Source of the DNA: Muribaculaceae bacterium
Lineage (GTDB): Bacteria; Bacteroidota; Bacteroidia; Bacteroidales; Muribaculaceae
NCBI GenBank assembly: GCA_017436845.1
Contig: JAFSCJ010000003.1
Coordinates: 124,001-188,000 of the forward strand
DNA: 64,000 nt
Reading direction: 5' to 3'
Part shown: positions 1 to 64,000 of the stretch, in pieces
Position numbering within the stretch: the first letter of the stretch is position 1
Layout: every line of letters begins with the position of its first letter
The notes under the pieces: generated by a model
What the model saw: only the letters and a program-made list of their open reading frames with translations
Databases searched by the model: none
What the model was told of the DNA's origin: nothing
Position numbers and translations under genes: made by a program

Positions 1-2
1 AT

Positions 3-791
3 AGTCCAGTAGGTTCTGCTGCCCCCAAAGTATTATTGACTCAATATAGCACAGATATAAGCACAATTTTGGGTAAATATCAAAAGTCTGTAAGCCTTAT
101 ATGTGCAACCTCTAATTATCTAGATAAATCTGGTAATGAGTTATGCAATCGTTCTCCTTATTACTTCCTGATATTAGGCAAAGCTAACCATGTGATTTCA
201 GTTAGAAATGGCATCTCAACATTACTTCAAGATAGAGGTCATTTTATAGATAATATAGAAAGTGGTATTGATTATGGTTCTCAGTCATATTCATTTGGCA
301 TGTCTAATCGTTGCAACCAATTGTTTAATGAACCTACATTTGTTGATTATGAAGAACCTGATGTAGAATATGGAGACACTTGTACAATTAAATTGAAAGT
401 GGATTTGACTAAATATCGTTGGCTTTTAGAAAACGAATCTATATTTAGAAATTCATTCTCTATTACTCCAACTTACGGTTCTAAAGTTAATGTTGGCAAT
501 ATATCTTATGATATTAACACTAAGAAAAATAACCAATTAGAAAGAGAAGCCATAGCCAATGTAGAATTAAAAGTATTCAACATGGCAACTGATAGTGAGG
601 TTCTAGTATGGAAACTTAATTTGCCTGATACAAATTACACTCTTTTCTATGAATTCTTTGACGGTGCAATCAATGAAAATGATGTATCAAAATCATATTC
701 TGTAAATGATTTTGTAAAAGGAATGTTCTATGGTGGAGTGCTTAATACTAACCCTTCTGAAAATTATATACTTGTTTCTAAAAATTACTAA
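3..791 (+). CDS. C-terminal part of an unrecognised protein, first visible gene of the motor operon
   Basis: The frame is open to the left edge of the window, so the true start lies outside; the in-frame TTG at 36 is not a convincing start. About 260 residues are visible. I recognise no family. The stretch after the edge reads SPVGSAAPKVLL and is followed by mixed alpha/beta sequence (a hydrophobic strand YYFLILGKANHV about 55 residues in), which could be the end of a larger domain such as a von Willebrand A-like fold; that is a guess. No membrane segment is visible. It lies 3 bp before the next gene and shares the AT-rich composition of the six genes after it, so it is very likely the same operon, which therefore extends leftward beyond the window. 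Confidence 0.75.
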   Translation, partial: SPVGSAAPKVLLTQYSTDISTILGKYQKSVSLICATSNYLDKSGNELCNRSPYYFLILGKANHVISVRNGISTLLQDRGHFIDNIESGIDYGSQSYSFGMSNRCNQLFNEPTFVDYEEPDVEYGDTCTIKLKVDLTKYRWLLENESIFRNSFSITPTYGSKVNVGNISYDINTKKNNQLEREAIANVELKVFNMATDSEVLVWKLNLPDTNYTLFYEFFDGAINENDVSKSYSVNDFVKGMFYGGVLNTNPSENYILVSKNY

Positions 792-794
792 GAT

Positions 795-1238
795 ATGAAG
801 ACGCTAAAAATTTACGAATGGATAGCAGGAAATATGTCGGATTTTGCTAGACCATTCCAAAATAATGAGACTCTTGCAATGCAAGCGAAAAACTTTTGGA
901 GAAGTCTTGAAAATTTCTCGATTGTTAGTGTTTTTGTTTTTATTATCGTAGCAGCTGTTATTGCAGTGTTATATTACAAACCATTTAATAACTCACCGGG
1001 AAGACATTATCACCCCAAGTATTGGTTCTTATTTTGGGCTATATCTATAATAGTGACATTTATCATTACTTTAGGTCTTGAATACGCTTTCTGTAAGCCT
1101 GTGTTAAGTGGAGCATTTCTTTTAGAAACAAAAATTGCTTTAGGCAATGCAATTTATACTGCACTGCTTTATTTAGTGATATCTATTATTTGGTGTAATT
1201 TTTTACCTACTAACGCTTATAGAATCTTCAAAAAATAA
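795..1238 (+). CDS. small three-pass membrane protein of the motor operon
   Basis: This 147-aa protein has no recognised family. Three hydrophobic segments are clear at about residues 41-61, 76-98 and 116-136; a soluble N-terminal stretch of about 40 residues precedes them, and a short basic tail (RIFKK) ends the protein. The gene sits 3 bp after the preceding gene and 2 bp before the tubulin-like gene, so it is almost certainly co-translated with them. Inference: it may anchor the cytoplasmic tubulin-like or actin-like proteins to the inner membrane, or act as an extra subunit of the MotA/MotB-like channel encoded downstream. No catalytic motif is visible. Confidence 0.8.
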   Translation: MKTLKIYEWIAGNMSDFARPFQNNETLAMQAKNFWRSLENFSIVSVFVFIIVAAVIAVLYYKPFNNSPGRHYHPKYWFLFWAISIIVTFIITLGLEYAFCKPVLSGAFLLETKIALGNAIYTALLYLVISIIWCNFLPTNAYRIFKK

Positions 1239-1240
1239 TT

Positions 1241-2644
1241 ATGAAAAAAGTTTTTGTTTTTTGTATAGGAGGAACTGGCATTAGAGTAATGAAAAGCATT
1301 ACTATGCTAATGGCTGGTGGTATGGATACCAATGGATATATGGTTGTCCCTATTATCCTTGACCCTCATTTGGATTTGGAAGAAAAGAAAAATCTTCATT
1401 CTTTAATAGATAGTTACAAAACCGTATATAAAAACTCTGTAAATAATGGTTCGTCAACTCTGAACCATTTAGATGGCTTTTTTAATTCTGAAATTCGTAC
1501 GATTTCTGAATTAAATAATACTACAAATGATACTCAGCAAGTTGCTGGTAGTAGCGAGAAATTCAGTCAGTATATAAACCTGTCAAATATTGGTGCTAAT
1601 GATATTAATAATCACCTAGTTTCTACGCTCTTTTCAACTAAAAACTTGAACAATCCACTATCTGTGGGCTTCAAAGGCAATCCTAATATGGGTACTGTTG
1701 TTTTAGGAGATATGATTGAGGGAGCAGATTGGTTTAAGTCATTTAAGCAACACTGCGAACAAGGAGATAGAGTTTTTATAATTAGTTCAATCTTTGGTGG
1801 AACTGGAGCATCAGGTTATCCTCTCCTTGAAAAGAAGATTAAACTTGCTCAGAATGAGCCAGCGGTAAAAAGTGCTCTTATGGGAGCTGTTACCGTTCTT
1901 CCTTATTACGGTCTTAAAGATCCTGCTACCACAGGTAGTGATATTGATTCGGCTAATTTCTACACTAAAACTAAAGCAGCTTTAGCTTATTATCAAGGAA
2001 CTGTTAAATCGGACTATCTATATTACATCGGAGAAAAACGCTTAATGCAAGTGTATGAAAACGATGAACAGAAACAAGATGATAAAGCAAACTTTATTGA
2101 ACTTGTTGCTGCGTCTGCTCTTTTTGATTTCTTAAAAAGAGAAAAACCCGACAAGCAACAATTTCTCACTAGAGCGATTGAAGATGATAAGGAATCTATG
2201 GATTTAGTCTCTTTAGGAAATGGCTATAGGGATATCATCAAAAGTGTTGCCGACTTTATGTTACTTCGCACATTAGTGACAACTCTCCCTAGTGAGTCTT
2301 ATTTCCCTCTTAAAAAAACATATGGCTTTAATGAGTCTTTCTATTCAAAAGACGAGGCGTTTCAATCACTTGTGCGTTTCTCTGAGACCTATTTTAAGTG
2401 GTACACAGAATTAGCCAATAATAAACGAGCATTTGCACCTTTGCATTATGATAATCCTAGACAAATGGAAGGCTTTGTTAAAGGCATTGGATTAGATGCT
2501 TCAGACGATTCATATTATTTGCTTAAAATGATACAAGCAAGTAATAATAAGACAATTAAGAAAGAGCATAGCAATAAGTTTAGATTCTTCTTGCAGTTTG
2601 CTCATGAAGCAATCAATTATTATACAAGCAAATTAAACAAATAA
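1241..2644 (+). CDS. tubulin/FtsZ-like GTPase (Tubulin_2-like family)
   Basis: This 467-aa protein starts with a hydrophobic strand and a glycine loop, GGTGIR at residues 10-15. At residues 185-193 it carries FGGTGASGY, which matches the tubulin signature loop (GGGTGSG in tubulin, GGTGTG in FtsZ) that binds nucleotide phosphates. The segment VVPIILDPHLD (about 35-45) fits the second strand of a Rossmann-type fold. The protein is longer than FtsZ, and its helical C-terminal half (from about 260) is unlike the FtsZ tail. Known: large bacterial tubulin-like proteins of the Pfam Tubulin_2 type share these two loops and lie in operons of unknown function. Inference: it binds GTP and may polymerise or switch to control the membrane complex encoded downstream. 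It is unlikely to be the cell-division FtsZ, which has a different sequence and lies in the dcw cluster. Confidence 0.75.
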   Translation: MKKVFVFCIGGTGIRVMKSITMLMAGGMDTNGYMVVPIILDPHLDLEEKKNLHSLIDSYKTVYKNSVNNGSSTLNHLDGFFNSEIRTISELNNTTNDTQQVAGSSEKFSQYINLSNIGANDINNHLVSTLFSTKNLNNPLSVGFKGNPNMGTVVLGDMIEGADWFKSFKQHCEQGDRVFIISSIFGGTGASGYPLLEKKIKLAQNEPAVKSALMGAVTVLPYYGLKDPATTGSDIDSANFYTKTKAALAYYQGTVKSDYLYYIGEKRLMQVYENDEQKQDDKANFIELVAASALFDFLKREKPDKQQFLTRAIEDDKESMDLVSLGNGYRDIIKSVADFMLLRTLVTTLPSESYFPLKKTYGFNESFYSKDEAFQSLVRFSETYFKWYTELANNKRAFAPLHYDNPRQMEGFVKGIGLDASDDSYYLLKMIQASNNKTIKKEHSNKFRFFLQFAHEAINYYTSKLNK

Positions 2645-2648
2645 CGAT

Positions 2649-5600
2649 ATGGCACGATTAGACCTAAATATAGTTGACCGAGGCATACAAGGCACTCATT
2701 GGGTTGCAGAAGATGTTGGCTTAACTGCAGAACATCTTGATAAAGTATTGGAGATGAAGACAGATAATAGTGGTGCTCTTAATTCACTCCCAACTCCATT
2801 TGCGCGTTTCTTTGTTGCAAGAGAAGCATTCAGACGAGCAACAGAAGAACATTTAGATACTAGAAACGAAAGAGAAGCTGGATTTGCTTATCGACAACTC
2901 GTTTCAGATATTCTTGATGTTTTTGAGTTATTGTTTAATATCAAATACCACACTAACAATACTTGGAAAAACGGAGAACAAATTGAACTTCGTGAGTGGA
3001 AGTGTAAGGAAAATTTAGAATATCTAAAGAAACAAATGCCTGTGCTATATAATTCTTTGGATAACTATTATACTACTGACATCAACCAAGATAGTCTATA
3101 TTTCCTTGTTTACACAGAAGAAGGTAAAGATATTTTATTAGCTTGTAGTTCTCCGATTACAGGTTTTGTAACTCCCCCTGATTTAGATAAAGCTATTGTA
3201 AAGAAAAATGGCTCTAATGAAACAGTGTGTTCAGGTAGTCAATACAATTCTTTATATATACATCGTAAGTCAGGTGGCTTTTACTTCCGTGATATCAAAA
3301 TGTTTGAAGAAAGAGACCAAGATTTCAAGAACTATATGTTTAATGAACTCTTTGGCTCTGATAATGTCAGCGAGTCTTTTAGGGAATTAAAAGAATACAT
3401 TCGTAGTTTTAAGAATGACAAAGATATTCGTAACGACTATAAGATAAAACTTACTCCTATTAAGACAGACCAAAACACAGACCTTATAATTAACCAATTA
3501 GCTATTCAGTCTTGTGATGAAATAGATATAAATAGCTTCTTTAATAATTCTATTATTAAATTGCCTTATCGTATTTCTAGAGACAGATTTAAGGCTGTAA
3601 ATTATAAGAATGCGGACGCAAAGAGGGATTATGATTTCCTTCTTCCTTTTAAGCCTGAGGTATTAAATCTCTTCGATGGTAATGAAATAGATTCTTATAT
3701 CAATATTAATAGAAACGATATCACCGTTTTTCTTCGTTACAACGGCAAAGAGTATAAAAAAGACTATTCAAAAACCCCAAGTAATGGAGCTGGAAAAATT
3801 TATGAATTAGCTCCGGCTAATATAAATTTTGATTTAGGTATCTTCCCGAATATTTTATCTCATCGCGATGAAGAAAACAATTATTTTAAGATTTTTGTTG
3901 CTGGAGCAGATGAAGACCCGGAAGCACCTAACTTTAGCATTGATAATATAAGCCTTTCATTTTACAAGTATAAAGGAACAGACATCTCTATTATTCGAGA
4001 ACTAGATCCTTCTAGTGCTGAATTTGGAGTCCTTCCTGCTGTCGTTCGTTCTAAACAAGTTAAGAATGGAGTAGAATGTGGTACTAAGTTCTACGAACTT
4101 TTCAATAGCTCTTTTGATGTTATTGAAGTTAGTTTGTATGGTCAGCATTCAGGCTTTGTAATGCCTATTTGGGAAAGGAGTCAAGAAACGAATGAACAGT
4201 TTAGATATGCGATTGATTTAGGCACATCTAATACTTTCATTTCTCGTTGTAAAATTGGTGAAAATAACAAACCAGAATTGTTCAATATGCAACGCCCAAT
4301 GGTAAGTTATCTTCATGAAATACCTGAAGACGCACAACTTTCTTTGTCTAAGTGTATTGAAGACTCTATTTTTGATAGAGCAAAAAATAAAATCAAAACA
4401 GAATTTGTTCCTGCCATTATTGACGGTAATGACTACAAATTCCCTATTAGAACAGCACTTTGTGGAATAAAAAATAAATCAAATGCTCCTAAACTCTTTG
4501 ATAACCACAATATTGCATTCTTTTACGAAAAGTTAATGTCTAATGATGACCAAAATATCCATACAGATATTAAATGGGATAAGAATGATGCAATGTTACG
4601 AGTATTTATCAGAGAACTTTTGCTTATAATCAAATGCGATATCCTTCAACGAAACGGAGACTTAGATAGAACCTCTTTGGTCTGGTTTAAGCCTTTGAGT
4701 TTTATGGGTAATACAAGAGCCATGTATCTTGATATTTGGGAAAAAGAACCTAAAAATATTCTTTCGTTGAATCAGGATAGAATAGAATGTTTCTCTGAAT
4801 CAGAAGCTCCATATTATTACTTTAAGAAAATGGATTATATTAAAGACTCTGATGCAGCTGCCGTTATAGACATTGGTGGTGGTTCTACAGACTTTGTCTA
4901 TTTCCAAGACAATCGCCCTATAATGGCTAATTCTATTCATTTCGGTTGCGATGTTCTTTGGGAAAATGGACTTATTGAGTTTGAAAATGTTCGCAATAAT
5001 GGTATTTTTAGAAAGTATGAAAAAACCATTAGATTTACAAAGAACGGATTACAAGACCTAAATGATTGCTTTATCAATGTTGATAATGCTACAACTAAAG
5101 ATATTATCAATTTCTGGTTAAGCAACTCCGATTCTTGCGACATTAAGAAAAATCTAAGTGCAGATTTCAAACCTGTATTTATTTACCATTTAACTTCTAT
5201 TCTGTTCTATATGGCTAATATGTTCAAAGAAAATGAATATACTGCTCCTAGAACAGTAGTGTTTAGTGGTAACGGTAGTAAGTATATTGATAGCTTCATT
5301 TGCTCTGATAAGCGTATTCTTAAAAAGATTATTGATATGGTCTTTAATCGAGTTTTTGGTACTGAAAACAATATTCATGTTGTATTGCCAAGTGAACGAA
5401 AAGAATCGACATGTTACGGTGGATTATATAGAGACCCTAATGCAGATGATGTACCTGAAAAGGTTTACCAAGGCGATAACTCTATAAATTATGATACAGT
5501 TGGCGATATCAATAAAAACTTTGACGCTTTGAAATCAAAACTCGTATCTAAATACAATGAATTAAGTGCATTGTATAAGGATATTCTTGACTTGTTGAAG

Positions 5601-5798
5601 CGTGAACATATTATTGACAACACCGAAAATACTTCTATATATGTAGAAAAATCAAAAGAAGATATGGGTGTTGCACTTTCAACATACTACAAGTCTCAGG
5701 TTAAAGAAAAATATCAAGATGAAGTATTATTGTATGATTCTGTATTTTTCTTACCTATTATAAACCGTGTATTTGAAATGACAAATTTGAATCTATGA
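2649..5798 (+). CDS. large protein with actin/Hsp70-like ATPase C-terminal half
   Basis: This is a 1049-aa protein. The first ~515 residues are unrecognised. From about residue 520 an actin/Hsp70-type ATPase fold is evident: phosphate-1 loop IDLGTSNTF (acidic residue D523), phosphate-2 loop VIDIGGGSTDF (D741) and adenosine motif VVFSGNGSKY (about 871-880). These three appear in the order and spacing expected for the ASKHA superfamily. A helical segment ends the protein (about 940-1049). The nearest known arrangement is SrfB, a large Hsp70-like protein of unknown role, but I cannot show direct homology. The gene starts 4 bp after the tubulin-like gene, and its stop overlaps the start of the MotA-like gene (ATGA at 5795). 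Inference: it is a cytoplasmic ATP-dependent switch, chaperone or filament that works with the tubulin-like protein and the channel. Confidence 0.8.
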   Translation: MARLDLNIVDRGIQGTHWVAEDVGLTAEHLDKVLEMKTDNSGALNSLPTPFARFFVAREAFRRATEEHLDTRNEREAGFAYRQLVSDILDVFELLFNIKYHTNNTWKNGEQIELREWKCKENLEYLKKQMPVLYNSLDNYYTTDINQDSLYFLVYTEEGKDILLACSSPITGFVTPPDLDKAIVKKNGSNETVCSGSQYNSLYIHRKSGGFYFRDIKMFEERDQDFKNYMFNELFGSDNVSESFRELKEYIRSFKNDKDIRNDYKIKLTPIKTDQNTDLIINQLAIQSCDEIDINSFFNNSIIKLPYRISRDRFKAVNYKNADAKRDYDFLLPFKPEVLNLFDGNEIDSYININRNDITVFLRYNGKEYKKDYSKTPSNGAGKIYELAPANINFDLGIFPNILSHRDEENNYFKIFVAGADEDPEAPNFSIDNISLSFYKYKGTDISIIRELDPSSAEFGVLPAVVRSKQVKNGVECGTKFYELFNSSFDVIEVSLYGQHSGFVMPIWERSQETNEQFRYAIDLGTSNTFISRCKIGENNKPELFNMQRPMVSYLHEIPEDAQLSLSKCIEDSIFDRAKNKIKTEFVPAIIDGNDYKFPIRTALCGIKNKSNAPKLFDNHNIAFFYEKLMSNDDQNIHTDIKWDKNDAMLRVFIRELLLIIKCDILQRNGDLDRTSLVWFKPLSFMGNTRAMYLDIWEKEPKNILSLNQDRIECFSESEAPYYYFKKMDYIKDSDAAAVIDIGGGSTDFVYFQDNRPIMANSIHFGCDVLWENGLIEFENVRNNGIFRKYEKTIRFTKNGLQDLNDCFINVDNATTKDIINFWLSNSDSCDIKKNLSADFKPVFIYHLTSILFYMANMFKENEYTAPRTVVFSGNGSKYIDSFICSDKRILKKIIDMVFNRVFGTENNIHVVLPSERKESTCYGGLYRDPNADDVPEKVYQGDNSINYDTVGDINKNFDALKSKLVSKYNELSALYKDILDLLKREHIIDNTENTSIYVEKSKEDMGVALSTYYKSQVKEKYQDEVLLYDSVFFLPIINRVFEMTNLNL

Positions 5799-7423
5799 GT
5801 TTATTTGTAACTTTAACAATTTCACTACTTGTTGCTTGTTTTTTCTCTGTATTGCAAATTCGGTACTTTAAAGATACAGCTAAATACAGGTCTTTATTTC
5901 AAAACTTTTTTAAGAAAGTAAAGCCATACGCCATTGCTAAACAAGTCAATTGGGGTATGGAACAGGATTTGTCTGATACTAATGAAGTAATTAGATTAGA
6001 GCTTGTTGGAACTGAAAATTCAGATCTTAATAATCTTATCTCTGAAATAAATAATTACATAGAAAAGACTAAAGGAACAACTGATTTTTCAGTAATACAA
6101 AGCAAGGTTGAACGAAAACTGAATATGAGATATGACCAATCTACTGCAACATTGGCATTTCCTACATATTTAGGTTTGATGGGTACATTTGCTGGTGTAT
6201 TTATGGGTATTTTGGCATTTGTTGTTGGCTTCGACGGTGCAGGAAATATTACAGATAGCTCTATCCAAGACCTTCTAATTGGTGTTCTTGTTTCAATGTT
6301 TACTAGTTTGCTAGGTCTTATATTGACTACTATTAACAATGCAAATGCTGGTGCAGCGAGGAAACAAATAGAAGAAGATAAAAACGAATTCTATGATTTC
6401 ATTCAAACGGAATTAATGCCAACGATTGATGTTAGTATGGTCGTAGCAATTACTAAACTACATGAAACTGTTGACAAGTTTGAACCGGCTTTTGACCGTG
6501 TAATCAATAGATTCCAAACGACTTTTGATAATTGTACTCGTGCTTTTGGAGATAACTTTGAAAGGAATGTTGTTGCAGTAGCTGGAGCTGTTGATGTTAT
6601 GGGGCAAAATATGGATAAAATTAACCAAAATATCAGACTCCAAGAAAATCTTTTGGCAACATTAAAGAGTGGCGATTTAATTAAGGGTATGGATAAATAC
6701 ATAGAGGCAGCTAATCATTTTGTTGGCATAACTCAATCTTTGAACAAATTTGAAGAGGCTAGACGAATGATGCTTGCTGCTACACAGGAAACTATTTCTA
6801 TGCAGAAACAGTTTGCTGATTCTTTGACCGTACCAAGAGAAATTGCTGTTAAGATTAATCAAGTTCTTGAAAGAATAAAAACTTTCGAAGAAAACATCAA
6901 TCATCTTGGAGAGGATTTAAGCAGACGCGAAATTCTAGGCAACGATGTTGTTAATGCTATACAGTCTCAAGTTAATGCCATTGCAAAGAAAGGCAAGATT
7001 GCAGATAAATACTTAGGCGTTGCAGATGGTAAACTTGAAGACTTGTTTACAAGACAAACAGAAGTAATTGACTCTATGAGTAATCGATATGCCTCTGCCC
7101 TTGACAAGCACCTAAGAGAGTTTGAAAATATTCTTGAGGAAAATCAACGAGAAATCATTTCTCGCCGAGATAGATTCTTGACTGCTATTGAAGACAAACT
7201 TTCAATAGAAGAAGTACATAAAGATTTCTCAAACCTCAAGAAGTTAAATGAGATAGAAAGAAAACTTTCAGAGCTAGCTTCTGTTTCTGTAAGTGCAGAT
7301 AAGCTTCATAGTGATGTAAAAGCCCTACAAACAGAACTTGCTAAAATTAATGAAAGTCTCAATGCTCTCAATGAAAAAGAATCTGCAAAGAGCGGTTGGA
7401 CTAATATTTTTGGTCGTAAGTAG
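5795..7423 (+). CDS. MotA/TolQ/ExbB-like (ZorA-like) channel subunit with long cytoplasmic tail
   Basis: This 542-aa membrane protein has hydrophobic segments at about residues 3-22, 122-146 and 159-181. The central pair (YLGLMGTFAGVFMGILAF, then LLIGVLVSMFTSLLGLIL) has the small-residue pattern of the MotA/TolQ/ExbB proton-channel family. After the last segment comes a cytoplasmic tail of about 360 residues, predicted helical and coiled-coil, rich in Gln, Glu and Lys, ending SGWTNIFGRK. MotA and ExbB lack such a tail; ZorA of Zorya anti-phage systems has one, which forms a long helical rod. Its start overlaps the preceding stop, and the MotB-like partner follows 2 bp later. Inference: with the next gene product it forms an ion-driven rotary complex in the inner membrane that passes a signal down the tail to the cytoplasm. 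Confidence 0.85.
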   Translation: MSLFVTLTISLLVACFFSVLQIRYFKDTAKYRSLFQNFFKKVKPYAIAKQVNWGMEQDLSDTNEVIRLELVGTENSDLNNLISEINNYIEKTKGTTDFSVIQSKVERKLNMRYDQSTATLAFPTYLGLMGTFAGVFMGILAFVVGFDGAGNITDSSIQDLLIGVLVSMFTSLLGLILTTINNANAGAARKQIEEDKNEFYDFIQTELMPTIDVSMVVAITKLHETVDKFEPAFDRVINRFQTTFDNCTRAFGDNFERNVVAVAGAVDVMGQNMDKINQNIRLQENLLATLKSGDLIKGMDKYIEAANHFVGITQSLNKFEEARRMMLAATQETISMQKQFADSLTVPREIAVKINQVLERIKTFEENINHLGEDLSRREILGNDVVNAIQSQVNAIAKKGKIADKYLGVADGKLEDLFTRQTEVIDSMSNRYASALDKHLREFENILEENQREIISRRDRFLTAIEDKLSIEEVHKDFSNLKKLNEIERKLSELASVSVSADKLHSDVKALQTELAKINESLNALNEKESAKSGWTNIFGRK

Positions 7424-7425
7424 AT

Positions 7426-8232
7426 ATGGATGGTAAAAGTAATGGTTCTTTTTGGCCAAGCTATGTTGATATTATGACAACATTGTTTGCAATTATGCTT
7501 GTTTTGTTCGCTGTTTCATTTAGCCGTTTTAAGATAAAGGAGCAAGAGCAAAAAGAAACTTTGGATATGCTTCAATCTCTTGTTGATGAATACGAGAATA
7601 TTATTACTGTATATTCAACCGTAGGATCTATTGACTCTACTAAATATTTTGGATATGATGAAAAATACCTAAAGCATTTATTTACAATAGATGTTGAATA
7701 TCAAATGAAGGGTTATAGCATTGTTAATCAATTAAAGTTAGACAAGACGGACAAGATTCTAGCTGACAAGAAAAGAGAAGATATTATTGCAGCTGGAAAA
7801 CTTATTAAAGAAACCATTCTTAAACTCGAAAACAATAGTTCAATTAACAACAACATTAAATTCCTTGTCGTAATTGAAGGGCAATCGTCTAAAGTTGGTT
7901 TTGAGGGTGGCGATTGGATGAACAATTATACATTGTCATATTTGAGAGCTAGATATATAAATGAATTTTGGAAACAAAATGGTATTGACCTAGAGAAAAT
8001 TCCAAGATGTGAACTTATAATATCGGGCAGTGGAGAAGGTGGTGTGCCTCGTATTATTCCAAATGAAGCGGAACTCCATTCAAAATTTGGCAATTCTGCT
8101 GAATATATGAGAGAATGGAGTAAAATAGAAGAAAAAAATCAAAGATTTCTTATTCACATCGTTCCTGTAATTGGTAATATCGATGTAACGAAAGAAAAGA
8201 TTGAGGACATTAAATCGCACACAAGTAAATAA
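7426..8232 (+). CDS. MotB/ZorB-like subunit, one TM helix plus OmpA-like peptidoglycan-binding domain
   Basis: This is a 268-aa protein. A short cytoplasmic N-terminus leads into one membrane helix (about residues 14-32). The segment FWPSYVDIMTTLFAIMLVLF has the MotB plug pattern, with D15 at the place of the proton-carrying aspartate. The periplasmic part ends in an OmpA/MotB-like domain: FLVVIEGQSS (about 146-155), then LSYLRARYINEF, then IISGSGEGGVPR, then NQRFLIHIVP near the C-terminus, matching the family order of strand, RA helix, GxG turn and final strand. Such domains bind peptidoglycan and anchor the motor to the wall. It begins 2 bp after the MotA-like gene, and its stop overlaps the next start (TAATG at 8230-8234). 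Confidence 0.87.
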   Translation: MDGKSNGSFWPSYVDIMTTLFAIMLVLFAVSFSRFKIKEQEQKETLDMLQSLVDEYENIITVYSTVGSIDSTKYFGYDEKYLKHLFTIDVEYQMKGYSIVNQLKLDKTDKILADKKREDIIAAGKLIKETILKLENNSSINNNIKFLVVIEGQSSKVGFEGGDWMNNYTLSYLRARYINEFWKQNGIDLEKIPRCELIISGSGEGGVPRIIPNEAELHSKFGNSAEYMREWSKIEEKNQRFLIHIVPVIGNIDVTKEKIEDIKSHTSK

Positions 8233-9197
8233 TGTTTGATGATTCTAGTTTTGAGATGAATAATGTGAGTAAAGATTACAACTTGTTTTCTGATGATTAT
8301 TCTTATCAAGAATTTCGTCAGTCAATAATTGACGCACCTACTTTATTCTTTGATAAAAGCAAACTGCCATTTGATAATATCAAACTGAAGAATCCTGAAT
8401 TAGATATAGATATTCGCTTAGAATTTCAATTCCTTCTGCATTCACTTTTGCCTGAAACAACTTATACAGACAAGCATTTGTTTTACTTATATAAAGCCGG
8501 TATATGCAGGGCTTATGGCTATTATATACCTTCAAGTAAGTACTTTGTTGTCTGTGAAGGGAGTTTAGTTTCTTCTTCAGTAGATAGTAGATATGAAGAG
8601 ACTAGCTCAGGAAAAGCTAGAGTTCGTTTTATTCGTGAGGCTTGTGAAGAATATCCTAATTACTATCGCGTAAAAAAAGACGCTAAATGTATTTCAGCGA
8701 CCGCTGCAGCATCTTATGTATTAGGTCGAACTGCTAGATATACAGATTGGAAGGATAAGAATGGAGAGTTATTATCTAATTTTTACCCAGAACATTTTGT
8801 AAAAAAATCCTCAATAGATAAGAGTTCTAATCTCTCTAACACTATAAGTTCTTCATTTAATGAAGAGGTTTCTAATATACGCAGATTTTATTTAAAAATG
8901 GGATTGGATTCAGAATTGCGTTGCTATGCAATCGGTGAGTACAATCCAATTTCAAACCAGTTCATTCTTAAAGCCAAAAGTATTCTTTCTTATGATTCAA
9001 AAAATATCTCTAGACAACTTTTCTTAAGTTTATATACAGAGAAGAACCAGAACAAGAAAACTTGCACATTAAAAAGAGACGTTCCATGTGCATCAATTGA
9101 AGAAGCTACAACTCTTGTTCTTGGATATGTCGCTTCTGATTATCAAAATTTATGGCGAGATATAGATGATAAATCATTTAAGGAACTCTTTACATAA
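8232..9197 (+). CDS. protein with two DUF4357-like modules, last gene of the motor operon
   Basis: This 321-aa soluble protein has an acidic N-terminus and no signal peptide. Residues about 93-181 fit DUF4357: a strand pair (YYIPSSKYFVVCEGS), a helix, then the hallmark ISATAAASYVLGR followed by WKDKNGELL. A second, weaker copy spans about 229-316 (YNPISNQFILKAKS, then ASIEEATTLVLGYV, then LWRDIDDKSF). Known: DUF4357 occurs at the ends of GIY-YIG nucleases and in restriction-associated proteins; its biochemical role is not settled as far as I know. Here no nuclease domain accompanies it. Inference: it is a sensor or adaptor that recognises nucleic acid or a modified ligand and signals to the motor complex. 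Its start overlaps the stop of the MotB-like gene, so its output is tied to that of the complex. Confidence 0.8.
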   Translation: MFDDSSFEMNNVSKDYNLFSDDYSYQEFRQSIIDAPTLFFDKSKLPFDNIKLKNPELDIDIRLEFQFLLHSLLPETTYTDKHLFYLYKAGICRAYGYYIPSSKYFVVCEGSLVSSSVDSRYEETSSGKARVRFIREACEEYPNYYRVKKDAKCISATAAASYVLGRTARYTDWKDKNGELLSNFYPEHFVKKSSIDKSSNLSNTISSSFNEEVSNIRRFYLKMGLDSELRCYAIGEYNPISNQFILKAKSILSYDSKNISRQLFLSLYTEKNQNKKTCTLKRDVPCASIEEATTLVLGYVASDYQNLWRDIDDKSFKELFT

Positions 9198-9505
9198 CAA
9201 ATACATAAAATTTTGAGCTGTTCTTACTTCAATTAGTTTGTAATGAGTTGTATAATAGAACTGATTTCAATTACTTAGAGAAAAATTTTGGTCTGCTTTG
9301 GGAGTTATGGGATTGGGGAATTTATAGTAATTTGTTGCTTAAATCGGCGGGGGAAAGTTTAAGAAATTGGAATTGAACCCGAAAATATTGTAATAAATTT
9401 GGAATTGGGGAGGGGAGATGTAGGGCTTTTTAATGCATTTTAATTGGTTTTTTGAAGGGGAATTTATCGGTTTTAGAAATAAATGTGTAACTTAGTTGCA
9501 TATTT
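9198..9505. other. noncoding gap after the motor operon, G-rich imperfect repeats
   Basis: About 300 bases without a credible gene. The middle (about 9290-9420) has runs of G on the plus strand and two related segments, AAATTGGAATTG near 9364 and AATTTGGAATTGGGG near 9399. No clear hairpin terminator follows the operon. Near 9488 TAACTTAG resembles a -7 box (one mismatch to TAnnTTTG) and may drive the Fic gene. The odd composition fits a scar or junction at the edge of an inserted island, but no attachment-site duplication can be shown here. Confidence 0.4.
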
Positions 9506-10390
9506 ATGGAACAGAATAGCCAACAACAAAAAATATCCATTCGCTTCTTTAACGATAAGGAAGTGCGTGCTACATGGGACGATGATGGCAACCGTTGGTT
9601 GTTCTCAGTCGTTGATGTTATTGCTGTCCTTACCGATAGTAAAAATCCACGCAACTATTGGAAAGTTATGAAACATCGCTTGGCTAAAAGTGGGAATGAG
9701 TTGGTTACTCGCTGTAACCAACTGAAACTCGTTGCGTCTGACGGTAAGCGATATTTAACTGATTGTTTGCCACAAAATGAGATGATTAGTCTTGTGGAAG
9801 CAGTGCCAAGCCAACATGCGATTGCTTTTGCAAAATGGCTAATTACCGGTGAAGACCAAATAGACAGCAAGAGCCGAGATAAAGCATATCAACTTTGGGA
9901 TAGCTCCTTGTTGCAAACTATTGAGGTGGGTACTGCACGGGGGTTGCAACAAATTCACGCCTATCTTTTTGGTGGACTATATGATTTTGCCGGACAAATA
10001 CGCCAAAAGAATATTTCTAAAGGTGGATTTCAATTTGCAGTATCTCAGTTTCTTGGACAAACACTATCTCAGATTGAGAGAATGCCCGAAACAACTATTG
10101 ATGAAATTGTAGATAAATATGTCGAAATGAATATTGCCCACCCATTTATGGAAGGGAACGGCAGAAGTACTCGAATTTGGTTGGATTTAATGCTTAAACG
10201 ATCATTAAAAAGTTGTGTCGATTGGAGTAAAATTGACAAGACCGCCTATATGGAAGCAATGCGTTTAAGTGTGATTAATCCAACAAGAATACGCGAGTTA
10301 ATAGCTAACGCTTTAACCGATAAAATCAATGATCGAGAAATGTTTATGAAGGGCATTGATTATTCATATTACTATGAACAAGATAATTAA
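9506..10390 (+). CDS. Fic-domain AMP-transferase with N-terminal Bro-N-like domain
   Basis: This is a 294-aa protein. Residues about 10-115 resemble the Bro-N/antirepressor domain (FSVVDVIAVLTDSKNPRNYW, then LVASDGKRYLTDC, then AFAKWLI), usually DNA-binding. Residues about 130-275 are a Fic domain with the active-site motif HPFMEGNGRSTR at 212-223 (catalytic H212) and the upstream flap LFGGLYDFAGQIR (154-166). The C-terminus carries SYYYEQ at 287-292, which fits the inhibitory helix [S/T]xxxE[G/N] of class III Fic proteins, with S287 and E291 present and Gln at the last place. Fic proteins transfer AMP (sometimes other nucleotides) onto Tyr, Thr or Ser of a target. Inference: a self-inhibited enzyme, toxin or regulator. 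It stands alone between the motor operon and the glycosidase operon. Confidence 0.85.
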   Translation: MEQNSQQQKISIRFFNDKEVRATWDDDGNRWLFSVVDVIAVLTDSKNPRNYWKVMKHRLAKSGNELVTRCNQLKLVASDGKRYLTDCLPQNEMISLVEAVPSQHAIAFAKWLITGEDQIDSKSRDKAYQLWDSSLLQTIEVGTARGLQQIHAYLFGGLYDFAGQIRQKNISKGGFQFAVSQFLGQTLSQIERMPETTIDEIVDKYVEMNIAHPFMEGNGRSTRIWLDLMLKRSLKSCVDWSKIDKTAYMEAMRLSVINPTRIRELIANALTDKINDREMFMKGIDYSYYYEQDN

Positions 10391-10441
10391 TTCTCATTTA
10401 ATTGTTTGTGATTTTAAGAAAATAATAAAACCGATATAATC

Positions 10442-13141
10442 ATGAAAAAGAATTTATTTCAAATGGGTGGTGTCGCTGTGGTTGCGCTGTTGAGCGTGGC
10501 TTGTGGCAGTGAGCAACAACTATCGCCCGATGTTATCTCATCATGTAATGAATATACTGTTTATAATAATCGCGTTGAGCAAGGAGAGTTTACGGCTACG
10601 GCTGTGAGCCCAACGGAGATTGTTACGAATTACAAGAGTCTTGTAACAAGTGGTGCTTCTTCGTTGGTAAATTTCCGTTTCTCTATCAATAGCCGTGATA
10701 ATGAGTTGCCTCAAGGACAGAGCCACACTGCGATCATAGGCGATGCTGCGTCGGACAATCATGTGTTTACCTTTGGAGAGGTTACAGAGAAGATTGACTC
10801 GGTAGCAACAGGAACAGAATTGGCAAAGGACACTCAATGGACCATTCGTGTGGATATGCGTCCTATGTTGGCATCGTTTAAAGAGAATGGGTGGTTTGTT
10901 ACAGCAACAGGCGATTCAATCTATGCCGATGATTTCAAAGGGGTGTGGATTGCCGGTAGTGTGGACCCATTGAGTTGGGATTTTGAAAATCTATATGGTA
11001 AGCATGATCGTAAGTTGGTGGATAGAGGTGATGGAATATTTGAGGTTACATTGACAGTAAACCCCACTACCGATCGTCCTGCCGATGTTACCGAATGGAA
11101 GATTGATTCTATTGACTCTGCAATGCCTCAATACAATTCAGGGCAGGTGCTTGTCGATGCTATCTATAACATGTCATTGGAGTGTATAAAGTCAAATATA
11201 CGTCCTGACAACACCTATCGTGCCGGAGCGGCATGGGATGGCGTGTGGACTCGTGATGTGAGCTACTCAATATATCTTGCTCTTGCTTATCTTGACCCGC
11301 AGAATGCAATTAATTCATTGCGAGCAAAGGTGAAAAACGGACGCATTATTCAAGATACCGGAACAGGTGGTGCATGGCCGGTGTCAAGCGACCGCATTGT
11401 GTGGGCTGTTGCTGCATGGGAAATTTATAAAACAACCGGAGATAAAGAATGGCTCGCCGAGGCTTATGATATAATTACAGCAAGTTTGAAAGATGATATG
11501 CAAGTAGTGTGGGATAACGAACATCGTTTGATGCATGGTGAACAAAGCTATCTTGACTGGCGTGAACAGACTTATCCTCGTTGGATGCAACCCAAAGATA
11601 TCTATGAGTCAATGTGTCTTGGTACAAACGTAGTATTTGCTCGGGCATTTGAGATTGTTGATGAAATGGCCGATGAACTTGGAGTCGAAGAAGACGGTAT
11701 GTTTGACGGCATGGACGAAACAATCAAGAACTCAATTAACAAAAACTTGTGGCTCCCTGAACAGGGATATTATAGTGGATATCTCTATGGTGGGGTATAT
11801 CCCATTCAGTCTCGAGCTACCGATGCTTTAGGCCAGGCATTGAGTGTAATTTTTGATGTAGCAACTGATGAAATGGCTCGTTCAGTAATTAGTCGCACTC
11901 CGGTAGTGCCATTTGGAACATCTTCGGTATATCCTCAAATGCCTGATATCAAGCCTTATCACAATGATGCAGTGTGGCCGTTTGTTCAGTCATATTGGAA
12001 TTTAGCTGCTCGCGAGGTGAAAAATATTGATGCGTTTAATGCAGGATTTGGCGCGTTGTGTCGTGCAGCTGCGTTGTTTGGTACACAAAAAGAATTATTT
12101 GTTGCATCAAATGGCGATTATCGAGGCACTGCTGTAAACTCTGACAAGATGTTGTGGAGTTCGACAGGATATGTCGCTATGATAATGCGTGTATTTGCCG
12201 GAATGGAATTTAAAACAGATGGTATTGAATTTGAACCTTTTGTGCCTCAATATCTAATAGGAGATAAACAGATACAGAACTTCAAATATAGAGATGCTAA
12301 TCTTGATATTATTGTGAAAGGAACCGGTGATGAAATCGCACAATTCTCAATAGATGGAAATGTGAGAGATGAACATTTCTTCCCCGCAACAATATCGGGC
12401 AAACACACAATAGAGATTGTAATGGCTGATAATGAATTTGAGAAGCAACCTCGCAACGCAGCTCAACAGGCATGGATGCCATCAACACCTATTGTAGATT
12501 GGAAGTCTCAAGATTTGGCTGTTGTAAAGAACTATAAACAGGGGTTGAATTATGATGTTTATGTCAATGGAGTATATCAAGAGGCCGTTGCTTCAAATGA
12601 TATTGCGCTTGAAACAATGGATTGTTTCACAATGATAGATATTGTGCCGGTTGCTGCTGATAAATTAGCCGGATTTACTATGCAGCCACTTGAATATATT
12701 CCGGAAGATGCGATGACTATTATCCAAGCTGAGAAAATTGCATCGCCGGGAACGAAATTTATTAAAGATATTAAAAAGGCTCGTCGTTTTGTGGAAACAA
12801 CAATATCTAAAAATACCAAATTGACATTTAACGTAACTGTTGCCGATGGTGGAACATATTTTGTCGATGTGCGTTATGCCAACGGATCGGGTCCAATCAA
12901 TACAGAAAATAAATGTGCGATACGCACTCTTGTTGCAAATGGAGAGCGGGCAGGAGCATTGGTTATGCCTCAACGTGGAATTGATGAATGGCTGTCAACC
13001 GGATTTAGCAATCGAGTTGCAGTAAATCTCAATGCCGGAGAAAATAAGTTGTCAATAGAGTATTTAACTCCCGAAAATATCAATATGAATGGTGATGTTA
13101 ATACAGCATTAATTGATTATATCAGAATAATAAGAAAATAA
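10442..13141 (+). CDS. lipoprotein six-hairpin glycosidase (glycogen-debranching-like) with C-terminal carbohydrate-binding module
   Basis: This 899-aa protein has a lipoprotein signal (lipobox LSVAC, C21). A beta-rich N-terminal region holds a starch-binding-like segment (VWIAGSVDPLSWDFENLYG, about 163-181). The middle (about 235-610) is an alpha/alpha toroid of the six-hairpin glycosidase class, with GAAWDGVWTRDVSYS, DTGTGGAWPVSSDR and PYHNDAVWPF; acidic residues in the first and last are candidate catalytic groups. The last ~150 residues (from IIQAEKIASPGTK) look like a CBM6/35-type beta-sandwich. Known: such proteins are often labelled glycogen debranching proteins in Bacteroidales. Inference: surface or periplasmic attack on alpha-glucan side chains, in step with the GH13 enzyme 4 bp downstream. 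The exact CAZy family is not assigned. Confidence 0.75.
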   Translation: MKKNLFQMGGVAVVALLSVACGSEQQLSPDVISSCNEYTVYNNRVEQGEFTATAVSPTEIVTNYKSLVTSGASSLVNFRFSINSRDNELPQGQSHTAIIGDAASDNHVFTFGEVTEKIDSVATGTELAKDTQWTIRVDMRPMLASFKENGWFVTATGDSIYADDFKGVWIAGSVDPLSWDFENLYGKHDRKLVDRGDGIFEVTLTVNPTTDRPADVTEWKIDSIDSAMPQYNSGQVLVDAIYNMSLECIKSNIRPDNTYRAGAAWDGVWTRDVSYSIYLALAYLDPQNAINSLRAKVKNGRIIQDTGTGGAWPVSSDRIVWAVAAWEIYKTTGDKEWLAEAYDIITASLKDDMQVVWDNEHRLMHGEQSYLDWREQTYPRWMQPKDIYESMCLGTNVVFARAFEIVDEMADELGVEEDGMFDGMDETIKNSINKNLWLPEQGYYSGYLYGGVYPIQSRATDALGQALSVIFDVATDEMARSVISRTPVVPFGTSSVYPQMPDIKPYHNDAVWPFVQSYWNLAAREVKNIDAFNAGFGALCRAAALFGTQKELFVASNGDYRGTAVNSDKMLWSSTGYVAMIMRVFAGMEFKTDGIEFEPFVPQYLIGDKQIQNFKYRDANLDIIVKGTGDEIAQFSIDGNVRDEHFFPATISGKHTIEIVMADNEFEKQPRNAAQQAWMPSTPIVDWKSQDLAVVKNYKQGLNYDVYVNGVYQEAVASNDIALETMDCFTMIDIVPVAADKLAGFTMQPLEYIPEDAMTIIQAEKIASPGTKFIKDIKKARRFVETTISKNTKLTFNVTVADGGTYFVDVRYANGSGPINTENKCAIRTLVANGERAGALVMPQRGIDEWLSTGFSNRVAVNLNAGENKLSIEYLTPENINMNGDVNTALIDYIRIIRK

Positions 13142-13145
13142 GGAT

Positions 13146-15005
13146 ATGAAAGCAAAGATATTGTCATTCGTGTTTGCTCTGTTGGGAATTTTCTCAATAA
13201 CGGCAAAATCTAAGATTGATGTAATAAATCCTCCATATTGGTGGATCGGGATGGAGTGTGATACGCTTCAGGTAATGATTGCCGGAAAAAATATTGCTAA
13301 TGCAACAGTCGCAATGGAGGAATATCAAGGAGTAAAGTTAAATGAAGTCGTAAAACTTGATAGTCCTAACTATTTGTTACTTTATTTTGAAATAAGTGAT
13401 GATGCAGTTGCCGGAAAAATCAAATTGACATTTGATTGCAATGGTAAAAAGGAAAAGATTGATTATGAATTAAAGAAGAGAGATCGTGATCCAATGCTTT
13501 ATACCGGATTTGATGCATCGGATGTATTATACTTGATTATGCCCGATCGTTTTGCTGATGGAAATCAACAAAATAATAGTTGCAAATCAATCACTTATAA
13601 TGTAGATGTTGATAGAGAAGACCCTAATGCACGTCATGGAGGAGATATAAAAGGAATTCTTGACCACATAGGGTATATTGATAGTCTTGGTGTAACAGCA
13701 ATATGGGTTAATCCGGTGTTGGTAAATGATATGCCGGGTGGAACATATCACGGATATGCAACAACTGATTATTACAACATCGATCCTCGTTTCGGTACAA
13801 ATGAAGAGTGGTCGGAACTTGTAGCTGAGTGTCATAGAAGAGGTATAAAGGTTGTGATGGATATGATATTTAATCACACCGGTAGTAATCATCGATGGTT
13901 TGTTGATCGCCCATCAAAGGATTGGTTTAATTTCCCTGAAGGATATGTTCAAACGAGTTATCGACTTTCTACTATATATGACCCTTATGTTAGTGATTAT
14001 GACAAAAAATTGACTACTGATGGATGGTTTGTTGAATCGATGCCCGATTTGAATCAACGCAATCCTCATTTGATGAAATATCTTGTGCAAAATTCAATAT
14101 GGTGGATTGAATCGTCAAAGATTGATGGTATCAGAATGGATACACATCCCTATGCTTTTTTTGAGCCTATGGCTGAATGGATTTCAGCTGTTAAAAGAGA
14201 ATATCCACGTTATAATATTGTGGGTGAATGTTGGTATGGAAATGAAGGAGGTGAGGCCTTTTGGCAAAAAGATAGCAAAGTGTCAATATCAGGAAATTCA
14301 AATCTCCCCACAGTAATGGATTTTGTGTTGTCAATATCTGCCCGCAAGGCATTTAGTGAACAGACTGACCCATGGAATGGTTTAAATACTATATATGACC
14401 ATCTTGCGTTAGATTATCTGTTCCCTAATCCACAAAGTATATTGACTTTTTTAGATAATCACGATACCGATAGATTTTTGCTTGAAGAGCCTGAAAATCT
14501 AGGATGGTGGAAACAGGCAATGACATTCTTGTTGACATCGCGAGGTATTCCTCAAATATATTATGGAACAGAGTTGTTGATGAATGGAAAGAAAGAGGGT
14601 AGTGATGGATATGTGCGTCGTGATTTTCCCGGAGGGTTTCCCGGAGATACAGTAAATGCGTTTACATCAGCCGGTCGCACAGAAAAACAGAATGAAGCTT
14701 ATAATTTCTTATCCAAATTATTAAATTGGCGTAAGGGTGAGGCTAATGAGGTGATAGCAAAAGGTTCATTGAAACATTTTATGCCAACAAATGGAATTTA
14801 TTTGTATCAGCGTAAATTAGGAGACAAAGAAGTATTTGTAATTCTAAATGGGAATGATAAAGAAATAACCACATCAATGAAACGTTATAATGAGGTTTTA
14901 CGAGAAGGTGAGACCTTGACTGAAATATTGTCAGGTGATAAATTTGTGGTTTCAAAAAATATGACCTTTGCCCCACGAGCAATACATATCCTTAAAAACT
15001 TTTAA
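13146..15005 (+). CDS. GH13 alpha-amylase family enzyme, SusA-like neopullulanase/cyclomaltodextrinase
   Basis: This 619-aa protein has a cleavable signal peptide (about 1-20), so it is periplasmic. Residues about 24-115 are the N-terminal beta domain of cyclomaltodextrinases (INPPYWWIGM). The GH13 barrel follows, with HGGDIKGILDHIGYID, MIFNHTG (region I), GIRMDTH (nucleophile D332), IVGECW (acid/base E361) and FLDNHDTDR (D440). All three catalytic carboxylates are present. A C-terminal beta domain closes the protein. The layout matches Bacteroides SusA, which cuts imported malto-oligosaccharides and pullulan. It lies 4 bp after the glycosidase gene. No susC/susD pair is in this window, so this is not a complete Sus locus. 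Confidence 0.92.
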   Translation: MKAKILSFVFALLGIFSITAKSKIDVINPPYWWIGMECDTLQVMIAGKNIANATVAMEEYQGVKLNEVVKLDSPNYLLLYFEISDDAVAGKIKLTFDCNGKKEKIDYELKKRDRDPMLYTGFDASDVLYLIMPDRFADGNQQNNSCKSITYNVDVDREDPNARHGGDIKGILDHIGYIDSLGVTAIWVNPVLVNDMPGGTYHGYATTDYYNIDPRFGTNEEWSELVAECHRRGIKVVMDMIFNHTGSNHRWFVDRPSKDWFNFPEGYVQTSYRLSTIYDPYVSDYDKKLTTDGWFVESMPDLNQRNPHLMKYLVQNSIWWIESSKIDGIRMDTHPYAFFEPMAEWISAVKREYPRYNIVGECWYGNEGGEAFWQKDSKVSISGNSNLPTVMDFVLSISARKAFSEQTDPWNGLNTIYDHLALDYLFPNPQSILTFLDNHDTDRFLLEEPENLGWWKQAMTFLLTSRGIPQIYYGTELLMNGKKEGSDGYVRRDFPGGFPGDTVNAFTSAGRTEKQNEAYNFLSKLLNWRKGEANEVIAKGSLKHFMPTNGIYLYQRKLGDKEVFVILNGNDKEITTSMKRYNEVLREGETLTEILSGDKFVVSKNMTFAPRAIHILKNF

Positions 15006-15010
15006 GAGCC

Positions 15011-15523
15011 ATGAAGCGCATAGGTATTTTGTCAGATACACATTCATGTTGGGATGATAGATACGCAAAGCATTTTGCTGATTGCGATGAGATTTGGCAT
15101 GCCGGTGATGTGGGCGATATATCCATTATTAAACGATTGGAGGAAATTGTCCCTGTGGTAAGAGTAGTTTTTGGAAATATCGATCATGGCGATGTGTGTC
15201 GTCGATGCAAGGAGGTGGAATGTTTCTCGGTGGAAGGAATTAATGTGTGGATGACTCACATAGGTGGTTACCCCACGCATTATGTTGCCGGAGTGAAACG
15301 CCAACTATCGGGAAATCGCATCAATCTGATGGTAACGGGGCACTCTCACATTTTAAAGGTGATGTGGGATCATGAATTGGATTTGTTGCACATTAATCCG
15401 GGTGCTGCCGGCTATCATGGATGGCAGAAGGAGCGCACGCTTGTGCGTCTTGTCCTTGACAACGGAAATATGCGCGACCTTGAGGTCATTGAGTTAGGAA
15501 AGAAAGTAATGAACGAAAAATAA
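15011..15523 (+). CDS. YfcE/MJ0936-family metallophosphoesterase
   Basis: This is a 170-aa cytoplasmic protein. The calcineurin-like metal-binding set is complete: ILSDTH (D9, H11), HAGDVGD (D33), VVFGNIDHGD (Asn metal ligand), MTHIGGYP (His), and VTGHSHILK (GHxH). The length and the HINPGAAGYHG ending fit the YfcE phosphodiesterase subfamily. These enzymes hydrolyse small phosphodiesters in vitro; their natural substrate is mostly unknown. The gene starts 5 bp after the GH13 gene and 8 bp before the SPOR lipoprotein gene, so it is co-transcribed with them, but no functional tie to glucan use is visible. Confidence 0.9.
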   Translation: MKRIGILSDTHSCWDDRYAKHFADCDEIWHAGDVGDISIIKRLEEIVPVVRVVFGNIDHGDVCRRCKEVECFSVEGINVWMTHIGGYPTHYVAGVKRQLSGNRINLMVTGHSHILKVMWDHELDLLHINPGAAGYHGWQKERTLVRLVLDNGNMRDLEVIELGKKVMNEK

Positions 15524-15531
15524 AAAGGATA

Positions 15532-16038
15532 ATGAAACTAAGATTATTTATAGTATCGGCTATTGCGTTATTCTTGTTTGCTGCATGTAAAACTAACGAG
15601 GCTAATTATCGTGCCGCCTATGAAATTGCCAAGCAGAAGAGTATGGATGGCGTTGATGAAGAAACGTATGAAAAAATGCAACGTGAATCAATGCCGACAA
15701 AAGTTGTTGCCGATGGTGATACCTTGCGCATGATGAGAGCATCGGTAAATGTTGCCAAATATGAAGGCAATGAGGATGTGGCGTTGAAACGCTACAATGT
15801 GGTAGTTGCGCAGTTCAAGCAGATATTCAATGCTAAAGCGATGATGGGACGATTGAAAAATCAAGGTTATAATGCCATTGTATTGCAAAATCCTGATCCG
15901 TCATATTTTGTTGTAGCAGGAAGTGAAGAGAAGAAAGAAGATGCAGTTCAAGTAATAGAGAAATTAAGTAATGATAAATCTATCATTTTGAAGGATCCAT
16001 ATCCATGTATATTGGAGCCATTGCATCTTACTAAATAA
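15532..16038 (+). CDS. SPOR-domain lipoprotein
   Basis: This 168-aa protein has a lipoprotein signal peptide (lipobox FAAC, C19). After a helical linker, residues about 86-160 form a SPOR-like repeat: YNVVVAQF, a helix with AKAMMGRLKNQGYNAIVLQN, YFVVAGSEEKKEDAVQVIEKL and a last strand. SPOR domains bind denuded glycan strands of septal peptidoglycan, so the protein is probably periplasmic and active at the division site. It is the last gene of the operon begun at 10442 and ends at a strong terminator. Confidence 0.85.
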   Translation: MKLRLFIVSAIALFLFAACKTNEANYRAAYEIAKQKSMDGVDEETYEKMQRESMPTKVVADGDTLRMMRASVNVAKYEGNEDVALKRYNVVVAQFKQIFNAKAMMGRLKNQGYNAIVLQNPDPSYFVVAGSEEKKEDAVQVIEKLSNDKSIILKDPYPCILEPLHLTK

Positions 16039-16045
16039 GATATAT

Positions 16046-16078
16046 AATTAAAAAGGGCATTCTTTGCCCTTTTTAATT
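16046..16078. terminator. bidirectional rho-independent terminator between converging operons
   Basis: A perfect 14-bp inverted repeat, AATTAAAAAGGGCA (16046-16059) and TGCCCTTTTTAATT (16065-16078), around a 5-base loop. The A and T runs serve both strands. It ends the glycosidase/SPOR operon rightward and the his operon leftward, overlapping the last codons of hisB. Confidence 0.92.
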
Positions 16079-17222
16079 ATAAAGTGCCTTTCGTTGAAGG
16101 CAAAGTGTATTTGAAAATATCTCGGCGTATAGCCATTTTTATTGCCCGAGCAAGTCCTTTGAAAATTCCTTCTATCTTGTGATGCTCGTTAGTCCCTTCG
16201 GCCCTGATGAACAGGTTCATGCGAGCACTGTCGCTAAGGCTTTTGAAAAAGTGCAGGAACATTTCAGTGGGCATATCTCCGATTTTCTCACGTTTAAATT
16301 CTGCGTCCAACACAAGCCAAGGTCGTCCACCAAAATCAATGGCAACAGTACACAAGCAATCGTCCATTGGAAGGACATAGCCATATCGTTCTATTCCGCG
16401 TTTGTCGCCAAGGGCTTGTCGCAAGGCATCGCCCAATGCAATGGCTGTATCTTCAATCGTGTGGTGTTCATCAACATGAAGATCTCCAACGGTCTTGATT
16501 TTTAAGTCTATTCCGGAGTGGCGACCGATCTGTTCAAGCATGTGGTCAAAAAATCCAAGTCCTGTTGAAATTTGACATTTGCCTGTACCATCAAGGTCCA
16601 CTGAAACTTCAATTTTTGTTTCAGAGGTGTTGCGTGTTACCATAGCCTGGCGTGAGCCCCCTTGAAGAAATTCTGAAACTTTGTCCCATGATGTTGTAAC
16701 GATGCTTGTCGTTTCAGATAACCCTTTTTCGTTGAGTTCTGATGCAACATCGTCAATGTCGCGTAGCAAAATAGCTTTACAACCAAGATTTTTAGCAAGT
16801 TGCACATCGCTGAGTCTATCTCCAATGACAAATGAATTTTCTAAATCATAATCCCCTGAGAGATATTCACCGAGCAAAGCAGTTCCCGGTTTGCGCGTGG
16901 GTTTATTCTCATGCTCAAAAGTGCGGTCGATAATAATATCGTCAAATGTAACACCTTCATTTTCAAATGTGCGCAACATCTTGTTGTGTGCTGGCCAGAA
17001 TGTATCTTCAGGGAATGAGTCAGTTCCCAACCCATCTTGATTAGTGACCATTACAAGCTTAAAAGGAAGGTGAGAAGCAATAAAATGCATGGCACGCAAT
17101 GCTCCCGGCACTAATTCAAGCTTTTCAAGTGAGTCGACTTGATAGTCGATAGGGGGCTCAACAATCAGAGTCCCATCACGGTCGATGAATAAGACACGTT
17201 GTTTATTTTGGGGTGTTGCCAT
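16077..17222 (-). CDS. hisB: bifunctional histidinol-phosphatase / imidazoleglycerol-phosphate dehydratase
   Basis: This 381-aa fusion covers steps 6 and 8 of histidine synthesis. The N-terminal HAD phosphatase (about 1-175) has LFIDRDGTL with D14 and D16. The C-terminal dehydratase (about 190-381) has the two metal-binding histidine motifs [15 protein letters not shown] and EHHKIEG. The bifunctional form is known from enterobacteria and some Bacteroidota. Its start overlaps the end of hisC by 20 bp, indicating translational coupling. It is the last gene of the operon; hisH, hisA, hisF and hisI do not follow and must lie elsewhere. Confidence 0.95.
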
Positions 17223-18246
17223 ATTCAGTTAGTTTTTCTATTAAAAGAGCATTTTCAGCATCGTTGCCTATTGTTAGTCGCAAACATTCACCACACTTGT
17301 GTACACGAGTGCGATTTCTTACTATGACTTTCTCGTCACGCAAATAATTGTATATAGCATCGGCATCACTCACCTTAACGAGTAAGAAATTGGCATCGGA
17401 AGGATAGATGTGCTTTACATCTGGGAGAGTTGACAATTTTTCAGCAAGGGCGTTGCGGGCATCGATTAGTTCTTTTACAATTGCTTCAATGTGAGAGCTA
17501 TCTGCAAGAACTTTTAAAGCTTCTTGTTGAGTGAGTTCGCTGATATTATAAGGATATTTTACTTTATTGTAAATATTGATTATATCTGTTGAGGCATAAG
17601 ATATACCGAGTCTGATAGCCGCGCTTGCCCAAGCCTTAGAAAACGTCTGCATGACTATCATGCGAGGATAGTCATTGAGGAACTGCACCATTGATCCAAT
17701 AGGAGAGAAGTCAATATAAGCTTCGTCAATGATTGTTATACCATTAAAGCGAGAGCATATCTCTTTTATTTGTTCAAGAGGGAATGCATTTGCAGTGGGG
17801 TTATTTGGAGAACATATCCACACTATCTTTGTGTGTTCATCGCAAGAGTTGAGAATAGCATCAACATCAAGAGAGAAGCCATCATTGAGGCTCACTCGGC
17901 GATATTCTACGTCATTGACATCGGCACACACCTCATACATCCCATAGGTGGGCTCTATAGCAACAACATTATCAACACCGGGACGACAAAATACACGATA
18001 GGCAATATCTATACACTCATCGCTACCCACTCCGAAGAAAATATTCTTAGGATTGACACCTCGATATACACCTAATTTCTGTTTTACCTCCATTTGAAGA
18101 GGGTCGGGATAGCGATTGTATTCACATATGCGACTATTCTCGTTTGCGTCAAGCCAAGCAAGAGCTTCACCGGTAAATTCATTGCGTGCGCAAGTATATG
18201 GTGTTAAATTCCAAATATTAGGTCTGACTAATTCTTTTAATGTCAT
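17203..18246 (-). CDS. hisC: histidinol-phosphate aminotransferase
   Basis: This 347-aa fold-type I PLP enzyme converts imidazole acetol phosphate and glutamate to histidinol phosphate. Visible are YNRYPDP near the N-terminus, SPNNPT (146-151), DEAYIDF (174-180) and the PLP lysine in TFSKAW (K204), followed by the phosphate-binding arginine in AAIRLG. The length is usual for HisC. It starts 6 bp after hisD and overlaps hisB by 20 bp. Confidence 0.96.
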
Positions 18247-18252
18247 AATTTG

Positions 18253-19542
18253 TTAGCTATTTAGTGCATTAATGCGGAGAGTCATAGCCATTTTGTGAGC
18301 CATGAGATCTTCATTTTCTGCCATTATTTCTACCGCTTTTCCTATAGAGCTAATACCTTCAGGTGTTAGCTCTTGGAATGTTATTTTTTTGCAAAAGCTA
18401 TCAAGGTTGACACCGCTATAAGCTGTGGCATAACCCGATGTTGGCAAAGTGTGATTTGTCCCTGAAGCATAATCACCGGCGCTTTCTGATGAATATTGAC
18501 CAATAAATACAGAGCCTGCATTTATTACTTTGTTGCACAATCTGATTGCATCGGCATGGTTTATTATCAAATGTTCCGGTGCATAATAGTTGGAAAAATC
18601 CATTATTTCATCATCGTTTTTCAATAGAATTATGCGACTATGATTGAGTGATTTTTCCATCATTTCGCGTCGTGGTAGCAATGATAATAATCGTTCTATT
18701 TCTTGTGGAAGTTTTTCAACAAGAGTCTCTGATGTTGTAAGTAAAATAGATTGGCTGTCGGGACCATGTTCTGCCTGAGATAGGAAATCGGCAGCGACAA
18801 AATCGGCACGAGCATTATCATCGGCAATAACCAATACTTCTGAAGGCCCTGCCGGCATATCAATGGCAACTGCTGTTTGTCCCACTTGCTGCTTGGCTTC
18901 CATGACAAATCTGTTTCCCGGACCGAATATTTTATATACAGGAGCAATAGACTCTGTTCCGTAGGCCATTGCTGCAATAGCTTGAGCTCCACCGGTTTTG
19001 TAGATGCGATTTACACCGGCAATCTTTGCAGCATATAAAATGGCATTGTGAATTTTACCATTTTTTCCGGCAGGAGAGCATAAAGTAATTTCTTCACATC
19101 CGGCAATACGAGCAGGGATAGCAAGCATCAGTACAGTTGAAAATAATGGCGAATTTCCTCCGGGAATATATAATCCTACTTTGGTGATGGGTACTGCTTT
19201 TTGAACGCATTTTACACCTGGAACAGTTTCAACAGAAATAGTTGTCATCTTCTGTGCAGCGTGAAAAGCCGATATGTTTTTTGCTGCAAGGTTTATCGCA
19301 TCTTTAAGTTTGTCAGAAATAGAGGCTTCAGCCTCGTCGATCTCTTGTTGAGAAACGCATAAAGAGGATAGCTGTACACCGGTAAATTTGTGCTCATATT
19401 CAATAATAGCGTTGTCTCCATTATTGCGCACATTTGTGATGATATCGGCAACAATTGTTTTCACCTCGTTGGCAGTTTCAGCAATAGCACGTTTGCAAAG
19501 AGGAGCCCAATCTTTTCTGTCGGGGTAACGTAGTATTTCCAT
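18253..19542 (-). CDS. hisD: histidinol dehydrogenase
   Basis: This 429-aa enzyme oxidises histidinol to histidine in two NAD-dependent steps. Conserved blocks are present: PGGNSPLFSTVLM, GGAQAIAAMAYGT, the GPGN loop, DMPAGPSEVLVIADD, the zinc/catalytic block SQAEHGPDSQ, and YAPEHLI. The length is typical. It lies 6 bp after hisG in the same operon. Confidence 0.97.
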   Translation of the reverse strand: MEILRYPDRKDWAPLCKRAIAETANEVKTIVADIITNVRNNGDNAIIEYEHKFTGVQLSSLCVSQQEIDEAEASISDKLKDAINLAAKNISAFHAAQKMTTISVETVPGVKCVQKAVPITKVGLYIPGGNSPLFSTVLMLAIPARIAGCEEITLCSPAGKNGKIHNAILYAAKIAGVNRIYKTGGAQAIAAMAYGTESIAPVYKIFGPGNRFVMEAKQQVGQTAVAIDMPAGPSEVLVIADDNARADFVAADFLSQAEHGPDSQSILLTTSETLVEKLPQEIERLLSLLPRREMMEKSLNHSRIILLKNDDEIMDFSNYYAPEHLIINHADAIRLCNKVINAGSVFIGQYSSESAGDYASGTNHTLPTSGYATAYSGVNLDSFCKKITFQELTPEGISSIGKAVEIMAENEDLMAHKMAMTLRINALNS

Positions 19543-19548
19543 TGTGAA

Positions 19549-20415
19549 TTAAAGTATCATTTTTTCGATATCAAGAGCAAGAATACCTTCAGCACCTTCG
19601 GCTCTTAGACGACCAATAATTTCCCAAAAACGTTTTTCCTCGATAACAGTGTGAATTGAACACCAGTCGTTGTTGGCAAGAGGTAGTATTGTAGGGCTCT
19701 TAATGCCGGGTAGAACTGACAATACATTGTCGAGTTTCTCACGAGGAACATTCATCAAGATATATTTTTTCCCTTCAGCAGCTTTAACAGCGTCGAAACG
19801 GAATAATAATTCATCGAGAATTACTTGTTTCTCTTCAATTAGTTTTTTCTTGCCTGAACTGATTAGTACTGCTTGTGAGTCAAGAACATTCTCAACTTCA
19901 GTCAGGTTATTGCTCACGAGAGTTGAGCCCGAAGAAACGATATCAAATATTGCGTCGGCAAGACCTATGCCTGGAGCAATTTCAACAGATCCGGTAATGA
20001 CATGAATATCGGCATTGATACCCTTTTCTTTGAGGAATTTAGAGAGAATTACAGGGTAGGAGGTCGCAATCTTACGATTGTTAAACCATTCAAGCCCGGT
20101 GTAGTCAATGCGTTTGGGTATAGCCAATGAAAGGTGGCAACGGCTGAAACCAAGTTCTTTGAGAATTTCAACGTTTTTGTCCTTTTCCAACACCTCATTC
20201 AGGCCCACGATACCAATGTCGGCAATCCCTGATGCTACAGAATCGGGGATATCATCATCGCGAAGGAATAATAGTTCCACCGGGAAATTGCGTGATGGAA
20301 CTAAAAGAGTGCGCTTTACAGCAGTTAGTTTTATACCTGCTTCGCCAAGCAATTCCATTGTTTCGTCATACAGACGACCTTTTGATTGAACTGCAATTCT
20401 TAGTCTTGTTTCCAT
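19549..20415 (-). CDS. hisG: ATP phosphoribosyltransferase, long regulatory form
   Basis: This 288-aa enzyme performs the first, committed step of histidine synthesis (PRPP + ATP). It is the long form, with a catalytic domain (AVQSKGRLYDETMELL at the start; the PRPP-binding segment DAIFDIVSSGSTL about 164-176) and a C-terminal ACT-like regulatory domain (from about 215) that in this family binds histidine for feedback inhibition. As the first structural gene after the leader, it would be controlled both by feedback and by the upstream attenuator. Confidence 0.96.
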   Translation of the reverse strand: METRLRIAVQSKGRLYDETMELLGEAGIKLTAVKRTLLVPSRNFPVELLFLRDDDIPDSVASGIADIGIVGLNEVLEKDKNVEILKELGFSRCHLSLAIPKRIDYTGLEWFNNRKIATSYPVILSKFLKEKGINADIHVITGSVEIAPGIGLADAIFDIVSSGSTLVSNNLTEVENVLDSQAVLISSGKKKLIEEKQVILDELLFRFDAVKAAEGKKYILMNVPREKLDNVLSVLPGIKSPTILPLANNDWCSIHTVIEEKRFWEIIGRLRAEGAEGILALDIEKMIL

Positions 20416-20449
20416 TATTATCTGTTGTTTTTATTATTTCTATTTAATT

Positions 20450-20484
20450 AAAAAAGAAACCGGTTACCAAGAGAGGAAGCCGGT
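20450..20484 (-). terminator. his operon attenuator (intrinsic terminator before hisG)
   Basis: On the minus strand ACCGG(C)TTCC (20484-20475) pairs with GG(T)AACCGGT (20468-20459) around a 6-base loop and is followed by TTTCTTTTTT (20458-20449). The 5' arm is shared with a competing stem: GCTTGGTGATTAT around the hisL stop (20531-20519) can pair with ATAATCGTTGACCGGC (20494-20479), leaving one bulged T on one side and GTTG on the other. The two structures exclude each other, as in classical attenuation. Confidence 0.85.
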
Positions 20485-20522
20485 CAACGATTATCTGTTA
20501 TAGCCAAGATAAATACATATAA

Positions 20523-20585
20523 TCACCAAGCCTCCTTCAAGCTGATGCCGTGATGATGGTGATGTGATGTAAGTAAATTGGTCAT
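20523..20585 (-). CDS. hisL: his operon leader peptide with five consecutive His codons
   Basis: A 20-codon frame reads MTNLLTSHHHHHGISLKEAW then TGA. The five adjacent histidine codons (20564-20550) mark it as a leader peptide. A ribosome stalled there for lack of charged tRNA-His would leave the stop-codon region free to form the antiterminator stem (20519-20531 with 20479-20494). A ribosome reaching the stop would cover that region and let the terminator at 20450-20484 form. It lies 107 bases upstream of hisG and about 30 bases after the promoter. Confidence 0.9.
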   Translation of the reverse strand: MTNLLTSHHHHHGISLKEAW

Positions 20586-20613
20586 TTTGTTTGTTGATTT
20601 TTGTAATTAACGA

Positions 20614-20644
20614 CAAAGTTATAATAAATCATTTAAAAAACCAA
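20614..20644 (-). promoter_or_regulatory. his operon promoter, Bacteroidota type
   Basis: On the minus strand TTG (20644-20642), exactly 20 bases, then TAACTTTG (20621-20614), matching TTG-N19-21-TAnnTTTG. Transcription should start near 20607, just upstream of the leader peptide. Confidence 0.8.
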
Positions 20645-20679
20645 TCATTTTGCTTATAAAATAAAATGTTGACTAAGTT

Positions 20680-20711
20680 TTGTGAGAGCAATGGAAAAAG
20701 TAGTAACTTTG
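20680..20711 (+). promoter_or_regulatory. promoter of prmC-recX-comF, near-leaderless
   Basis: TTG (20680-20682), 21 bases, then TAACTTTG (20704-20711). The ATG of prmC begins 5 bases after the box, so the transcript probably starts at or next to the start codon. It is divergent from the his promoter about 60 bases away. Confidence 0.7.
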
Positions 20712-20715
20712 TGGT

Positions 20716-21576
20716 ATGGGTAATGATATTACATTGGCGCAGATTATTGATGATGTGATGAGTCATCTTACTCCGCTTTATGGGCAACGCGAGGCGCAGT
20801 GGATGGTGCGCATAATTCTTGAAAATGTTAAGGGTTATTCGCCTGTCGATGTAGTGTTGCATCGAGAAGAGGTCTTGTCGGACTTTATTGTCGGCAAAAT
20901 TGAGGATGTTACTAATAGGTTATTAAAAAATGAGCCTATTCAGTATATATTTGGTTCTGCTCGGTTTTATGGCAATAGCTTTAAGGTTACATCTGCAACG
21001 CTCATTCCTCGCCCTGAGACGGAGGAACTTGTCGCTCTGATAGATAAAGAGAATAGGGACACTGACCTGCGAGTGTTGGATGTGGGAACCGGCTCAGGCT
21101 GTATTGCTGTAACTCTTGCACGAGTGTTGCGTTTCCCCATTGTTGAAGCAATAGACATTAGTGAAGATGCGCTTGCTGTGGCTCAAGAGAATGCACAGTC
21201 TTTGCGAGTAAAGGTGAATTTCAAGAAGGGTGATGCCTTGGCGATGGAGAAGCCCAAGACTCCGATATATGATATAATTGTGAGTAATCCGCCATATATT
21301 GCCGATAAAGAGCGAGAGGATATGTCGCAAAATGTGCTAGAGTATGAGCCTCATTCGGCATTATTTGTCTCAGATAATGATCCGTTGTGTTTTTATCGTG
21401 CGATAGGAGATTATGGTACAAAGGCATTGAAGAGTGGCGGACGATTGTATTTTGAGATAAACCCCTTATATGTAGAAGAGATGCGAGCGATGCTTGATGC
21501 TATGGGGTATAAAGAAATAAGGGTTGTCAGAGATTTGCCTGGCAAGGAGCGAATAATGGCTGCTGTAAAGCCTTAA
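20716..21576 (+). CDS. prmC: peptide chain release factor N5-glutamine methyltransferase
   Basis: This 286-aa SAM-dependent enzyme methylates the Gln of the GGQ motif in release factors. It has an N-terminal helical release-factor-binding domain (about 1-85), FYG before TLIPRPETEELV (95-106), the SAM loop LDVGTGSG (121-128), and the catalytic NPPYI (191-195) in the order expected for PrmC rather than other N5/N6 methylases. The start is supported by the promoter 5 bases upstream. The downstream gene, recX, begins 9 bp after its stop. Confidence 0.95.
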   Translation: MGNDITLAQIIDDVMSHLTPLYGQREAQWMVRIILENVKGYSPVDVVLHREEVLSDFIVGKIEDVTNRLLKNEPIQYIFGSARFYGNSFKVTSATLIPRPETEELVALIDKENRDTDLRVLDVGTGSGCIAVTLARVLRFPIVEAIDISEDALAVAQENAQSLRVKVNFKKGDALAMEKPKTPIYDIIVSNPPYIADKEREDMSQNVLEYEPHSALFVSDNDPLCFYRAIGDYGTKALKSGGRLYFEINPLYVEEMRAMLDAMGYKEIRVVRDLPGKERIMAAVKP

Positions 21577-21585
21577 TATGAGACT

Positions 21586-22071
21586 ATGGAGAAGCGGAAG
21601 ATGAAACCGGAGCAAGCCTTAATGCGTCTTGAATCATTGTGCGCTTGCAGTGAGCAATCGACATGGGAATTAAGACAAAAGCTAATAAAGTGGGGGATTG
21701 ATGATGCTGTCTCAGGTAAAATTATGGAGCAATTGGTAAAAACAAAGTTTGTTGATGATTGCCGTTTTGCTCATGCCTATTGTCGTGACAAATTCCGGTT
21801 CAGCCGTTGGGGAAAAGTCAAAATTACCAATGGGTTAGTACAAAAGCGTATATCCAAAGAATATATCAATGATGCCCTCACTGAAATTGATGAGCAAGAG
21901 TATGAACAGACATTGTTGGAGTTGTTGAGGCTGAAGGCTAAGACGATAGAGGATGTGTGTTCCTATGAAGGCAAAACCCGATTGTTCCGATTTGGCGTTT
22001 CGCGAGGCTTTGAACCGTCAATGGTGGTGAAGCTGATAAATGGTGGCAGAATATGGGCTTCGGAGCATTAA
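21586..22071 (+). CDS. recX: RecX-family regulator of RecA
   Basis: This 161-aa, all-helical, basic protein has three RecX repeats. Key matches are LLRLESLCACSEQSTWELR-like spacing at the start (ALMRLESLCACSEQS, about 10-24), FVDDCRFAHAYCRDKF (about 57-72) and WGKVKITNGLVQKRIS. RecX binds RecA filaments and limits their activity. The gene overlaps the start of comF by 19 bp in another frame, so the two are translationally coupled. Confidence 0.88.
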   Translation: MEKRKMKPEQALMRLESLCACSEQSTWELRQKLIKWGIDDAVSGKIMEQLVKTKFVDDCRFAHAYCRDKFRFSRWGKVKITNGLVQKRISKEYINDALTEIDEQEYEQTLLELLRLKAKTIEDVCSYEGKTRLFRFGVSRGFEPSMVVKLINGGRIWASEH

Positions 22072-22763
22072 AGGGTTGGTTTAACGACTTATTGCGCATT
22101 GTCTATCCTGATGTGTGTGAGGTATGTGGTTCTTCTTTGGTTAGAGGGGAGGAGGTAATTTGCCTTAAGTGTGACATGAATATGCCTCGCACAAGAGCTC
22201 ATAATGACTCCTTCAATATAATCCATGAACGACTTGCTGGAAAAACACCCATAGAGCGTGCAGCAGGTTACTTTTATTATTATCGAGAGAGTGATTATGC
22301 TTCAATCATTCATAATGCAAAATATAATGGACGACCTATAATTGCGCGAAAATTGGCAATGCGTTTTGCCGGAGAGTTAATGGCTGATAATTTCTTTGAT
22401 GGAATTGACATAATCCTTTATGTGCCTATGTTTTTCTTGAAAAAGATAAAACGAGGATATAATCAAAGTGAGTATATTGCGAATGGGTTGTCTCAAGCGA
22501 CAAATATTCCGGTGGGGCATAATCTAATCTCAAAGCGAAGCCATTCATCGCAGACGAAGAAGAATAGTTATAGCCGTTGGCTTAATGCTCAGGGAGTATA
22601 TGATGTAATAAATCCCGAAGAACTTGAAAACAAGCACGTTTTAATTGTTGATGATGTGATAACAACAGGTGCAACATTATTGGCATGTTGTGATGTTGTT
22701 AACAAGGCAGTACCATCGGCAACGATAAGCGTGTTATCTCTTGCCGTAACTCGTTTAAGATAG
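22053..22763 (+). CDS. comF: ComF-family phosphoribosyltransferase-like protein
   Basis: This 236-aa protein has an N-terminal zinc-ribbon pair CEVC (C22, C25) and CLKC (C37, C40), then the double-strand insert YFYYYRESDYASIIHNAKYNG and a C-terminal PRPP-binding loop VLIVDDVITTGATL. ComF proteins are needed for natural DNA uptake in some bacteria and have a PRTase fold; their exact activity is unsettled. The last bases overlap the end of the converging murI gene by 9 bp. Confidence 0.9.
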   Translation: MGFGALKGWFNDLLRIVYPDVCEVCGSSLVRGEEVICLKCDMNMPRTRAHNDSFNIIHERLAGKTPIERAAGYFYYYRESDYASIIHNAKYNGRPIIARKLAMRFAGELMADNFFDGIDIILYVPMFFLKKIKRGYNQSEYIANGLSQATNIPVGHNLISKRSHSSQTKKNSYSRWLNAQGVYDVINPEELENKHVLIVDDVITTGATLLACCDVVNKAVPSATISVLSLAVTRLR

Positions 22764-23600
22764 TGTGATGCGTGATGCTATCGCCGGCTCGTTCATGAAT
22801 AGCGATGCCATTTCAGAAAACTTGTCGGGATTTTCTGTTGTTAAATATTTACATGAGCCTGAACGAGAGCATTTCTCGTCCATTTCGGGGTGTCGCTTGA
22901 GATAGTCAATGAGGCTCTCAGCAATTATTTCCCCTTGTGTGATAACTTGTGCCGATTGAGGAACATATTGGCGTATTTTGGGATATAGTAACGGATAATG
23001 GGTACAGCCCAATATTACGGTGTCAATATTGGCGTTTTGGGTAAAAAGATTATCTGTTTCTTGTTTTACAAAATAGTCAGCTCCCGGTTTGTCTGCTTCA
23101 AGATTCTCAACAAGTGGTACCCACATCGGACAACTTTGTGTATAGGTGTGAAATTCAGGATGTAGTTTGGCAATTTCCATTTCATAAGAGCCACTTTGCA
23201 CTGTGCCAGGAGTGCCAAATATTCCTATATTCCCGTTTTTAGATATTTCTCCAATTTTTTCAACGGTGGGGCGAATAACTCCAAGAACGCGTCTTGAGCC
23301 ATCTATTAATGGCAAATCATGTTGTTGTATAGTGCGTAGGGCTTTAGCCGAAGCGGTGTTGCATGCCAATATCACTAAATGACAACCTTGATCAAATAGA
23401 TATTTTACAGCCTCAAGGGTAAACTGATACACGATGTCAAAAGAGCGAGTGCCATAGGGAGCACGTGCGTTATCTCCGAGATAGATATAGTCATAGTCAG
23501 GCATGGCTTTTCTGATTTCACGAAGAATAGTTAAACCTCCATATCCTGAATCAAAAATGCCTATTGCTCCCGGCTTAATATTTTTCTCGGTCGTAATCAT
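22755..23600 (-). CDS. murI: glutamate racemase
   Basis: This 281-aa enzyme makes D-glutamate for peptidoglycan. The two catalytic cysteines are present: LVILACNTASA (C80) and TVILGCTHYPLL (C199), together with IFDSGYGGLT and YLGDNARAPYG at the N-terminus. A box TATATTTG (23612-23605, minus strand) lies five bases before the ATG, so the gene may have its own near-leaderless promoter. A terminator separates it from the upstream Skp gene. Confidence 0.96.
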   Translation of the reverse strand: MITTEKNIKPGAIGIFDSGYGGLTILREIRKAMPDYDYIYLGDNARAPYGTRSFDIVYQFTLEAVKYLFDQGCHLVILACNTASAKALRTIQQHDLPLIDGSRRVLGVIRPTVEKIGEISKNGNIGIFGTPGTVQSGSYEMEIAKLHPEFHTYTQSCPMWVPLVENLEADKPGADYFVKQETDNLFTQNANIDTVILGCTHYPLLYPKIRQYVPQSAQVITQGEIIAESLIDYLKRHPEMDEKCSRSGSCKYLTTENPDKFSEMASLFMNEPAIASRITLS

Positions 23601-23654
23601 GATGCAAATATACGAAAAAAGAATAATCTTTAAGTTCCGTGTGGTATAATAAAA

Positions 23655-23687
23655 ATATCGGAGAGCCTGTTTGAGACTCTCCGATAT
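23655..23687 (-). terminator. terminator of the bamA-skp transcription unit
   Basis: Perfect 11-bp stem ATATCGGAGAG / CTCTCCGATAT (23655-23665 with 23677-23687) with an 11-base loop. On the minus strand it is followed by a T-rich run (TTTTTATTATA). It lies between the second Skp gene and murI. Confidence 0.88.
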
Positions 23688-23712
23688 CTATTGTATAATG
23701 GTAATTGTTTTA

Positions 23713-24213
23713 TTATTGAATTCCGAGTTTAGTTTTTACAAGGGGAGTAACGTCTTGAACGTCGGCACCAACAAATGAAGGAATTGCATCAGGGAAAATG
23801 AAAGTAAATCCGTTTTCAGTTCCTACAGCTTTGATTGCTGTTTGGATTTTTTGTTGGATAGGGGCCATTAATTGTTCTTGTTGACGTTGAAGTTCTTGTT
23901 GTGCTGTTGCGCGGAATTGTTGAATTTTTTGTTCGAATTCTTGTATTTCTTGAACGCGACGTTGTTTGATTGATTCAGGAGTGTCGGCTGCAAGACCTTG
24001 GAATTCTGTATATTTTTTTTCAAGTTCGTCAGTGAGTTTTTTGAATTCATCTTCATAAGTTTTAGAAGCTGTTTCAAGTGTGCTTTGTGCTGTTGCTTTG
24101 TCAGGCATAGCTTCAAAAACAGCGTTTACATTGACGATACCAAATTTAGGAGCTTGTGCGACAACGCACATGGGGAGCGCAATCATGATTGCGAGCAAAA
24201 GTTTCTTAATCAT
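23713..24213 (-). CDS. OmpH/Skp-family periplasmic chaperone (second copy)
   Basis: This 166-aa protein has a signal peptide (about 1-19, ending VVAQA). The rest is FGIVNVNAVFEAMPD, a long charged coiled-coil (about 45-125, rich in Lys, Glu, Gln), and a short C-terminal strand segment (FTFIFPDAIPSFVG). This is the jellyfish-like layout of Skp, which holds unfolded outer-membrane proteins for BamA. A -7-like box TATCTTTG (24270-24263) in the gap upstream may give it a separate promoter. It is paired with a divergent paralogue directly upstream, which is common in Bacteroidota. Confidence 0.92.
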   Translation of the reverse strand: MIKKLLLAIMIALPMCVVAQAPKFGIVNVNAVFEAMPDKATAQSTLETASKTYEDEFKKLTDELEKKYTEFQGLAADTPESIKQRRVQEIQEFEQKIQQFRATAQQELQRQQEQLMAPIQQKIQTAIKAVGTENGFTFIFPDAIPSFVGADVQDVTPLVKTKLGIQ

Positions 24214-24276
24214 TTTAGTATTAATTGTAAAGTTATTATTCGGTATATTTTAAATATATGTGCAAAGATATGTTTT

Positions 24277-24792
24277 TTATTTTGAAAAACCTAACTTATC
24301 AAGCACCTCATTGCTGACATCGATGCGTGGGGATGCGTAGATGATGTTGGCTGATGATGCTCTGTCAAAGATTGCTTGGTAACCTCGTTCTTCCGATACC
24401 TTTTTAATCGCATTATAGATGTCGTCTTGAATAGGTTTCATTAGACTTTGTCGTTTTTTGAATAATTCTCCTTCAGGACCAAAATATTTATTGCGTAGTT
24501 CTGTCGCTTCTTTCTCTTTAGCGATGATTTCTTCCTCTTTCTTTTTCTTTTGTTCGTCAGTCAAGAAAACCATGTCGGCTTGGAAATTTTTGTAGAGTGT
24601 TTCGGCTTCTTTAGCTTTAGTTTCTACCTCTTTTTGCCAACGTAATGACACTTGGTTTAATTGCTCATTGGCCATTTCATATGATGGTATATTTTTGAGT
24701 ATATATTCCATGTCAACCAATGCAAATTTTTGAGCATATGCACCAATTGTGCATGCTATTACAAATAAAAATGAGATTACAAGTTTTTTCAT
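24277..24792 (-). CDS. OmpH/Skp-family periplasmic chaperone (first copy)
   Basis: This 171-aa protein has a signal peptide (about 1-20, ending GAYAQ), a conserved FALVDMEYILKNIPSYE start of the Skp body, a coiled-coil of about 80 residues (KEAETLYKNF to KEKEATELRNKYF) and the C-terminal EERGYQAIFDRAS segment. It lies 70 bp downstream of bamA and is likely co-transcribed. It and the next gene are tandem duplicates that have diverged well beyond recent duplication. Confidence 0.93.
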   Translation of the reverse strand: MKKLVISFLFVIACTIGAYAQKFALVDMEYILKNIPSYEMANEQLNQVSLRWQKEVETKAKEAETLYKNFQADMVFLTDEQKKKKEEEIIAKEKEATELRNKYFGPEGELFKKRQSLMKPIQDDIYNAIKKVSEERGYQAIFDRASSANIIYASPRIDVSNEVLDKLGFSK

Positions 24793-24862
24793 GTTTATAA
24801 AAGCTTTAGTTCGTTGTCTTTATTATATAGACGTTTTATTTTACTAAAGGTTTATTCTGACA

Positions 24863-27481
24863 TTAGAATTCTTGACCTAAGATGAAGTGGAAGTGGCTAC
24901 CGCCTTTTGTCCCATATACTTTGTCGAAACCATATGCCCAGTCAATCCCCATCATACCAACCATTGGTAAGTAGATGCGTACACCTGCTCCGGCACTGCG
25001 TTTCATGTTGAATGGTGCAAAGTCTTTGACATCAGTCCAAGCATTACCACCTTCAACAAATGCTAATCCGTAGATTGTTGTTGTGGGCTGTAGCATGAAT
25101 GGGAAATGTAGCTCCATGCCAAAGCGTGTATAAGCATAACCTTCTTTACCCCATGGAGTGAATTGTCCATTGTCATAACCTCGTAAACCAATGGTCTCAG
25201 TTGCGTAGGTATAGCTACCTGTCATACCATCACCACCCACATAGAATGTTTCAAATGGAGATTTTTTCCACTTGTTGTAGCTCCCAAGTAATCCGAAGTC
25301 GGCACGTGTCATGAACACGAGTGTCCATTGTCCGTCAGGATCAGTGAGAGGTGTATAAGTTCGAGATTTGAATTTAAGTTTCCAATATTCAATCCAGCGA
25401 TATAGCTCTTTCTTTGATTCTGTAGTGTTTTCTCTATATAGTCCTTCCCAATCCTTGTCTTGGAACAATGAGAATGGAGGTGTCATGTGCATACTTAGAG
25501 AGAATGTGCTACCGCTACGAGTGTATAGTGGGTTGTCAATACTATTACGAGCAAGAGTCAATCCAAGGACGATTGAGTTAGATGTTCCATTGTTCATGTA
25601 GTATAAGTATTCCCAATTCTTGAGGCTATACCAGTTGTATGATAGCTCAGCTGTTAGGGTAAACCAGTCATCAGGCCAACTTAAGCGTTTACCAAAACCA
25701 AGTGTGATACCTGCCATCTGGAGTAATTTATTAGGGTCATAGGCATTTTCTATACTTGATTGATAATAGTCAGAACCATAACCGTAAGATGAGCCATAAC
25801 CATAATAGTTGTAGTAATTGTAATAGTTACTATTATAATAAGATGAGTTTACACCTGTTTGTCGGCTATAGTAGGCTGATACTGATAATGAGTTAGGACG
25901 TTTACCACCAAACCATGGGTCCAAGAATGAAACGCTATAAGCTTGGTAGTAGCGTGCATTGGTTTGTGCACTGATAGTAAATGTTTGTCCTTCTCCTTGA
26001 GGTATTAGCCCTTTATATGAGCCGGGATTTAATAGGTTTTTAATTGAGAAGTTGGTGAATTTCAATGCAAGTTTACCTATAACACCTGTTTGTCCCCAAC
26101 CGAGCGAGAATTCAATTTGGTCGTTTGCTTTTGATTCAAGATTGAGGGCGATGTCAACAGTCCCATTTTCTTCGTTAGGATTTACGTCGGGTTGCATATT
26201 CTCAGGGTTGAAGTGTCCTGTTTGAGCAATTTCACGTAATGAGCGAATGAGGTCATTTTTGCTGAATAGTTCGCCTGGCCTAATGCGAAGTTCACGACGC
26301 ACAACCTTCTCGTATAGGCGGTCGTTACCATTGATGATTACTTTGTTGATGCGAGCTTGTGGCCCTTCAAACATACGCATTTCCAAGTCAATAGAGTCGC
26401 CTTTAATGTTCTTTTCAATGGGAATTAATTGATAGAAAAGGTATCCGCGATTCATATATAGATTTGATACCGCATCATCATCTTCAAGAGTGCGTTCGTT
26501 TATTAGTTTTTGATTGTATACTTCGCCTGGAGTAATACCAAGATAGGCATTAAGTTCTTCGGTAGAATATATAGTATTACCTACCCATTCAATATTGTTA
26601 ATATAGTATTTCTTACCTTCTTCAAGGTGAATGTACACATCAACTGTTTTGTCGTCATATTTTACAACGCTGTCAGCAATGATTTTAGCATCGCGATATC
26701 CTTTTTCGTTATATTTTTGGATGATGCGATTAAGGTCGTCTTTATAATCGCTTTCAACAAATTTTTTCTGACTGAAGATTTTGCGCAAATTTTGAATACC
26801 TTTTTCATTGGTTTTTTTCATTGTACGCTTTATATTTCCGTCGCTCATGACATCGTTACCTTCAATGTAGATTTTGTGAACTTTTACTTTCTCATGTTTA
26901 TTGACGTTAATGTCAACAATCATTTCGTTTTCATGAGAAAGGTCTTCTCGTAATTCGATTTTAACATCGGCATTTTTAAATCCTTTATCTCCAAAATATT
27001 TTTTGATGATATTTTCAGCGCGATTTACAATGTTTTGGGTTATTTGGTTGCCTTTCATTAGTTGAAGGCGTTCTTGTAAATCTTCTTTTTCCCCTTTTTT
27101 TACTCCGTTATAATTAATTGTAGAGATGCGTGGTTGTTGGCGTAAAGCAAATTCCAACCACACTTTATCTCCTGCTATTTTTTCTACTTTAATCTGGACG
27201 TTAGCAAATAACCCTTGTCTCCAAAATCTTTTGGCTGCTGCATTGATTTCTTCTCCCGGGACATGTATGCGATCACCAACCTTAAGACCGGAATATCCAA
27301 TTATGATATAATCCTCATAATTGTTAGCTCCTGTTACCTTTATACCGGCAATCTCATAAGAGCGGGGCATGCTGGTAAAGATGACTTTGGGGTTGTATAT
27401 AGTGTCTACCGCTTGTTGTGCATAACCGGTTAAACTAAATGCAGATATTAATGAAATCAGAAAGAGTAGCTTATAACGCAT
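24863..27481 (-). CDS. bamA: outer-membrane protein assembly factor BamA
   Basis: This 872-aa protein has a signal peptide (about 1-21), five POTRA domains (about 25-455; for example INKVVINGNDRLYEKVVRREL in the last) and a C-terminal 16-strand Omp85 barrel ending in the aromatic FHFILGQEF. It folds and inserts outer-membrane proteins. An unusual stretch rich in Tyr, Ser, Asn and Gly (about 540-578) sits early in the barrel and is probably an extended surface loop. The gene lies 30 bp after uppS and precedes the two Skp chaperone genes that feed it clients. Confidence 0.95.
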   Translation of the reverse strand: MRYKLLFLISLISAFSLTGYAQQAVDTIYNPKVIFTSMPRSYEIAGIKVTGANNYEDYIIIGYSGLKVGDRIHVPGEEINAAAKRFWRQGLFANVQIKVEKIAGDKVWLEFALRQQPRISTINYNGVKKGEKEDLQERLQLMKGNQITQNIVNRAENIIKKYFGDKGFKNADVKIELREDLSHENEMIVDINVNKHEKVKVHKIYIEGNDVMSDGNIKRTMKKTNEKGIQNLRKIFSQKKFVESDYKDDLNRIIQKYNEKGYRDAKIIADSVVKYDDKTVDVYIHLEEGKKYYINNIEWVGNTIYSTEELNAYLGITPGEVYNQKLINERTLEDDDAVSNLYMNRGYLFYQLIPIEKNIKGDSIDLEMRMFEGPQARINKVIINGNDRLYEKVVRRELRIRPGELFSKNDLIRSLREIAQTGHFNPENMQPDVNPNEENGTVDIALNLESKANDQIEFSLGWGQTGVIGKLALKFTNFSIKNLLNPGSYKGLIPQGEGQTFTISAQTNARYYQAYSVSFLDPWFGGKRPNSLSVSAYYSRQTGVNSSYYNSNYYNYYNYYGYGSSYGYGSDYYQSSIENAYDPNKLLQMAGITLGFGKRLSWPDDWFTLTAELSYNWYSLKNWEYLYYMNNGTSNSIVLGLTLARNSIDNPLYTRSGSTFSLSMHMTPPFSLFQDKDWEGLYRENTTESKKELYRWIEYWKLKFKSRTYTPLTDPDGQWTLVFMTRADFGLLGSYNKWKKSPFETFYVGGDGMTGSYTYATETIGLRGYDNGQFTPWGKEGYAYTRFGMELHFPFMLQPTTTIYGLAFVEGGNAWTDVKDFAPFNMKRSAGAGVRIYLPMVGMMGIDWAYGFDKVYGTKGGSHFHFILGQEF

Positions 27482-27511
27482 AATGTTTTAATTCTGAGAG
27501 GTTGTTTTCGT

Positions 27512-28252
27512 TTATTTTACTTGTTCGCTTGTTTTACCATATCGGCGTTCGCGTGATTGGTATTCAATAATTGCCTGGCAGAAATTCTCTTTATTAAAGT
27601 CGGGCCAATATATATCGGTTACATATATTTCTGAGTATGCAATTTGCCACAAAAGGAAATTACTGATGCGCATTTCACCGCCTGTGCGTATTAGCAAATC
27701 GGGGTCGGGAATGTTTGATGTGCAAAGATTGTTTGAAATAGTGTCAGCATTAATATCCTCGGGCTTGAGTTCGCCATTTGTTGCCATTTGGGCTATTTTA
27801 CGGCATGTCTCGGTAATTTCCCAGCGAGAAGAATAACTTAATGCTAAGCATAATGTTAAGCCTGTACAATGGCTTGTATCGTCTATGCATTTACACAACC
27901 TGTCGTAGGCCTCTTGTGGCATGAGTTTAAAGTCGCCAATCATTGTGAGCCTCACATTGTTTTTAATCAAATCGGGAGTCTCACGCTCGATAGCAACGAC
28001 TATAAGATGCATGAGCGCGTCAACTTCCTCTTTGGGCCGATTCCAATTTTCGGTTGAAAAAGTGTATAATGTGAGATATTTAATTCCTATTTCAGATGCT
28101 ATTTCTGTTACTGTTCTGACAGTATTAACTCCTTCGACATGACCGGCTGAACGCTCCATGTTGCGAGCTTTTGCCCAACGACCATTCCCATCCATGATAA
28201 TTGCTACATGAATAGGAAGTCTTGATTTGTCTATATTGTCGATAAGTGTCAT
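27512..28252 (-). CDS. uppS: isoprenyl (undecaprenyl) diphosphate synthase
   Basis: This 246-aa cis-prenyltransferase makes the C55 lipid carrier for wall and glycan export. The signature [10 protein letters not shown] carries the catalytic D21; [14 protein letters not shown] and, near the C-terminus, [20 protein letters not shown] also match. The uppS-bamA neighbourhood is standard in Bacteroidota and groups envelope biogenesis functions. Confidence 0.97.
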
Positions 28253-28267
28253 ATTTCTTTTATTCTC

Positions 28268-28957
28268 TTAATCTACATAGTGGCAAGTTTCGCATCTCTC
28301 GCCAAATTCATATGTTATAGAAAATGTTAATGTTGAATACCAGTCAGTGTTTTTTATCATTGAACTTTTTATCTGGTATAAATCATTAATATTTTCACCG
28401 TCAACTTTGTCTCCAAAAACTTTTGTCATTGTAAATTCCATTCCTAAGTTTAATCGTTGACGAAGTTTATATTTAACGCCTAATCCCATTGGGAGATTCA
28501 TCGCAAAAGATGAATTGCCATTGCTTGAGGACATTGTTACTCCTGCTCCTACAGAAAGGTAGGGACTCCATCGTTTAAGCCTTTTGTAGGTTTCTCCAAT
28601 TCCGTAGCCGAAAAAGTTAAATTCTATTCTTGCTCCGAGATCGTAGGCCCATGAACTGAATTCATAGTTTTTCCCCTCAGGAAATACTATCTCAAAATCA
28701 GTACTATTCCCTGATAGCGAAACTGCTTTAAATATACTGCGTATTGCCAATCGAGTGTTTGCAATATATCTAAAAGATGCTTCGGCTGATATTCCGGGAT
28801 GTTTGTACATGTTGCTTTCATTTACATCACCGAGATATCCACTCATGCCAATGCCTCCACCAATGTCAAATTTATATTTTGCTTCTTGAGCGTTTCCTTG
28901 CAATGCGCCCATTGCCAAGGTTATAATCATTATAATTGCTGTTGCTGCCTTCTTCAT
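28268..28957 (-). CDS. DUF6089-type outer-membrane beta-barrel protein
   Basis: From the ATG at 28957 this is a 229-aa protein with a clean signal peptide (MKKAATAIIMIITLAMG to about residue 23). The frame opens 13 codons further up, but that start adds a polar stretch before the signal and is less likely. The body has alternating hydrophobic strands with aromatic ends (KFDIGGGIGMSGYLGDVNE; YLSVGAGVTM; LNLGMEFTMTKVFGDKVDG; YSTLTFSITYEFG), typical of a small outer-membrane barrel. DUF6089 proteins sit beside uppS and bamA in Bacteroidales. Function unknown. An odd C-terminal CETCHYVD tail has two cysteines. Confidence 0.85.
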   Translation of the reverse strand: MKKAATAIIMIITLAMGALQGNAQEAKYKFDIGGGIGMSGYLGDVNESNMYKHPGISAEASFRYIANTRLAIRSIFKAVSLSGNSTDFEIVFPEGKNYEFSSWAYDLGARIEFNFFGYGIGETYKRLKRWSPYLSVGAGVTMSSSNGNSSFAMNLPMGLGVKYKLRQRLNLGMEFTMTKVFGDKVDGENINDLYQIKSSMIKNTDWYSTLTFSITYEFGERCETCHYVD

Positions 28958-29022
28958 TATGATTGATAGTTTTTTATTAGAAACGCAGGATTGCAATTAA
29001 AAAGTATTTTATTTGTAAATAA

Positions 29023-30525
29023 TTATATAATAGGTTTGAAGCTTAGACGATTAATCACGCCTCTCCAAATTGTATTATATGTTTGTCCTTCACTGTTTTC
29101 ACCTCCAAATAGGTATATATATGGACATTCCCATTCTGTGACTTGAGTTGTTGCGCGAGAAGAGAATGAATCTACAATATACCATCCATTAGGAATTGAC
29201 TTAAAGTCATATTCATGCCAAGTATTTGAAGAACGACTATGAATTGTTGAACTATAAACAAGAGCCTGCGCATTATATCTGGCAGGAATATCGTCAGGCA
29301 ATTGCATCAAATCATCAGCTTTTTTCCAATTCATTCCTTGGTCATATGAGATATAAACGGTGTTAACAGCTTTGTCTGCTTCATTTTTCCCACACATAGC
29401 TATTAATGTTGAATATTTAGTAATATTCCAATTGTCAGAATTTGTTTTATAACTAAAGTATGGGATTAATGTCATGTCTTGTCGTGCCGGAATTGATGTA
29501 TTGCTGATTTTTCCCCATTTAGAGCCATCGTAAGCCCATGTGTCTCCGGTTAAATCACCATTAGCGCATTTTCCTCCAATAATCAATGCTTGAGGGGATG
29601 AACTCCATTTGTTTTCAAATAAGAGCATTTGACTTGTCCCTGAAATCGGGAATTCTGAATTTATTTCAGTCTCAGTAGTTTCCGGATATGTTACATGGAA
29701 ATATTTCCCTTCTGATGATTTTGCGCCAAGAAGAATGTTTTCATATCCACCATATATGTGACTCCACTGCTCGTTGCAAGAACTCCATGAGTAACCATCA
29801 TGTGATGAATATAGATGACCTGCATTATCAAGAATGTAAATGGCATCTGATGTTGATGAAAGGGATTTTAAGTTAGGAATAAATGAAAATTCAATGAATT
29901 GTTTTTCCCAATTCTCATTACCGGGGTTATCTGTAGTAGCAATGCAATATTTATCGTTTGAACGTGTTAAGCAAAGTGCTTTCCCTTGATATTCAATTGT
30001 TTTTTGTTCTTGTATTGATGCTGGGTTGAATAATGATGGTAAATTGCGACTTGCAAGATGACTCCAGCTTAGAGAGTCTGGTTTCGTTTGGTGAACATTA
30101 ACTGTTACGCTATATTTACGCTCGTTAGATAAATCAGCCGATACGATGTGTAGGATAACAGGACCTTGACTGAAATCGACACTGTCGGTTGAGTTTGTTA
30201 AATAATTGATAGTGTCGTTCTTTGCCGGCATAATTAAATCAACTTTCGAACAAGTTTCAACGGTAACGATTGATACTGTCAATTTGCTGATATTTGTACC
30301 GTAAGGAAGCGAGTCGGCATTGTAAATCATTGCATTGGCTAAGTCTATTGAAAAATATGCCGAATCGAGATTCTCTAAGATGTTGTCATCTTCGTTCAAT
30401 GAAAATGACGACACTGCAACATTTGAATATGTTTCGATTGGTCCTTCGTAACTATCGCTATTGCATGATATTATGCCTAATGTTGCTATTGTGATAAGCA
30501 GAGCTAATGTAATATTCTTGGTCAT
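29023..30525 (-). CDS. DUF6242-type lipoprotein, probable beta-propeller
   Basis: This 500-aa protein has a lipoprotein signal (lipobox GIISC, C21). An N-terminal Ig-like region (about 35-155: SNVAVSSFSLNEDDN, then KYSVTVNVHQTKPDSLSW) is followed by repeated blade-like segments with Trp and Asp patterns (LYSSHDGYSWSSC; TWAYDGSKWGKI; VYISYDQGMNWKKADD; IYLFGGENSEGQTYNTIWRG), which look like sialidase/Kelch-type repeats forming a propeller. Such DUF6242 lipoproteins are common in Bacteroidales without an assigned role. A -7 box TAACTTTG lies at 30554-30547, about 20 bases before the start. Confidence 0.75.
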   Translation of the reverse strand: MTKNITLALLITIATLGIISCNSDSYEGPIETYSNVAVSSFSLNEDDNILENLDSAYFSIDLANAMIYNADSLPYGTNISKLTVSIVTVETCSKVDLIMPAKNDTINYLTNSTDSVDFSQGPVILHIVSADLSNERKYSVTVNVHQTKPDSLSWSHLASRNLPSLFNPASIQEQKTIEYQGKALCLTRSNDKYCIATTDNPGNENWEKQFIEFSFIPNLKSLSSTSDAIYILDNAGHLYSSHDGYSWSSCNEQWSHIYGGYENILLGAKSSEGKYFHVTYPETTETEINSEFPISGTSQMLLFENKWSSSPQALIIGGKCANGDLTGDTWAYDGSKWGKISNTSIPARQDMTLIPYFSYKTNSDNWNITKYSTLIAMCGKNEADKAVNTVYISYDQGMNWKKADDLMQLPDDIPARYNAQALVYSSTIHSRSSNTWHEYDFKSIPNGWYIVDSFSSRATTQVTEWECPYIYLFGGENSEGQTYNTIWRGVINRLSFKPII

Positions 30526-30628
30526 AAGATGTTATTTTACAAATTGCAAAGTTAGCAACAATTTTGTTAATAGCCTTACTTGATGTGCTAAAATTGCTGT
30601 AATAAAACGATTAAATTACTAAACAACG

Positions 30629-31690
30629 TTACAAAAGTAGCGCATTGTTCCCATTTTTGTTTAGATATGTAGCTATTTTATTGCCATTGATAGCTTCTTC
30701 ATTCCATGGCACCATGCATATAATAGGGGCTTTTTTATCTCCTTTTTCGTTGAGGAGGTCGGGGCTTGTTTCGACGCGAGCTACATCCCATAATCCGCTA
30801 TTAATGAATGCTTGTAATAATGAACAGCCACCCTCTACCAATAGAGATGTAATTCCGGATTTGTATAGTATACACAAGTAGTCATTAATAGATGCATTTT
30901 TATTTATTTTAATCCATTGAATGTTATGATAAATATCATCTCTTTTGTGGGTAGAGAGGTATATGGGGTTGTGCTTAAATATCTGAGCATCAGAAGGGAT
31001 TCGTGCGCGTCTATCTGCAATGACAATAACTGGATTTTGTCCACTCCACATCCTGTTATTTAGCCGAGGATTGTCTCTAATTATGGTCTCGCTACCCACC
31101 ATTATAGCATCGTGTTGTGCGCGTAACTTATGAACGAGCATTGATGTTGTTTCGGTTGAGAATTTAGCGGGAAACTCATCAATATTTCGAATGATATCCA
31201 TATATCCATCTTGGCTTTGTGCCCATTTTAAGGTAACAAAAGGTCGTTTAAAAGAGTGTGCTGTTATAAAGTGAGGGTTAAGAGCTTTGCACTCTTCTTC
31301 TAAAACTCGTGTGATTACATTTATTCCTGCCTCTTGAAGCATTTTGACTCCACGACCACTCACTTTTTCAAATGGGTCAAGACTACCAATAACAACATTC
31401 GGGATTTTGCTGTCTATAATCAATTGAGCGCATGGAGGCGTTTTCCCATGGTGAGAACATGGCTCTAACGTAACGTATATTGTGGATTGAAGAAGAATTT
31501 CTTTGTTTTTGACTGATGCGATGGCATTTACTTCGGCATGACCTTCTCCGTAGCATCTATGGTAGCCTTCGCCAACTATTTGCCCTTCATAAACAATAAC
31601 TGCTCCCACTATTGGGTTGGGGGAGGTGTTTTCAATGCCGTTTTTAGCCAATTGAATGGCGCGACGCATATATTTTTCTTCAATAACCAT
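30629..31690 (-). CDS. ribD: riboflavin biosynthesis deaminase/reductase
   Basis: This is a 353-aa bifunctional enzyme. The N-terminal deaminase domain (about 5-145) has zinc ligands in GHAEVNAI and LEPCSHHGKTPPCAQ. The C-terminal reductase domain (about 150-353) has PFVTLKWAQSQDGYMD and LLVEGGCSLLQAF. It converts the pyrimidine from GTP through steps 2 and 3 of riboflavin synthesis. The frame extends 10 codons further up, but MVIEEKYMRRAIQLAKNG is the family-like start and the extra codons would run into the tRNA terminator, so I place the start at 31690. No other rib genes are nearby. Confidence 0.94.
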   Translation of the reverse strand: MVIEEKYMRRAIQLAKNGIENTSPNPIVGAVIVYEGQIVGEGYHRCYGEGHAEVNAIASVKNKEILLQSTIYVTLEPCSHHGKTPPCAQLIIDSKIPNVVIGSLDPFEKVSGRGVKMLQEAGINVITRVLEEECKALNPHFITAHSFKRPFVTLKWAQSQDGYMDIIRNIDEFPAKFSTETTSMLVHKLRAQHDAIMVGSETIIRDNPRLNNRMWSGQNPVIVIADRRARIPSDAQIFKHNPIYLSTHKRDDIYHNIQWIKINKNASINDYLCILYKSGITSLLVEGGCSLLQAFINSGLWDVARVETSPDLLNEKGDKKAPIICMVPWNEEAINGNKIATYLNKNGNNALLL

Positions 31691-31701
31691 ACAATAATTA
31701 T

Positions 31702-31741
31702 AAAAAAATAAAGTCCTCAAATCATTTGATTAGAGGACTTT
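31702..31741 (-). terminator. terminator of tRNA-Leu(TAA)
   Basis: On the minus strand AAAGTCCTCTAATCA (31741-31727) pairs with TGATTTGAGGACTTT (31724-31710) with one mismatch, followed by ATTTTTTTATAATT. It begins directly after the tRNA, which makes the tRNA an independent unit. Its T-run ends about 15 bases before the chosen ribD start. Confidence 0.85.
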
Positions 31742-31743
31742 CG

Positions 31744-31827
31744 TACTCGAAGCGGGACTTGAACCCGCACAGCCGCAATGGCCAAAGGATTTTAAGTCCT
31801 TCGTGTCTACCATTCCACCATTCGAGC
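31744..31827 (-). tRNA. tRNA-Leu (anticodon TAA)
   Basis: 84 nt. Acceptor GCTCGAA pairs with TTCGAGT (first pair G-T), discriminator A; D-arm TGGTGGAATGGTAGACAC; anticodon stem AAGGA/TCCTT with loop CTTAAAA (anticodon TAA); a long variable arm (TGGCCATTGCGGCT) as in class II tRNAs; T-arm GCGGGTTCAAGTCCCGC. CCA is not encoded (CGA follows). Confidence 0.96.
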
Positions 31828-31868
31828 AGCCTATATTCATCAAGTATGCACTATGACGAAATGCGATG

Positions 31869-31899
31869 CAAAGATATTATGAAAATTCGGAATATGCAA
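31869..31899 (-). promoter_or_regulatory. promoter of tRNA-Leu(TAA)
   Basis: On the minus strand TTG (31899-31897), exactly 20 bases, then TATCTTTG (31876-31869). The predicted start near 31862 leaves a leader of about 35 nt before the mature tRNA. Confidence 0.8.
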
Positions 31900-31917
31900 A
31901 ATAATCCAACTTAAAAT

Positions 31918-32433
31918 TTACCGAGTGATAATGTATCCACCCATTTGAGCTGGATTTACTTTGTAGCGTTGTAGTCCATAGTTGCGAGAAAGTGCTTCTC
32001 CTGAAATTGGGGCTCCGTTGTTTTCGCATACATCGAAGCGTGAATGACATTTAGGACAATATGCTTCAAAGGTCTGTGGGTCTATGGATAATCTGATATT
32101 ATTCTTAGCTTCTACCGGACAAGCTAAATCATAGGCTAATGGGGAATTGTAGTCATCGCCGGCGCGTCCCGATATTAGTAGCACACCTCCAAATCCTGTG
32201 TATGTCAATGCGGAGTATGGAAAATTGGCAGGAATACGTTCTTGCTTAATGAAACGAGTGTGTTGCCCATATCCATGAACGCCATAAGAATCCCAAATGG
32301 CTTGATTAGAGAGGTCAATGTAAACAGAGATGGGCGGGATGCGTTCATCGTTAACACTTTCACATGAAATAGTTATGAAAGCTATCAATAACGAAATAAA
32401 GGCTTTTATTCTGACATTTTTGTTGTGTTTCAT
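31918..32433 (-). CDS. Rieske-like lipoprotein with altered metal ligands
   Basis: This is a 171-aa protein with a lipoprotein signal (C24 in ITISC). Residues about 75-165 resemble a Rieske domain: GVLLISGR, LACPVEA (105-107 is C-P-V), then YCPKCHSRFDV (C126, C129, H130), then GAPISGEAL and LQRYKV. Canonical Rieske centres use CxH and CxxH. Here the first His is Val107 and the second His position holds Cys129. Either the site binds another metal through three cysteines or the cluster is lost. Its start overlaps the end of argH (ATGA). It is the last gene of the pyrE operon; I see no pathway link. Confidence 0.75.
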   Translation of the reverse strand: MKHNKNVRIKAFISLLIAFITISCESVNDERIPPISVYIDLSNQAIWDSYGVHGYGQHTRFIKQERIPANFPYSALTYTGFGGVLLISGRAGDDYNSPLAYDLACPVEAKNNIRLSIDPQTFEAYCPKCHSRFDVCENNGAPISGEALSRNYGLQRYKVNPAQMGGYIITR

Positions 32434-33770
32434 CGTTTTAATAATTTGTCAAAAGCCTTGTGGTATGTCTTAAAATTAAATTGCTCTAAAGTCGAATAGA
32501 ATAATTCTTTAATTTTATCATTGCACAGGTTACCGATAGAGCCCTCATGAGTGTGATTTACGCTATTTGATGGTGTGAATTCTCCTCGTTCAATAGCGAG
32601 CCCTACTTGTTTGTATGCGTCTCTGAAAGGAACTCCTTCTAAAGCCAATCTGTTAACTTCTTCAACAGAGAACATTAATTCATATTTCTTGTCTTCAAGA
32701 ATTTTATTGTTTACTTTTATTTGAGAAACCATAGAATTTACCATGTTAAGTATTGATATGATTTCGTCAAATGCAGGTAAGAAATTTTCCTTGATTAATT
32801 GTAAGTCTCTGAAGTATCCCGATGGGAGATTGTTGGTAATTAATGTAATCTCATAAGGGAGAGCTTGCAGTTTGTTGCACTTAGAACGTGTTAATTCAAA
32901 TACATCGGGGTTTTTCTTGTGTGGCATTATTGAAGAGCCTGTTGTGTATTCATCAGGTAGTTTGATAAATCCGAAGTTTTGAGAATTGAACATGCAAGCA
33001 TCAAATGCGAGTTTTGATATTGTTGCGGCAATATTGGCAATTGCTTGAGATACGATGCGTTCGGTTTTTCCTCTTCCCATTTGGGCATAAACTACATTGT
33101 AATCCATAGAGTCAAATCCAAGAAGAGTGGTAGTCATTGTGCGATTTAATGGGAATGAATTGCCATATCCGGCAGCAGAGCCAAGTGGATTGCGATTTGT
33201 AATCTCATAGGCGGCACGTAACACTGTGAGGTCATCGGCAAGTGATTCGGCATAAGCACCAAACCATAATCCAAATGAAGATGGCATTGCTACCTGTAGA
33301 TGGGTGTATCCCGGTAGCAATACATCTTTATATTTGTTGCTTTGAATAATTAGTGTGTCAAATAGCGTTGTTATCGCTTTAGTTAAGTCTTCGATACGAG
33401 ATCTAATGAATAACTTAAGGTCAACAAGAACTTGGTCGTTACGAGAGCGACCTGAGTGAATTTTCTTTCCGACATCACCTAATCGGCGAGTGAGCATCAA
33501 TTCTACTTGGGAATGTACATCTTCGATACCTTCTTCGATAACGAAATCACCGCTTTCGGCAATTTTGTAAATTTCTCGAAGTTCGGCTAATAATGTTTCC
33601 AACTCCTCTTCAGTTAATAGATTTATTGATTGGAGCATTGTGATGTGTGCTATTGACCCAAGGATGTCGTAGGGTGCGAGATATATATCCATTTCTCTGT
33701 CTCGCCCGACAGTGTATGTTTCTACATTGTGGTCAACGGTTACGCTTTTTTCCCAAAGTTTAGATGCCAT
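32430..33770 (-). CDS. argH: argininosuccinate lyase
   Basis: This 446-aa fumarase/aspartase-superfamily enzyme splits argininosuccinate into arginine and fumarate. Visible are SGRSRNDQVLVDLKLF, GYTHLQVAMPSSFG and the signature GSSIMPHKKNPD with the catalytic serine loop. Compared with E. coli ArgH the C-terminus is similar in length. It lies 8 bp after the SRPBCC gene and overlaps the Rieske-like gene by 4 bp. Confidence 0.96.
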   Translation of the reverse strand: MASKLWEKSVTVDHNVETYTVGRDREMDIYLAPYDILGSIAHITMLQSINLLTEEELETLLAELREIYKIAESGDFVIEEGIEDVHSQVELMLTRRLGDVGKKIHSGRSRNDQVLVDLKLFIRSRIEDLTKAITTLFDTLIIQSNKYKDVLLPGYTHLQVAMPSSFGLWFGAYAESLADDLTVLRAAYEITNRNPLGSAAGYGNSFPLNRTMTTTLLGFDSMDYNVVYAQMGRGKTERIVSQAIANIAATISKLAFDACMFNSQNFGFIKLPDEYTTGSSIMPHKKNPDVFELTRSKCNKLQALPYEITLITNNLPSGYFRDLQLIKENFLPAFDEIISILNMVNSMVSQIKVNNKILEDKKYELMFSVEEVNRLALEGVPFRDAYKQVGLAIERGEFTPSNSVNHTHEGSIGNLCNDKIKELFYSTLEQFNFKTYHKAFDKLLKR

Positions 33771-33778
33771 TCAGTATA

Positions 33779-34201
33779 TTATTTATTGCAGATAGTGAGA
33801 ATGAGTTCGTTGAATTTTTCTGCCGCTTCTTGCATTTTGCTTCCAATCAATGGTCGCAACATTGCCGGAATTTCAACATCAATTACACTTGTAATTTCTG
33901 TTTCGGAAGATGATTTTTCCGATAGATTGACTGCTAAAGTCAATGGGACCGGTGATTTAGCTGCTGAAAACACAAGTCGAGATGGTGCTGTGCGCTCAAT
34001 AACATTAAATTGAATTTCTCCCACTTGTGGTGTGTTCAACGTGATTGAGTCTTCAGTGAATTTTAAATCTCCAATCTGCTTTTTTTGCTCTTCAGGAATA
34101 GAATTAATCCTTTCTTGAAATGCTGATATGTTTGTCAAGCGTTGAAAAGCTTCATCGGCCGACGCTTGAATGGTTGTCGGTTTGCTTGAATATTTAGCCA
34201 T
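33779..34201 (-). CDS. SRPBCC (START-like) superfamily protein
   Basis: This is a 140-aa soluble protein. The pattern (helix QASADEAFQRLTNISAFQERI, then strands FTEDSITLN, GEIQFNVIERTAPSRLVFSA, ETEITSVIDVEIP, and a long C-terminal helix LIGSKMQEAAEKFNELIL) fits the helix-grip ligand-binding fold. The ligand is unknown. In Bacteroidales it regularly sits between pyrE and argH, as here (10 bp after pyrE, 8 bp before argH). Confidence 0.82.
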   Translation of the reverse strand: MAKYSSKPTTIQASADEAFQRLTNISAFQERINSIPEEQKKQIGDLKFTEDSITLNTPQVGEIQFNVIERTAPSRLVFSAAKSPVPLTLAVNLSEKSSSETEITSVIDVEIPAMLRPLIGSKMQEAAEKFNELILTICNK

Positions 34202-34211
34202 TAAAATGATA

Positions 34212-34850
34212 TTATTTGTTAGGAACCCAGATAGAAGGATCTTTACGCCATTCTTTCAATGTTTCAATATCTTCTGCTTTAATATAGTTGGTCTCTAATG
34301 CGGCTTCAAGCATTGAATTATAGTTGCTGAGGGTGTATAATGTAACTCCTGCTTCTTTGAATTTTTCAACAGCGATGGGGAAGCCATAAGTGAAAATAGC
34401 AGCCATACCCACAACTTCACAACCAGCTACACGAATTGCTTCAACTGCTTTAAGACTGCTACCTCCTGTTGAGATGAGGTCTTCGATGACAACAACTTTT
34501 TGTCCAGGTTTTAGATTACCTTCGATGAGGTTCTCAAGACCATGATCTTTAGGGGTAGAACGTACATATACATAAGGGAGACCTAATGTATCAGCTACAA
34601 GTGCGCCTTGAGCGATAGCTCCTGTTGCAACCCCTGCAATTGCGTCAACGTCTTGGAAATTTTCCATTATAATGCGGCATAGCTCAACTTTGATGAAGCT
34701 ACGAACATCGGGATATGACAATGTTTTACGATTGTCGGTATATATAGGTGAATTCCAGCCTGATGCCCACACAAATGGGTTTTCTGGTTGAAGCTTGATA
34801 GCACTGATTTTAAGTAACTTTTCAGCTAAAATGCGATCTAATTGTTTCAT
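34212..34850 (-). CDS. pyrE: orotate phosphoribosyltransferase
   Basis: This 212-aa enzyme makes OMP from orotate and PRPP in pyrimidine synthesis. The PRPP loop VVVIEDLISTGGSSLKAV is present, as are SGWNSPIYTDNRKTLSYP and YVRSTPKDHGLENLIEG. It is the first gene of pyrE-SRPBCC-argH-Rieske-like, transcribed from the promoter at 34881-34911. Confidence 0.96.
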   Translation of the reverse strand: MKQLDRILAEKLLKISAIKLQPENPFVWASGWNSPIYTDNRKTLSYPDVRSFIKVELCRIIMENFQDVDAIAGVATGAIAQGALVADTLGLPYVYVRSTPKDHGLENLIEGNLKPGQKVVVIEDLISTGGSSLKAVEAIRVAGCEVVGMAAIFTYGFPIAVEKFKEAGVTLYTLSNYNSMLEAALETNYIKAEDIETLKEWRKDPSIWVPNK

Positions 34851-34880
34851 GATAATATATTATTATGTGTAAAGATAATG

Positions 34881-34911
34881 CAAAGTTAGTGTAAGATGCG
34901 AATAATTGCAA
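34881..34911 (-). promoter_or_regulatory. promoter of the pyrE operon
   Basis: On the minus strand TTG (34911-34909), exactly 20 bases, then TAACTTTG (34888-34881). The expected start near 34874 gives a leader of about 24 nt before pyrE. The rest of 34851-35090 shows no gene; a possible start region for the plus-strand gene at 35091 has no clear box. Confidence 0.8.
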
Positions 34912-35090
34912 ATATTTAGAGGAATAGCTACATTTGTGAAATGAATTATTTACTTAGGATTAAAATAATATGGTTTTGGTCAAAAAGTCGAAAAATTCTA
35001 CTAAAATAGGACTTGTGTTGGGTCATGATTAAACCTTTTGGTGTATAATTGTTCTAAAGAGAAAAAATAAACCTCTAAAATTAAATTACA

Positions 35091-35984
35091 ATGAGACGAT
35101 TTATTAGAAGTATTACAATAGCATTCATGTGTGGAATATTGGTAGTTCCCATGGTTGATGCTCAAGAACGTCGAGGCTCACATCGCACAGAAAGTACTAC
35201 ATCAGGACGTCGATCTACATCAGGACGTCAAAGCACGAGTCGTAGTAATAATGGTGGAAACTCACAACGAGGAACTAAAAGCAATGGTGCGCCATCAAGC
35301 CGTAGCTCTCGACCTAATAAGGGGACTTCTAATAATCAACGTTCTCAAGACGGAAGAACTCAACCCGGGCAGGTAAATCAACCGGGTGCAAATTCTCAAA
35401 GAGTAAATAACAATCGAGGAAATCGACCTGGACAAAGACCGGCTTATGGACAACAACGCCACAATCGTCCTCCACGAGTGGTTCCACAGGCAAGACCGCA
35501 CCGTCCTCCTCACCATCATTATCACCGCCCTGTGCCGCCACCATCATTCCGCCCTCATCGTGGATGTCCTGTAATTCATGGTATTCTTGGAATAACATTT
35601 GGAACAACTATAAATATATCATTGAATTATTTGCAGAATAGGGGTTATGTTGTAGATGGATATACCGGTGATGTTGTGTATTTGCGCAATGTAAATGAAA
35701 TGTCATTTCTTTGGCCTGATGCAACGCTGTATTATGGTACAAATGGTTTAATAGGCTCACAATTCTCTTATTCGACCAATTATTACGACCGCACTCGATA
35801 TAACCAAATATATTCAACATTTGTAACACGCTATGGCGCTCCGGTGAATTATCAAGCAGTGAACAATGGATATATTGCTACATGGTTTGGTTATGACAAT
35901 GGCTACATTTCATTAGAGTTCAAACCTGTGTATGGAGCAGGAGGACACCTGCGGTACTACACTACCCTCAGCTTCGGATTATAA
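35091..35984 (+). CDS. secreted basic low-complexity protein, unknown
   Basis: This is a 297-aa protein with a signal peptide (about 1-24, ending MVDAQE). Residues about 25-155 are low complexity, very rich in Arg, Ser, Asn, Gly and Gln, with short repeats (TSGRRSTSGRQSTSR), then a His/Pro-rich stretch (about 140-155). The last ~140 residues look folded (GILGITFGTTINISLNYLQNRGY to HLRYYTTLSFGL), rich in Tyr and beta strands, ending in an aromatic-hydrophobic Phe-Gly-Leu. The region after the signal may be a disordered, positively charged linker binding the outer membrane or nucleic acid. No family recognised. Confidence 0.75.
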   Translation: MRRFIRSITIAFMCGILVVPMVDAQERRGSHRTESTTSGRRSTSGRQSTSRSNNGGNSQRGTKSNGAPSSRSSRPNKGTSNNQRSQDGRTQPGQVNQPGANSQRVNNNRGNRPGQRPAYGQQRHNRPPRVVPQARPHRPPHHHYHRPVPPPSFRPHRGCPVIHGILGITFGTTINISLNYLQNRGYVVDGYTGDVVYLRNVNEMSFLWPDATLYYGTNGLIGSQFSYSTNYYDRTRYNQIYSTFVTRYGAPVNYQAVNNGYIATWFGYDNGYISLEFKPVYGAGGHLRYYTTLSFGL

Positions 35985-36003
35985 AAAAGGATTGTCTTAT
36001 TAT

Positions 36004-36044
36004 AAAGCCTGCAAGACTAAATACAGTCTTGCAGGCTTTGTTTT
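36004..36044 (+). terminator. rho-independent terminator after the 35091 gene
   Basis: Perfect 15-bp stem AAAGCCTGCAAGACT (36004-36018) / AGTCTTGCAGGCTTT (36025-36039), 6-base loop, then GTTTT. The stretch from here to about 36160 is AT-rich with no gene or clear promoter. Confidence 0.93.
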
Positions 36045-36166
36045 AATAAATTTGTAGTAAAGCATGAAATTATAAAACAAAATCATTATTTTTGTGTTTG
36101 ATTTTCGTTTTTTATAAAACGTAAAATTTGTTTTTATTGGAAAACGTTTACGTATGAATTTATCTT

Positions 36167-36358
36167 CGTAGTGCTGAACTTCGCAACTTTAACACTCTAA
36201 TCTGAAGATCATGCAGTAGATGTTTGCGTTTGTATGTCTTACACAAGATTGTGTGAGTTATATTGGCGTAGGCTTCTACATTGCTATCTTAGATTAGAAG
36301 GCATGCGAAGGCCTAGCGCACAAGATTAGCAATGGTAATGATCCCTACGCTTTTTCTT
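36167..36358 (+). ncRNA. rod-shaped structured RNA, candidate 6S RNA
   Basis: About 190 nt fold into one long interrupted hairpin. Nested pairs are: CGTAG (36167-36171) with CTACG (36345-36349); CTTCGC (36179-36184) with GCGAAG (36305-36310); CTAATCT and AAGAT (36197-36209) with ATCTTAGATTAG (36286-36297), 12 pairs with one bulged G; GTAG (36216-36219) with CTAC (36276-36279); and an apical hairpin CTTACAC/GTGTGAG (36238-36257). The outer stem is followed directly by TTTTTCTTT, a terminator-like end fixing the strand. An open bubble lies between 36185-36196 and 36298-36304. Known: 6S RNA has this rod-with-bubble form, mimics an open promoter and binds RNA polymerase. The identification rests on shape and size only. 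Confidence 0.5.
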
Positions 36359-36427
36359 TAAAAATAGATTATGTAATTTTTTTGTAATGTTATATATGGG
36401 GATTGTATAACAAAAAATCTGAATCAT

Positions 36428-39400
36428 ATGGGAAATAAAAGACGATTATTGTGTTTTTTTACGCTTCTATTATCGTTGATTCTATTTGAAAAAGTAGAAG
36501 CGTATAATTTTATTTCTGATGGGTTATATTATAATATAACATCATCAGCTTCTAAAACGGTTGGGGTTACGTATAAAGACACATCCTATAATTCTTATTC
36601 AGGAGATGTAATTGTGCCTGAAACCATAACATATAATGGTATGGTATATACCGTCGAATCAATTGAAGCAAAGGCATTTTATGATTGTTCAGAATTGAAA
36701 AGCATTAAGTTACCGGAAACAATAACAAGAATTAACGATAATGCATTTTTTGAATGTGTTGGATTGGATTCTATTGTAATTCCCAAGAATGTTTCATATC
36801 TCGGGACAAGTGCACTCCATTTTAAATATGGAGCGGTAAAAGTTATAATGAAAAGTATAACCCCTCCAACGATAAGTAGTGCAGATGCCGGCTCATTCAA
36901 TGGCGCGCATCAAACAATATATGTTCCTAAAGGCACAGGCCATACTTATAAGAATACTACAGGATGGGATAAATTATTTATAATAGATGGAGATTATCCT
37001 ACTGTTGTATCAATCCCAAATTTACAAGCCGGTCAATTAGAAACGGAAATATTAAAACAAGTTGATTATCTTGATTTAGTTAATGAATTGATTGTTGGGG
37101 GGGATTTAAATGAAGCTGATTTAGCAGTAATAAAAAATAGGATGCCGAATCTAAATCATATAGATTTAGGTAAGGTTAATATTTCATCTCTACCAGAAGC
37201 ATATTTTAAAGGGAGGTGGTTTATGCGAAAAATAGTTCTTCCCAATAAATTAACCAAACTCCCGACTAGCTTATTGAATAATTGTTATGTGTTGAATTCA
37301 ATCGCAATGGCAGAGGGTGTTATAGAAATAGGGGATTCCGCATTTTATAATTGTTACCAACTACCAGAAGTTAAAATTCCTACCTCTGTAGAAAATATCG
37401 GAAAATATGCTTTTTATAATTGTAATAAGATTGCCGATATTACATTGTCAGATAATGTGAAAAACATTGATGTTGGTGCTTTTCAATGGGTGTCTCGGTT
37501 TGTGACATCAATAACAATCCCTTCATCAATATCAGAAATCAGCTCATTATGTTTTGCGAATTGTACAGCGTTAAAGGAATTGATATTGTCTGCTAATATA
37601 GCAAAAATACAATCAAAAGCGTTTTCCGAATGTTCTAATCTTGGAGCTATAACTTGTTTTGCTGTAAATCCACCAATTGTTGAGTCTGATGTATTTGCTG
37701 ATATATATAGTAATGCAATATTATATGTTCCTGCATCTTCTATGACTTTATATGCAGACGCTGATGTTTGGAAAAATTTTAATATTCAACCTATCACAGA
37801 TGATGTAAAATCCATAAATGTTAGTTTCCCATTAGACAAGGCAGAAACGTATAAAAATATGACACTTGAAATTGTAAATACAACAAGTGGCATTTCTCAG
37901 AAAATCACAACATCGGGATTACAATCATATACGTTTAGCGGATTAACAAAAAATTGTAATTATAATATATTATTATCAACACCCCAAGGTGTTATAATTG
38001 GGGAAATAAAAAACGTATTTTTGGGTACAGAGGATATCCAAGTCACATTTGCTGATTTATTGCCATTGTATGATGTAGAATTATTTATAAATACACCAAA
38101 TGGTACAGATGTAAGAACAGAGAGTGTAGTATCTTGGTATGATAGTAATGATGTGTTTATTTCAAAAAATACAACGATTAAGTCAGTATTGTCAGGAACT
38201 GAACTAAAATATAATATTACATTAAAGGACACTCTTGGACTAATTTATGAATCACCAATTAATCAAAAATATATTGTAAATGATAGCGTAAATGAGATAA
38301 AACATACACTTGTACCATATAAAAAGGTTATCCTTTCAGGAATGGTTAATGAAACAATAGGTGGTGTCGTTTCTGACGCTACTATTGTTGCAAATCAATG
38401 CTTAAACGGGTCGAATTCAAAAATAATAACAACTAAATCCGATGAAAAAGGAACGTTTGAGCTGATCCTTAGCAATGTCCCTACAACGATTGTAATATCG
38501 GCACCGGAATATATTAGTGAAAAAATAGAGATAGCTGAATTTACAGATACAATAAATCTCGGAAGAATTATATTAAAACCTATATCCGGAGCAGTAGTCT
38601 CGTTAAGTCAACAATATATTTCAAGTGTAGATGCAGAAAATCAAGAAAAGACAAATAATTGGACTCCAGATATTAAAAATATTGCATATACAGTATATAA
38701 TGTTACTCAAAATAAAGAGATTAAAGAGATTGTTACAGAATATTCGCGAATAGTTTTGCTTGAAGATGTTGCAGTTGGAGATTCATTGACAATTACTGTG
38801 ATGAGTAAAGTCAATGAATTTAAACCTGTAAAAAGTGGGTGTCTAATTAGTGAAGATAATGAGGGCGCTGTAACGCTATGTATTACGGAATTGGGAAGAT
38901 TAAAAGCGTCTTATAATGACGCAGATAATGAGACGATAACAGGTGTTTTATATGATTGTAATGGAGAATTATATAAAACACAAGATTATTCAGATTGTAT
39001 ATTGTCAGTAAATAATCTTGCCGATGGTAATTATTCTTTGGTTACAATGGCCAAAAGTAAATTTTTTAATTCGATATTGAAATTATCAGAATTAAAAGCA
39101 TCTGCACTTATCGCGGGAGAAGATTATTTGATAAATGATGTTATAGTAAGTAGTGGAGTAATAACAGTAGTAAGTAATGATGTAGTTCCTCCATTGGATG
39201 AAAGTAAATTATATTATACTGGAGACGGAACATCGTTTACTGTAAATAAACCAACAATAGTAGCAGGTAATTATTTGACATTTAAGGCATCTCTTGACTT
39301 TAAGGAAGAATATGCTGATAAAATTTCTAACATTAGTTTGGTTATCGATTTGCCTGGAAGTTGTTCATTTGCGAGCAATTCTGTGATGGTAGGGAAAAAT

Positions 39401-42400
39401 ATTGCCCCTTATCAAATAAACGGGAATACAATAGAAATTCCTATAACAGACTGCACTGAAATAGTGAAATTCTGTGCTGTCCCATCTGAAAGTGGCGAAT
39501 TTGCACCTAATGCATTTGCGGTCTTTAATTATGATGGAGAAACGATAAAACAACCAATTGGTTCGGCTCTGTTTAATGTTAAGGATGTAAGTATAATAGT
39601 CCCAGAGATAACAAGAGAAACATCGGTTTCTGTTAGTGGTACAGCAGTTGGACATTCTATCGTTGAAATTTATGATAATGACGTGCTTGTAGGAAATACT
39701 ACGGCTCTTGCTACGGGTGATTGGTATTCTAAGATTGATTTGATTAACGCATATAATCTTTCTACCCACTTAATATATGCTAAAATAAAGACGCCACAGA
39801 ATGTATTATTGCAAACAGAGTCAAAACAATGTCAATATGACTTTAACGCAATAAAAGCTGAAAAAGTAACAATGTTGAATACAATTCACATTGCGGGGAC
39901 AAGTGATGAGTACGAAATCCAAACTGTATTTGATTTGATAAATCCCGAAAATGATGTAAAATATTATCAATATTGGCCTCAATATCCGGAATTTACATTT
40001 TTGATTGATTTTACAGAAAATGATGTCACAAAAGTTTCTGATGTAAAATTGCATGTATTCTGTGATGATAATTCTTGTTCGATACTGACTCCAACTTTTG
40101 ATGATAAATTAGGGAAGTGGGTTGCGTCAGCAAAATATAATCAGCAAAATCTGCCTGTAAATGTTGCTGTGGATTTTGTCGCAAAAACAAAATATTATAT
40201 TGATGGTGAATATTTAGATGAAATTTGTAGAGATAATGATAAATTTTATTCTGATTACAAATTTGATATAGCAAGAACTGATAGTATTTGTGAGTTAATA
40301 GATGAAGAATTTGCAAAGGATAAATTGGACTATGAGAAAATAGAAACATTGATAAACTCAATTAATAATAGCGAATTTATTGTCAATAGATCAGATGTGG
40401 ATTCTTTATTAAGTATAAGTGAAGATGTGTTCGATGCAGAATTAGATAAATTGTTGTTGGAAATGGATAGTCTATGTGTAGACAATTTATTTTCAGTAAT
40501 TGATTCTGTAGTTTGTAATTATAATCAATATGGCATTTTTGATTGTGGTAAGAAAGATGGGCTGCAATATATAAAAAAGGTTCTTCCTTGTGCTGATACT
40601 TCTGTAGATTCGCTTATTAGAGAAGGTTATACAAAAATAAATGTTACTACAGATGCATTAATTTATGAATTAATTTCAGAAACTAAATATGATTATGTTG
40701 ATATAACCCATAATAAGAGAGTAATTATAACCGCAATAGCAGACAGCTCTCCCACAATAATGCTATTTGATACTAGTGCTAGCGATGATAATAAAAATGA
40801 AGTTATAAAAGAATATATTCAAGAAAAATTAGAAGAATTATTGACAGATGATGATGTTTTAGATCAGTTCTATAATAAGGTAAATCCTTTAAGAAAAGAG
40901 AAGTTAGAAAGATTAGATAAAGTACAAGAGTCTATTGAAAAAAGGATAGAAGCTTTGAAAGATAAAGTAAAGAACACAACAGGAGATGATGCTATAAATT
41001 ACAATAAAAAGATAAAAGATGCGAATAAATCTTTACAAAAGGGAGAGAAATTACGAGGCAAAATAAATAGAGGCCATGGTGTAATTCGCAAATTTACTCA
41101 GATAAAAGGTCTCCTTGAAAGATGGGTTGGGTATTATAATGACTTTATCGATGATGAGGCTGATTTGAGCTTATTGAAAGTTCCAGAATGTGCATATGAC
41201 GTGGTTCCAACTGCAGCATATATGGTTGATGAAAAAATAGAAAACTTAAAGTCAAAATTTAATTCCTTTTATAGAAATAGGTTTATACGTAATGCTGCTT
41301 TTAGTGCCACTGATTTGGTTGATCCATGTATTCCAATGACTGAATATGTATTAGATCAGGCTGCAGATGTAGAATCATTTAGAATTGAACAATTCAAAAA
41401 CGAATTTAACTCTGAGCGAGTGCAAATAATGAGAGATATAGAAGATTTGAAGGAAAAATGTAATGATAAGAAGAACCCGAAACCAAAGGAACAGCTACAG
41501 CCACAAGGCGGAAATAAGGAACCTCAGATTGATCCATCAGGATTTGTATATGAAGGAGTAGAAAGTAATAGATTGGATGGTGTGACTGTTACTTGTTATT
41601 ATAAGGAGATGGTTGAGGATATGTATGGTGATGTACATGAAGAAATTGTTATGTGGAAAGCCGAGGATTATGCTCAAATAAATCCAATTATAACAGGAAA
41701 AGATGGAATGTTCCGTTGGGATGTACCTAAAGGAATGTGGCAAGTTAAGTTTGAAAAGGAGGGATACCAAACAGTTTGTACAGAATGGTTGCCGGTTCCT
41801 CCTCCTCAACTTGAAGTTAATGTAGGGATGGTACAGGTTACACAACCAGAAGTAATTTTAGCTCAGGCTTATGAAGATGGAATTGAAATTGAATTTGATA
41901 AATATATGTTGTCAAATTTATTGAATTTATCGAATATTTCAGTAGTTCAAAATGGTGATACTATTTCAGCAGAAATAATACATTTGAATATTGACGATTC
42001 TTTATCATCAAAGATTAAATATCAATTTGCTGAACCTTTGTTAAGCGGAAGTGATGTGAAACTTGTGGTAAATAGGAATGTGCGCAGTTATGCAAATGTA
42101 AAAATGGGAAAAGACTATACTCAAGAATTTGAGATAGTTGTACGTCCGTCAATCAGTGCTCCAGAAAAAGTCGAGGTTATCTATAACAAGAGTAATGATA
42201 TTGTATTATCGTTGTCTAATTGTATAGGCAAAAAAGTAATAGCATCATTGGTCTCTACAACGATTGCTACAATTACACCGAATGAGGCAGTTGTTGATGA
42301 AAATGGGAAAGTTACGTTTACAATAAATGGAGAACTACCTGGATTAACTATGGCGCAATTTAATGTGGAAGGAGAAAATTTAAGTGCAGAAACAGAGGTT

Positions 42401-43549
42401 GCTGTAGTTAGAAATGAAGATCGTACAATTCAGCGCAACTATGAATTATTGGCAGGGTGGAATTGGATTTCTGTTAATGTAGAGGATGAAAAAGTTTCAA
42501 ATCTTCCAGTTTTGTTTGAAGAGGTGAAATCATCATTTGATAAGGCAATCAGTGTTAGTGAAGAACTATCTTATGATGAGCATAACGGATTTGTTGGAGA
42601 ACTTTCAATGTTTAACGTCGCACGTGGATATAAGGTGAAAATGTTGAAAGATGAAGTTATATCAATAAGTGGTAAGCAAAAGGATATGACAGTATCTCTT
42701 AATCCCGGATGGAATTGGATTGGTTATACTCCACAAGGTGTTTTGCCTATTAAATCCGCTATAGACAGTTCTGTTGCAGAGTCTGGCGACATAATTATGG
42801 GACGTAATTCGTTTGCTATTTATGATGGAGAATCGTGGAAAGGTACACTTGAATTATTAGAGCCGGGAATGGGATATATGTATTATTCTTCGTCGTTGAA
42901 ATCATTTAATTATTCATTAACTGATGAAGAAACAGCAATTCCATCAATTGAACCAACTGTTTATGGAGAATGGGTGTGCAATCATATGCAATATCCTGAT
43001 AATATGCCTGTGATTGTAGAAATTCATGATAAAAATGGCAATGTTGTAAATCCTTCTCAATGTGTTATTGGTGCTTTTGTCGGGGATGAATGTAGAGGAA
43101 TAGAACAGAATATTAATAGTTATAGTGTATCATTTTTAACTGTTCATGGAGATGTTAAAAATGAATCTGTATCATTCCAAATATATGATATTTCGACAAA
43201 TACAATATATCTTGCAAAACAAACAGTCGGATTTGGAGATGCATTGGTTGGATCATTAGAGAGTCCGTTTGTATTGGAATATGGCGAGGTTTTAGGCGTT
43301 GACAATATCGTATATAATACAGAAATGTCGATATTCCCCAATCCCGTAAAGGATATATTGAATATCAAAGGGGAATACACTTTGGCCTCAGTTAAAATTA
43401 CAGATATGTCAGGAAAAGAAGTGATGTCTGTTTTAGAAATGCCGGTAGTAGAAGGAATAGATGTATCTTCTTTAAATAATGGAATTTATTTAATAACAAT
43501 TATTTCAGAGAATGGTAAAATCTATAAATCAAAGTTTGTAAAGGAATAA
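36428..43549 (+). CDS. giant secreted BspA-type leucine-rich-repeat protein with T9SS sorting tail
   Basis: This is a 2373-aa protein with a signal peptide (about 1-25). Residues about 60-460 are BspA/LRR_5 repeats (IKLPETITRINDNAFFEC; VKIPTSVENIGKYAFYNC). A long region of Ig-like and carboxypeptidase-regulatory-like beta domains follows (about 470-1400), then a charged helical segment (about 1480-1700; LRKEKLERLDKVQESIEKR), another regulatory-like domain (about 1701-1790), more beta domains, two GWNWI repeats (ELLAGWNWISVNV; LNPGWNWIGYT) and a type IX secretion C-terminal sorting domain (about 2300-2373: FPNPVKDILNIKG ... SLNNGIYLITI). Inference: a surface adhesin exported by a type IX system. 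No T9SS machinery gene lies in the window apart from gldH. The gene is more AT-rich than its neighbours. Confidence 0.88.
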   Translation: MGNKRRLLCFFTLLLSLILFEKVEAYNFISDGLYYNITSSASKTVGVTYKDTSYNSYSGDVIVPETITYNGMVYTVESIEAKAFYDCSELKSIKLPETITRINDNAFFECVGLDSIVIPKNVSYLGTSALHFKYGAVKVIMKSITPPTISSADAGSFNGAHQTIYVPKGTGHTYKNTTGWDKLFIIDGDYPTVVSIPNLQAGQLETEILKQVDYLDLVNELIVGGDLNEADLAVIKNRMPNLNHIDLGKVNISSLPEAYFKGRWFMRKIVLPNKLTKLPTSLLNNCYVLNSIAMAEGVIEIGDSAFYNCYQLPEVKIPTSVENIGKYAFYNCNKIADITLSDNVKNIDVGAFQWVSRFVTSITIPSSISEISSLCFANCTALKELILSANIAKIQSKAFSECSNLGAITCFAVNPPIVESDVFADIYSNAILYVPASSMTLYADADVWKNFNIQPITDDVKSINVSFPLDKAETYKNMTLEIVNTTSGISQKITTSGLQSYTFSGLTKNCNYNILLSTPQGVIIGEIKNVFLGTEDIQVTFADLLPLYDVELFINTPNGTDVRTESVVSWYDSNDVFISKNTTIKSVLSGTELKYNITLKDTLGLIYESPINQKYIVNDSVNEIKHTLVPYKKVILSGMVNETIGGVVSDATIVANQCLNGSNSKIITTKSDEKGTFELILSNVPTTIVISAPEYISEKIEIAEFTDTINLGRIILKPISGAVVSLSQQYISSVDAENQEKTNNWTPDIKNIAYTVYNVTQNKEIKEIVTEYSRIVLLEDVAVGDSLTITVMSKVNEFKPVKSGCLISEDNEGAVTLCITELGRLKASYNDADNETITGVLYDCNGELYKTQDYSDCILSVNNLADGNYSLVTMAKSKFFNSILKLSELKASALIAGEDYLINDVIVSSGVITVVSNDVVPPLDESKLYYTGDGTSFTVNKPTIVAGNYLTFKASLDFKEEYADKISNISLVIDLPGSCSFASNSVMVGKNIAPYQINGNTIEIPITDCTEIVKFCAVPSESGEFAPNAFAVFNYDGETIKQPIGSALFNVKDVSIIVPEITRETSVSVSGTAVGHSIVEIYDNDVLVGNTTALATGDWYSKIDLINAYNLSTHLIYAKIKTPQNVLLQTESKQCQYDFNAIKAEKVTMLNTIHIAGTSDEYEIQTVFDLINPENDVKYYQYWPQYPEFTFLIDFTENDVTKVSDVKLHVFCDDNSCSILTPTFDDKLGKWVASAKYNQQNLPVNVAVDFVAKTKYYIDGEYLDEICRDNDKFYSDYKFDIARTDSICELIDEEFAKDKLDYEKIETLINSINNSEFIVNRSDVDSLLSISEDVFDAELDKLLLEMDSLCVDNLFSVIDSVVCNYNQYGIFDCGKKDGLQYIKKVLPCADTSVDSLIREGYTKINVTTDALIYELISETKYDYVDITHNKRVIITAIADSSPTIMLFDTSASDDNKNEVIKEYIQEKLEELLTDDDVLDQFYNKVNPLRKEKLERLDKVQESIEKRIEALKDKVKNTTGDDAINYNKKIKDANKSLQKGEKLRGKINRGHGVIRKFTQIKGLLERWVGYYNDFIDDEADLSLLKVPECAYDVVPTAAYMVDEKIENLKSKFNSFYRNRFIRNAAFSATDLVDPCIPMTEYVLDQAADVESFRIEQFKNEFNSERVQIMRDIEDLKEKCNDKKNPKPKEQLQPQGGNKEPQIDPSGFVYEGVESNRLDGVTVTCYYKEMVEDMYGDVHEEIVMWKAEDYAQINPIITGKDGMFRWDVPKGMWQVKFEKEGYQTVCTEWLPVPPPQLEVNVGMVQVTQPEVILAQAYEDGIEIEFDKYMLSNLLNLSNISVVQNGDTISAEIIHLNIDDSLSSKIKYQFAEPLLSGSDVKLVVNRNVRSYANVKMGKDYTQEFEIVVRPSISAPEKVEVIYNKSNDIVLSLSNCIGKKVIASLVSTTIATITPNEAVVDENGKVTFTINGELPGLTMAQFNVEGENLSAETEVAVVRNEDRTIQRNYELLAGWNWISVNVEDEKVSNLPVLFEEVKSSFDKAISVSEELSYDEHNGFVGELSMFNVARGYKVKMLKDEVISISGKQKDMTVSLNPGWNWIGYTPQGVLPIKSAIDSSVAESGDIIMGRNSFAIYDGESWKGTLELLEPGMGYMYYSSSLKSFNYSLTDEETAIPSIEPTVYGEWVCNHMQYPDNMPVIVEIHDKNGNVVNPSQCVIGAFVGDECRGIEQNINSYSVSFLTVHGDVKNESVSFQIYDISTNTIYLAKQTVGFGDALVGSLESPFVLEYGEVLGVDNIVYNTEMSIFPNPVKDILNIKGEYTLASVKITDMSGKEVMSVLEMPVVEGIDVSSLNNGIYLITIISENGKIYKSKFVKE

Positions 43550-43569
43550 TATTTGAATATCTATATTGT

Positions 43570-43605
43570 AAAAAATAGCTTCTGAATTTTCAGAAGCTAT
43601 TTTTT
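43570..43605. terminator. bidirectional terminator between the LRR protein gene and maeB
   Basis: Perfect 16-bp stem AAAAAATAGCTTCTGA (43570-43585) / TCAGAAGCTATTTTTT (43590-43605) with a 4-base loop ATTT; T-runs serve both strands of this converging pair. Confidence 0.93.
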
Positions 43606-43625
43606 TATGATGTATGATAACTTTT

Positions 43626-45923
43626 TTATTTGTCGAGGTTTTCAGAACAGCCGACTTTGCTGAGTACTGCAGCATCAAGGACAGCCATTGTTGTGAGATT
43701 GATAATATCTCGAACAGGAGAATCGACGCTGATGAAGTGTACCGGCTTGTTCAACCCGATTTGGATTGGTCCGATAGCTTCGCCAAGTCCCATTTCAAGC
43801 ATCATGCGATAAGCTGTCTTAGCTGCGCTTAGATTAGGGAAAATCAACGTGTTAACATCTTTTCCATTCAGTTTATTGAATGGATAGGCCTTGTCTCTTA
43901 GCTCTTTGTTGAGTGCATAATGTACTTGCATTTCACCCTCAATTGGTAATTCGGGGAATTGTTCTTGCATTTTGGCAACAACATTATGAGCCATGCGACT
44001 TTCGTTATCTGTATTAGAACCGAAATTACTGAAAGAAAGCATAGCCATTATAGGCTCGTGGGCATAGTATTCAACGGCATATTTAGCCAAGCGAGCTATG
44101 TCATAAAGAGTTTCTTCATCTTTAACGTCGTTGATTGTTGTGTCGGCAAGGAAATATGTTCCACGCTTAGTGTTCATGATGTGCATTGTTGCAAAATGAT
44201 TGTAGCATGGGCGTATTCCTACAACCTCTTTAGCAATGTCCCCGGTGTTGTGGCTACCTGAATAAGTTCCGGCTATAATGGCATCGGCTTCTCCTGTTTC
44301 AACCATCATCATGCCAAAGTAGTTGCGGTCAAACATCTTTTCAAGAGCTTCAGGATAGGTAACCCCATTGCGTTGATGCTTTTCTGCAAATTTGGTTGCA
44401 TATTTATTGCGACGATCAGCTTCGCGGTCATGACGTAGGTTTACAATTTCCATACCCTCAATGCTGATACCAAGACGTATTGCACGTTTTTGTATCATCT
44501 CTTCGTTGCCAAGTAGTACAGGGATACAGATGCCTTCGTTGGCAGCTGAAACAGCAGCACGAAGCATGTTGTCAGTGTTTGCTTCAGAGAATACGACGCG
44601 TTTAGGATTGCGCTTAGCTTCTTCGGTAAAGCGACGCATGAGTTTGTTGTCGCTACCCATCAAGTGACGAAGTTTATCGTTGTATGCTTCCCAATCTGTT
44701 ATAGGGCGAAGAGCAACTCCTGATTCCATTGCTCCACGAGCTACAGCAGGTGCAACAGTTGTAATCAAACGTGGATCAAGGGGTTTAGGTAATATATAGT
44801 CAGGACCAAATTTGAGGTCTGTCATATTATAGGCTGCATTTACGACTGACGGAACAGGCTGTTTTGCGAGTTCAGCAATAGCGCGAACGGCAGAAAGTTT
44901 CATTGCTTCGTTGATTGCTGTAGCTCCACAGTCAAGAGCTCCACGAAAGATATAGGGGAATCCCAATACATTGTTGATTTGGTTGGGATAGTCAGAGCGT
45001 CCGGTAGCAAAAATCAAGTCGGGACGAGAGGCGATAGCTTTGTCATAGGCAATTTCAGGATCAGGATTTGCAAGGGCAAATACGATAGGATTTTTTGCCA
45101 TCGATTGTACCATTTCAGGAGTAACCACATCTTTAACTGATAGTCCTAAGAATACATCGGCATCTTTCATCGCTTCTTCAAGAGTGTTGATGTCTCGATC
45201 AGTTGCAAATTCTTGCTTTTGCTTGTTTAGGTCGGTGCGTTTTTTGTTGAGAACCCCTTTGCTATCGCACATTACAATATTTTCAGGTTTGATGCCTAAT
45301 GCAATATAAAGTCGTGTGCAAGAAACAGCTGCTGCGCCTGCTCCGTTTACAACAAGACGAGCTTCTTCAATTTTTTTGCTTTGGATTTCAAGGGCGTTCA
45401 AAAGTCCGGCGGCTGAGATTATGGCAGTACCATGTTGGTCGTCATGCATTACCGGAATATCACATTCATCTTTTAGTCTGTTTTCTATTTCAAAACATTC
45501 AGGAGCTTTAATATCCTCAAGGTTTATTCCTCCAAATGTTGGTGCAATAGCTTTTACTATTTGGATGAATTTTTCAGGATCTTTTTCGTTTACCTCAATG
45601 TCAAAACAATCTATACCTGCAAAAATTTTAAATAATAGAGCTTTTCCTTCCATTACAGGTTTACCTGCCATTGCCCCTATATCACCAAGTCCAAGAACGG
45701 CAGTTCCGTTAGAAATTACAGCAACGAGATTGCCTTTATTGGTGTATTTATAGGCATCATGTGGATTTTGTTCTATTTCAAGACATGGGTATGCTACGCC
45801 GGGAGAGTAAGCTAATGCAAGGTCGTTTTGAGACGAATAAGGTTTAGTTGGGATAACCTCGGTTTTGCCCGGTTTACCTTCAAAGTGGTAATCCAGAGCC
45901 ATTTCTTTTGTAACTTTTGGCAT
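43626..45923 (-). CDS. maeB: NADP-dependent malic enzyme with phosphotransacetylase-like domain
   Basis: This is a 765-aa protein. The N-terminal malic domain (about 1-430) has YSPGVAYPC, ISNGTAVLGLGDIGA, HDDQHGTA and the nucleotide loop VVNGAGAAAVSC. The C-terminal ~325 residues (from NPKRVVFSEAN) match phosphate acetyltransferase, ending near the hydrophobic TTMAVLDAAV. This is the MaeB layout; the PTA part usually regulates and does not catalyse. It turns malate to pyruvate and CO2 with NADPH. A -7 box TACATTTG (46008-46001, minus) lies about 80 bases upstream, without a clear -33 TTG. Confidence 0.95.
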   Translation of the reverse strand: MPKVTKEMALDYHFEGKPGKTEVIPTKPYSSQNDLALAYSPGVAYPCLEIEQNPHDAYKYTNKGNLVAVISNGTAVLGLGDIGAMAGKPVMEGKALLFKIFAGIDCFDIEVNEKDPEKFIQIVKAIAPTFGGINLEDIKAPECFEIENRLKDECDIPVMHDDQHGTAIISAAGLLNALEIQSKKIEEARLVVNGAGAAAVSCTRLYIALGIKPENIVMCDSKGVLNKKRTDLNKQKQEFATDRDINTLEEAMKDADVFLGLSVKDVVTPEMVQSMAKNPIVFALANPDPEIAYDKAIASRPDLIFATGRSDYPNQINNVLGFPYIFRGALDCGATAINEAMKLSAVRAIAELAKQPVPSVVNAAYNMTDLKFGPDYILPKPLDPRLITTVAPAVARGAMESGVALRPITDWEAYNDKLRHLMGSDNKLMRRFTEEAKRNPKRVVFSEANTDNMLRAAVSAANEGICIPVLLGNEEMIQKRAIRLGISIEGMEIVNLRHDREADRRNKYATKFAEKHQRNGVTYPEALEKMFDRNYFGMMMVETGEADAIIAGTYSGSHNTGDIAKEVVGIRPCYNHFATMHIMNTKRGTYFLADTTINDVKDEETLYDIARLAKYAVEYYAHEPIMAMLSFSNFGSNTDNESRMAHNVVAKMQEQFPELPIEGEMQVHYALNKELRDKAYPFNKLNGKDVNTLIFPNLSAAKTAYRMMLEMGLGEAIGPIQIGLNKPVHFISVDSPVRDIINLTTMAVLDAAVLSKVGCSENLDK

Positions 45924-46201
45924 AATTGTTTTTCTTAGAATCTTGTACTATATCAAGAACAATAAACATTGCGTTATTGTTGCTTTTGGAAAATTAGGTG
46001 CAAATGTAATAATTATAAATTTATTTTGCGTTATGCTTTTGTGAAATATTTTGATAAAATGATGCTTTTTTGTGCTAAATTTTACGAAATGGAGATTGGA
46101 ACTTAATTAAACATTGCAAATTGTTAGTTTTCTGTTGTAAAAGATTGGTCGCATAACTGAAAAATATTAGGCAAATAGTGATTAAAACAAATAAATCATT
46201 G

Positions 46202-46209
46202 TATTTTTG
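46202..46209 (+). promoter_or_regulatory. -7 box of the ilvA promoter
   Basis: TATTTTTG fits TAnnTTTG, with GTG 21 bases upstream as a weak -33. Transcription would start near 46216, twelve bases before the ATG at 46228. This excludes the upstream in-frame TTG at 46207 as a start codon. Confidence 0.6.
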
Positions 46210-46227
46210 TGCCAAAATAATTACACC

Positions 46228-47424
46228 ATGCTTGAGTTAAGTGAAATATATCGTGCGGCTCATGTGTTGAAATCAGTAGCCCGACACACAGATTTGATTG
46301 CATCGCCTAAAATCAATCCATTAGGTCAGATATATCTTAAACCAGAAAATTTACAATACACCGGCTCTTTCAAGTTGAGAGGAGCCTATTATATGATTTC
46401 TCAGCTGTCTGATGAGGAAAAATCTAAAGGCGTTATCGCTTGCTCAGCCGGAAATCATGCTCAAGGTGTGGCATTAGGAGCCACTCGCAATGGTATTAAA
46501 TCACTTATTTGTCTTCCGGCAGGGGCTCCTATCTCTAAGGTTGAAGCGACAAAAGGTTATGGAGCTGAAGTGTGTTTAGTGCCCGGAGTGTACGATGATG
46601 CTTATAAGAAAGCTTTGGAGCTACAAGCAGAACATGGATATACGCTCATTCATCCATTTGACCATCCACAAGTGATTGCCGGACAAGGAACTATAGGACT
46701 TGAGATATTGGATGATATGCCGGATGTAGATGCAGTGGTTGTTCCAATTGGTGGAGGTGGACTAATATCGGGAGTTGCTTATGCAATAAAGTCATTAAAA
46801 CCTAATGTTAAAATTTATGGCGTGCAAGCAGAAGGAGCTCCGAGTATGGTAAAATCGCTTGAAAGTGGACACATCCTTCGCCTTTCTGATGTTTCAACTA
46901 TTGCCGATGGTATTGCTGTTAAGGAACCGGGGGTAAATACATTTGATATATGTCAAAAGTATGTAGATGAGGTGGTTACAGTTTCTGAAGATGAGATAGC
47001 TGCGGCTATATTAGCCTTGATAGAACAGCAAAAACTTGTGGCAGAAGGAGCAGGGGCTGTATCGGTCGCAGCTGCAATGTTCGATAAAATTCCTATTGAG
47101 GGAAAAAAGGTTGTGTGTGTCGTTTCAGGAGGAAATATAGATGTAAATTTCTTGAATAGAGTAATTACTCGAGGCTTGACAAAAAGTGGACGAAATTGCT
47201 CGTTTACCATCAAACTATATGACAAGCCTGGGCAATTGTCGGCTGTATGTAGTATCATTGCTCGTCTTGGAGGAAATATCATATCGGTAAATCATGAACG
47301 AACAAATGCTGGCACGCATATCGCAGGATGTACTATCAGAGTTACATTGGAAACTCGCAATGTGGATCACATCGCTACGATTTTGGCTGGATTGACCGAT
47401 GCCGGTTATGAGGTGATTGATTAG
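46228..47424 (+). CDS. ilvA: threonine ammonia-lyase (threonine deaminase)
   Basis: This 398-aa PLP enzyme turns threonine into 2-oxobutanoate, the first step to isoleucine. It has the PLP-lysine motif TGSFKLRGAYYM (about 42-53), AGNHAQGVALGA, the phosphate-binding glycine loop VVPIGGGGLISG and a C-terminal ACT-like domain (FTIKLYDKPGQLSAVCSII, about 330-398), the short single-ACT type rather than the two-domain type. I chose the ATG at 46228 because the earlier in-frame start lies inside the promoter box. Confidence 0.93.
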   Translation: MLELSEIYRAAHVLKSVARHTDLIASPKINPLGQIYLKPENLQYTGSFKLRGAYYMISQLSDEEKSKGVIACSAGNHAQGVALGATRNGIKSLICLPAGAPISKVEATKGYGAEVCLVPGVYDDAYKKALELQAEHGYTLIHPFDHPQVIAGQGTIGLEILDDMPDVDAVVVPIGGGGLISGVAYAIKSLKPNVKIYGVQAEGAPSMVKSLESGHILRLSDVSTIADGIAVKEPGVNTFDICQKYVDEVVTVSEDEIAAAILALIEQQKLVAEGAGAVSVAAAMFDKIPIEGKKVVCVVSGGNIDVNFLNRVITRGLTKSGRNCSFTIKLYDKPGQLSAVCSIIARLGGNIISVNHERTNAGTHIAGCTIRVTLETRNVDHIATILAGLTDAGYEVID

Positions 47425-47469
47425 CATAATTTCTATTTTAGTTATTGTTTAGTGGGATAAATTGCTTGT

Positions 47470-47500
47470 ATTTCGCCTAAAGGTGGAATATGTTGTCTTT
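47470..47500 (+). terminator. probable terminator after ilvA
   Basis: ATTTCGCC (47470-47477) pairs with GGTGGAAT (47482-47489) including two G-T pairs, 4-base loop, followed by a T-run from 47495. It is a weaker stem than others in the window. Confidence 0.4.
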
Positions 47501-47548
47501 TTTTGCTTTTTTAAATAATGTAGATTATTTAGAAAGAGTAATAAATTG

Positions 47549-47556
47549 TAAATTTG
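47549..47556 (+). promoter_or_regulatory. -7 box of the efflux operon promoter
   Basis: TAAATTTG fits TAnnTTTG; no good -33 TTG at the usual distance. The expected start near 47563 leaves a 45-base AT-rich leader before the TolC-like gene. Confidence 0.5.
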
Positions 47557-47607
47557 TACCTCGTTTTTTTACGAAAAATAAAATAACAATTATTCTTAAT
47601 ATAATTT

Positions 47608-49062
47608 ATGAGATATCAGTCTTTTAAAGCAATGATTTTGGCTTTAGCGATTGCGTCTCCGGTAAGTGTGTTTTCCCAGGAGACAATTTTGTCTGACACT
47701 CTTGCTTTGTCGCTGGATAAATGTATCGCTATTGCATTAAATGAAAACCCAACCATTAAGGTTGCAGACATGGAAATTAAACGTGTCGATTATTCAAAGA
47801 AAGAAATCATAGGTCAACTACTACCTACGATTAGTTTTGATGCATCATATAATCGCACTCTGAAAAAACAGGTTGCCTATATGAATATGGATGCATTTAA
47901 AGGTTTAGGTAGTTTGGGAGGTGGCTCTTCTTCAGAAGAAGGAGCAACCGATGAGTCGGCAACAGAATCAGCAACAAGCAAAAGTAGTGGTGGCGGTATC
48001 AAAATGGGATTGGATAACTCATATTCCTATGGTTTTTCTGCGTCAATGCCTCTGATTGCACCGCAATTATGGAAATCATTGAGTCTTAGCAATACTCAAA
48101 TTCTTCAAAATGTAGAATCGGCTCGTAAGTCTCGTTTATCATTGATAAGTCAAGTGAAGAATGCCTATTATGCATTGTTGCTTGCCGAAGATTCCTATAA
48201 TGTGATTCTTGAAAGCTATGAAAATGCCAAGTTTAATCATGAGGTATATCAAAAGAAATATCAAGTGGGGGCTGCTTCGGAATATGATGTGTTACGTTCT
48301 TCTGTTGCTATGAAAAATGTTGAGCCGGAACTCGCTCAAGCTGAAATAGCAATAAAACAAGCCCGCTTGCAACTTGAAATCTTGATGGGAGTGGATGTAA
48401 CAATCCCTATTAAAACAACTACAAAACTTGCCGATTATGAAAATACAATGTATGACAATACATTGTCGTTAAGTCGATCAATTGTTGATAACAGCGATTT
48501 ACGTATGTTGGATATTCAGACAAAGACATTGAAAGATGCATTGTCGGTACAGAAAATGTCATTGTTGCCAACACTTGCTCTTGTTGCAAATTATAATTGG
48601 ACATCGTCAACAAATGGCACTCCGTTTAAAGATATGATATGGAATCCCTATTCTGTAGTGGGAGTAACCTTGTCAATCCCCATATTCCAAGGTGGACAAC
48701 GCTACTCTCGCATCAAGCAAGCTTCTATACAAGTTCAAGAAATGAAATGGCAACGTGAAAATCTTGAACGTACATTAAATATGCAGGTGGATGTTGCGAT
48801 AGACAATATCCAGATGAATGTTAAGCAAATAGCATCAAATTCTGAAAGTGTTGCACAAGCTGATAAGGCTCACTCAATAATGGAGAAGAGCTTTGAAATT
48901 GGTGCGGCATCTTATCTTGATTTGAGAGATTCTGAACTCGCACTCACTCGCGCTCGACTTGCTTACTATCAATCAATATATAATTATCTCGTGGCAAACA
49001 GCAATCTCGAATTGCTATTGGGAAATGCCGATATTGAGAAATATTCAAATTTGAACGAATAA
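47608..49062 (+). CDS. TolC-family outer-membrane efflux channel
   Basis: This is a 484-aa protein with a signal peptide (about 1-24, ending VFSQE). Two OEP repeats are seen (LSLDKCIAIALNENPTIKVAD at about 30-50; LSRSIVDNSDLRMLDIQ at about 285-301). Long helical stretches (AYYALLLAEDSYNVIL and the C-terminal SALTRARLAYYQSIYNYL-like helix) build the periplasmic tunnel. A Gly/Ser/Glu/Thr-rich insert (about 108-130) lies in the first half, probably an exposed loop. It is the first gene of a tripartite pump operon, 23 bp before the adaptor gene. Confidence 0.93.
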   Translation: MRYQSFKAMILALAIASPVSVFSQETILSDTLALSLDKCIAIALNENPTIKVADMEIKRVDYSKKEIIGQLLPTISFDASYNRTLKKQVAYMNMDAFKGLGSLGGGSSSEEGATDESATESATSKSSGGGIKMGLDNSYSYGFSASMPLIAPQLWKSLSLSNTQILQNVESARKSRLSLISQVKNAYYALLLAEDSYNVILESYENAKFNHEVYQKKYQVGAASEYDVLRSSVAMKNVEPELAQAEIAIKQARLQLEILMGVDVTIPIKTTTKLADYENTMYDNTLSLSRSIVDNSDLRMLDIQTKTLKDALSVQKMSLLPTLALVANYNWTSSTNGTPFKDMIWNPYSVVGVTLSIPIFQGGQRYSRIKQASIQVQEMKWQRENLERTLNMQVDVAIDNIQMNVKQIASNSESVAQADKAHSIMEKSFEIGAASYLDLRDSELALTRARLAYYQSIYNYLVANSNLELLLGNADIEKYSNLNE

Positions 49063-49084
49063 AAATTAAAAGAACAATTATATC

Positions 49085-50116
49085 ATGCACACAAAGAAAA
49101 CTATCATCAGAACATTTTCATCGATGTGTTTTGCTGTAGCTCTCGTAGCATGCGGCTCAGGTGAAAAAGAAGCAGCCACAACTGCTGTTGTGGAAGAACT
49201 TCCCAAAGTAGAAATCCAGAAAGTATATTCTCAAGATGTTAATCAGATTGCTGAATACACTGCAACAGTAGAAGCCTATAAGACAAATAATATAACAACA
49301 TCTACCCCTAACCGCATTAAAGATATTCTTGTAGATGTCGGCTATAAGGTGTCGAAAGGTCAAAAAGTAGTTGTCCTTGACAATGTGAATATAGAGCAAT
49401 TAAAAGTGCGTCTTGATAATACCGAACGTGAGTACAATCGTGCAGTTGAATTATTGAACATTGGAGGAGGAACGCAACAAGCTGTTGATCAATTAAAAAC
49501 AGAACTTGACGCCGCTCGTCGCCAATACGAAAACATGGTGGAAAATACCGTACTTGTTTCGCCTATAAATGGTGTTGTAACAGCTCGCAACTATGATCCC
49601 GGAGATATGACCGGCGGAGATCCTATATTGACTATCGAACAATTACGCCCTGTAAAAGTGCTTGTAAATGTATCTGAAGGAGAATTTACTAAAGTACGCA
49701 AAGGAATGAAGGTTGATATCAAACTTGATGTATATGGTGATGAAGTATTTACAGGAACAGTTTCGTTGATTCACCCAACAATCGATCCTGAAACTCGCAC
49801 ATTTACAGTTGAAATTGATATCATGAATAATGACGAGCGTGTTCGCCCCGGTATGTTTGCTCGAGTAATTATGAACTTTGGAACATCAAATCGTGTCGTT
49901 GTTCCTGATCGCGCTATTGTTAAACAAACAGGCTCCGGTGACAAATATGTATATGTTTATAAAGATGGTAAAGTGTCATTTGATAAGGTTGAACTCGGAC
50001 AACGCCTTGATAATGCCTATGAAGTAATTTCAGGTGTTGAAAGTGGAGCTGATGTTGTAATCAATGGACAATCTCGTCTCGCAAATGGTGTTGAGGTTGA
50101 GCTAATAAAGAAATAA
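49085..50116 (+). CDS. RND efflux periplasmic adaptor (membrane fusion) lipoprotein
   Basis: This 343-aa protein has a lipoprotein signal (VAC, C23). The order is barrel-sandwich strands (NNITTSTPNRIKDILVDVGYKVSKGQ), a coiled-coil hairpin (about 105-155), the second sandwich half (NTVLVSPINGVVTARNYDPGDM), a beta-barrel (about 195-265) and a membrane-proximal domain. It links the TolC-like channel with the RND pump encoded next. Confidence 0.94.
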   Translation: MHTKKTIIRTFSSMCFAVALVACGSGEKEAATTAVVEELPKVEIQKVYSQDVNQIAEYTATVEAYKTNNITTSTPNRIKDILVDVGYKVSKGQKVVVLDNVNIEQLKVRLDNTEREYNRAVELLNIGGGTQQAVDQLKTELDAARRQYENMVENTVLVSPINGVVTARNYDPGDMTGGDPILTIEQLRPVKVLVNVSEGEFTKVRKGMKVDIKLDVYGDEVFTGTVSLIHPTIDPETRTFTVEIDIMNNDERVRPGMFARVIMNFGTSNRVVVPDRAIVKQTGSGDKYVYVYKDGKVSFDKVELGQRLDNAYEVISGVESGADVVINGQSRLANGVEVELIKK

Positions 50117-50151
50117 TTATTATTCAATAACAAGAAAACAATAATTAAAAT

Positions 50152-53100
50152 ATGAGTATATATTCAAGTGCGGTAAAACGCCCTATCATGACCACGTTGT
50201 GTTTCGTGGCAGTAACGATTATGGGGCTTTTCTCGCTATCAAGATTGCCTATTGACTTGTTGCCTGATATAGAGACTAATACTATATTGGTAATGACAAC
50301 ATATGATGGCGCGAGTGCCCAAGATATTGAGCAGAATGTAACACGTCCGCTCGAAAATACATTGAACTCGGTAGAACATCTGAAGCACATCTCATCAAAA
50401 TCGCGCGAAAATATTTCGGTGATAACACTTGAATTTGAATTTGGTTATGATATTGACGTATTGACAAATGATGTGCGTGATAAACTTGATATGATTTCAA
50501 GTTATCTCCCTGATGATGCTCAAACACCCATAATCTTCAAGTTTAGTACAGATATGATTCCTATCATGCTTCTATCTGTTCAAGCAGAGGAAAGTATGCC
50601 AGGACTGTATAAAATTCTTGATGATGCGGTAGCTAATCCATTGGCGCGTGTCGATGGAGTAGGTTCGGTGTCTATATCAGGTGCTCCTAAGCGCGAGATA
50701 CATATTTATGTAGATCCGGTGCGTCTTGAAGCATATAATCTTTCAATTGAGACAATATCATCTTTGATTGCTGCTGAAAACCGTAATATCCCCGGTGGTG
50801 TGTTTGATATTGGCTCTGATACTTATTCATTGCGTGTGCAAGGCGAGTTTGACACACCTGAGCAGATGCGCAATATCGTGGTAGGTTCAAAAGATGGAAA
50901 AAATATCTATCTTCACCAAGTGGCTCGCATTGATGACTCTCTTGAAGAACGTGCACAAAAAACTCATACTGATGGTAAAAAAGGTGCAATGATTATTATC
51001 CAAAAGCAATCAGGAGCTAATTCTGTTGAGATTTCAAATAAAGTGCTTGAAATGCTTCCGGATTTACAAAAACGTTTGCCATCAGATGTTAAACTTGGTA
51101 TGATTGTCGATACATCGGAAAATATCAATAATACAATCGATTCTCTTGTTGAGACTGTGTTGTATGCGTTGTTATTTGTCGTGATTGTGGTGTTCTGTTT
51201 CCTTGGGCGCTGGCGTGCGACAATGATTATTTGTATCACAATACCTATTTCATTGATCGCATCATTCATCTATTTGGCAATGACAGGGACGAGCTTGAAT
51301 ATTATTTCGCTTTCTTCTTTGTCAATATCAATTGGTATGGTTGTAGACGATGCGATTGTGGTACTTGAAAACGTAACAACGCACATTGAACGAGGTAGCG
51401 ATCCCAAGCAGGCGGCTATTCATGGTACAAACGAAGTAGGTATTTCGGTAATTGCATCTACATTGACGCTTATTGCTGTATTCTTCCCATTGACACTTGT
51501 TACAGGTATGACAGGTGTATTGTTCCGTCAACTTGGTTGGATGGTAACAATCATGATGATTATTTCAACGACATGTGCATTGTCATTGACACCAATGCTT
51601 TGTTCTCAATTATTACGTAAAGGGGTTAAACATGGAAAAGTATATACAATATTCTTTACACCAATAAACAAAGCGTTGGATGCCCTTGACCGAGCTTATG
51701 GACGTTCATTGAACTTTGTTGTTACACATAAAATATCATCAATAATTGTGTGTACTGCAATTTTTATTTTGTCTATTTTCTTATTACGTTTTGTGGGAAC
51801 AGAGTTCTTCCCCACACAAGATAATGGACGTCTTGGAGTGTCTCTTGAGTTGCCTATTGGTACTCGAGTAGAGATTGCTGATGAGGTAACAGCACGCTTG
51901 GCAAATGAGTGGCGTGAGAAGTATCCCGAAATCAAGGTTCTGAATTATACAACAGGTCAAGCATCAAGTGATAATACTTTTGCTTCTTTGCAAGATAATG
52001 GCTCGCATATCGTGTCAATGAATATTTCTCTTGTAGACCTTGATGAACGTGAACGTGGTATTACTGAAATTGCTCAATTGATGCGCGAGGATCTTAAAAA
52101 TTATCCTGAATTTAAGAAACAACAAGTAAATGTTGGTGGTAGCCGTGGAGGCGGAATGGGGGGACAATCAACAATCGATTATGAAATTTATGGTTATGAC
52201 TTTGAAGAGACTGACTCAGTTGCTCAACAATTAAAACGTATTCTTCAAGGAATAAAAGGAACTGCTGATATTATAATATCACGCGCTGACTATCAGCCGG
52301 AATATCAAGTGGATTTCGATCGTGAAAAATTGGCAATTTATGGATTGAATTTGCAAACAGCAGCAACATATCTTCGTAATCGCATTAATGGTAGTTTGGC
52401 TTCTCAATATCGTGAAGATGGAGAAGAATATGATATTAAGGTGATGTATGCTCCTGAGCATCGTACATCAATCTCAGATATCGAGAATATACTCATTTAT
52501 AGCCCTTCGGGAAAGGCAGTGCGTGTGAAAGATGTTGGTAAGGTTGTAGAACGTTTCTCTCCTCCGACAATCGAACGAAAAGACCGCGAACGTATTATTA
52601 CCGTATCTACTGTTATTGCAGATGTTCCAATGAGTGAAGTTGTCGCTGCATCACAAGCCGAAATCGATAAAATGGATATTCCTGCCGGTATTAATATTGA
52701 GTTATCAGGTAGCTATGAGGACCAACAAGAGGCCTTTGGCGACTTGTTGATGCTCGGCTTGCTCATTATTATCTTAGTATATATTGTGATGGCAGCTCAG
52801 TTTGAATCTTATGTATATCCTGGTATTATTATGACATCATTGCCATTTGCATTTACCGGTGTATTCTTGTTGTTATTCTTGACAGGGCATAACCTAAATG
52901 TAATGTCAATGATTGGAGCCATCATGTTGATTGGTATCGTAGTTAAGAATGGTATTGTGTTGATTGACTATATTTCGCTTAACCGTGAGCGTGGAATGTC
53001 GATACGTACGGCAGTTGTTAATGGAGGTGAATCTCGTCTTCGTCCTATCATTATGACAGCATTGACAACCATTCTTGGTATGGTGCCTATGGCAATTAGT

Positions 53101-53265
53101 ACAGGGCAAGGAGCAGAAATGTGGCAACCGATGGGCGTCGCCGTTATCGGTGGTTTGACATTCTCAACATTGTTGACATTGTTCTATGTACCTGCAATGT
53201 ATTGCTTGTTTGCGTCTGTAGGTGTTAAACGCACACGCAAAGCATTGCGCAAGGCTAATTCTTAA
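50152..53265 (+). CDS. RND-family efflux pump, inner-membrane permease
   Basis: This 1037-aa AcrB-like proton antiporter has twelve membrane helices in two halves, with two large periplasmic loops. Family signatures include SRLPIDLLPDIETN at the start, SGANSVEISNKV, the first-half GMVVDDAIVVLENV with the proton-relay Asp pair, and ALSLTPMLCSQLL. It is closest in general appearance to the HAE1 (drug) group, as it lacks the metal-site features I would expect of CusA. Substrates are unknown. It is 35 bp after the adaptor and 20 bp before a PII-like gene. Confidence 0.94.
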   Translation: MSIYSSAVKRPIMTTLCFVAVTIMGLFSLSRLPIDLLPDIETNTILVMTTYDGASAQDIEQNVTRPLENTLNSVEHLKHISSKSRENISVITLEFEFGYDIDVLTNDVRDKLDMISSYLPDDAQTPIIFKFSTDMIPIMLLSVQAEESMPGLYKILDDAVANPLARVDGVGSVSISGAPKREIHIYVDPVRLEAYNLSIETISSLIAAENRNIPGGVFDIGSDTYSLRVQGEFDTPEQMRNIVVGSKDGKNIYLHQVARIDDSLEERAQKTHTDGKKGAMIIIQKQSGANSVEISNKVLEMLPDLQKRLPSDVKLGMIVDTSENINNTIDSLVETVLYALLFVVIVVFCFLGRWRATMIICITIPISLIASFIYLAMTGTSLNIISLSSLSISIGMVVDDAIVVLENVTTHIERGSDPKQAAIHGTNEVGISVIASTLTLIAVFFPLTLVTGMTGVLFRQLGWMVTIMMIISTTCALSLTPMLCSQLLRKGVKHGKVYTIFFTPINKALDALDRAYGRSLNFVVTHKISSIIVCTAIFILSIFLLRFVGTEFFPTQDNGRLGVSLELPIGTRVEIADEVTARLANEWREKYPEIKVLNYTTGQASSDNTFASLQDNGSHIVSMNISLVDLDERERGITEIAQLMREDLKNYPEFKKQQVNVGGSRGGGMGGQSTIDYEIYGYDFEETDSVAQQLKRILQGIKGTADIIISRADYQPEYQVDFDREKLAIYGLNLQTAATYLRNRINGSLASQYREDGEEYDIKVMYAPEHRTSISDIENILIYSPSGKAVRVKDVGKVVERFSPPTIERKDRERIITVSTVIADVPMSEVVAASQAEIDKMDIPAGINIELSGSYEDQQEAFGDLLMLGLLIIILVYIVMAAQFESYVYPGIIMTSLPFAFTGVFLLLFLTGHNLNVMSMIGAIMLIGIVVKNGIVLIDYISLNRERGMSIRTAVVNGGESRLRPIIMTALTTILGMVPMAISTGQGAEMWQPMGVAVIGGLTFSTLLTLFYVPAMYCLFASVGVKRTRKALRKANS

Positions 53266-53285
53266 CCCCTAAATTTGAAATTACA

Positions 53286-53579
53286 ATGAAATCTATATTT
53301 ATAGCATTTGACCAAGCCTACTATGAACGCATTGTAGATATGCTTGAAAAAACTAATTGTCGTGGTTTTACTGCATGGCAAGAGGTACAAGGTAGAGGGA
53401 CAAAAAACGGAGAGCCACATTATGGCTCTCACGCATGGCCCTCAATGGCTTCTGCAATTATTACCTTTGTTGAGGATGATCGTGTTGATGTGGTGCTTGA
53501 AAAATTACATCAAATGGATGTTGAAACACCCAAGCTAGGGTTACGTGCATTTGTGTGGAATGTAGAAAAATCAATTTAA
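53286..53579 (+). CDS. PII-like small regulatory protein linked to the efflux pump
   Basis: This 97-aa protein has the PII-like order beta-alpha-beta-beta-alpha-beta: MKSIFIAFDQAYYERIVDML, GFTAWQEVQGRGTKNG (T-loop-like, with GRG), SAIITFVEDDRVDVVLEKL, KLGLRAFVWNV. Known: small PII-like proteins without the classic uridylylation Tyr lie beside transporters, including RND pumps of the heavy-metal group. Inference: it senses a small ligand and adjusts the pump, or its periplasmic partner. It is the last gene of the operon. An AT-rich inverted repeat (53581-53605) follows. Confidence 0.78.
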   Translation: MKSIFIAFDQAYYERIVDMLEKTNCRGFTAWQEVQGRGTKNGEPHYGSHAWPSMASAIITFVEDDRVDVVLEKLHQMDVETPKLGLRAFVWNVEKSI

Positions 53580-53601
53580 TGCAAATTTTTTCTCGAAAAA
53601 T

Positions 53602-53632
53602 TTGCATAGTATCAGAATAAGCAGTACTTTTG
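53602..53632 (+). promoter_or_regulatory. promoter of tRNA-Leu(TAG)
   Basis: TTG (53602-53604), exactly 20 bases, then TACTTTTG (53625-53632). The start is expected near 53639, only a few bases before the mature tRNA. The TTG lies within the 3' arm of the inverted repeat that follows the PII-like gene. Confidence 0.8.
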
Positions 53633-53642
53633 TACTGCAATT

Positions 53643-53724
53643 GCGCGCGTGGCGTAATTGGTAGCCGCGCTAGACTTAGGATCTAGTGTCGTGAGACGTG
53701 GGGGTTCGAGTCCCTTCGCGCGCA
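53643..53724 (+). tRNA. tRNA-Leu (anticodon TAG)
   Basis: 82 nt. Acceptor GCGCGCG pairs with CGCGCGC, discriminator A; D-arm TGGCGTAATTGGTAGCCGC; anticodon stem CTAGA/TCTAG with loop CTTAGGA (anticodon TAG); variable arm TGTCGTGAGACGT; T-arm GGGGGTTCGAGTCCCTT. CCA is not encoded. Confidence 0.96.
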
Positions 53725-53734
53725 CAACGCCAAG

Positions 53735-53770
53735 AAGGAGGAAAATTTTAACGAATTTTCCTCCTTTTGT
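53735..53770 (+). terminator. terminator of tRNA-Leu(TAG)
   Basis: Perfect 13-bp stem AAGGAGGAAAATT (53735-53747) / AATTTTCCTCCTT (53754-53766), 6-base loop, then TTGTTTT. It closes an independent tRNA unit before the U32 peptidase gene. Confidence 0.9.
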
Positions 53771-53792
53771 TTTAGATTTTTATTGCTATAGA

Positions 53793-55613
53793 ATGAGGAG
53801 AATTGAGTTGCTGGCGCCGGCTCGTGATGCGAGTGTGGCAATTGAGGCTATAAAGTGTGGTGCTGATGCGGTGTATATCGGCGCTGATAGTCATGGCGCG
53901 CGTGCTGCAGCCGGAAATACAGTGGAGGATATTGCTGAGGTTGTAAAGTTTGCCCACCAATATAATGCTCGCGTATATGTAACTCTAAATACCATCATCT
54001 ATGAGAACGAGATAGGGGCGGTGGAGAAACTCGTTGCCCGATTATATGATTCGGGTGTAGATGCTTTGATAGTGCAGGATATGGGTGTGTTGAGAATGAA
54101 TATTCCTCCCATTGCGTTGCATGCAAGTACTCAATGTGACACAAGAGATGCACGCAAAGCTGTTTTTCTTGAAAAAGTGGGCTTTTCTCAGATTGTGCTT
54201 GCACGTGAACTCTCGTTGCAAGAAATAAACAAAATATATCAAAGGGTGAATGTACCTCTTGAAGTATTTGTTCATGGAGCATTGTGTGTGAGCTATAGTG
54301 GCGATTGTCAAGCAAGTTGTGTGGCGATGGGGCGTAGTGCCAATCGTGGTGAATGTGCTCAAATGTGTCGCTTGCCTTACACGTTGGTGGATAGTAATGA
54401 ACGTGTGTTGATTGAAAACAAACACTTATTGTCATTGAAAGACATGAACAGAAGCGCCTATATTGAAGAAATGATTGAGACCGGTGTTTCATCGTTCAAG
54501 ATTGAAGGTCGATTGAAAGATGTGGGCTATGTAAAAAATACTGTTGCTTATTATCGTCAAGCGATAGATAAGGTTATTGCAGATAATCCCGGAAAGTATC
54601 AGAGGGCATCGGTGGGGCATAGTATATATAATTTTTCCCCGGTATTGGCGAAAAGTTTTAATCGCGGATTTACTGATTATTTTTTGCAAGCGCAAGACGA
54701 AAAAATCGCTTCTATAAATACTCCAAAATCACAAGGCGAGAAGGTGGGAGTAGTAAAAACTGTGAGAGGAAAAGAAATTATTGCATCGCTTGATAAACCA
54801 TTGAATAATGGTGATGGTCTCGGTTACTTTGATGAGAATGGCGTATTAACCGGCTTTAGGTTAAATAAGATAGAGGGAAATAAACTATATCCGGCAACAA
54901 TGATAAACTTGAAACCTGGCACGTTGTTGTATCGCAACAAGGATAAAGCATGGGACGATTTGCTAATAGCTGATGGCGTTAGTCGCAATATTGCAGTGAA
55001 AATGGTGATAAAATCTACTGCTGACGGTATAGCATTAGACCTATATGATGAAAGAGGTAATAATGTATCTCTTCCATTGACTGTTGAATGTCAAGACGCA
55101 AAATCGCCTCAAGAGGAATCTCGTCGTCGAGTGCTTTCAAAGACAGGAAATACAATTTATCGAGTAGAAGAAATAGAGGATAATTTAGGAAACGTTTTTG
55201 TCCCGGCATCAGTGTTGACCGACTTGCGTAGAAAAGCATTGGATTTATTGGACAAAGTTCAAATTACAAGATATAAAACAGATAAAAGAATAGAAGAAGA
55301 CAGATCGGTATCGTTACCATATGGCAATGTGTTGACTTATCATGATAATGTCGCTAATTCTCTCTCTCGCGAGTTCTATTGTGAACATGGAGCAACGCAA
55401 ATTGAATCAGCAATAGAAGTTCAGAAAGAGATAAATGGTGAGATTGTGGTGATGAACACACGTTATTGCTTGCGTCGTGAAATGGGGTGCTGCCTGAAGA
55501 AACCGAATGGGAAAAAATGGGATGGCCCATTATATTTGCAGTCGGCAAATAATCGTTTTCGCCTTGATTTTGATTGCAAAGAATGTCGCATGAAGGTTGT
55601 ATATCTTGGATAA
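53793..55613 (+). CDS. U32-family peptidase (collagenase-like) with C-terminal DUF3656-like domain
   Basis: This 606-aa protein starts MRRIELLAPARDASVAIEAI, the usual start of the TIM-barrel catalytic part of U32 proteins. The longer open frame runs back through the tRNA and its terminator, so I reject it. The signature EVFVHGALCVSYSGDCQ (about 166-182) with conserved cysteines is followed by CQASC and GECAQMC, probable iron-sulfur ligands. The C-terminal ~200 residues match the extension of the long, gut-Bacteroidetes type. Family members act as collagen-like proteases or, more often, in tRNA or ubiquinone modification (TrhP, UbiU/V). Function here is uncertain. Confidence 0.88.
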   Translation: MRRIELLAPARDASVAIEAIKCGADAVYIGADSHGARAAAGNTVEDIAEVVKFAHQYNARVYVTLNTIIYENEIGAVEKLVARLYDSGVDALIVQDMGVLRMNIPPIALHASTQCDTRDARKAVFLEKVGFSQIVLARELSLQEINKIYQRVNVPLEVFVHGALCVSYSGDCQASCVAMGRSANRGECAQMCRLPYTLVDSNERVLIENKHLLSLKDMNRSAYIEEMIETGVSSFKIEGRLKDVGYVKNTVAYYRQAIDKVIADNPGKYQRASVGHSIYNFSPVLAKSFNRGFTDYFLQAQDEKIASINTPKSQGEKVGVVKTVRGKEIIASLDKPLNNGDGLGYFDENGVLTGFRLNKIEGNKLYPATMINLKPGTLLYRNKDKAWDDLLIADGVSRNIAVKMVIKSTADGIALDLYDERGNNVSLPLTVECQDAKSPQEESRRRVLSKTGNTIYRVEEIEDNLGNVFVPASVLTDLRRKALDLLDKVQITRYKTDKRIEEDRSVSLPYGNVLTYHDNVANSLSREFYCEHGATQIESAIEVQKEINGEIVVMNTRYCLRREMGCCLKKPNGKKWDGPLYLQSANNRFRLDFDCKECRMKVVYLG

Positions 55614-55636
55614 GTGGATATAATTGACTAAATTTG
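55606..55636 (+). promoter_or_regulatory. promoter of galE
   Basis: TTG (55606-55608), exactly 20 bases, then TAAATTTG (55629-55636). The -33 TTG lies inside the last codons of the U32 gene. The start is expected near 55643, about ten bases before the galE ATG. Confidence 0.78.
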
Positions 55637-55652
55637 TCTGAAACATAAACTT

Positions 55653-56696
55653 ATGATTATGAAAAAAGGTTTAATTCTCGTTACCGGCGGTACAGGTTAT
55701 ATAGGCTCTCATACAGTAGTAGAATTGCAAAATTCGGGCTATGAGGTTGTGATTGTGGATAATTTGTCAAACAGTAATCGTGATGTCCTTGATGGAATTG
55801 AGCGCATTACAGGACAACGACCTGCCTTTGTTGAGGCAGATTGTACTGATATGGGTGCAATGCGAGAATTATTTGAAACCTACAAAGGTATTTCAGGAAT
55901 AATCAATTTTGCAGCAAGCAAGGCTGTGGGAGAGTCGGTACAGAAGCCTATCCTATATTATCGTAATAATCTTAATACATTGATGAATTTGCTTGACTTG
56001 ATGGGCGAATATAATGTAAAAGGGATTGTTTTCTCTTCTTCATGTACAGTTTATGGCGAGCCTGACGAAAATCCGGTAACAGAAGCTGCTCCTATAAAAG
56101 TTGCAACATCTCCCTATGGTAACACAAAACAGATTTGTGAGGAGATTATAACTGATGTTATAAATTCAGGAGCTCCATTCAAAAGCATCATATTAAGATA
56201 TTTTAATCCTGTGGGGGCTCATCCATCGGCTGAGATAGGGGAGTTGCCAAATGGCATACCTCAAAATCTTATCCCATTTTTGACTCAAACAGCCATTGGA
56301 ATAAGAAAAGAATTAAGTGTGTTTGGCGATGATTATAACACGCCCGATGGTTCATGTATTCGAGATTTTATAAATGTAGTTGACCTTGCTAAAGCTCATG
56401 TTATTGCGATTGAACGCATGCTTGAGGATAAGAGCGAAGAAAAAATAGAAACATTTAATCTTGGTACAGGAATAGGGTTGTCGGTAAAAGAATTGATTTC
56501 AGCGTTTGAACGTGCTACAGGGGTTAAGGTGCCACATAAGATTGTTGGCCGTCGAGTGGGAGACATTGAGAAAGTGTGGGCCAATCCGGAGTATGCCAAT
56601 AATGTGCTTGGATGGAAAGCAGAAGTTCCCATCGAGGATACAATGTGCTCAGCATGGGCATGGCAATGCCGTCTTCGCGAGCGTGGCATAATGTAA
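55653..56696 (+). CDS. galE: UDP-glucose 4-epimerase
   Basis: This 347-aa NAD-dependent epimerase interconverts UDP-glucose and UDP-galactose. It has VTGGTGYIGSH (Rossmann loop, about 7-17), SSSCTVYG, and the catalytic SPYGNTK (Tyr and Lys). GALE-type C-terminal elements (IRDFINVVDLAKAH; NLGTGIGLSV) are present. An ATG two codons later is an alternative start and would not change the function. Confidence 0.94.
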   Translation: MIMKKGLILVTGGTGYIGSHTVVELQNSGYEVVIVDNLSNSNRDVLDGIERITGQRPAFVEADCTDMGAMRELFETYKGISGIINFAASKAVGESVQKPILYYRNNLNTLMNLLDLMGEYNVKGIVFSSSCTVYGEPDENPVTEAAPIKVATSPYGNTKQICEEIITDVINSGAPFKSIILRYFNPVGAHPSAEIGELPNGIPQNLIPFLTQTAIGIRKELSVFGDDYNTPDGSCIRDFINVVDLAKAHVIAIERMLEDKSEEKIETFNLGTGIGLSVKELISAFERATGVKVPHKIVGRRVGDIEKVWANPEYANNVLGWKAEVPIEDTMCSAWAWQCRLRERGIM

Positions 56697-56702
56697 AATC
56701 TT

Positions 56703-58121
56703 TTATTTTAGTAGAGAGAGCCCCATTTCTTGTGCTTTTTCAAGCATAAGGGAATATGCGGCATCTCTTTCATTGGGAATAATGCCATCAAGGATGGCAT
56801 TTTTTATATGCTCTTTGAGAGTACCCACTTCGCGTGATGGTTGCAATCCAAAAAGTTCCATGATTTCCTCTCCGCTGATAGGTGGTTGGAAATTGCGAAT
56901 GCGGTCTTTTTCTTCTATTTCGACGAGTTTTCGACGAACAATAACGAAGTTCTCTAAGAAACGCTTAACCTTTTCTTGATTTTTAGATGTGATATCGGCT
57001 TCGCAGAGTGTCATCAAATCCTCAATATCATCCCCGGCATCAAATAGGAGGCGACGTACTGCCGAGTCGGTAACCTCGTCTTCAACCAATGCAATAGGTC
57101 GCATGTGTAGTTCGACCATCTTTTGAACATATTTCATCTTCTCGTTTAGAGGGAAGCGCATTTCTTTGAATATGCGAGGTATCATTTTTGCGCCTATGAA
57201 ATTATGATTATGAAATGTCCACCCGATGTTATCGTCCCATTTCTTTGTTACAGGTTTAGCGATATCATGTAGTAAAGCCGACCAACGTAACCACACGTTA
57301 TCGCTTTTTTGTGCTACATTGTCAAGAACTTCAAGAGTGTGATAGAAATTATCTTTATGCCCTCGACCGTTAACAACTTCGACTCCTTTCATTGCTGCAA
57401 ATTCCGGGAAAATGAGTTTAAGTAATCCGCAACGATATAGTAATTCCCACCCAATAGAGGGTTTAGACGAAGCCATTATTTTCATTAATTCATCCATCAC
57501 TCTCTCTTTGGAGATAATCGTAATACGAGAGGCATTTCGAGTGATAGCATTGAATGTTTCGGGGTATATAGTGAAATTTAGTTGAGTGGCAAAACGTATA
57601 GCACGCATCATTCGCAATGGATCATCGCTAAATGTAATATCAGGGTCAAGGGGTGTACGTATAAGTTTACGCCCCAAATCCCCAATGCCATCATATGGAT
57701 CAATTAGCTCCCCAAAATGTGAGTTATTAACGCATATTGCCATAGCATTTATTGTGAAATCACGACGTGAAAGATCATCGTCAAGAGTGCCATCTTCAAC
57801 TATGGGTTTGCGGCTGTTGCGACGGTAAGATTCTCGACGTGCGCCAACAAACTCAAGCTCAATCCCACGATATTTGACTTGTGCTGTCCCGAAATTTTGG
57901 AAAATGCTTAAGTGAGTCCCTTTCCCTAATTTTTGGGCCAAAGCTTGAGCAACCTCAATCCCGCTCCCAACAGTAACGAAGTCAATGTCCTTTGATTTTC
58001 TATCAAGGAATAAATCGCGCACATATCCACCGACAGTGTAGCATTTGCGGTTTAGACTGTCGGCCATCTCGCCTACGGTGTGGAATATTTGAGTATCTAT
58101 TTTTTTTGCGATAGGATGCAT
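56703..58121 (-). CDS. cca: CCA-adding-type tRNA nucleotidyltransferase with HD domain
   Basis: This 472-aa class II nucleotidyltransferase has YTVGGYVRDLFLDRKSKDIDFV (about 28-49) with the GG-RD and DxD elements, RRESYRRNSRKP, RRDFTINAMA, and a C-terminal HD domain (ALLHDIAKPVT). Neither tRNA in this window encodes its CCA end, so such an enzyme is needed. A polyA-polymerase-like annotation is possible, but the HD extension favours CCA repair. It overlaps the M24 peptidase gene by one base. Confidence 0.9.
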   Translation of the reverse strand: MHPIAKKIDTQIFHTVGEMADSLNRKCYTVGGYVRDLFLDRKSKDIDFVTVGSGIEVAQALAQKLGKGTHLSIFQNFGTAQVKYRGIELEFVGARRESYRRNSRKPIVEDGTLDDDLSRRDFTINAMAICVNNSHFGELIDPYDGIGDLGRKLIRTPLDPDITFSDDPLRMMRAIRFATQLNFTIYPETFNAITRNASRITIISKERVMDELMKIMASSKPSIGWELLYRCGLLKLIFPEFAAMKGVEVVNGRGHKDNFYHTLEVLDNVAQKSDNVWLRWSALLHDIAKPVTKKWDDNIGWTFHNHNFIGAKMIPRIFKEMRFPLNEKMKYVQKMVELHMRPIALVEDEVTDSAVRRLLFDAGDDIEDLMTLCEADITSKNQEKVKRFLENFVIVRRKLVEIEEKDRIRNFQPPISGEEIMELFGLQPSREVGTLKEHIKNAILDGIIPNERDAAYSLMLEKAQEMGLSLLK

Positions 58122-59293
58122 CAGTCAAGGTTTATTATTTCTTCGGGCGCATTAGTTATAGATTTCATCCCTTCAGTAGTAACCACATAGGTGTTTTCTA
58201 TGCCTACAGCTCCCACTTGTGGAATAACAAATTTAGGCTCTAAGGCTATTATGTTGTTTTCTTCTAAGATGTCTTTGCTACGAGGTGCAATAACCGGTAA
58301 TTCATTAACTTCAATGCCAACGCCATGTCCAACGAATCCTGCATGTTGTCGGTGTCCCATGAAATATTTGTCAAGATTCACTTCTGTTGCTATTGCTAAT
58401 GCTCTTTCAAAAAGCTCTTTTGCCGGAGTTCCCGGTTTGCCCATGGTGGCAAGTTCATGGTTGATGCGTTGAGAGCATTTATGCGCTTTCTTTGCAAGTT
58501 CGCCAATTTCTCCAACAGAGAAAACACGAGTCATGTCGGTCATATAACCGGTGAAATTTCCATTTAAGTCAACCATGATTGAATTGCCTTGTGTGATTGT
58601 CGTTCCGTTGCATCCAACAGGAAGAGATGGATTTAGTCCTGCACCACCCATTGCAAAGTCATAAGGGGAGGGGTTGTCGGCATTTTCTCCTGCGATTAAG
58701 TTGCCCATGAAAATTTCCATTGAATCTCCATTGATGCGAAATTGTCCCAAGCAGCCTTCAAGGCGGGAAAGACGCTCTATTTCGATTTGAAGTTCAAGAT
58801 CGGTCATACCTTTTCGATAAACCGATGGTATTTGGCTATATGTTTTTGCATGTTTTTCTCCTGATTGAATTAGACATTCTATTTCAAACGGAGTTTTAGT
58901 AGCGCGTACATTGCGCAATATTCCAGATGCATTAGTTATTGATGCGTTAGGGAATATTTTTTTTAGGCGTTCAATAGTTGAATATGTAGTAGTATCAAGT
59001 TCTAAACCAATGGTTGATAATTTTGAGATGTCAATGTGCTCTACTATTTGTTCAGGTTTATTGATATATATTATATTGTTGCCATTTAAACCAACAGGGC
59101 GTCTTACAAAATAGATTGCATCCCCGATTTGAGGGATAAAAACATATCCATTAAAAATATATCCGGCAGTATAAAATAGATTTGCGTTACTATTTAGTAT
59201 AATAGCATCTATTCCGGTATTGACAAGACGAGATTGTATTTTAGATATTCTAAAATCAATTTCAGATGAAGGAATGTTTGTGTTAAATCCCAT
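58121..59293 (-). CDS. M24-family metallopeptidase, Xaa-Pro aminopeptidase-like
   Basis: This is a 390-aa protein. The N-terminal creatinase-like domain (about 1-130) is followed by the pita-bread catalytic fold with metal ligands in SIMVDLNGNFTGYMTDMTR (two Asp), GHGVGIEVNE (His), IALEPKFV (Glu) and VGIENTYVV (Glu). All five ligands are in place, so it is probably active on Xaa-Pro dipeptides or peptides. It lies 2 bp after the HAD gene and overlaps cca by one base. Confidence 0.92.
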   Translation of the reverse strand: MGFNTNIPSSEIDFRISKIQSRLVNTGIDAIILNSNANLFYTAGYIFNGYVFIPQIGDAIYFVRRPVGLNGNNIIYINKPEQIVEHIDISKLSTIGLELDTTTYSTIERLKKIFPNASITNASGILRNVRATKTPFEIECLIQSGEKHAKTYSQIPSVYRKGMTDLELQIEIERLSRLEGCLGQFRINGDSMEIFMGNLIAGENADNPSPYDFAMGGAGLNPSLPVGCNGTTITQGNSIMVDLNGNFTGYMTDMTRVFSVGEIGELAKKAHKCSQRINHELATMGKPGTPAKELFERALAIATEVNLDKYFMGHRQHAGFVGHGVGIEVNELPVIAPRSKDILEENNIIALEPKFVIPQVGAVGIENTYVVTTEGMKSITNAPEEIINLD

Positions 59294-59295
59294 AA

Positions 59296-59925
59296 TTATT
59301 TTGATAAAAATAATTCGACAAATTGGTTAAAGCTATTTACTGTATATTCTGCATTGTTACATTTGCCAAATCCATAAGATGCAAATATCATAGGAATATT
59401 AGCGGCATGAGCATAGTCGCAGTCTCCTTGTGTATCTCCCATGTAAATGGGTGCGTTGAGGTTATAGCGGTTAATGAGTAGTTTTATATTCTCTGTTTTG
59501 TTTAGGAGTGTTTCTCCATGAGTGAGAGTGTCTTCAATATAGGGTGTTAGTTTGGTGAACGCAAGGAAATTTTTTAATCCATCGGCTCCGCAGTTACTCA
59601 CCATAAACATCCGATAGCTTTTTGAGAGTTCTTTTATTCCTTCAAAAACACCGGGATATAATATTCCTCCAAGTTTTGGCATCATTAAAGCTTCGTTTTG
59701 ATCTAACTTTTCAAGGAATAATTTAGAGTCAATGGGTGTTGTAACAATGTGAGCAAATATTTCATTTATTGGCATTCCCATACATTCGAGTAGATTTTGT
59801 CGAGAAACTTTAATATCAGGCATGCCCATTTGCACGAATGTCTCATCCCACACTTTGCAATAGGAATTAACGGCATCCCATAAGGTGCCATCCATGTCGA
59901 ATATTATACTATCGTAAGGCTTCAT
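59296..59925 (-). CDS. HAD-superfamily phosphatase, phosphoglycolate phosphatase-like
   Basis: This is a 209-aa protein with motif I IIFDMDGTLWDAV (D10, D12), a helical cap (about 15-85), motif II MVSNCGAD, motif III region NKTENIKLLI and motif IV YMGDTQGDCDYAHAA. The length and cap fit the PGP/beta-phosphoglucomutase group; the substrate cannot be told from sequence. Its start overlaps the gldH stop by 4 bp. Confidence 0.9.
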   Translation of the reverse strand: MKPYDSIIFDMDGTLWDAVNSYCKVWDETFVQMGMPDIKVSRQNLLECMGMPINEIFAHIVTTPIDSKLFLEKLDQNEALMMPKLGGILYPGVFEGIKELSKSYRMFMVSNCGADGLKNFLAFTKLTPYIEDTLTHGETLLNKTENIKLLINRYNLNAPIYMGDTQGDCDYAHAANIPMIFASYGFGKCNNAEYTVNSFNQFVELFLSK

Positions 59926-60386
59926 TGTTCTGTATTGGGAATGAAAAATAGACCGATTTGTTCAATGTCTTTTAATGTGTCAACTCTCATTATATGTCGG
60001 ATACTGAAGTAATCTACTTTATTAATTTCGATGTTTTCAGAGATGTTTTTTTCTATTTGAATGCTTGGCCCTATTCCTTTGCCATGCCATTTGCCATATA
60101 TATCAGCAAGAGGGATATTAATTGTGTCGCTTTTTATTGTGGAGTCATTTATGGGGTAATTGATTTCCACCCATAAATTACTATAATGATAATTGTTATT
60201 GTGGCGTAATGCTATGGATAGATTTCCTTGTGTAACAGAATCGGTTATAGTCGGAATAAAATTTATTGTGTCGTTATATGCCCAGCCTTCTTTAGGTAAA
60301 TTCCTAAATTCACTATAAGTATTGTGCCCGGAGGTGCATGCCCCCAAGCACAATGTTATTAATGTAATGATGAATAATTTATTCAT
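59922..60386 (-). CDS. gldH: gliding-motility-type lipoprotein GldH
   Basis: From the ATG at 60386 this is a 154-aa lipoprotein (MNKLFIITLITLCLGAC, C17). The frame extends 86 codons upstream, but that part overlaps ricT in another frame and gives a basic sequence with no signal, so I reject it. WAYNDTINFIPTI, NLWVEINYP and IGLFFIPN match GldH. Known: GldH is part of the Flavobacterium gliding set and also occurs in non-gliding Bacteroidales. It overlaps ricT by 8 bp. Confidence 0.82.
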   Translation of the reverse strand: MNKLFIITLITLCLGACTSGHNTYSEFRNLPKEGWAYNDTINFIPTITDSVTQGNLSIALRHNNNYHYSNLWVEINYPINDSTIKSDTINIPLADIYGKWHGKGIGPSIQIEKNISENIEINKVDYFSIRHIMRVDTLKDIEQIGLFFIPNTEQ

Positions 60387-61662
60387 TGTTGGAATTTCCT
60401 GTTTTATTCTCGTTGTTTCTCTGCCGATATTGTTGCCCGTTGTTGCGATTTTTATCGCGACGTTTATTATTATTTTGATTATCTGAGCGCTGGTGCTGTC
60501 GTGTTGGCCCTTGTGGGTTTTTGTTATCACGACTACCATTGTCGTTTTTGCGTTTCTTTTTCTTGTTTTTGTCAAAACGGGTAACGCTATCTTGCCCAAT
60601 GATATCTCCAAACTCTTTGTTTTCTTTAGGCTTTTCATCTCCATCCCGTTGCAATTTCAATGGTTTTTCGCCCTGTTTGTTCATCGCGATGATTTCAAAA
60701 GCTCTGTTGGCATCAATTGTAACAAGATTTGCTGGGATTGACTTATCGGTAGAGTAGGTTAATTCGCGCTTGAAAATATCGGTCTTGAAATGATAATATG
60801 TAGCATCGGCTGTTTCAAGTTTGACATCTCTTGAAGGAAGGTGTTTAACACTTTCTACATAGGCGTCAACTTCAAAGTTGAGACAGCATTTTAGTTTAGC
60901 GCATTGTCCTGCAAGTTTTTGTGGGTTCAATGAAATGTCTTGATATCGAGCCGCACTTGTTGCTACTGATACAAAACTTGTCATCCAACTTGAACAGCAT
61001 AATGGACGTCCACATGGACCGATACCACCTATGCGACCTGCTTCTTGGCGAGCTCCGATTTGTTTCATTTCGATGCGTACTCTAAAAGTTTCGGCAAGCA
61101 CCTTGATGAGTTGGCGAAAGTCAACACGCTCGTCTGCGATGTAGTAAAAAATTGCTTTATTGCCATCACCTTGATACTCAACATCTCCAATTTTCATGTT
61201 GAGGTTAAGACTTTCTGCAATTTTTCGTGAACGTATCATTGTGTCATTTTCCTTAGCCTTAGCTTCTTCAAACTTTTCAAGGTCGGCTGGCTTGGCTTTA
61301 CGGAAAACGCGTTTAATTTCTGCATCAGGCTTTATGTTTGCCTTTTTCATTTGTAGAGCCACAAGCTTTCCTGTTAGCGTTACTGTGCCTATGTCGTGAC
61401 CGGGAGAGGCTTCAACGGCAACAATATCGCCAATTTCGAGAGGAATGTTTGTGCTGTTTTTATAAAAACCTTTGCGAGTATTTTTAAATTGCACCTCAAC
61501 CATATCAAAATCGGCATAACCGCCGGGAATATCATTAAGCCAGTTATAGCAGTTTAACTTCCCGCGAGGAGGGCATTTAGTTTTTTTCTCGCAACTGTTT
61601 TCTATTGCAAGATTTTCCTCTTCTTGTGTAGCAGAATTATTATTTAAATCGTTATCAGTCAT
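60379..61662 (-). CDS. ricT: RicT/PSP1-family protein (YaaT homologue)
   Basis: This 427-aa protein has a PSP1 C-terminal core (about 55-345). Cysteine clusters are GPCGRPLCC (C217, C222, C223) and CAKLKCC (C254, C259, C260), which carry iron-sulfur clusters in the Firmicute protein. N-terminal Cys at 24, 30 and 38 add further ligands. The tail (about 350-427) is disordered and rich in Lys, Asn, Arg and Gln. In Bacillus, RicT with RicA and RicF guides RNase Y. Here ricT directly follows rny (9 bp), supporting that partnership. RicA and RicF are not in this window. Confidence 0.9.
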   Translation of the reverse strand: MTDNDLNNNSATQEEENLAIENSCEKKTKCPPRGKLNCYNWLNDIPGGYADFDMVEVQFKNTRKGFYKNSTNIPLEIGDIVAVEASPGHDIGTVTLTGKLVALQMKKANIKPDAEIKRVFRKAKPADLEKFEEAKAKENDTMIRSRKIAESLNLNMKIGDVEYQGDGNKAIFYYIADERVDFRQLIKVLAETFRVRIEMKQIGARQEAGRIGGIGPCGRPLCCSSWMTSFVSVATSAARYQDISLNPQKLAGQCAKLKCCLNFEVDAYVESVKHLPSRDVKLETADATYYHFKTDIFKRELTYSTDKSIPANLVTIDANRAFEIIAMNKQGEKPLKLQRDGDEKPKENKEFGDIIGQDSVTRFDKNKKKKRKNDNGSRDNKNPQGPTRQHQRSDNQNNNKRRDKNRNNGQQYRQRNNENKTGNSNNE

Positions 61663-61670
61663 TGTAGGTG

Positions 61671-63215
61671 TTATTTAGCAAAGCTCACAGAGCGAGTTTC
61701 ACGTATAACAGTGATTTTTACTTGTCCCGGATAAGTCATTTCGTCTTGTATGCGTTTTGCAATTTCAGCTGATAGCTTTTCTGTCTCTATGTCGTCAATC
61801 TTGTCGGCTCCAACGATAACGCGCAATTCGCGTCCAGCTTGGATTGCATATGTTTTGATTACTCCAGGGTAAGAGAGTGCTAACTGCTCAAGGTCGTTGA
61901 GACGTTTGATATATGCTTCAACGATTTCGCGTCGAGCGCCTGGTCGAGCGCCTGAAATGGCATCGCACACTTGAACGATGGGAGCTAATAGGGTAGTTTG
62001 TTCTACCTCGTCATGGTGAGCTCCAATCGCATTGCATATTTCGGGCTTTTCTTTATATTTTTCTGCAAGTTTCATACCATATATTGCGTGTGGCAATTCT
62101 GGATCCTCATCGGGCACTTTGCCTATGTCATGGAGCAATCCGGCGCGACGTGCTTTCTTTGGATTAAGGCCGAGTTCAGAAGCCATGATTGCACAAAGAT
62201 TAGCTGTTTCGCGAGCGTGTTGAAGGAGATTTTGCCCATAGCTTGAACGGTATTTCATCTTGCCCACAAGACGTATCAAGTCGGGGTGTAAGCCATGAAT
62301 GCCAAGGTCTATTGCTGTACGCTTACCGGTTTCAATTATTTCTTCTTCAATCTGTTTCTTTACTTTAGCAACAACTTCTTCAATGCGAGCAGGGTGGATG
62401 CGACCATCAGCTACAAGTTGGTGAAGGGCTAAACGTGCTATTTCGCGACGCACGGGGTCAAAGCCTGAAAGAACAATTGCTTCAGGGGTATCATCAACGA
62501 TGATTTCAATTCCTGTAGCAGCTTCGAGAGCACGAATGTTGCGACCTTCGCGACCAATGATGCGACCTTTTATTTCGTCAGAGTCAATGTGGAATACAGT
62601 AACGGAGTTTTCGATAGCTGTTTCGGTTGCAACGCGTTGGATAGATTGTACGACGATGCGTTTAGCTTCTTTATTAGCAGTCATCTTTGCTTCATCCATG
62701 ATATCGTTGATGTAAGATGCCGCAGCGGTCTTAGCTTCATCTTTTAATGATTCGATGAGCTTTTCTTTTGCTTCTTCTGAAGATAGTCCGGAGATGTGTT
62801 CAAGGGTTTCCTGAGCGACCTTTTTTAGTTTGTCAAGTTCTGCTTTGCGTAGTTCGACTGAGTTTAGCTGATTTTCAAGAGTTGCTTTAGTCGCTTCAAT
62901 TTCATTTTTAGCGCGTTGATTTTCGCTTTGTTGTTGATTTAACTGAAGCTCACGTTGTTTCATGCGAGCTTCTGCCGATTGAACTTTTGCCATGCGAGCA
63001 TTAGCGTGTTTCTCGGCTTCAGCTTTTATTTGGATTTCAGCTTCGCGCGCTTCAAACAATTTGTCTTTCTTTATGGCTTCAGCTTCTCTATTCGCTTCTT
63101 CGATTATGGCTTTAGCTCGGCTTTTTGCGATGGACTTTTGAATCGCTATCGTACCAATGATTCCGATAGTAAGGGCGATAAGTCCGATTGCAACGTAAAT
63201 TAAATAATCTATCAT
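61671..63215 (-). CDS. rny: ribonuclease Y
   Basis: This 514-aa membrane-bound endoribonuclease has an N-terminal membrane helix (about 4-24), a long coiled-coil (about 30-190), a KH RNA-binding domain ([19 protein letters not shown], about 211-229) and an HD domain ([11 protein letters not shown], about 348-358). It starts RNA decay in many bacteria. It lies 9 bp upstream of ricT, while a terminator (63240-63284) separates it from the zapA unit, so it should have its own promoter, which I could not place. Confidence 0.96.
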
Positions 63216-63239
63216 TTCTGTTTCGTTTATAGTTTATAT

Positions 63240-63284
63240 TAAAAATGCACTCTCTATCACGCGTAATCACGTGATGGATAGTGC
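63240..63284 (-). terminator. terminator after zapA
   Basis: On the minus strand GCACTATCCATCACG (63284-63270) pairs with CGTGATAGAGAGTGC (63261-63247) with one mismatch and one G-T pair, 8-base loop, followed by ATTTTTAATA. It ends the 63935-63335 unit. Confidence 0.8.
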
Positions 63285-63334
63285 AGTAAATTTCCCAAAT
63301 TAATAAACTTAATAAATCAAGCGCTATTGTGGGT

Positions 63335-63637
63335 TTATTCCTCTTCAGCGTCTGTTTTAAGGAGATATTCGTTTAGTTTTTCTTCAAATTTCTCCAATAT
63401 ATCGTTTGTTTCATTCTCCCGATTTGATAGTGTTTGGTATAGCTTTGCAAATTGAAAAGCCACCATTCCTAAAACCTCATTTGAGGTTTTATCTTTAAAT
63501 TTCTGACACCATGCCGACCACAATTGATTAACATTGTATTCAGCATTTCTGATAACCTCTTCATCTTTCATCTCTATGGCAAGAGGTATCGGAGCCAAAT
63601 CGGCTATGCGTATTGTTATGTTAAGTTTATCTCTCAT
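63335..63637 (-). CDS. zapA: cell division protein ZapA
   Basis: This 100-aa protein has the ZapA pattern: strands NITIRIADLAPIPLAIEM, a helix EEVIRNAEYNVNQLWSAW and a long C-terminal coiled-coil (about 48-95). ZapA crosslinks FtsZ filaments at mid-cell. It lies 4 bp after a small coiled-coil gene, and the unit ends at 63284. Confidence 0.88.
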   Translation of the reverse strand: MRDKLNITIRIADLAPIPLAIEMKDEEVIRNAEYNVNQLWSAWCQKFKDKTSNEVLGMVAFQFAKLYQTLSNRENETNDILEKFEEKLNEYLLKTDAEEE

Positions 63638-63641
63638 TGCA

Positions 63642-63935
63642 TCATTCGCTTAATTCATTGATGCATTTATCGATTTCCCGCACTAATCCGGATAAAACAG
63701 CTCGGCTCTTTTCTACATCTTTGTGATCGGGAGTTATTGTTGTTGCAATTTTGAGGTATTCGATTTCTTGCTTTAACATCTCGATCTCTTTTTGTCTTGA
63801 TATTAGAAGATTGTTAAGCTCTTCTATGCGAGCATCTGCTTGTTTCTTTTCAGACACTACAATGGTATACTTTTCAATAAGTAGTTCTGCTTTGTTGCTG
63901 ATGCGTTCAAGTGTTTCTTGTAGATTGCCCGCCAT
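63642..63935 (-). CDS. small coiled-coil protein next to zapA
   Basis: This 97-aa protein is mostly one coiled-coil (about 5-50: ISNKAELLIEKYTIVVSEKK ... ISRQKEIEMLKQEIEYLK), with a short C-terminal helix (VLSGLVREIDKCIN). The coiled-coil and its place before zapA suggest a division-associated partner with a role like ZapB, but I see no sequence proof. On the minus strand TACATTTG (63960-63953) lies 17 bases upstream, a -7 box without an obvious -33 TTG. Confidence 0.75.
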   Translation of the reverse strand: MAGNLQETLERISNKAELLIEKYTIVVSEKKQADARIEELNNLLISRQKEIEMLKQEIEYLKIATTITPDHKDVEKSRAVLSGLVREIDKCINELSE

Positions 63936-64000
63936 TTTATTCCAAATTTTTACAAATGTAGTGATTTTTTTCTGTTAAGGATATATCTTATGTGACTTTT

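Follow-up and report, generated by a model that had tools for sequence, protein, structure and literature searches.

The window analysed here is a 64,000-nucleotide stretch from a Muribaculaceae bacterium, corresponding to G000:C2:124001-188000 on the source genome. At its start lies an operon of seven open reading frames (ORFs), all on the + strand; four junctions have gaps of 3, 2, 4, and 2 bp, and at the other two the ORFs overlap, by 4 bp and 1 bp (Table 1). Seven tightly spaced genes had been described in an earlier note on this DNA, and all of them were recovered where it placed them. The first ORF, listed there as an unknown protein, is indeed an ORF but is clipped by the window edge; its true start at G000:C2:123535 gives a lipoprotein of 418 aa. 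The neighbours of the operon in the window are metabolic genes.

Table 1. Coordinates and predicted products of the operon genes in the window, and the gap that follows them.
Feature	Position	Strand	Description
Gene 1, 3' part	3..791	+	Lipoprotein, 418 aa when whole; probable vWA fold, from motifs only (ExSGSM, LISD)
Gene 2	795..1238	+	Three-pass membrane protein, 147 aa; counterpart elsewhere is a TM protein of ~140 aa in the equivalent slot
Gene 3 (P0003)	1241..2644	+	Predicted tubulin/FtsZ-superfamily GTPase, probably of FtsZl1/Tubulin_2 type
Gene 4 (P0004)	2649..5798	+	1049 aa; predicted ASKHA (actin/Hsp70-superfamily) ATPase domain at about 510-930
Gene 5 (P0005)	5795..7423	+	ZorA/MotA-like motor subunit with a helical tail of ~360 aa
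Gene 6 (P0006)	7426..8232	+	ZorB/MotB-like subunit with invariant D15 and an OmpA-like periplasmic domain
Gene 7 (P0007)	8232..9197	+	DUF4357 protein; occupies the exported-protease slot of other clades
Gap	9198..9505		Position of a membrane-anchored Endonuclease_NS gene in relatives

P0003 contains an IGGTG loop near residue 9 and a GGTGASG loop at residues 186-192. Both had been read as tubulin loops; across 25 relatives, I9, G10, G11, G13, G186-A190, and G192 do not vary at all. The Pfam Tubulin profile matches the window protein weakly (E 0.013); it matches all 25 members of the gene 3 family (best 1.5e-6), and Tubulin_2 matches 20 of them (best 4.6e-6), with a Gloeothece homologue scoring above the Tubulin_2 cut-off. 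When an AlphaFold2 model of P0003 (pLDDT 84) was compared with the PDB, the top 50 matches were all FtsZ, tubulin, or CetZ (best E 2.3e-4), with low TM-scores of 0.25-0.40. The proposed tubulin-like fold therefore holds throughout these matches but in a strongly diverged form: as modelled, P0003 is a highly diverged member of the tubulin/FtsZ superfamily, and it probably belongs to the FtsZ-like-1 (FtsZl1)/Tubulin_2 kind. A T7-like NxDxxD/E motif behind the H7-like helix was not seen in the 25 gene 3 sequences, and classical polymerisation-coupled GTP hydrolysis therefore cannot be assumed. The model has no long coiled coil behind the GTPase domain, and its C-terminal region is short and mostly helical.

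In P0004, the motifs D523-x-G-T-x-N-T and D741-x-G-G-x-x-x-D748 are invariant among 31 relatives, and the phosphate-1, phosphate-2, and adenosine motifs of ASKHA ATPases in the actin fold are present. The predicted structure (pLDDT 85) matches MreB, ParM, actin, and DnaK, with 1.9e-8 for MreB and target TM-scores of 0.5-0.6. Judged by motifs and model together, P0004 is an actin/Hsp70-fold ATPase, and the actin/Hsp70 loops (D523, D741) and actin-like fold put forward in the earlier note stand. The ATPase domain is preceded by an N-terminal region of ~500 aa. A relation to SrfB/SrfC was considered and rejected; there was no Pfam SrfB match and the literature was unhelpful.

Genes 5 and 6 had been described as a MotA/ZorA-like and MotB/ZorB-like motor with D15 and an OmpA domain, which was confirmed, the nearest solved structures being those of Zorya. 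The P0005 profile matched the Zorya structures 8vvi (3.5e-8), 8vvn (3.4e-7), and 8qyy (8e-5) in the PDB, and that of P0006 matched the Zorya chain 8vvn_B (4.3e-12). D15 of P0006 is invariant among 28 relatives, and PADLOC matched the pair to ZorA2 (9e-8) and ZorB1 (4e-8). The proton-channel fold and invariant Asp are shared with MotAB, TolQR, and ExbBD; unlike these, the operon lies outside any flagellar, Tol, or Ton context. With Zorya it shares a ZorA with a long cytoplasmic tail, a ZorB with a conserved Asp and a periplasmic OmpA-like domain, and nuclease-type effectors nearby. However, the pair scored 21.3 and 19.4 bits, far below the curated NCBIfam cut-offs for ZorA and ZorB of 100 and 400 bits, none of the seven operon proteins matched ZorC, ZorD, or ZorE, and the proteins encoded after ZorB in relatives fall in other Pfam families. 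The operon also has four additional core genes, and the effectors of its relatives are exported. On these profile matches, strict Zorya membership fails: the ZorA/ZorB pair is present, while the curated scores and the effectors fall short.

The remaining two core proteins are linked to the envelope. The motifs ExSGSM and LISD of gene 1 suggest a vWA-like fold, and distant cyanobacterial homologues retain the canonical DxSxS; since Pfam and PDB profile searches gave no vWA match, the fold is an inference. Relatives of gene 1 carry a lipobox, and the lipoprotein is proposed to be an envelope sensor. Gene 2 is homologous to the TM protein in the equivalent slot of other loci (profile-profile probability 96%).

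A genome scan reaching down to ~30% identity yielded 80 loci, with gut, rumen, and marine Bacteroidota among the hosts; in all of the loci, gene 1 is followed by the TM gene, gene 3, and gene 4 in that order. The claim of phylum breadth does not draw on the metagenome-assembled genomes that carry the labels Roseburia, Erysipelotrichaceae, and Gracilibacteria, which may be mis-binned. The recurrence of this gene order in about 80 loci so diverged indicates that the operon is more than a chance arrangement. Outside the window's clade, gene 4 is followed by a TM/coiled-coil protein ('X'), and ZorA-ZorB come next in about 44 loci. Of 297 genomes sampled from the family, 81 contained gene 3 and 12 this type of ZorB; 12 of the 13 ZorB loci adjoin gene 3/4 or are separated from them where the contig ends. 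In the remaining one (G017, contig 13), a 780-aa protein that weakly matches PD-(D/E)XK is encoded next to ZorAB. A second sample covered 325 genomes across the phylum; four contained this ZorB, and in each of them gene 3 lay no more than about 10 kb away on that contig. The neighbourhood search suggested earlier for the GGTGASG protein, the ASKHA protein, and the MotA/MotB pair thus found co-occurrence, with 16 of 17 ZorB loci adjoining the core in the two samples together, the window's own locus being counted in both. Occurrence is patchy (2/11 sampled members of the genus and 8/325 phylum genomes).

The core also exists without the motor. It is found in this state on cyanobacterial plasmids and in a rumen Prevotella clade, where it lacks effectors as well and is common in one Prevotella genus. 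In a tree of gene 3, motor-bearing loci extend across deep Bacteroidota branches and the motor-less Prevotella clade is nested; the tree, a quick one with several long branches, requires 3 changes of motor state, a number as low as this being reached in 0 of 500 shuffles. The simplest reading is that the motor, along with the effectors, was lost in the rumen Prevotella clade. The ancestral core is the vWA-like lipoprotein, the 3-TM protein, the tubulin-like protein, and the actin-like ATPase, and ZorAB joined it in Bacteroidota.

The two forms differ in their genomic placement. Homologues of flanking genes in common with another locus were found at 8/41 motor-bearing loci compared with 24/30 motor-less loci. 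PADLOC detected GajA (Gabija), AbiEi/AbiEii, type I R-M, a type II REase, and UzuA in the flanks of motor-bearing loci; the motor-less flanks, taken as a control, gave only pVip-like and mad3 matches. By sequence inspection, the neighbourhood of L049 (type I R-M) is involved, and those of L016 and L014 probably are. Most flanks consist of ordinary chromosomal genes, and recognisable defence neighbours are confined to a few of the ~40 loci with the motor. Because the operon-flanking genes are on different contigs or missing in relatives, no clean empty site was found in the genus. A phage origin was rejected, with no homologue among 50,697 phage records.

Further analysis concerned the genes that follow the motor. 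Outside the window's clade, the slot directly after ZorB holds an exported protease in most loci that have the motor, either trypsin-like (matching Pfam Trypsin_2 at about 5e-22 or better) or retropepsin-like (gag-asp match, with the catalytic DTG in 9/9). An exported nuclease is often next, belonging to Endonuclease_NS (1e-56), SNase (6e-22), or EEP (3e-12), and in one locus (L070) a trypsin domain is fused to Endonuclease_NS. Nearly all of these cassette proteins carry a lipobox, a signal, or an N-terminal TM segment. Among the lipoprotein effectors a common basic N-terminal motif (CKRPxR or CSRSG) was noticed, which was present in 0/88 background lipoproteins and is suggestive. With the families pooled (trypsin-like proteases counted together with Endonuclease_NS), a cassette catalytic gene was found in 35/42 motor-bearing loci and 0/22 motor-less loci; as the loci are related, the Fisher p-value of this contrast cannot be taken as a true probability. 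In one of the 35 (L008) the match lies upstream, and the other 7 of the 42 motor-bearing loci have no cassette catalytic gene. A motor-less genome outside the set of 22 (G545) has kept a retropepsin. The textbook motif of Endonuclease_NS is DRGH; some copies have SRGH or SHGH instead, so that activity is uncertain for these.

In the window's clade, the first cassette slot is taken by the DUF4357 protein and the second by an Endonuclease_NS with an N-terminal TM segment. DUF4357 was found in 17 of 18 relatives of gene 7, and PADLOC returned a candidate-defence match for it. At the window locus itself, neither an Endonuclease_NS gene nor a remnant of one was found in the six frames of 9198..9505. 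The source genome encodes one Endonuclease_NS (C16:56667-57284), ~40% identical to cassette members and unlinked to the operon. As the window copy has no adjacent nuclease, its effector may be either the DUF4357 protein or the Endonuclease_NS on C16.

Parts of this arrangement have been described before. FtsZl1 genes, encoding diverged FtsZ/tubulin proteins with vWA and OmpA-family neighbours, were proposed to act in membrane remodelling (Makarova and Koonin, 2010; PMC2875224). These sets, which include Bacteroides and cyanobacterial members, resemble the operon in their diverged GTPase domain without recognisable T6-H7/T7 elements and in their OmpA-family and membrane-protein neighbours; their vWA neighbours have a probable counterpart in gene 1. 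In contrast to the operon, the account does not mention an actin-like partner, MotA/ZorA, Hsp70, or exported protease/nuclease cassettes, and it stresses P-loop GTPases and kinases, neither of which was found in the operon (no P-loop GTPase family among the seven proteins). The majority form of FtsZl1 has an extended coiled coil behind the GTPase domain, unlike P0003, although this is not a requirement (PMC2875224). Separate tubulin+vWA and HSP70 themes were later described in conflict systems with GTPases (Kaur et al., 2020; PMC7159879). These GAP1-N2 systems resemble the operon in their tubulin-domain proteins, in a separate theme that uses HSP70, in a proposed conflict role, and, if gene 1 has the vWA fold, in their extracellular vWA proteins. 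However, their tubulin theme is confined to Firmicutes and actinobacteria, it does not overlap with the HSP70 theme, MotA is unmentioned, and the central GAP1 and GTPases are absent from the operon (PMC7159879). The earlier statement that no described system has this set of genes was accordingly narrowed: no publication uniting a tubulin-like protein, an actin-like protein, and ZorAB was found in the FtsZl1, Tubulin_2, and Zorya literature, but the 2010 and 2020 sets were already known, and an earlier account is possible since most subscription journals and bioRxiv lay outside the search. The operon bridges two known kinds; it probably belongs with FtsZl1, to which it adds a module of motor and effectors absent from the literature found.

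Composition, linkage, motif conservation, and topology as read from sequence are observed: a lipoprotein outside the inner membrane, a 3-TM protein, a ZorAB-type pair whose OmpA domain is of the peptidoglycan type, and the two cytoplasmic NTPases. As to function, the operon on balance appears to encode a conflict system of several components that spans the envelope and is most likely directed against phages; it would be proton-motor-coupled and envelope-sensing. The conflict reading is supported by the Zorya structures nearest to genes 5 and 6, the conserved gene order, the linkage of this ZorB to genes 3 and 4, the exchangeable nucleases and proteases, the patchy distribution, the varied sites of motor-bearing loci, and the defence genes near some of these. 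Counting against it are the scarcity of such defence neighbours, the metabolic surroundings of the window copy, the 7 motor-bearing loci without effectors, the missing nuclease at the window locus, and the motor-free core of the rumen Prevotella clade and the cyanobacterial plasmids, which suggests a core function independent of the motor. The two NTPases had been thought to stand in the effector places, which was not borne out. They are present with or without the motor, and motor-bearing relatives have separate exported catalytic genes after ZorB, so that the NTPases are core components rather than effectors. Of the envelope-sensing, filament- or switch-controlled defence or stress system suggested originally, an envelope-linked defence survives as the best-supported guess, and the NTPases as effectors do not.

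A mechanism for such a system can be put forward tentatively. The vWA lipoprotein and ZorB would sense a disturbance of the envelope such as phage DNA injection, and ZorAB would link proton flow to the long cytoplasmic tail of ZorA. Nucleotide-controlled assembly of the GTPase and ATPase on this tail and the 3-TM protein would set the trigger threshold. On firing, periplasmic or lipoprotein protease and nuclease would be released or activated, and the entering DNA would be destroyed or the cell disabled; in the window's clade the DUF4357 protein would take the place of the protease. The passing of a signal from the cytoplasmic NTPases to the exported enzymes is conjecture. Bolder still, and rather doubtful, is the reading as a new class of cross-envelope immunity, in which the tubulin-like GTPase and the actin-like ATPase would form a joint cytoplasmic switch on ZorAB and the exported protease-nuclease pair that it fires would destroy phage DNA at entry.

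The alternative that survives best, though it is unlikely, is an envelope- or membrane-remodelling machine, in which a membrane-linked assembly of tubulin-like and actin-like proteins would use ZorAB force on the cell wall in the manner of TolQR/MotAB, with the protease and nuclease as accessories. This was how the vWA and OmpA neighbours of FtsZl1 were interpreted in 2010, every protein is either envelope-linked or an NTPase, and the motor-less core sits at conserved positions in one Prevotella genus where it is common. However, the exchange of enzymes, patchiness, varied motor-form placement, and some defence neighbours fit conflict better, and the system is missing from most relatives and hence is not essential. 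That the operon is a strict Zorya subtype in which the two NTPases serve as new effectors in the cytoplasm is improbable: ZorAB is nearest to Zorya structures and two NTP-binding proteins are encoded alongside, but the scores lie far under the curated cut-offs, ZorC/D/E are lacking, many genomes have the NTPases but not ZorAB, and the effector folds belong to other genes. A device for DNA uptake, scavenging, or interbacterial competition, in which the motor and exported enzymes would process extracellular DNA or protein, would suit such enzymes in gut, rumen, and marine Bacteroidota but is highly improbable, as no uptake or secretion genes were recognised in the examined cassettes, the protease type differs among clades, and the core exists without cassette enzymes.

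Many phyla have FtsZl1/Tubulin_2 proteins, and a tested function for them was not found in the literature since 2010. Their link to an actin-like partner, a motor resembling that of Zorya, and exchangeable exported nucleases and proteases offers a concrete anti-phage hypothesis. If this is true, the ZorAB motors would include a branch with effectors that work outside the cytoplasm, and tubulin-like and actin-like NTPases would be united in one bacterial machine.

The tubulin-like GTPase and actin-like ATPase core and the ZorAB motor pair also occur apart from each other. Two cyanobacterial plasmids carry the core without ZorAB, and one ZorAB relative, L084, lacks the tubulin/actin core (table). 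In L084, the neighbours of ZorAB are a protein of 780 aa, which weakly matches a PD-(D/E)XK nuclease, and a second protein of 281 aa. This locus is a Zorya-like arrangement of another type than the core-linked ZorAB loci. The tubulin-like protein also has a third subtype of about 555 aa (E about 1e-15 to 1e-20; example locus L102), which is spread over several genera, in genomes including G268, G014, G043, G140, and G290.

Features and related loci.
Feature	Location	Strand	Remark
Fic-domain protein, BRO-N-like N-terminus	window 9506-10390	+	first gene downstream of operon
2373-aa protein	window 36428-43549	+	
vWA-lipoprotein/TM/tubulin/actin-like core, ZorAB absent	L094, NZ_CP014003.1; L095, NC_014503.1		cyanobacterial plasmids
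ZorAB relative, no tubulin/actin core	L084 (G017:C13) 5472-11007		

In Flavobacteriaceae (loci L024, L025, L026, L027, L030, L048, and L049), ZorA is without its N-terminal part and a separate single-TM ORF of 100-145 aa lies just upstream, as if ZorA were divided over two genes.

In the window, the Fic-domain gene occupies the position of the nuclease in relatives' operons; it is possibly an independent mobile or toxin-like gene. Further downstream, the 2373-aa protein looks secreted and rich in repeats.

Unrelated exported effectors of the related loci (L024-L030, L049, L053, L068, L070, L076, and L097) share basic residues that directly follow the lipidated Cys, in the form CKRPxR or CSRSG, and that were found in 0 of 88 background lipoproteins. 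This motif may be a signal for sorting or docking of lipoprotein effectors.

Follow-up and report, generated by a model that had tools for sequence, protein, structure and literature searches.

Introduction

In the attenuation of the trp operon of Escherichia coli (trpL), segments 1:2, 2:3 and 3:4 compete for pairing, and the stalled ribosome directly decides the outcome. The locus analyzed here shares several features with the hisL attenuator found in E. coli and Salmonella (Rfam His_leader RF00514): hisG is the first gene, it is preceded by a short leader with a run of His codons, and an intrinsic terminator is combined with an alternative antiterminator pairing. A comparative study on attenuators by Vitreschak and colleagues in 2004 reportedly included the Bacteroidetes among the groups with candidates.

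According to a survey dating from 2010, leader-peptide systems were known only from Proteobacteria, Actinobacteria and the Firmicutes cases described in the survey itself (PMC2965389). In bacilli, a His leader peptide occurs before hisZ and hisS* (PMC2965389); these leaders likewise combine a His-rich peptide with a premature terminator, in another phylum and in front of other genes. Within the phylum studied here, leader-peptide attenuation was suggested by "strong clues" in amino-acid operons of Flavobacterium psychrophilum, and the main-text passage proposing this same mechanism names no operon or RNA structure (PMC9723704). Short ORFs resembling leader peptides were also reported in 5' UTRs of Bacteroides thetaiotaomicron (PMC7366714). 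No prior description of his structures in Bacteroidota was found in the literature searched, most subscription papers lying outside it. The element described below, located in front of hisG in a Muribaculaceae bacterium, is very probably a ribosome-mediated transcription attenuator of the hisGDCB operon, judging from its sequence and those of its relatives.

Results

The his operon, its promoter and its leader

The window, i.e., the whole stretch of DNA analyzed (64,000 nt), covers positions 124,001 to 188,000 of contig JAFSCJ010000003.1 in the assembly GCA_017436845.1 of a Muribaculaceae bacterium. The attenuator, upstream of hisG, and the his genes are all carried by the minus strand, and prmC is the divergent neighbor of the hisG locus. 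The genes and the elements preceding the leader stop codon are as follows (window positions):

19549-20415, minus strand: hisG, ATP phosphoribosyltransferase, first gene of the operon (NCBIfam TIGR00070 and TIGR03455, above cut-off)
18253-19542, minus strand: hisD (NCBIfam TIGR00069, above cut-off)
17203-18246, minus strand: hisC (NCBIfam TIGR01141, above cut-off)
16077-17222, minus strand: bifunctional hisB (NCBIfam NF003937, above cut-off)
20614-20644, minus strand: Bacteroidota-type promoter read from the sequence, -33 TTGG (20644-20641) and -7 TAACTTTG (20621-20614), spacing 19 nt
20523-20585, minus strand: his leader peptide ORF (hisL-like) of 20 codons, MTNLLTSHHHHHGISLKEAW followed by a stop, read from the sequence; His-rich ORF conserved in Bacteroidales and class-wide
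20550-20564, minus strand: five consecutive His codons (CAT CAC CAT CAT CAC) read from the sequence, regulatory, forming part of the protector 5' strand

The downstream genes hisD, hisC and hisB (16077-19542) presumably belong to one operon with hisG. The promoter, which the original prediction had called readable, sits 28 nt 5' of the leader ATG. Of the 58 divergent leaders, 31 have the motif TAnnTTTG at 15-80 nt on their 5' side, as compared with 5% of the shuffled sequences, and 26 of these 31 also show an upstream TTG. Four relatives with HisG sequences 78-81% identical (L014, L042, L043, and L044) carry no His leader and show a promoter-like sequence near hisG instead, which suggests that the attenuator has been lost in these strains.

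The 20-codon peptide and its five His codons are present as had been claimed. Five His residues within eight codons of a short ORF were obtained in only 2 of 5000 shuffles of the 400-nt upstream region of this locus, and both CAT and CAC are in use across the leaders while His is retained. No Shine-Dalgarno sequence was detected 5' of the leader ORF; in Bacteroidia, Shine-Dalgarno pairing is not used by the ribosome (PMC9976891).

Conservation of the leader

The 400 nt located 5' of the hisG start were compared in Bacteroidales hisG loci and in 80 loci sampled throughout the phylum. An ORF starting with ATG, at most 60 codons long and including at least four His residues within eight codons, was identified in 110 of the 153 upstream regions. 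Among the 7650 shuffles, 22 yielded such an ORF, and the reverse strands yielded none. His-rich leaders recur throughout the Bacteroidales. In the phylum sample, where ATG, GTG and TTG starts were all allowed, 36 loci belonged to other families of the class; every one of them had at least three His residues within eight codons, and 28 had at least four (shuffles: 5.7 and 0.3%, respectively). Outside the class, the corresponding figures were 30/44 and 28/44 (shuffles: 6.0 and 0.4%). The genomes without any His-rich leader among those sampled outside Bacteroidia number 14 out of 44 (L123-L127, L129, L132, L140, L143, L145, L153, L154, L156, and L162).

A leader is found together with a terminator at least as stable as -8 kcal/mol in 102 hisG upstream regions. 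According to the original prediction, a His run and stems that were not conserved in relatives would speak against it; the leader, terminator and antiterminator were found to recur class-wide, the pairing being kept through changes in the sequence.

The three competing stems

Three alternative, competing structures can be drawn:

20450-20485, minus strand: intrinsic terminator, GACCGG (20485-20480) with CCGGUU (20463-20458), then UCUUUUUU (20457-20450); hairpin fold, compensatory changes in relatives
20519-20536, minus strand: antiterminator 5' strand, AGGAGGC (20536-20530), UGGU (20528-20525) and GAUUAU (20524-20519); fold energy, co-evolution
20474-20494, minus strand: antiterminator 3' strand, AUAAUC (20494-20489), ACCG (20484-20481) and GCUUCCU (20480-20474); fold energy, co-evolution
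20514-20571, minus strand: protector stem (1:2), AUCACCA (20563-20557) with UGGUGAU (20528-20522) and UACAU (20571-20567) with AUGUA (20518-20514); best ribosome-free fold, co-evolution

The terminator, predicted at 20450-20484, was recovered as a hairpin followed by UCUUUUUU at 20485-20450, ending 34 nt before hisG. With its six outer pairs and an internal loop it has a dG of -10.6, which is weaker than most. It was not listed by a simple terminator scan, probably because its loop exceeds the length allowed by the scan. In a hand-registered alignment of ten sequences from close relatives, two of its pairs show compensatory changes and 100% of the cells are paired.

The 3' strand of the antiterminator overlaps the 5' arm of the terminator. 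The competing stem proposed originally (20519-20531 with 20479-20494) is real, and it makes up only the inner part of the structure: taken as the sole antiterminator it was rejected on energy, since it amounts to -1.7 kcal/mol alone versus -12.4 kcal/mol for the outer helices (20536-20530/20480-20474 and 20528-20525/20484-20481). The strongest conserved pairing is that of AGGAGGC (20536-20530) with GCUUCCU (20480-20474), along with UGGU and ACCG, and the best fold, at -17.5, combines the outer helix with the GAUUAU/AUAAUC pairs of the earlier stem. An equally strong antiterminator pairing occurred in 1 of 200 shuffles. At 20537-20530 this strand reads AAGGAGGC, a strongly Shine-Dalgarno-like sequence within the leader ORF, of a kind that the ribosomes of the host group do not use; relatives show GGGAGC or GGAAGC at the same site.

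The protector stem, which makes use of the His codons, had been missed previously. When the free RNA was folded with ribosome edges assumed from general knowledge, a ribosome stalled at the last His codon yielded the antiterminator (-18.9), a ribosome at the stop codon yielded the terminator, and the protector plus the terminator formed with no ribosome; these are the three states required by the attenuation model.

Co-evolution and spacing

To the 58 divergent leaders, thinned by similarity, we applied a test in which each leader's own strand pairs were compared with all the cross pairs, taking the single strongest duplex and ignoring kinetics. With row and column effects allowed for, own antiterminator pairs exceeded the cross pairs in strength by 4 kcal/mol (z -11.4; 0 of 20000 permutations), and the His-codon strand of the protector paired with its downstream segment with a z of -9.8, while the negative control, consisting of the His codons and the terminator arm, which are unpaired in the model, gave -0.3; these z values may be influenced by residual kinship among the thinned leaders. 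Both alternative stems thus co-evolve; covariation in alignments of hisG upstream regions had been named as a check of the original prediction. Taken individually, the antiterminator is not significant in about one third of the 58 leaders. In the ten-sequence alignment, three of its pairs are changed on both sides, as compared with 0-1 in slid controls, and its covariation score lies within the range of the shuffles (66/500) because conservation is high among these ten sequences. The support for antiterminator co-evolution comes mainly from the class-wide test.

The distance from the last His codon to the antiterminator 5' strand has a median of 14 nt (interquartile range 11-16), as compared with 19 nt (8-32) in the shuffles, and amounts to about 13 nt in this locus. 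A start at 14 nt lies slightly past the point to which a stalled ribosome is expected to reach. Among the significant leaders, the standard deviation of the distance is 11.7 nt when it is taken from the stop codon versus 3.8 nt when it is taken from the His codons, which is a threefold difference approximately. In this locus and in L007, the antiterminator strand starts 5' of the stop codon; in L003, L006 and L041, the stop codon comes just before this strand. Relatives thus differ in the position of the stop codon, and it is the distance to the His codons that they keep. This spacing fits a strand that is free when the ribosome is on the last His codon and covered one or two codons later.

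Mechanism and alternative explanations

Given a leader, three competing stems and patterns of conservation, co-evolution and spacing which the sequences compared suffice to establish, the following mechanism very probably operates. When charged tRNA-His is ample, the ribosome would pass the His codons and reach the stop codon (20525-20523), where it would cover the antiterminator 5' strand, and the terminator would fold ahead of hisG. If charged tRNA-His ran short, the ribosome would halt on the His codons and open the protector stem; the antiterminator 5' strand, about 13 nt ahead, would then pair with the terminator 5' arm and hisG would be transcribed. In an untranslated leader, the protector would fold and transcription would terminate. 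Four features of the attenuator class are present: a His-rich ORF, a terminator before hisG, an antiterminator exclusive of it that a ribosome halted on the regulatory codons would leave free, and a protector stem forming without translation. A fifth, read-through that rises when the charged tRNA is scarce, is predicted. The conserved leader, the co-evolving stems and the spacing argue for the control by ribosome position that had been predicted. Three steps of the mechanism are inferred: translation of the leader, stalling governed by charged tRNA-His, and a change in read-through.

In some lineages the ends of the peptides are identical: relatives in the Bacteroidaceae and Prevotellaceae share YHHHHTCRS, for example, and QLHHHH(L/F)HYCSQAMC recurs in several genomes of one genus. 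This would be expected if the nascent peptide itself arrested the ribosome and charged tRNA-His were not the signal sensed. The overlap of these ends with the antiterminator strand explains their conservation, however; class-wide, little is shared except for the His cluster, which can be interrupted by Tyr, Arg, Cys and other residues, and the leaders precede histidine genes, for which a sensor made of His codons is to be expected, so that an arrest peptide is very improbable. Even less probability can be granted to translational control, whereby translation of the leader would affect ribosome loading on hisG rather than the termination of transcription: reinitiation over short distances has been put forward as a way in which leader genes enhance translation of the following gene (PMC4833913), but the leader stop codon here is 107 nt away from hisG, and a hairpin with a U-run lies in between in most relatives. 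A hairpin serving as a constitutive terminator or a processing site, next to an incidental His run, is just as hard to credit, since the His cluster is kept class-wide and the alternative stems co-evolve, although the fold z-score of this locus taken alone is a modest -2.06. The element is a genuine, deeply conserved his attenuator of a known kind, with a mechanism inferred from strong comparative evidence.

Other attenuator candidates in the same genome

Two further elements were read from the sequence alone. Upstream of leuA (L178, contig 14), at a distance of approximately 160 nt, there is a leader MNDLLNLFLIFIILVLGLIM, ending in a stop, with a terminator-like hairpin AACCUUUC...GAAAGGUU, the arms of which (AACCTTTC/GAAAGGTT) are followed by a T-run; this candidate is probably a leucine attenuator. 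Likewise about 160 nt upstream of ilvD (L180, contig 2), the leader MINQYTQLLQVVVVVLRSQEG, also ending in a stop, has five consecutive Val codons and is followed by a hairpin GAUGCCUUCC...GGAAGGCAUC with the arms GATGCCTTCC/GGAAGGCATC, making it a probable candidate for a branched-chain attenuator. No comparable leader was found upstream of the aspartokinase genes or hisS in this genome, and none of its other runs of five CAY codons was convincing as a further his leader.

Discussion

We lean, with some hesitation, towards regarding these elements as compact his attenuators that make up a family spanning this class of Bacteroidota and uncatalogued in Rfam, in which a nearly fixed spacing of about 14 nt lets the stalled ribosome gate the antiterminator directly. 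If this is true, transcription and translation would be closely coupled in bacteria with ribosomes that pay no heed to Shine-Dalgarno sequences. If the switch works as proposed, ribosome-position control of transcription would operate throughout the Bacteroidia, which have promoters and translation initiation unlike those of E. coli, and the coupling of transcription to translation could be probed in gut Bacteroidota with the leader as a simple, endogenous reporter. The class spans gut, soil and water bacteria, among which a well-known type of switch is found to be widespread. The his leader is a well-supported RNA family without a matching Rfam model: His_leader RF00514 gave no match at the gathering score or at E values up to 5, and the best match in a permissive Rfam search was a chance L20-leader far under its cut-off.

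The comparison with the enteric system does not bear out the claim that the control works exactly as in enteric bacteria. In E. coli K-12, the his antiterminator begins 41 nt past the last His codon, leaving room for an extra hairpin, whereas the same method gives about 13 nt here, and the extra hairpin between the leader ORF and the antiterminator, which is part of the enteric six-segment his layout, is absent from this locus. Enteric hisL has seven His codons; the present leader has five, along with a Bacteroidota promoter and no Shine-Dalgarno sequence. The short distance from the His codons to the antiterminator makes this a compact, four-segment layout of the trp type. The logic of the competing segments is the same as that of E. 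coli trpL, His being sensed here instead of Trp by means of an unrelated sequence.
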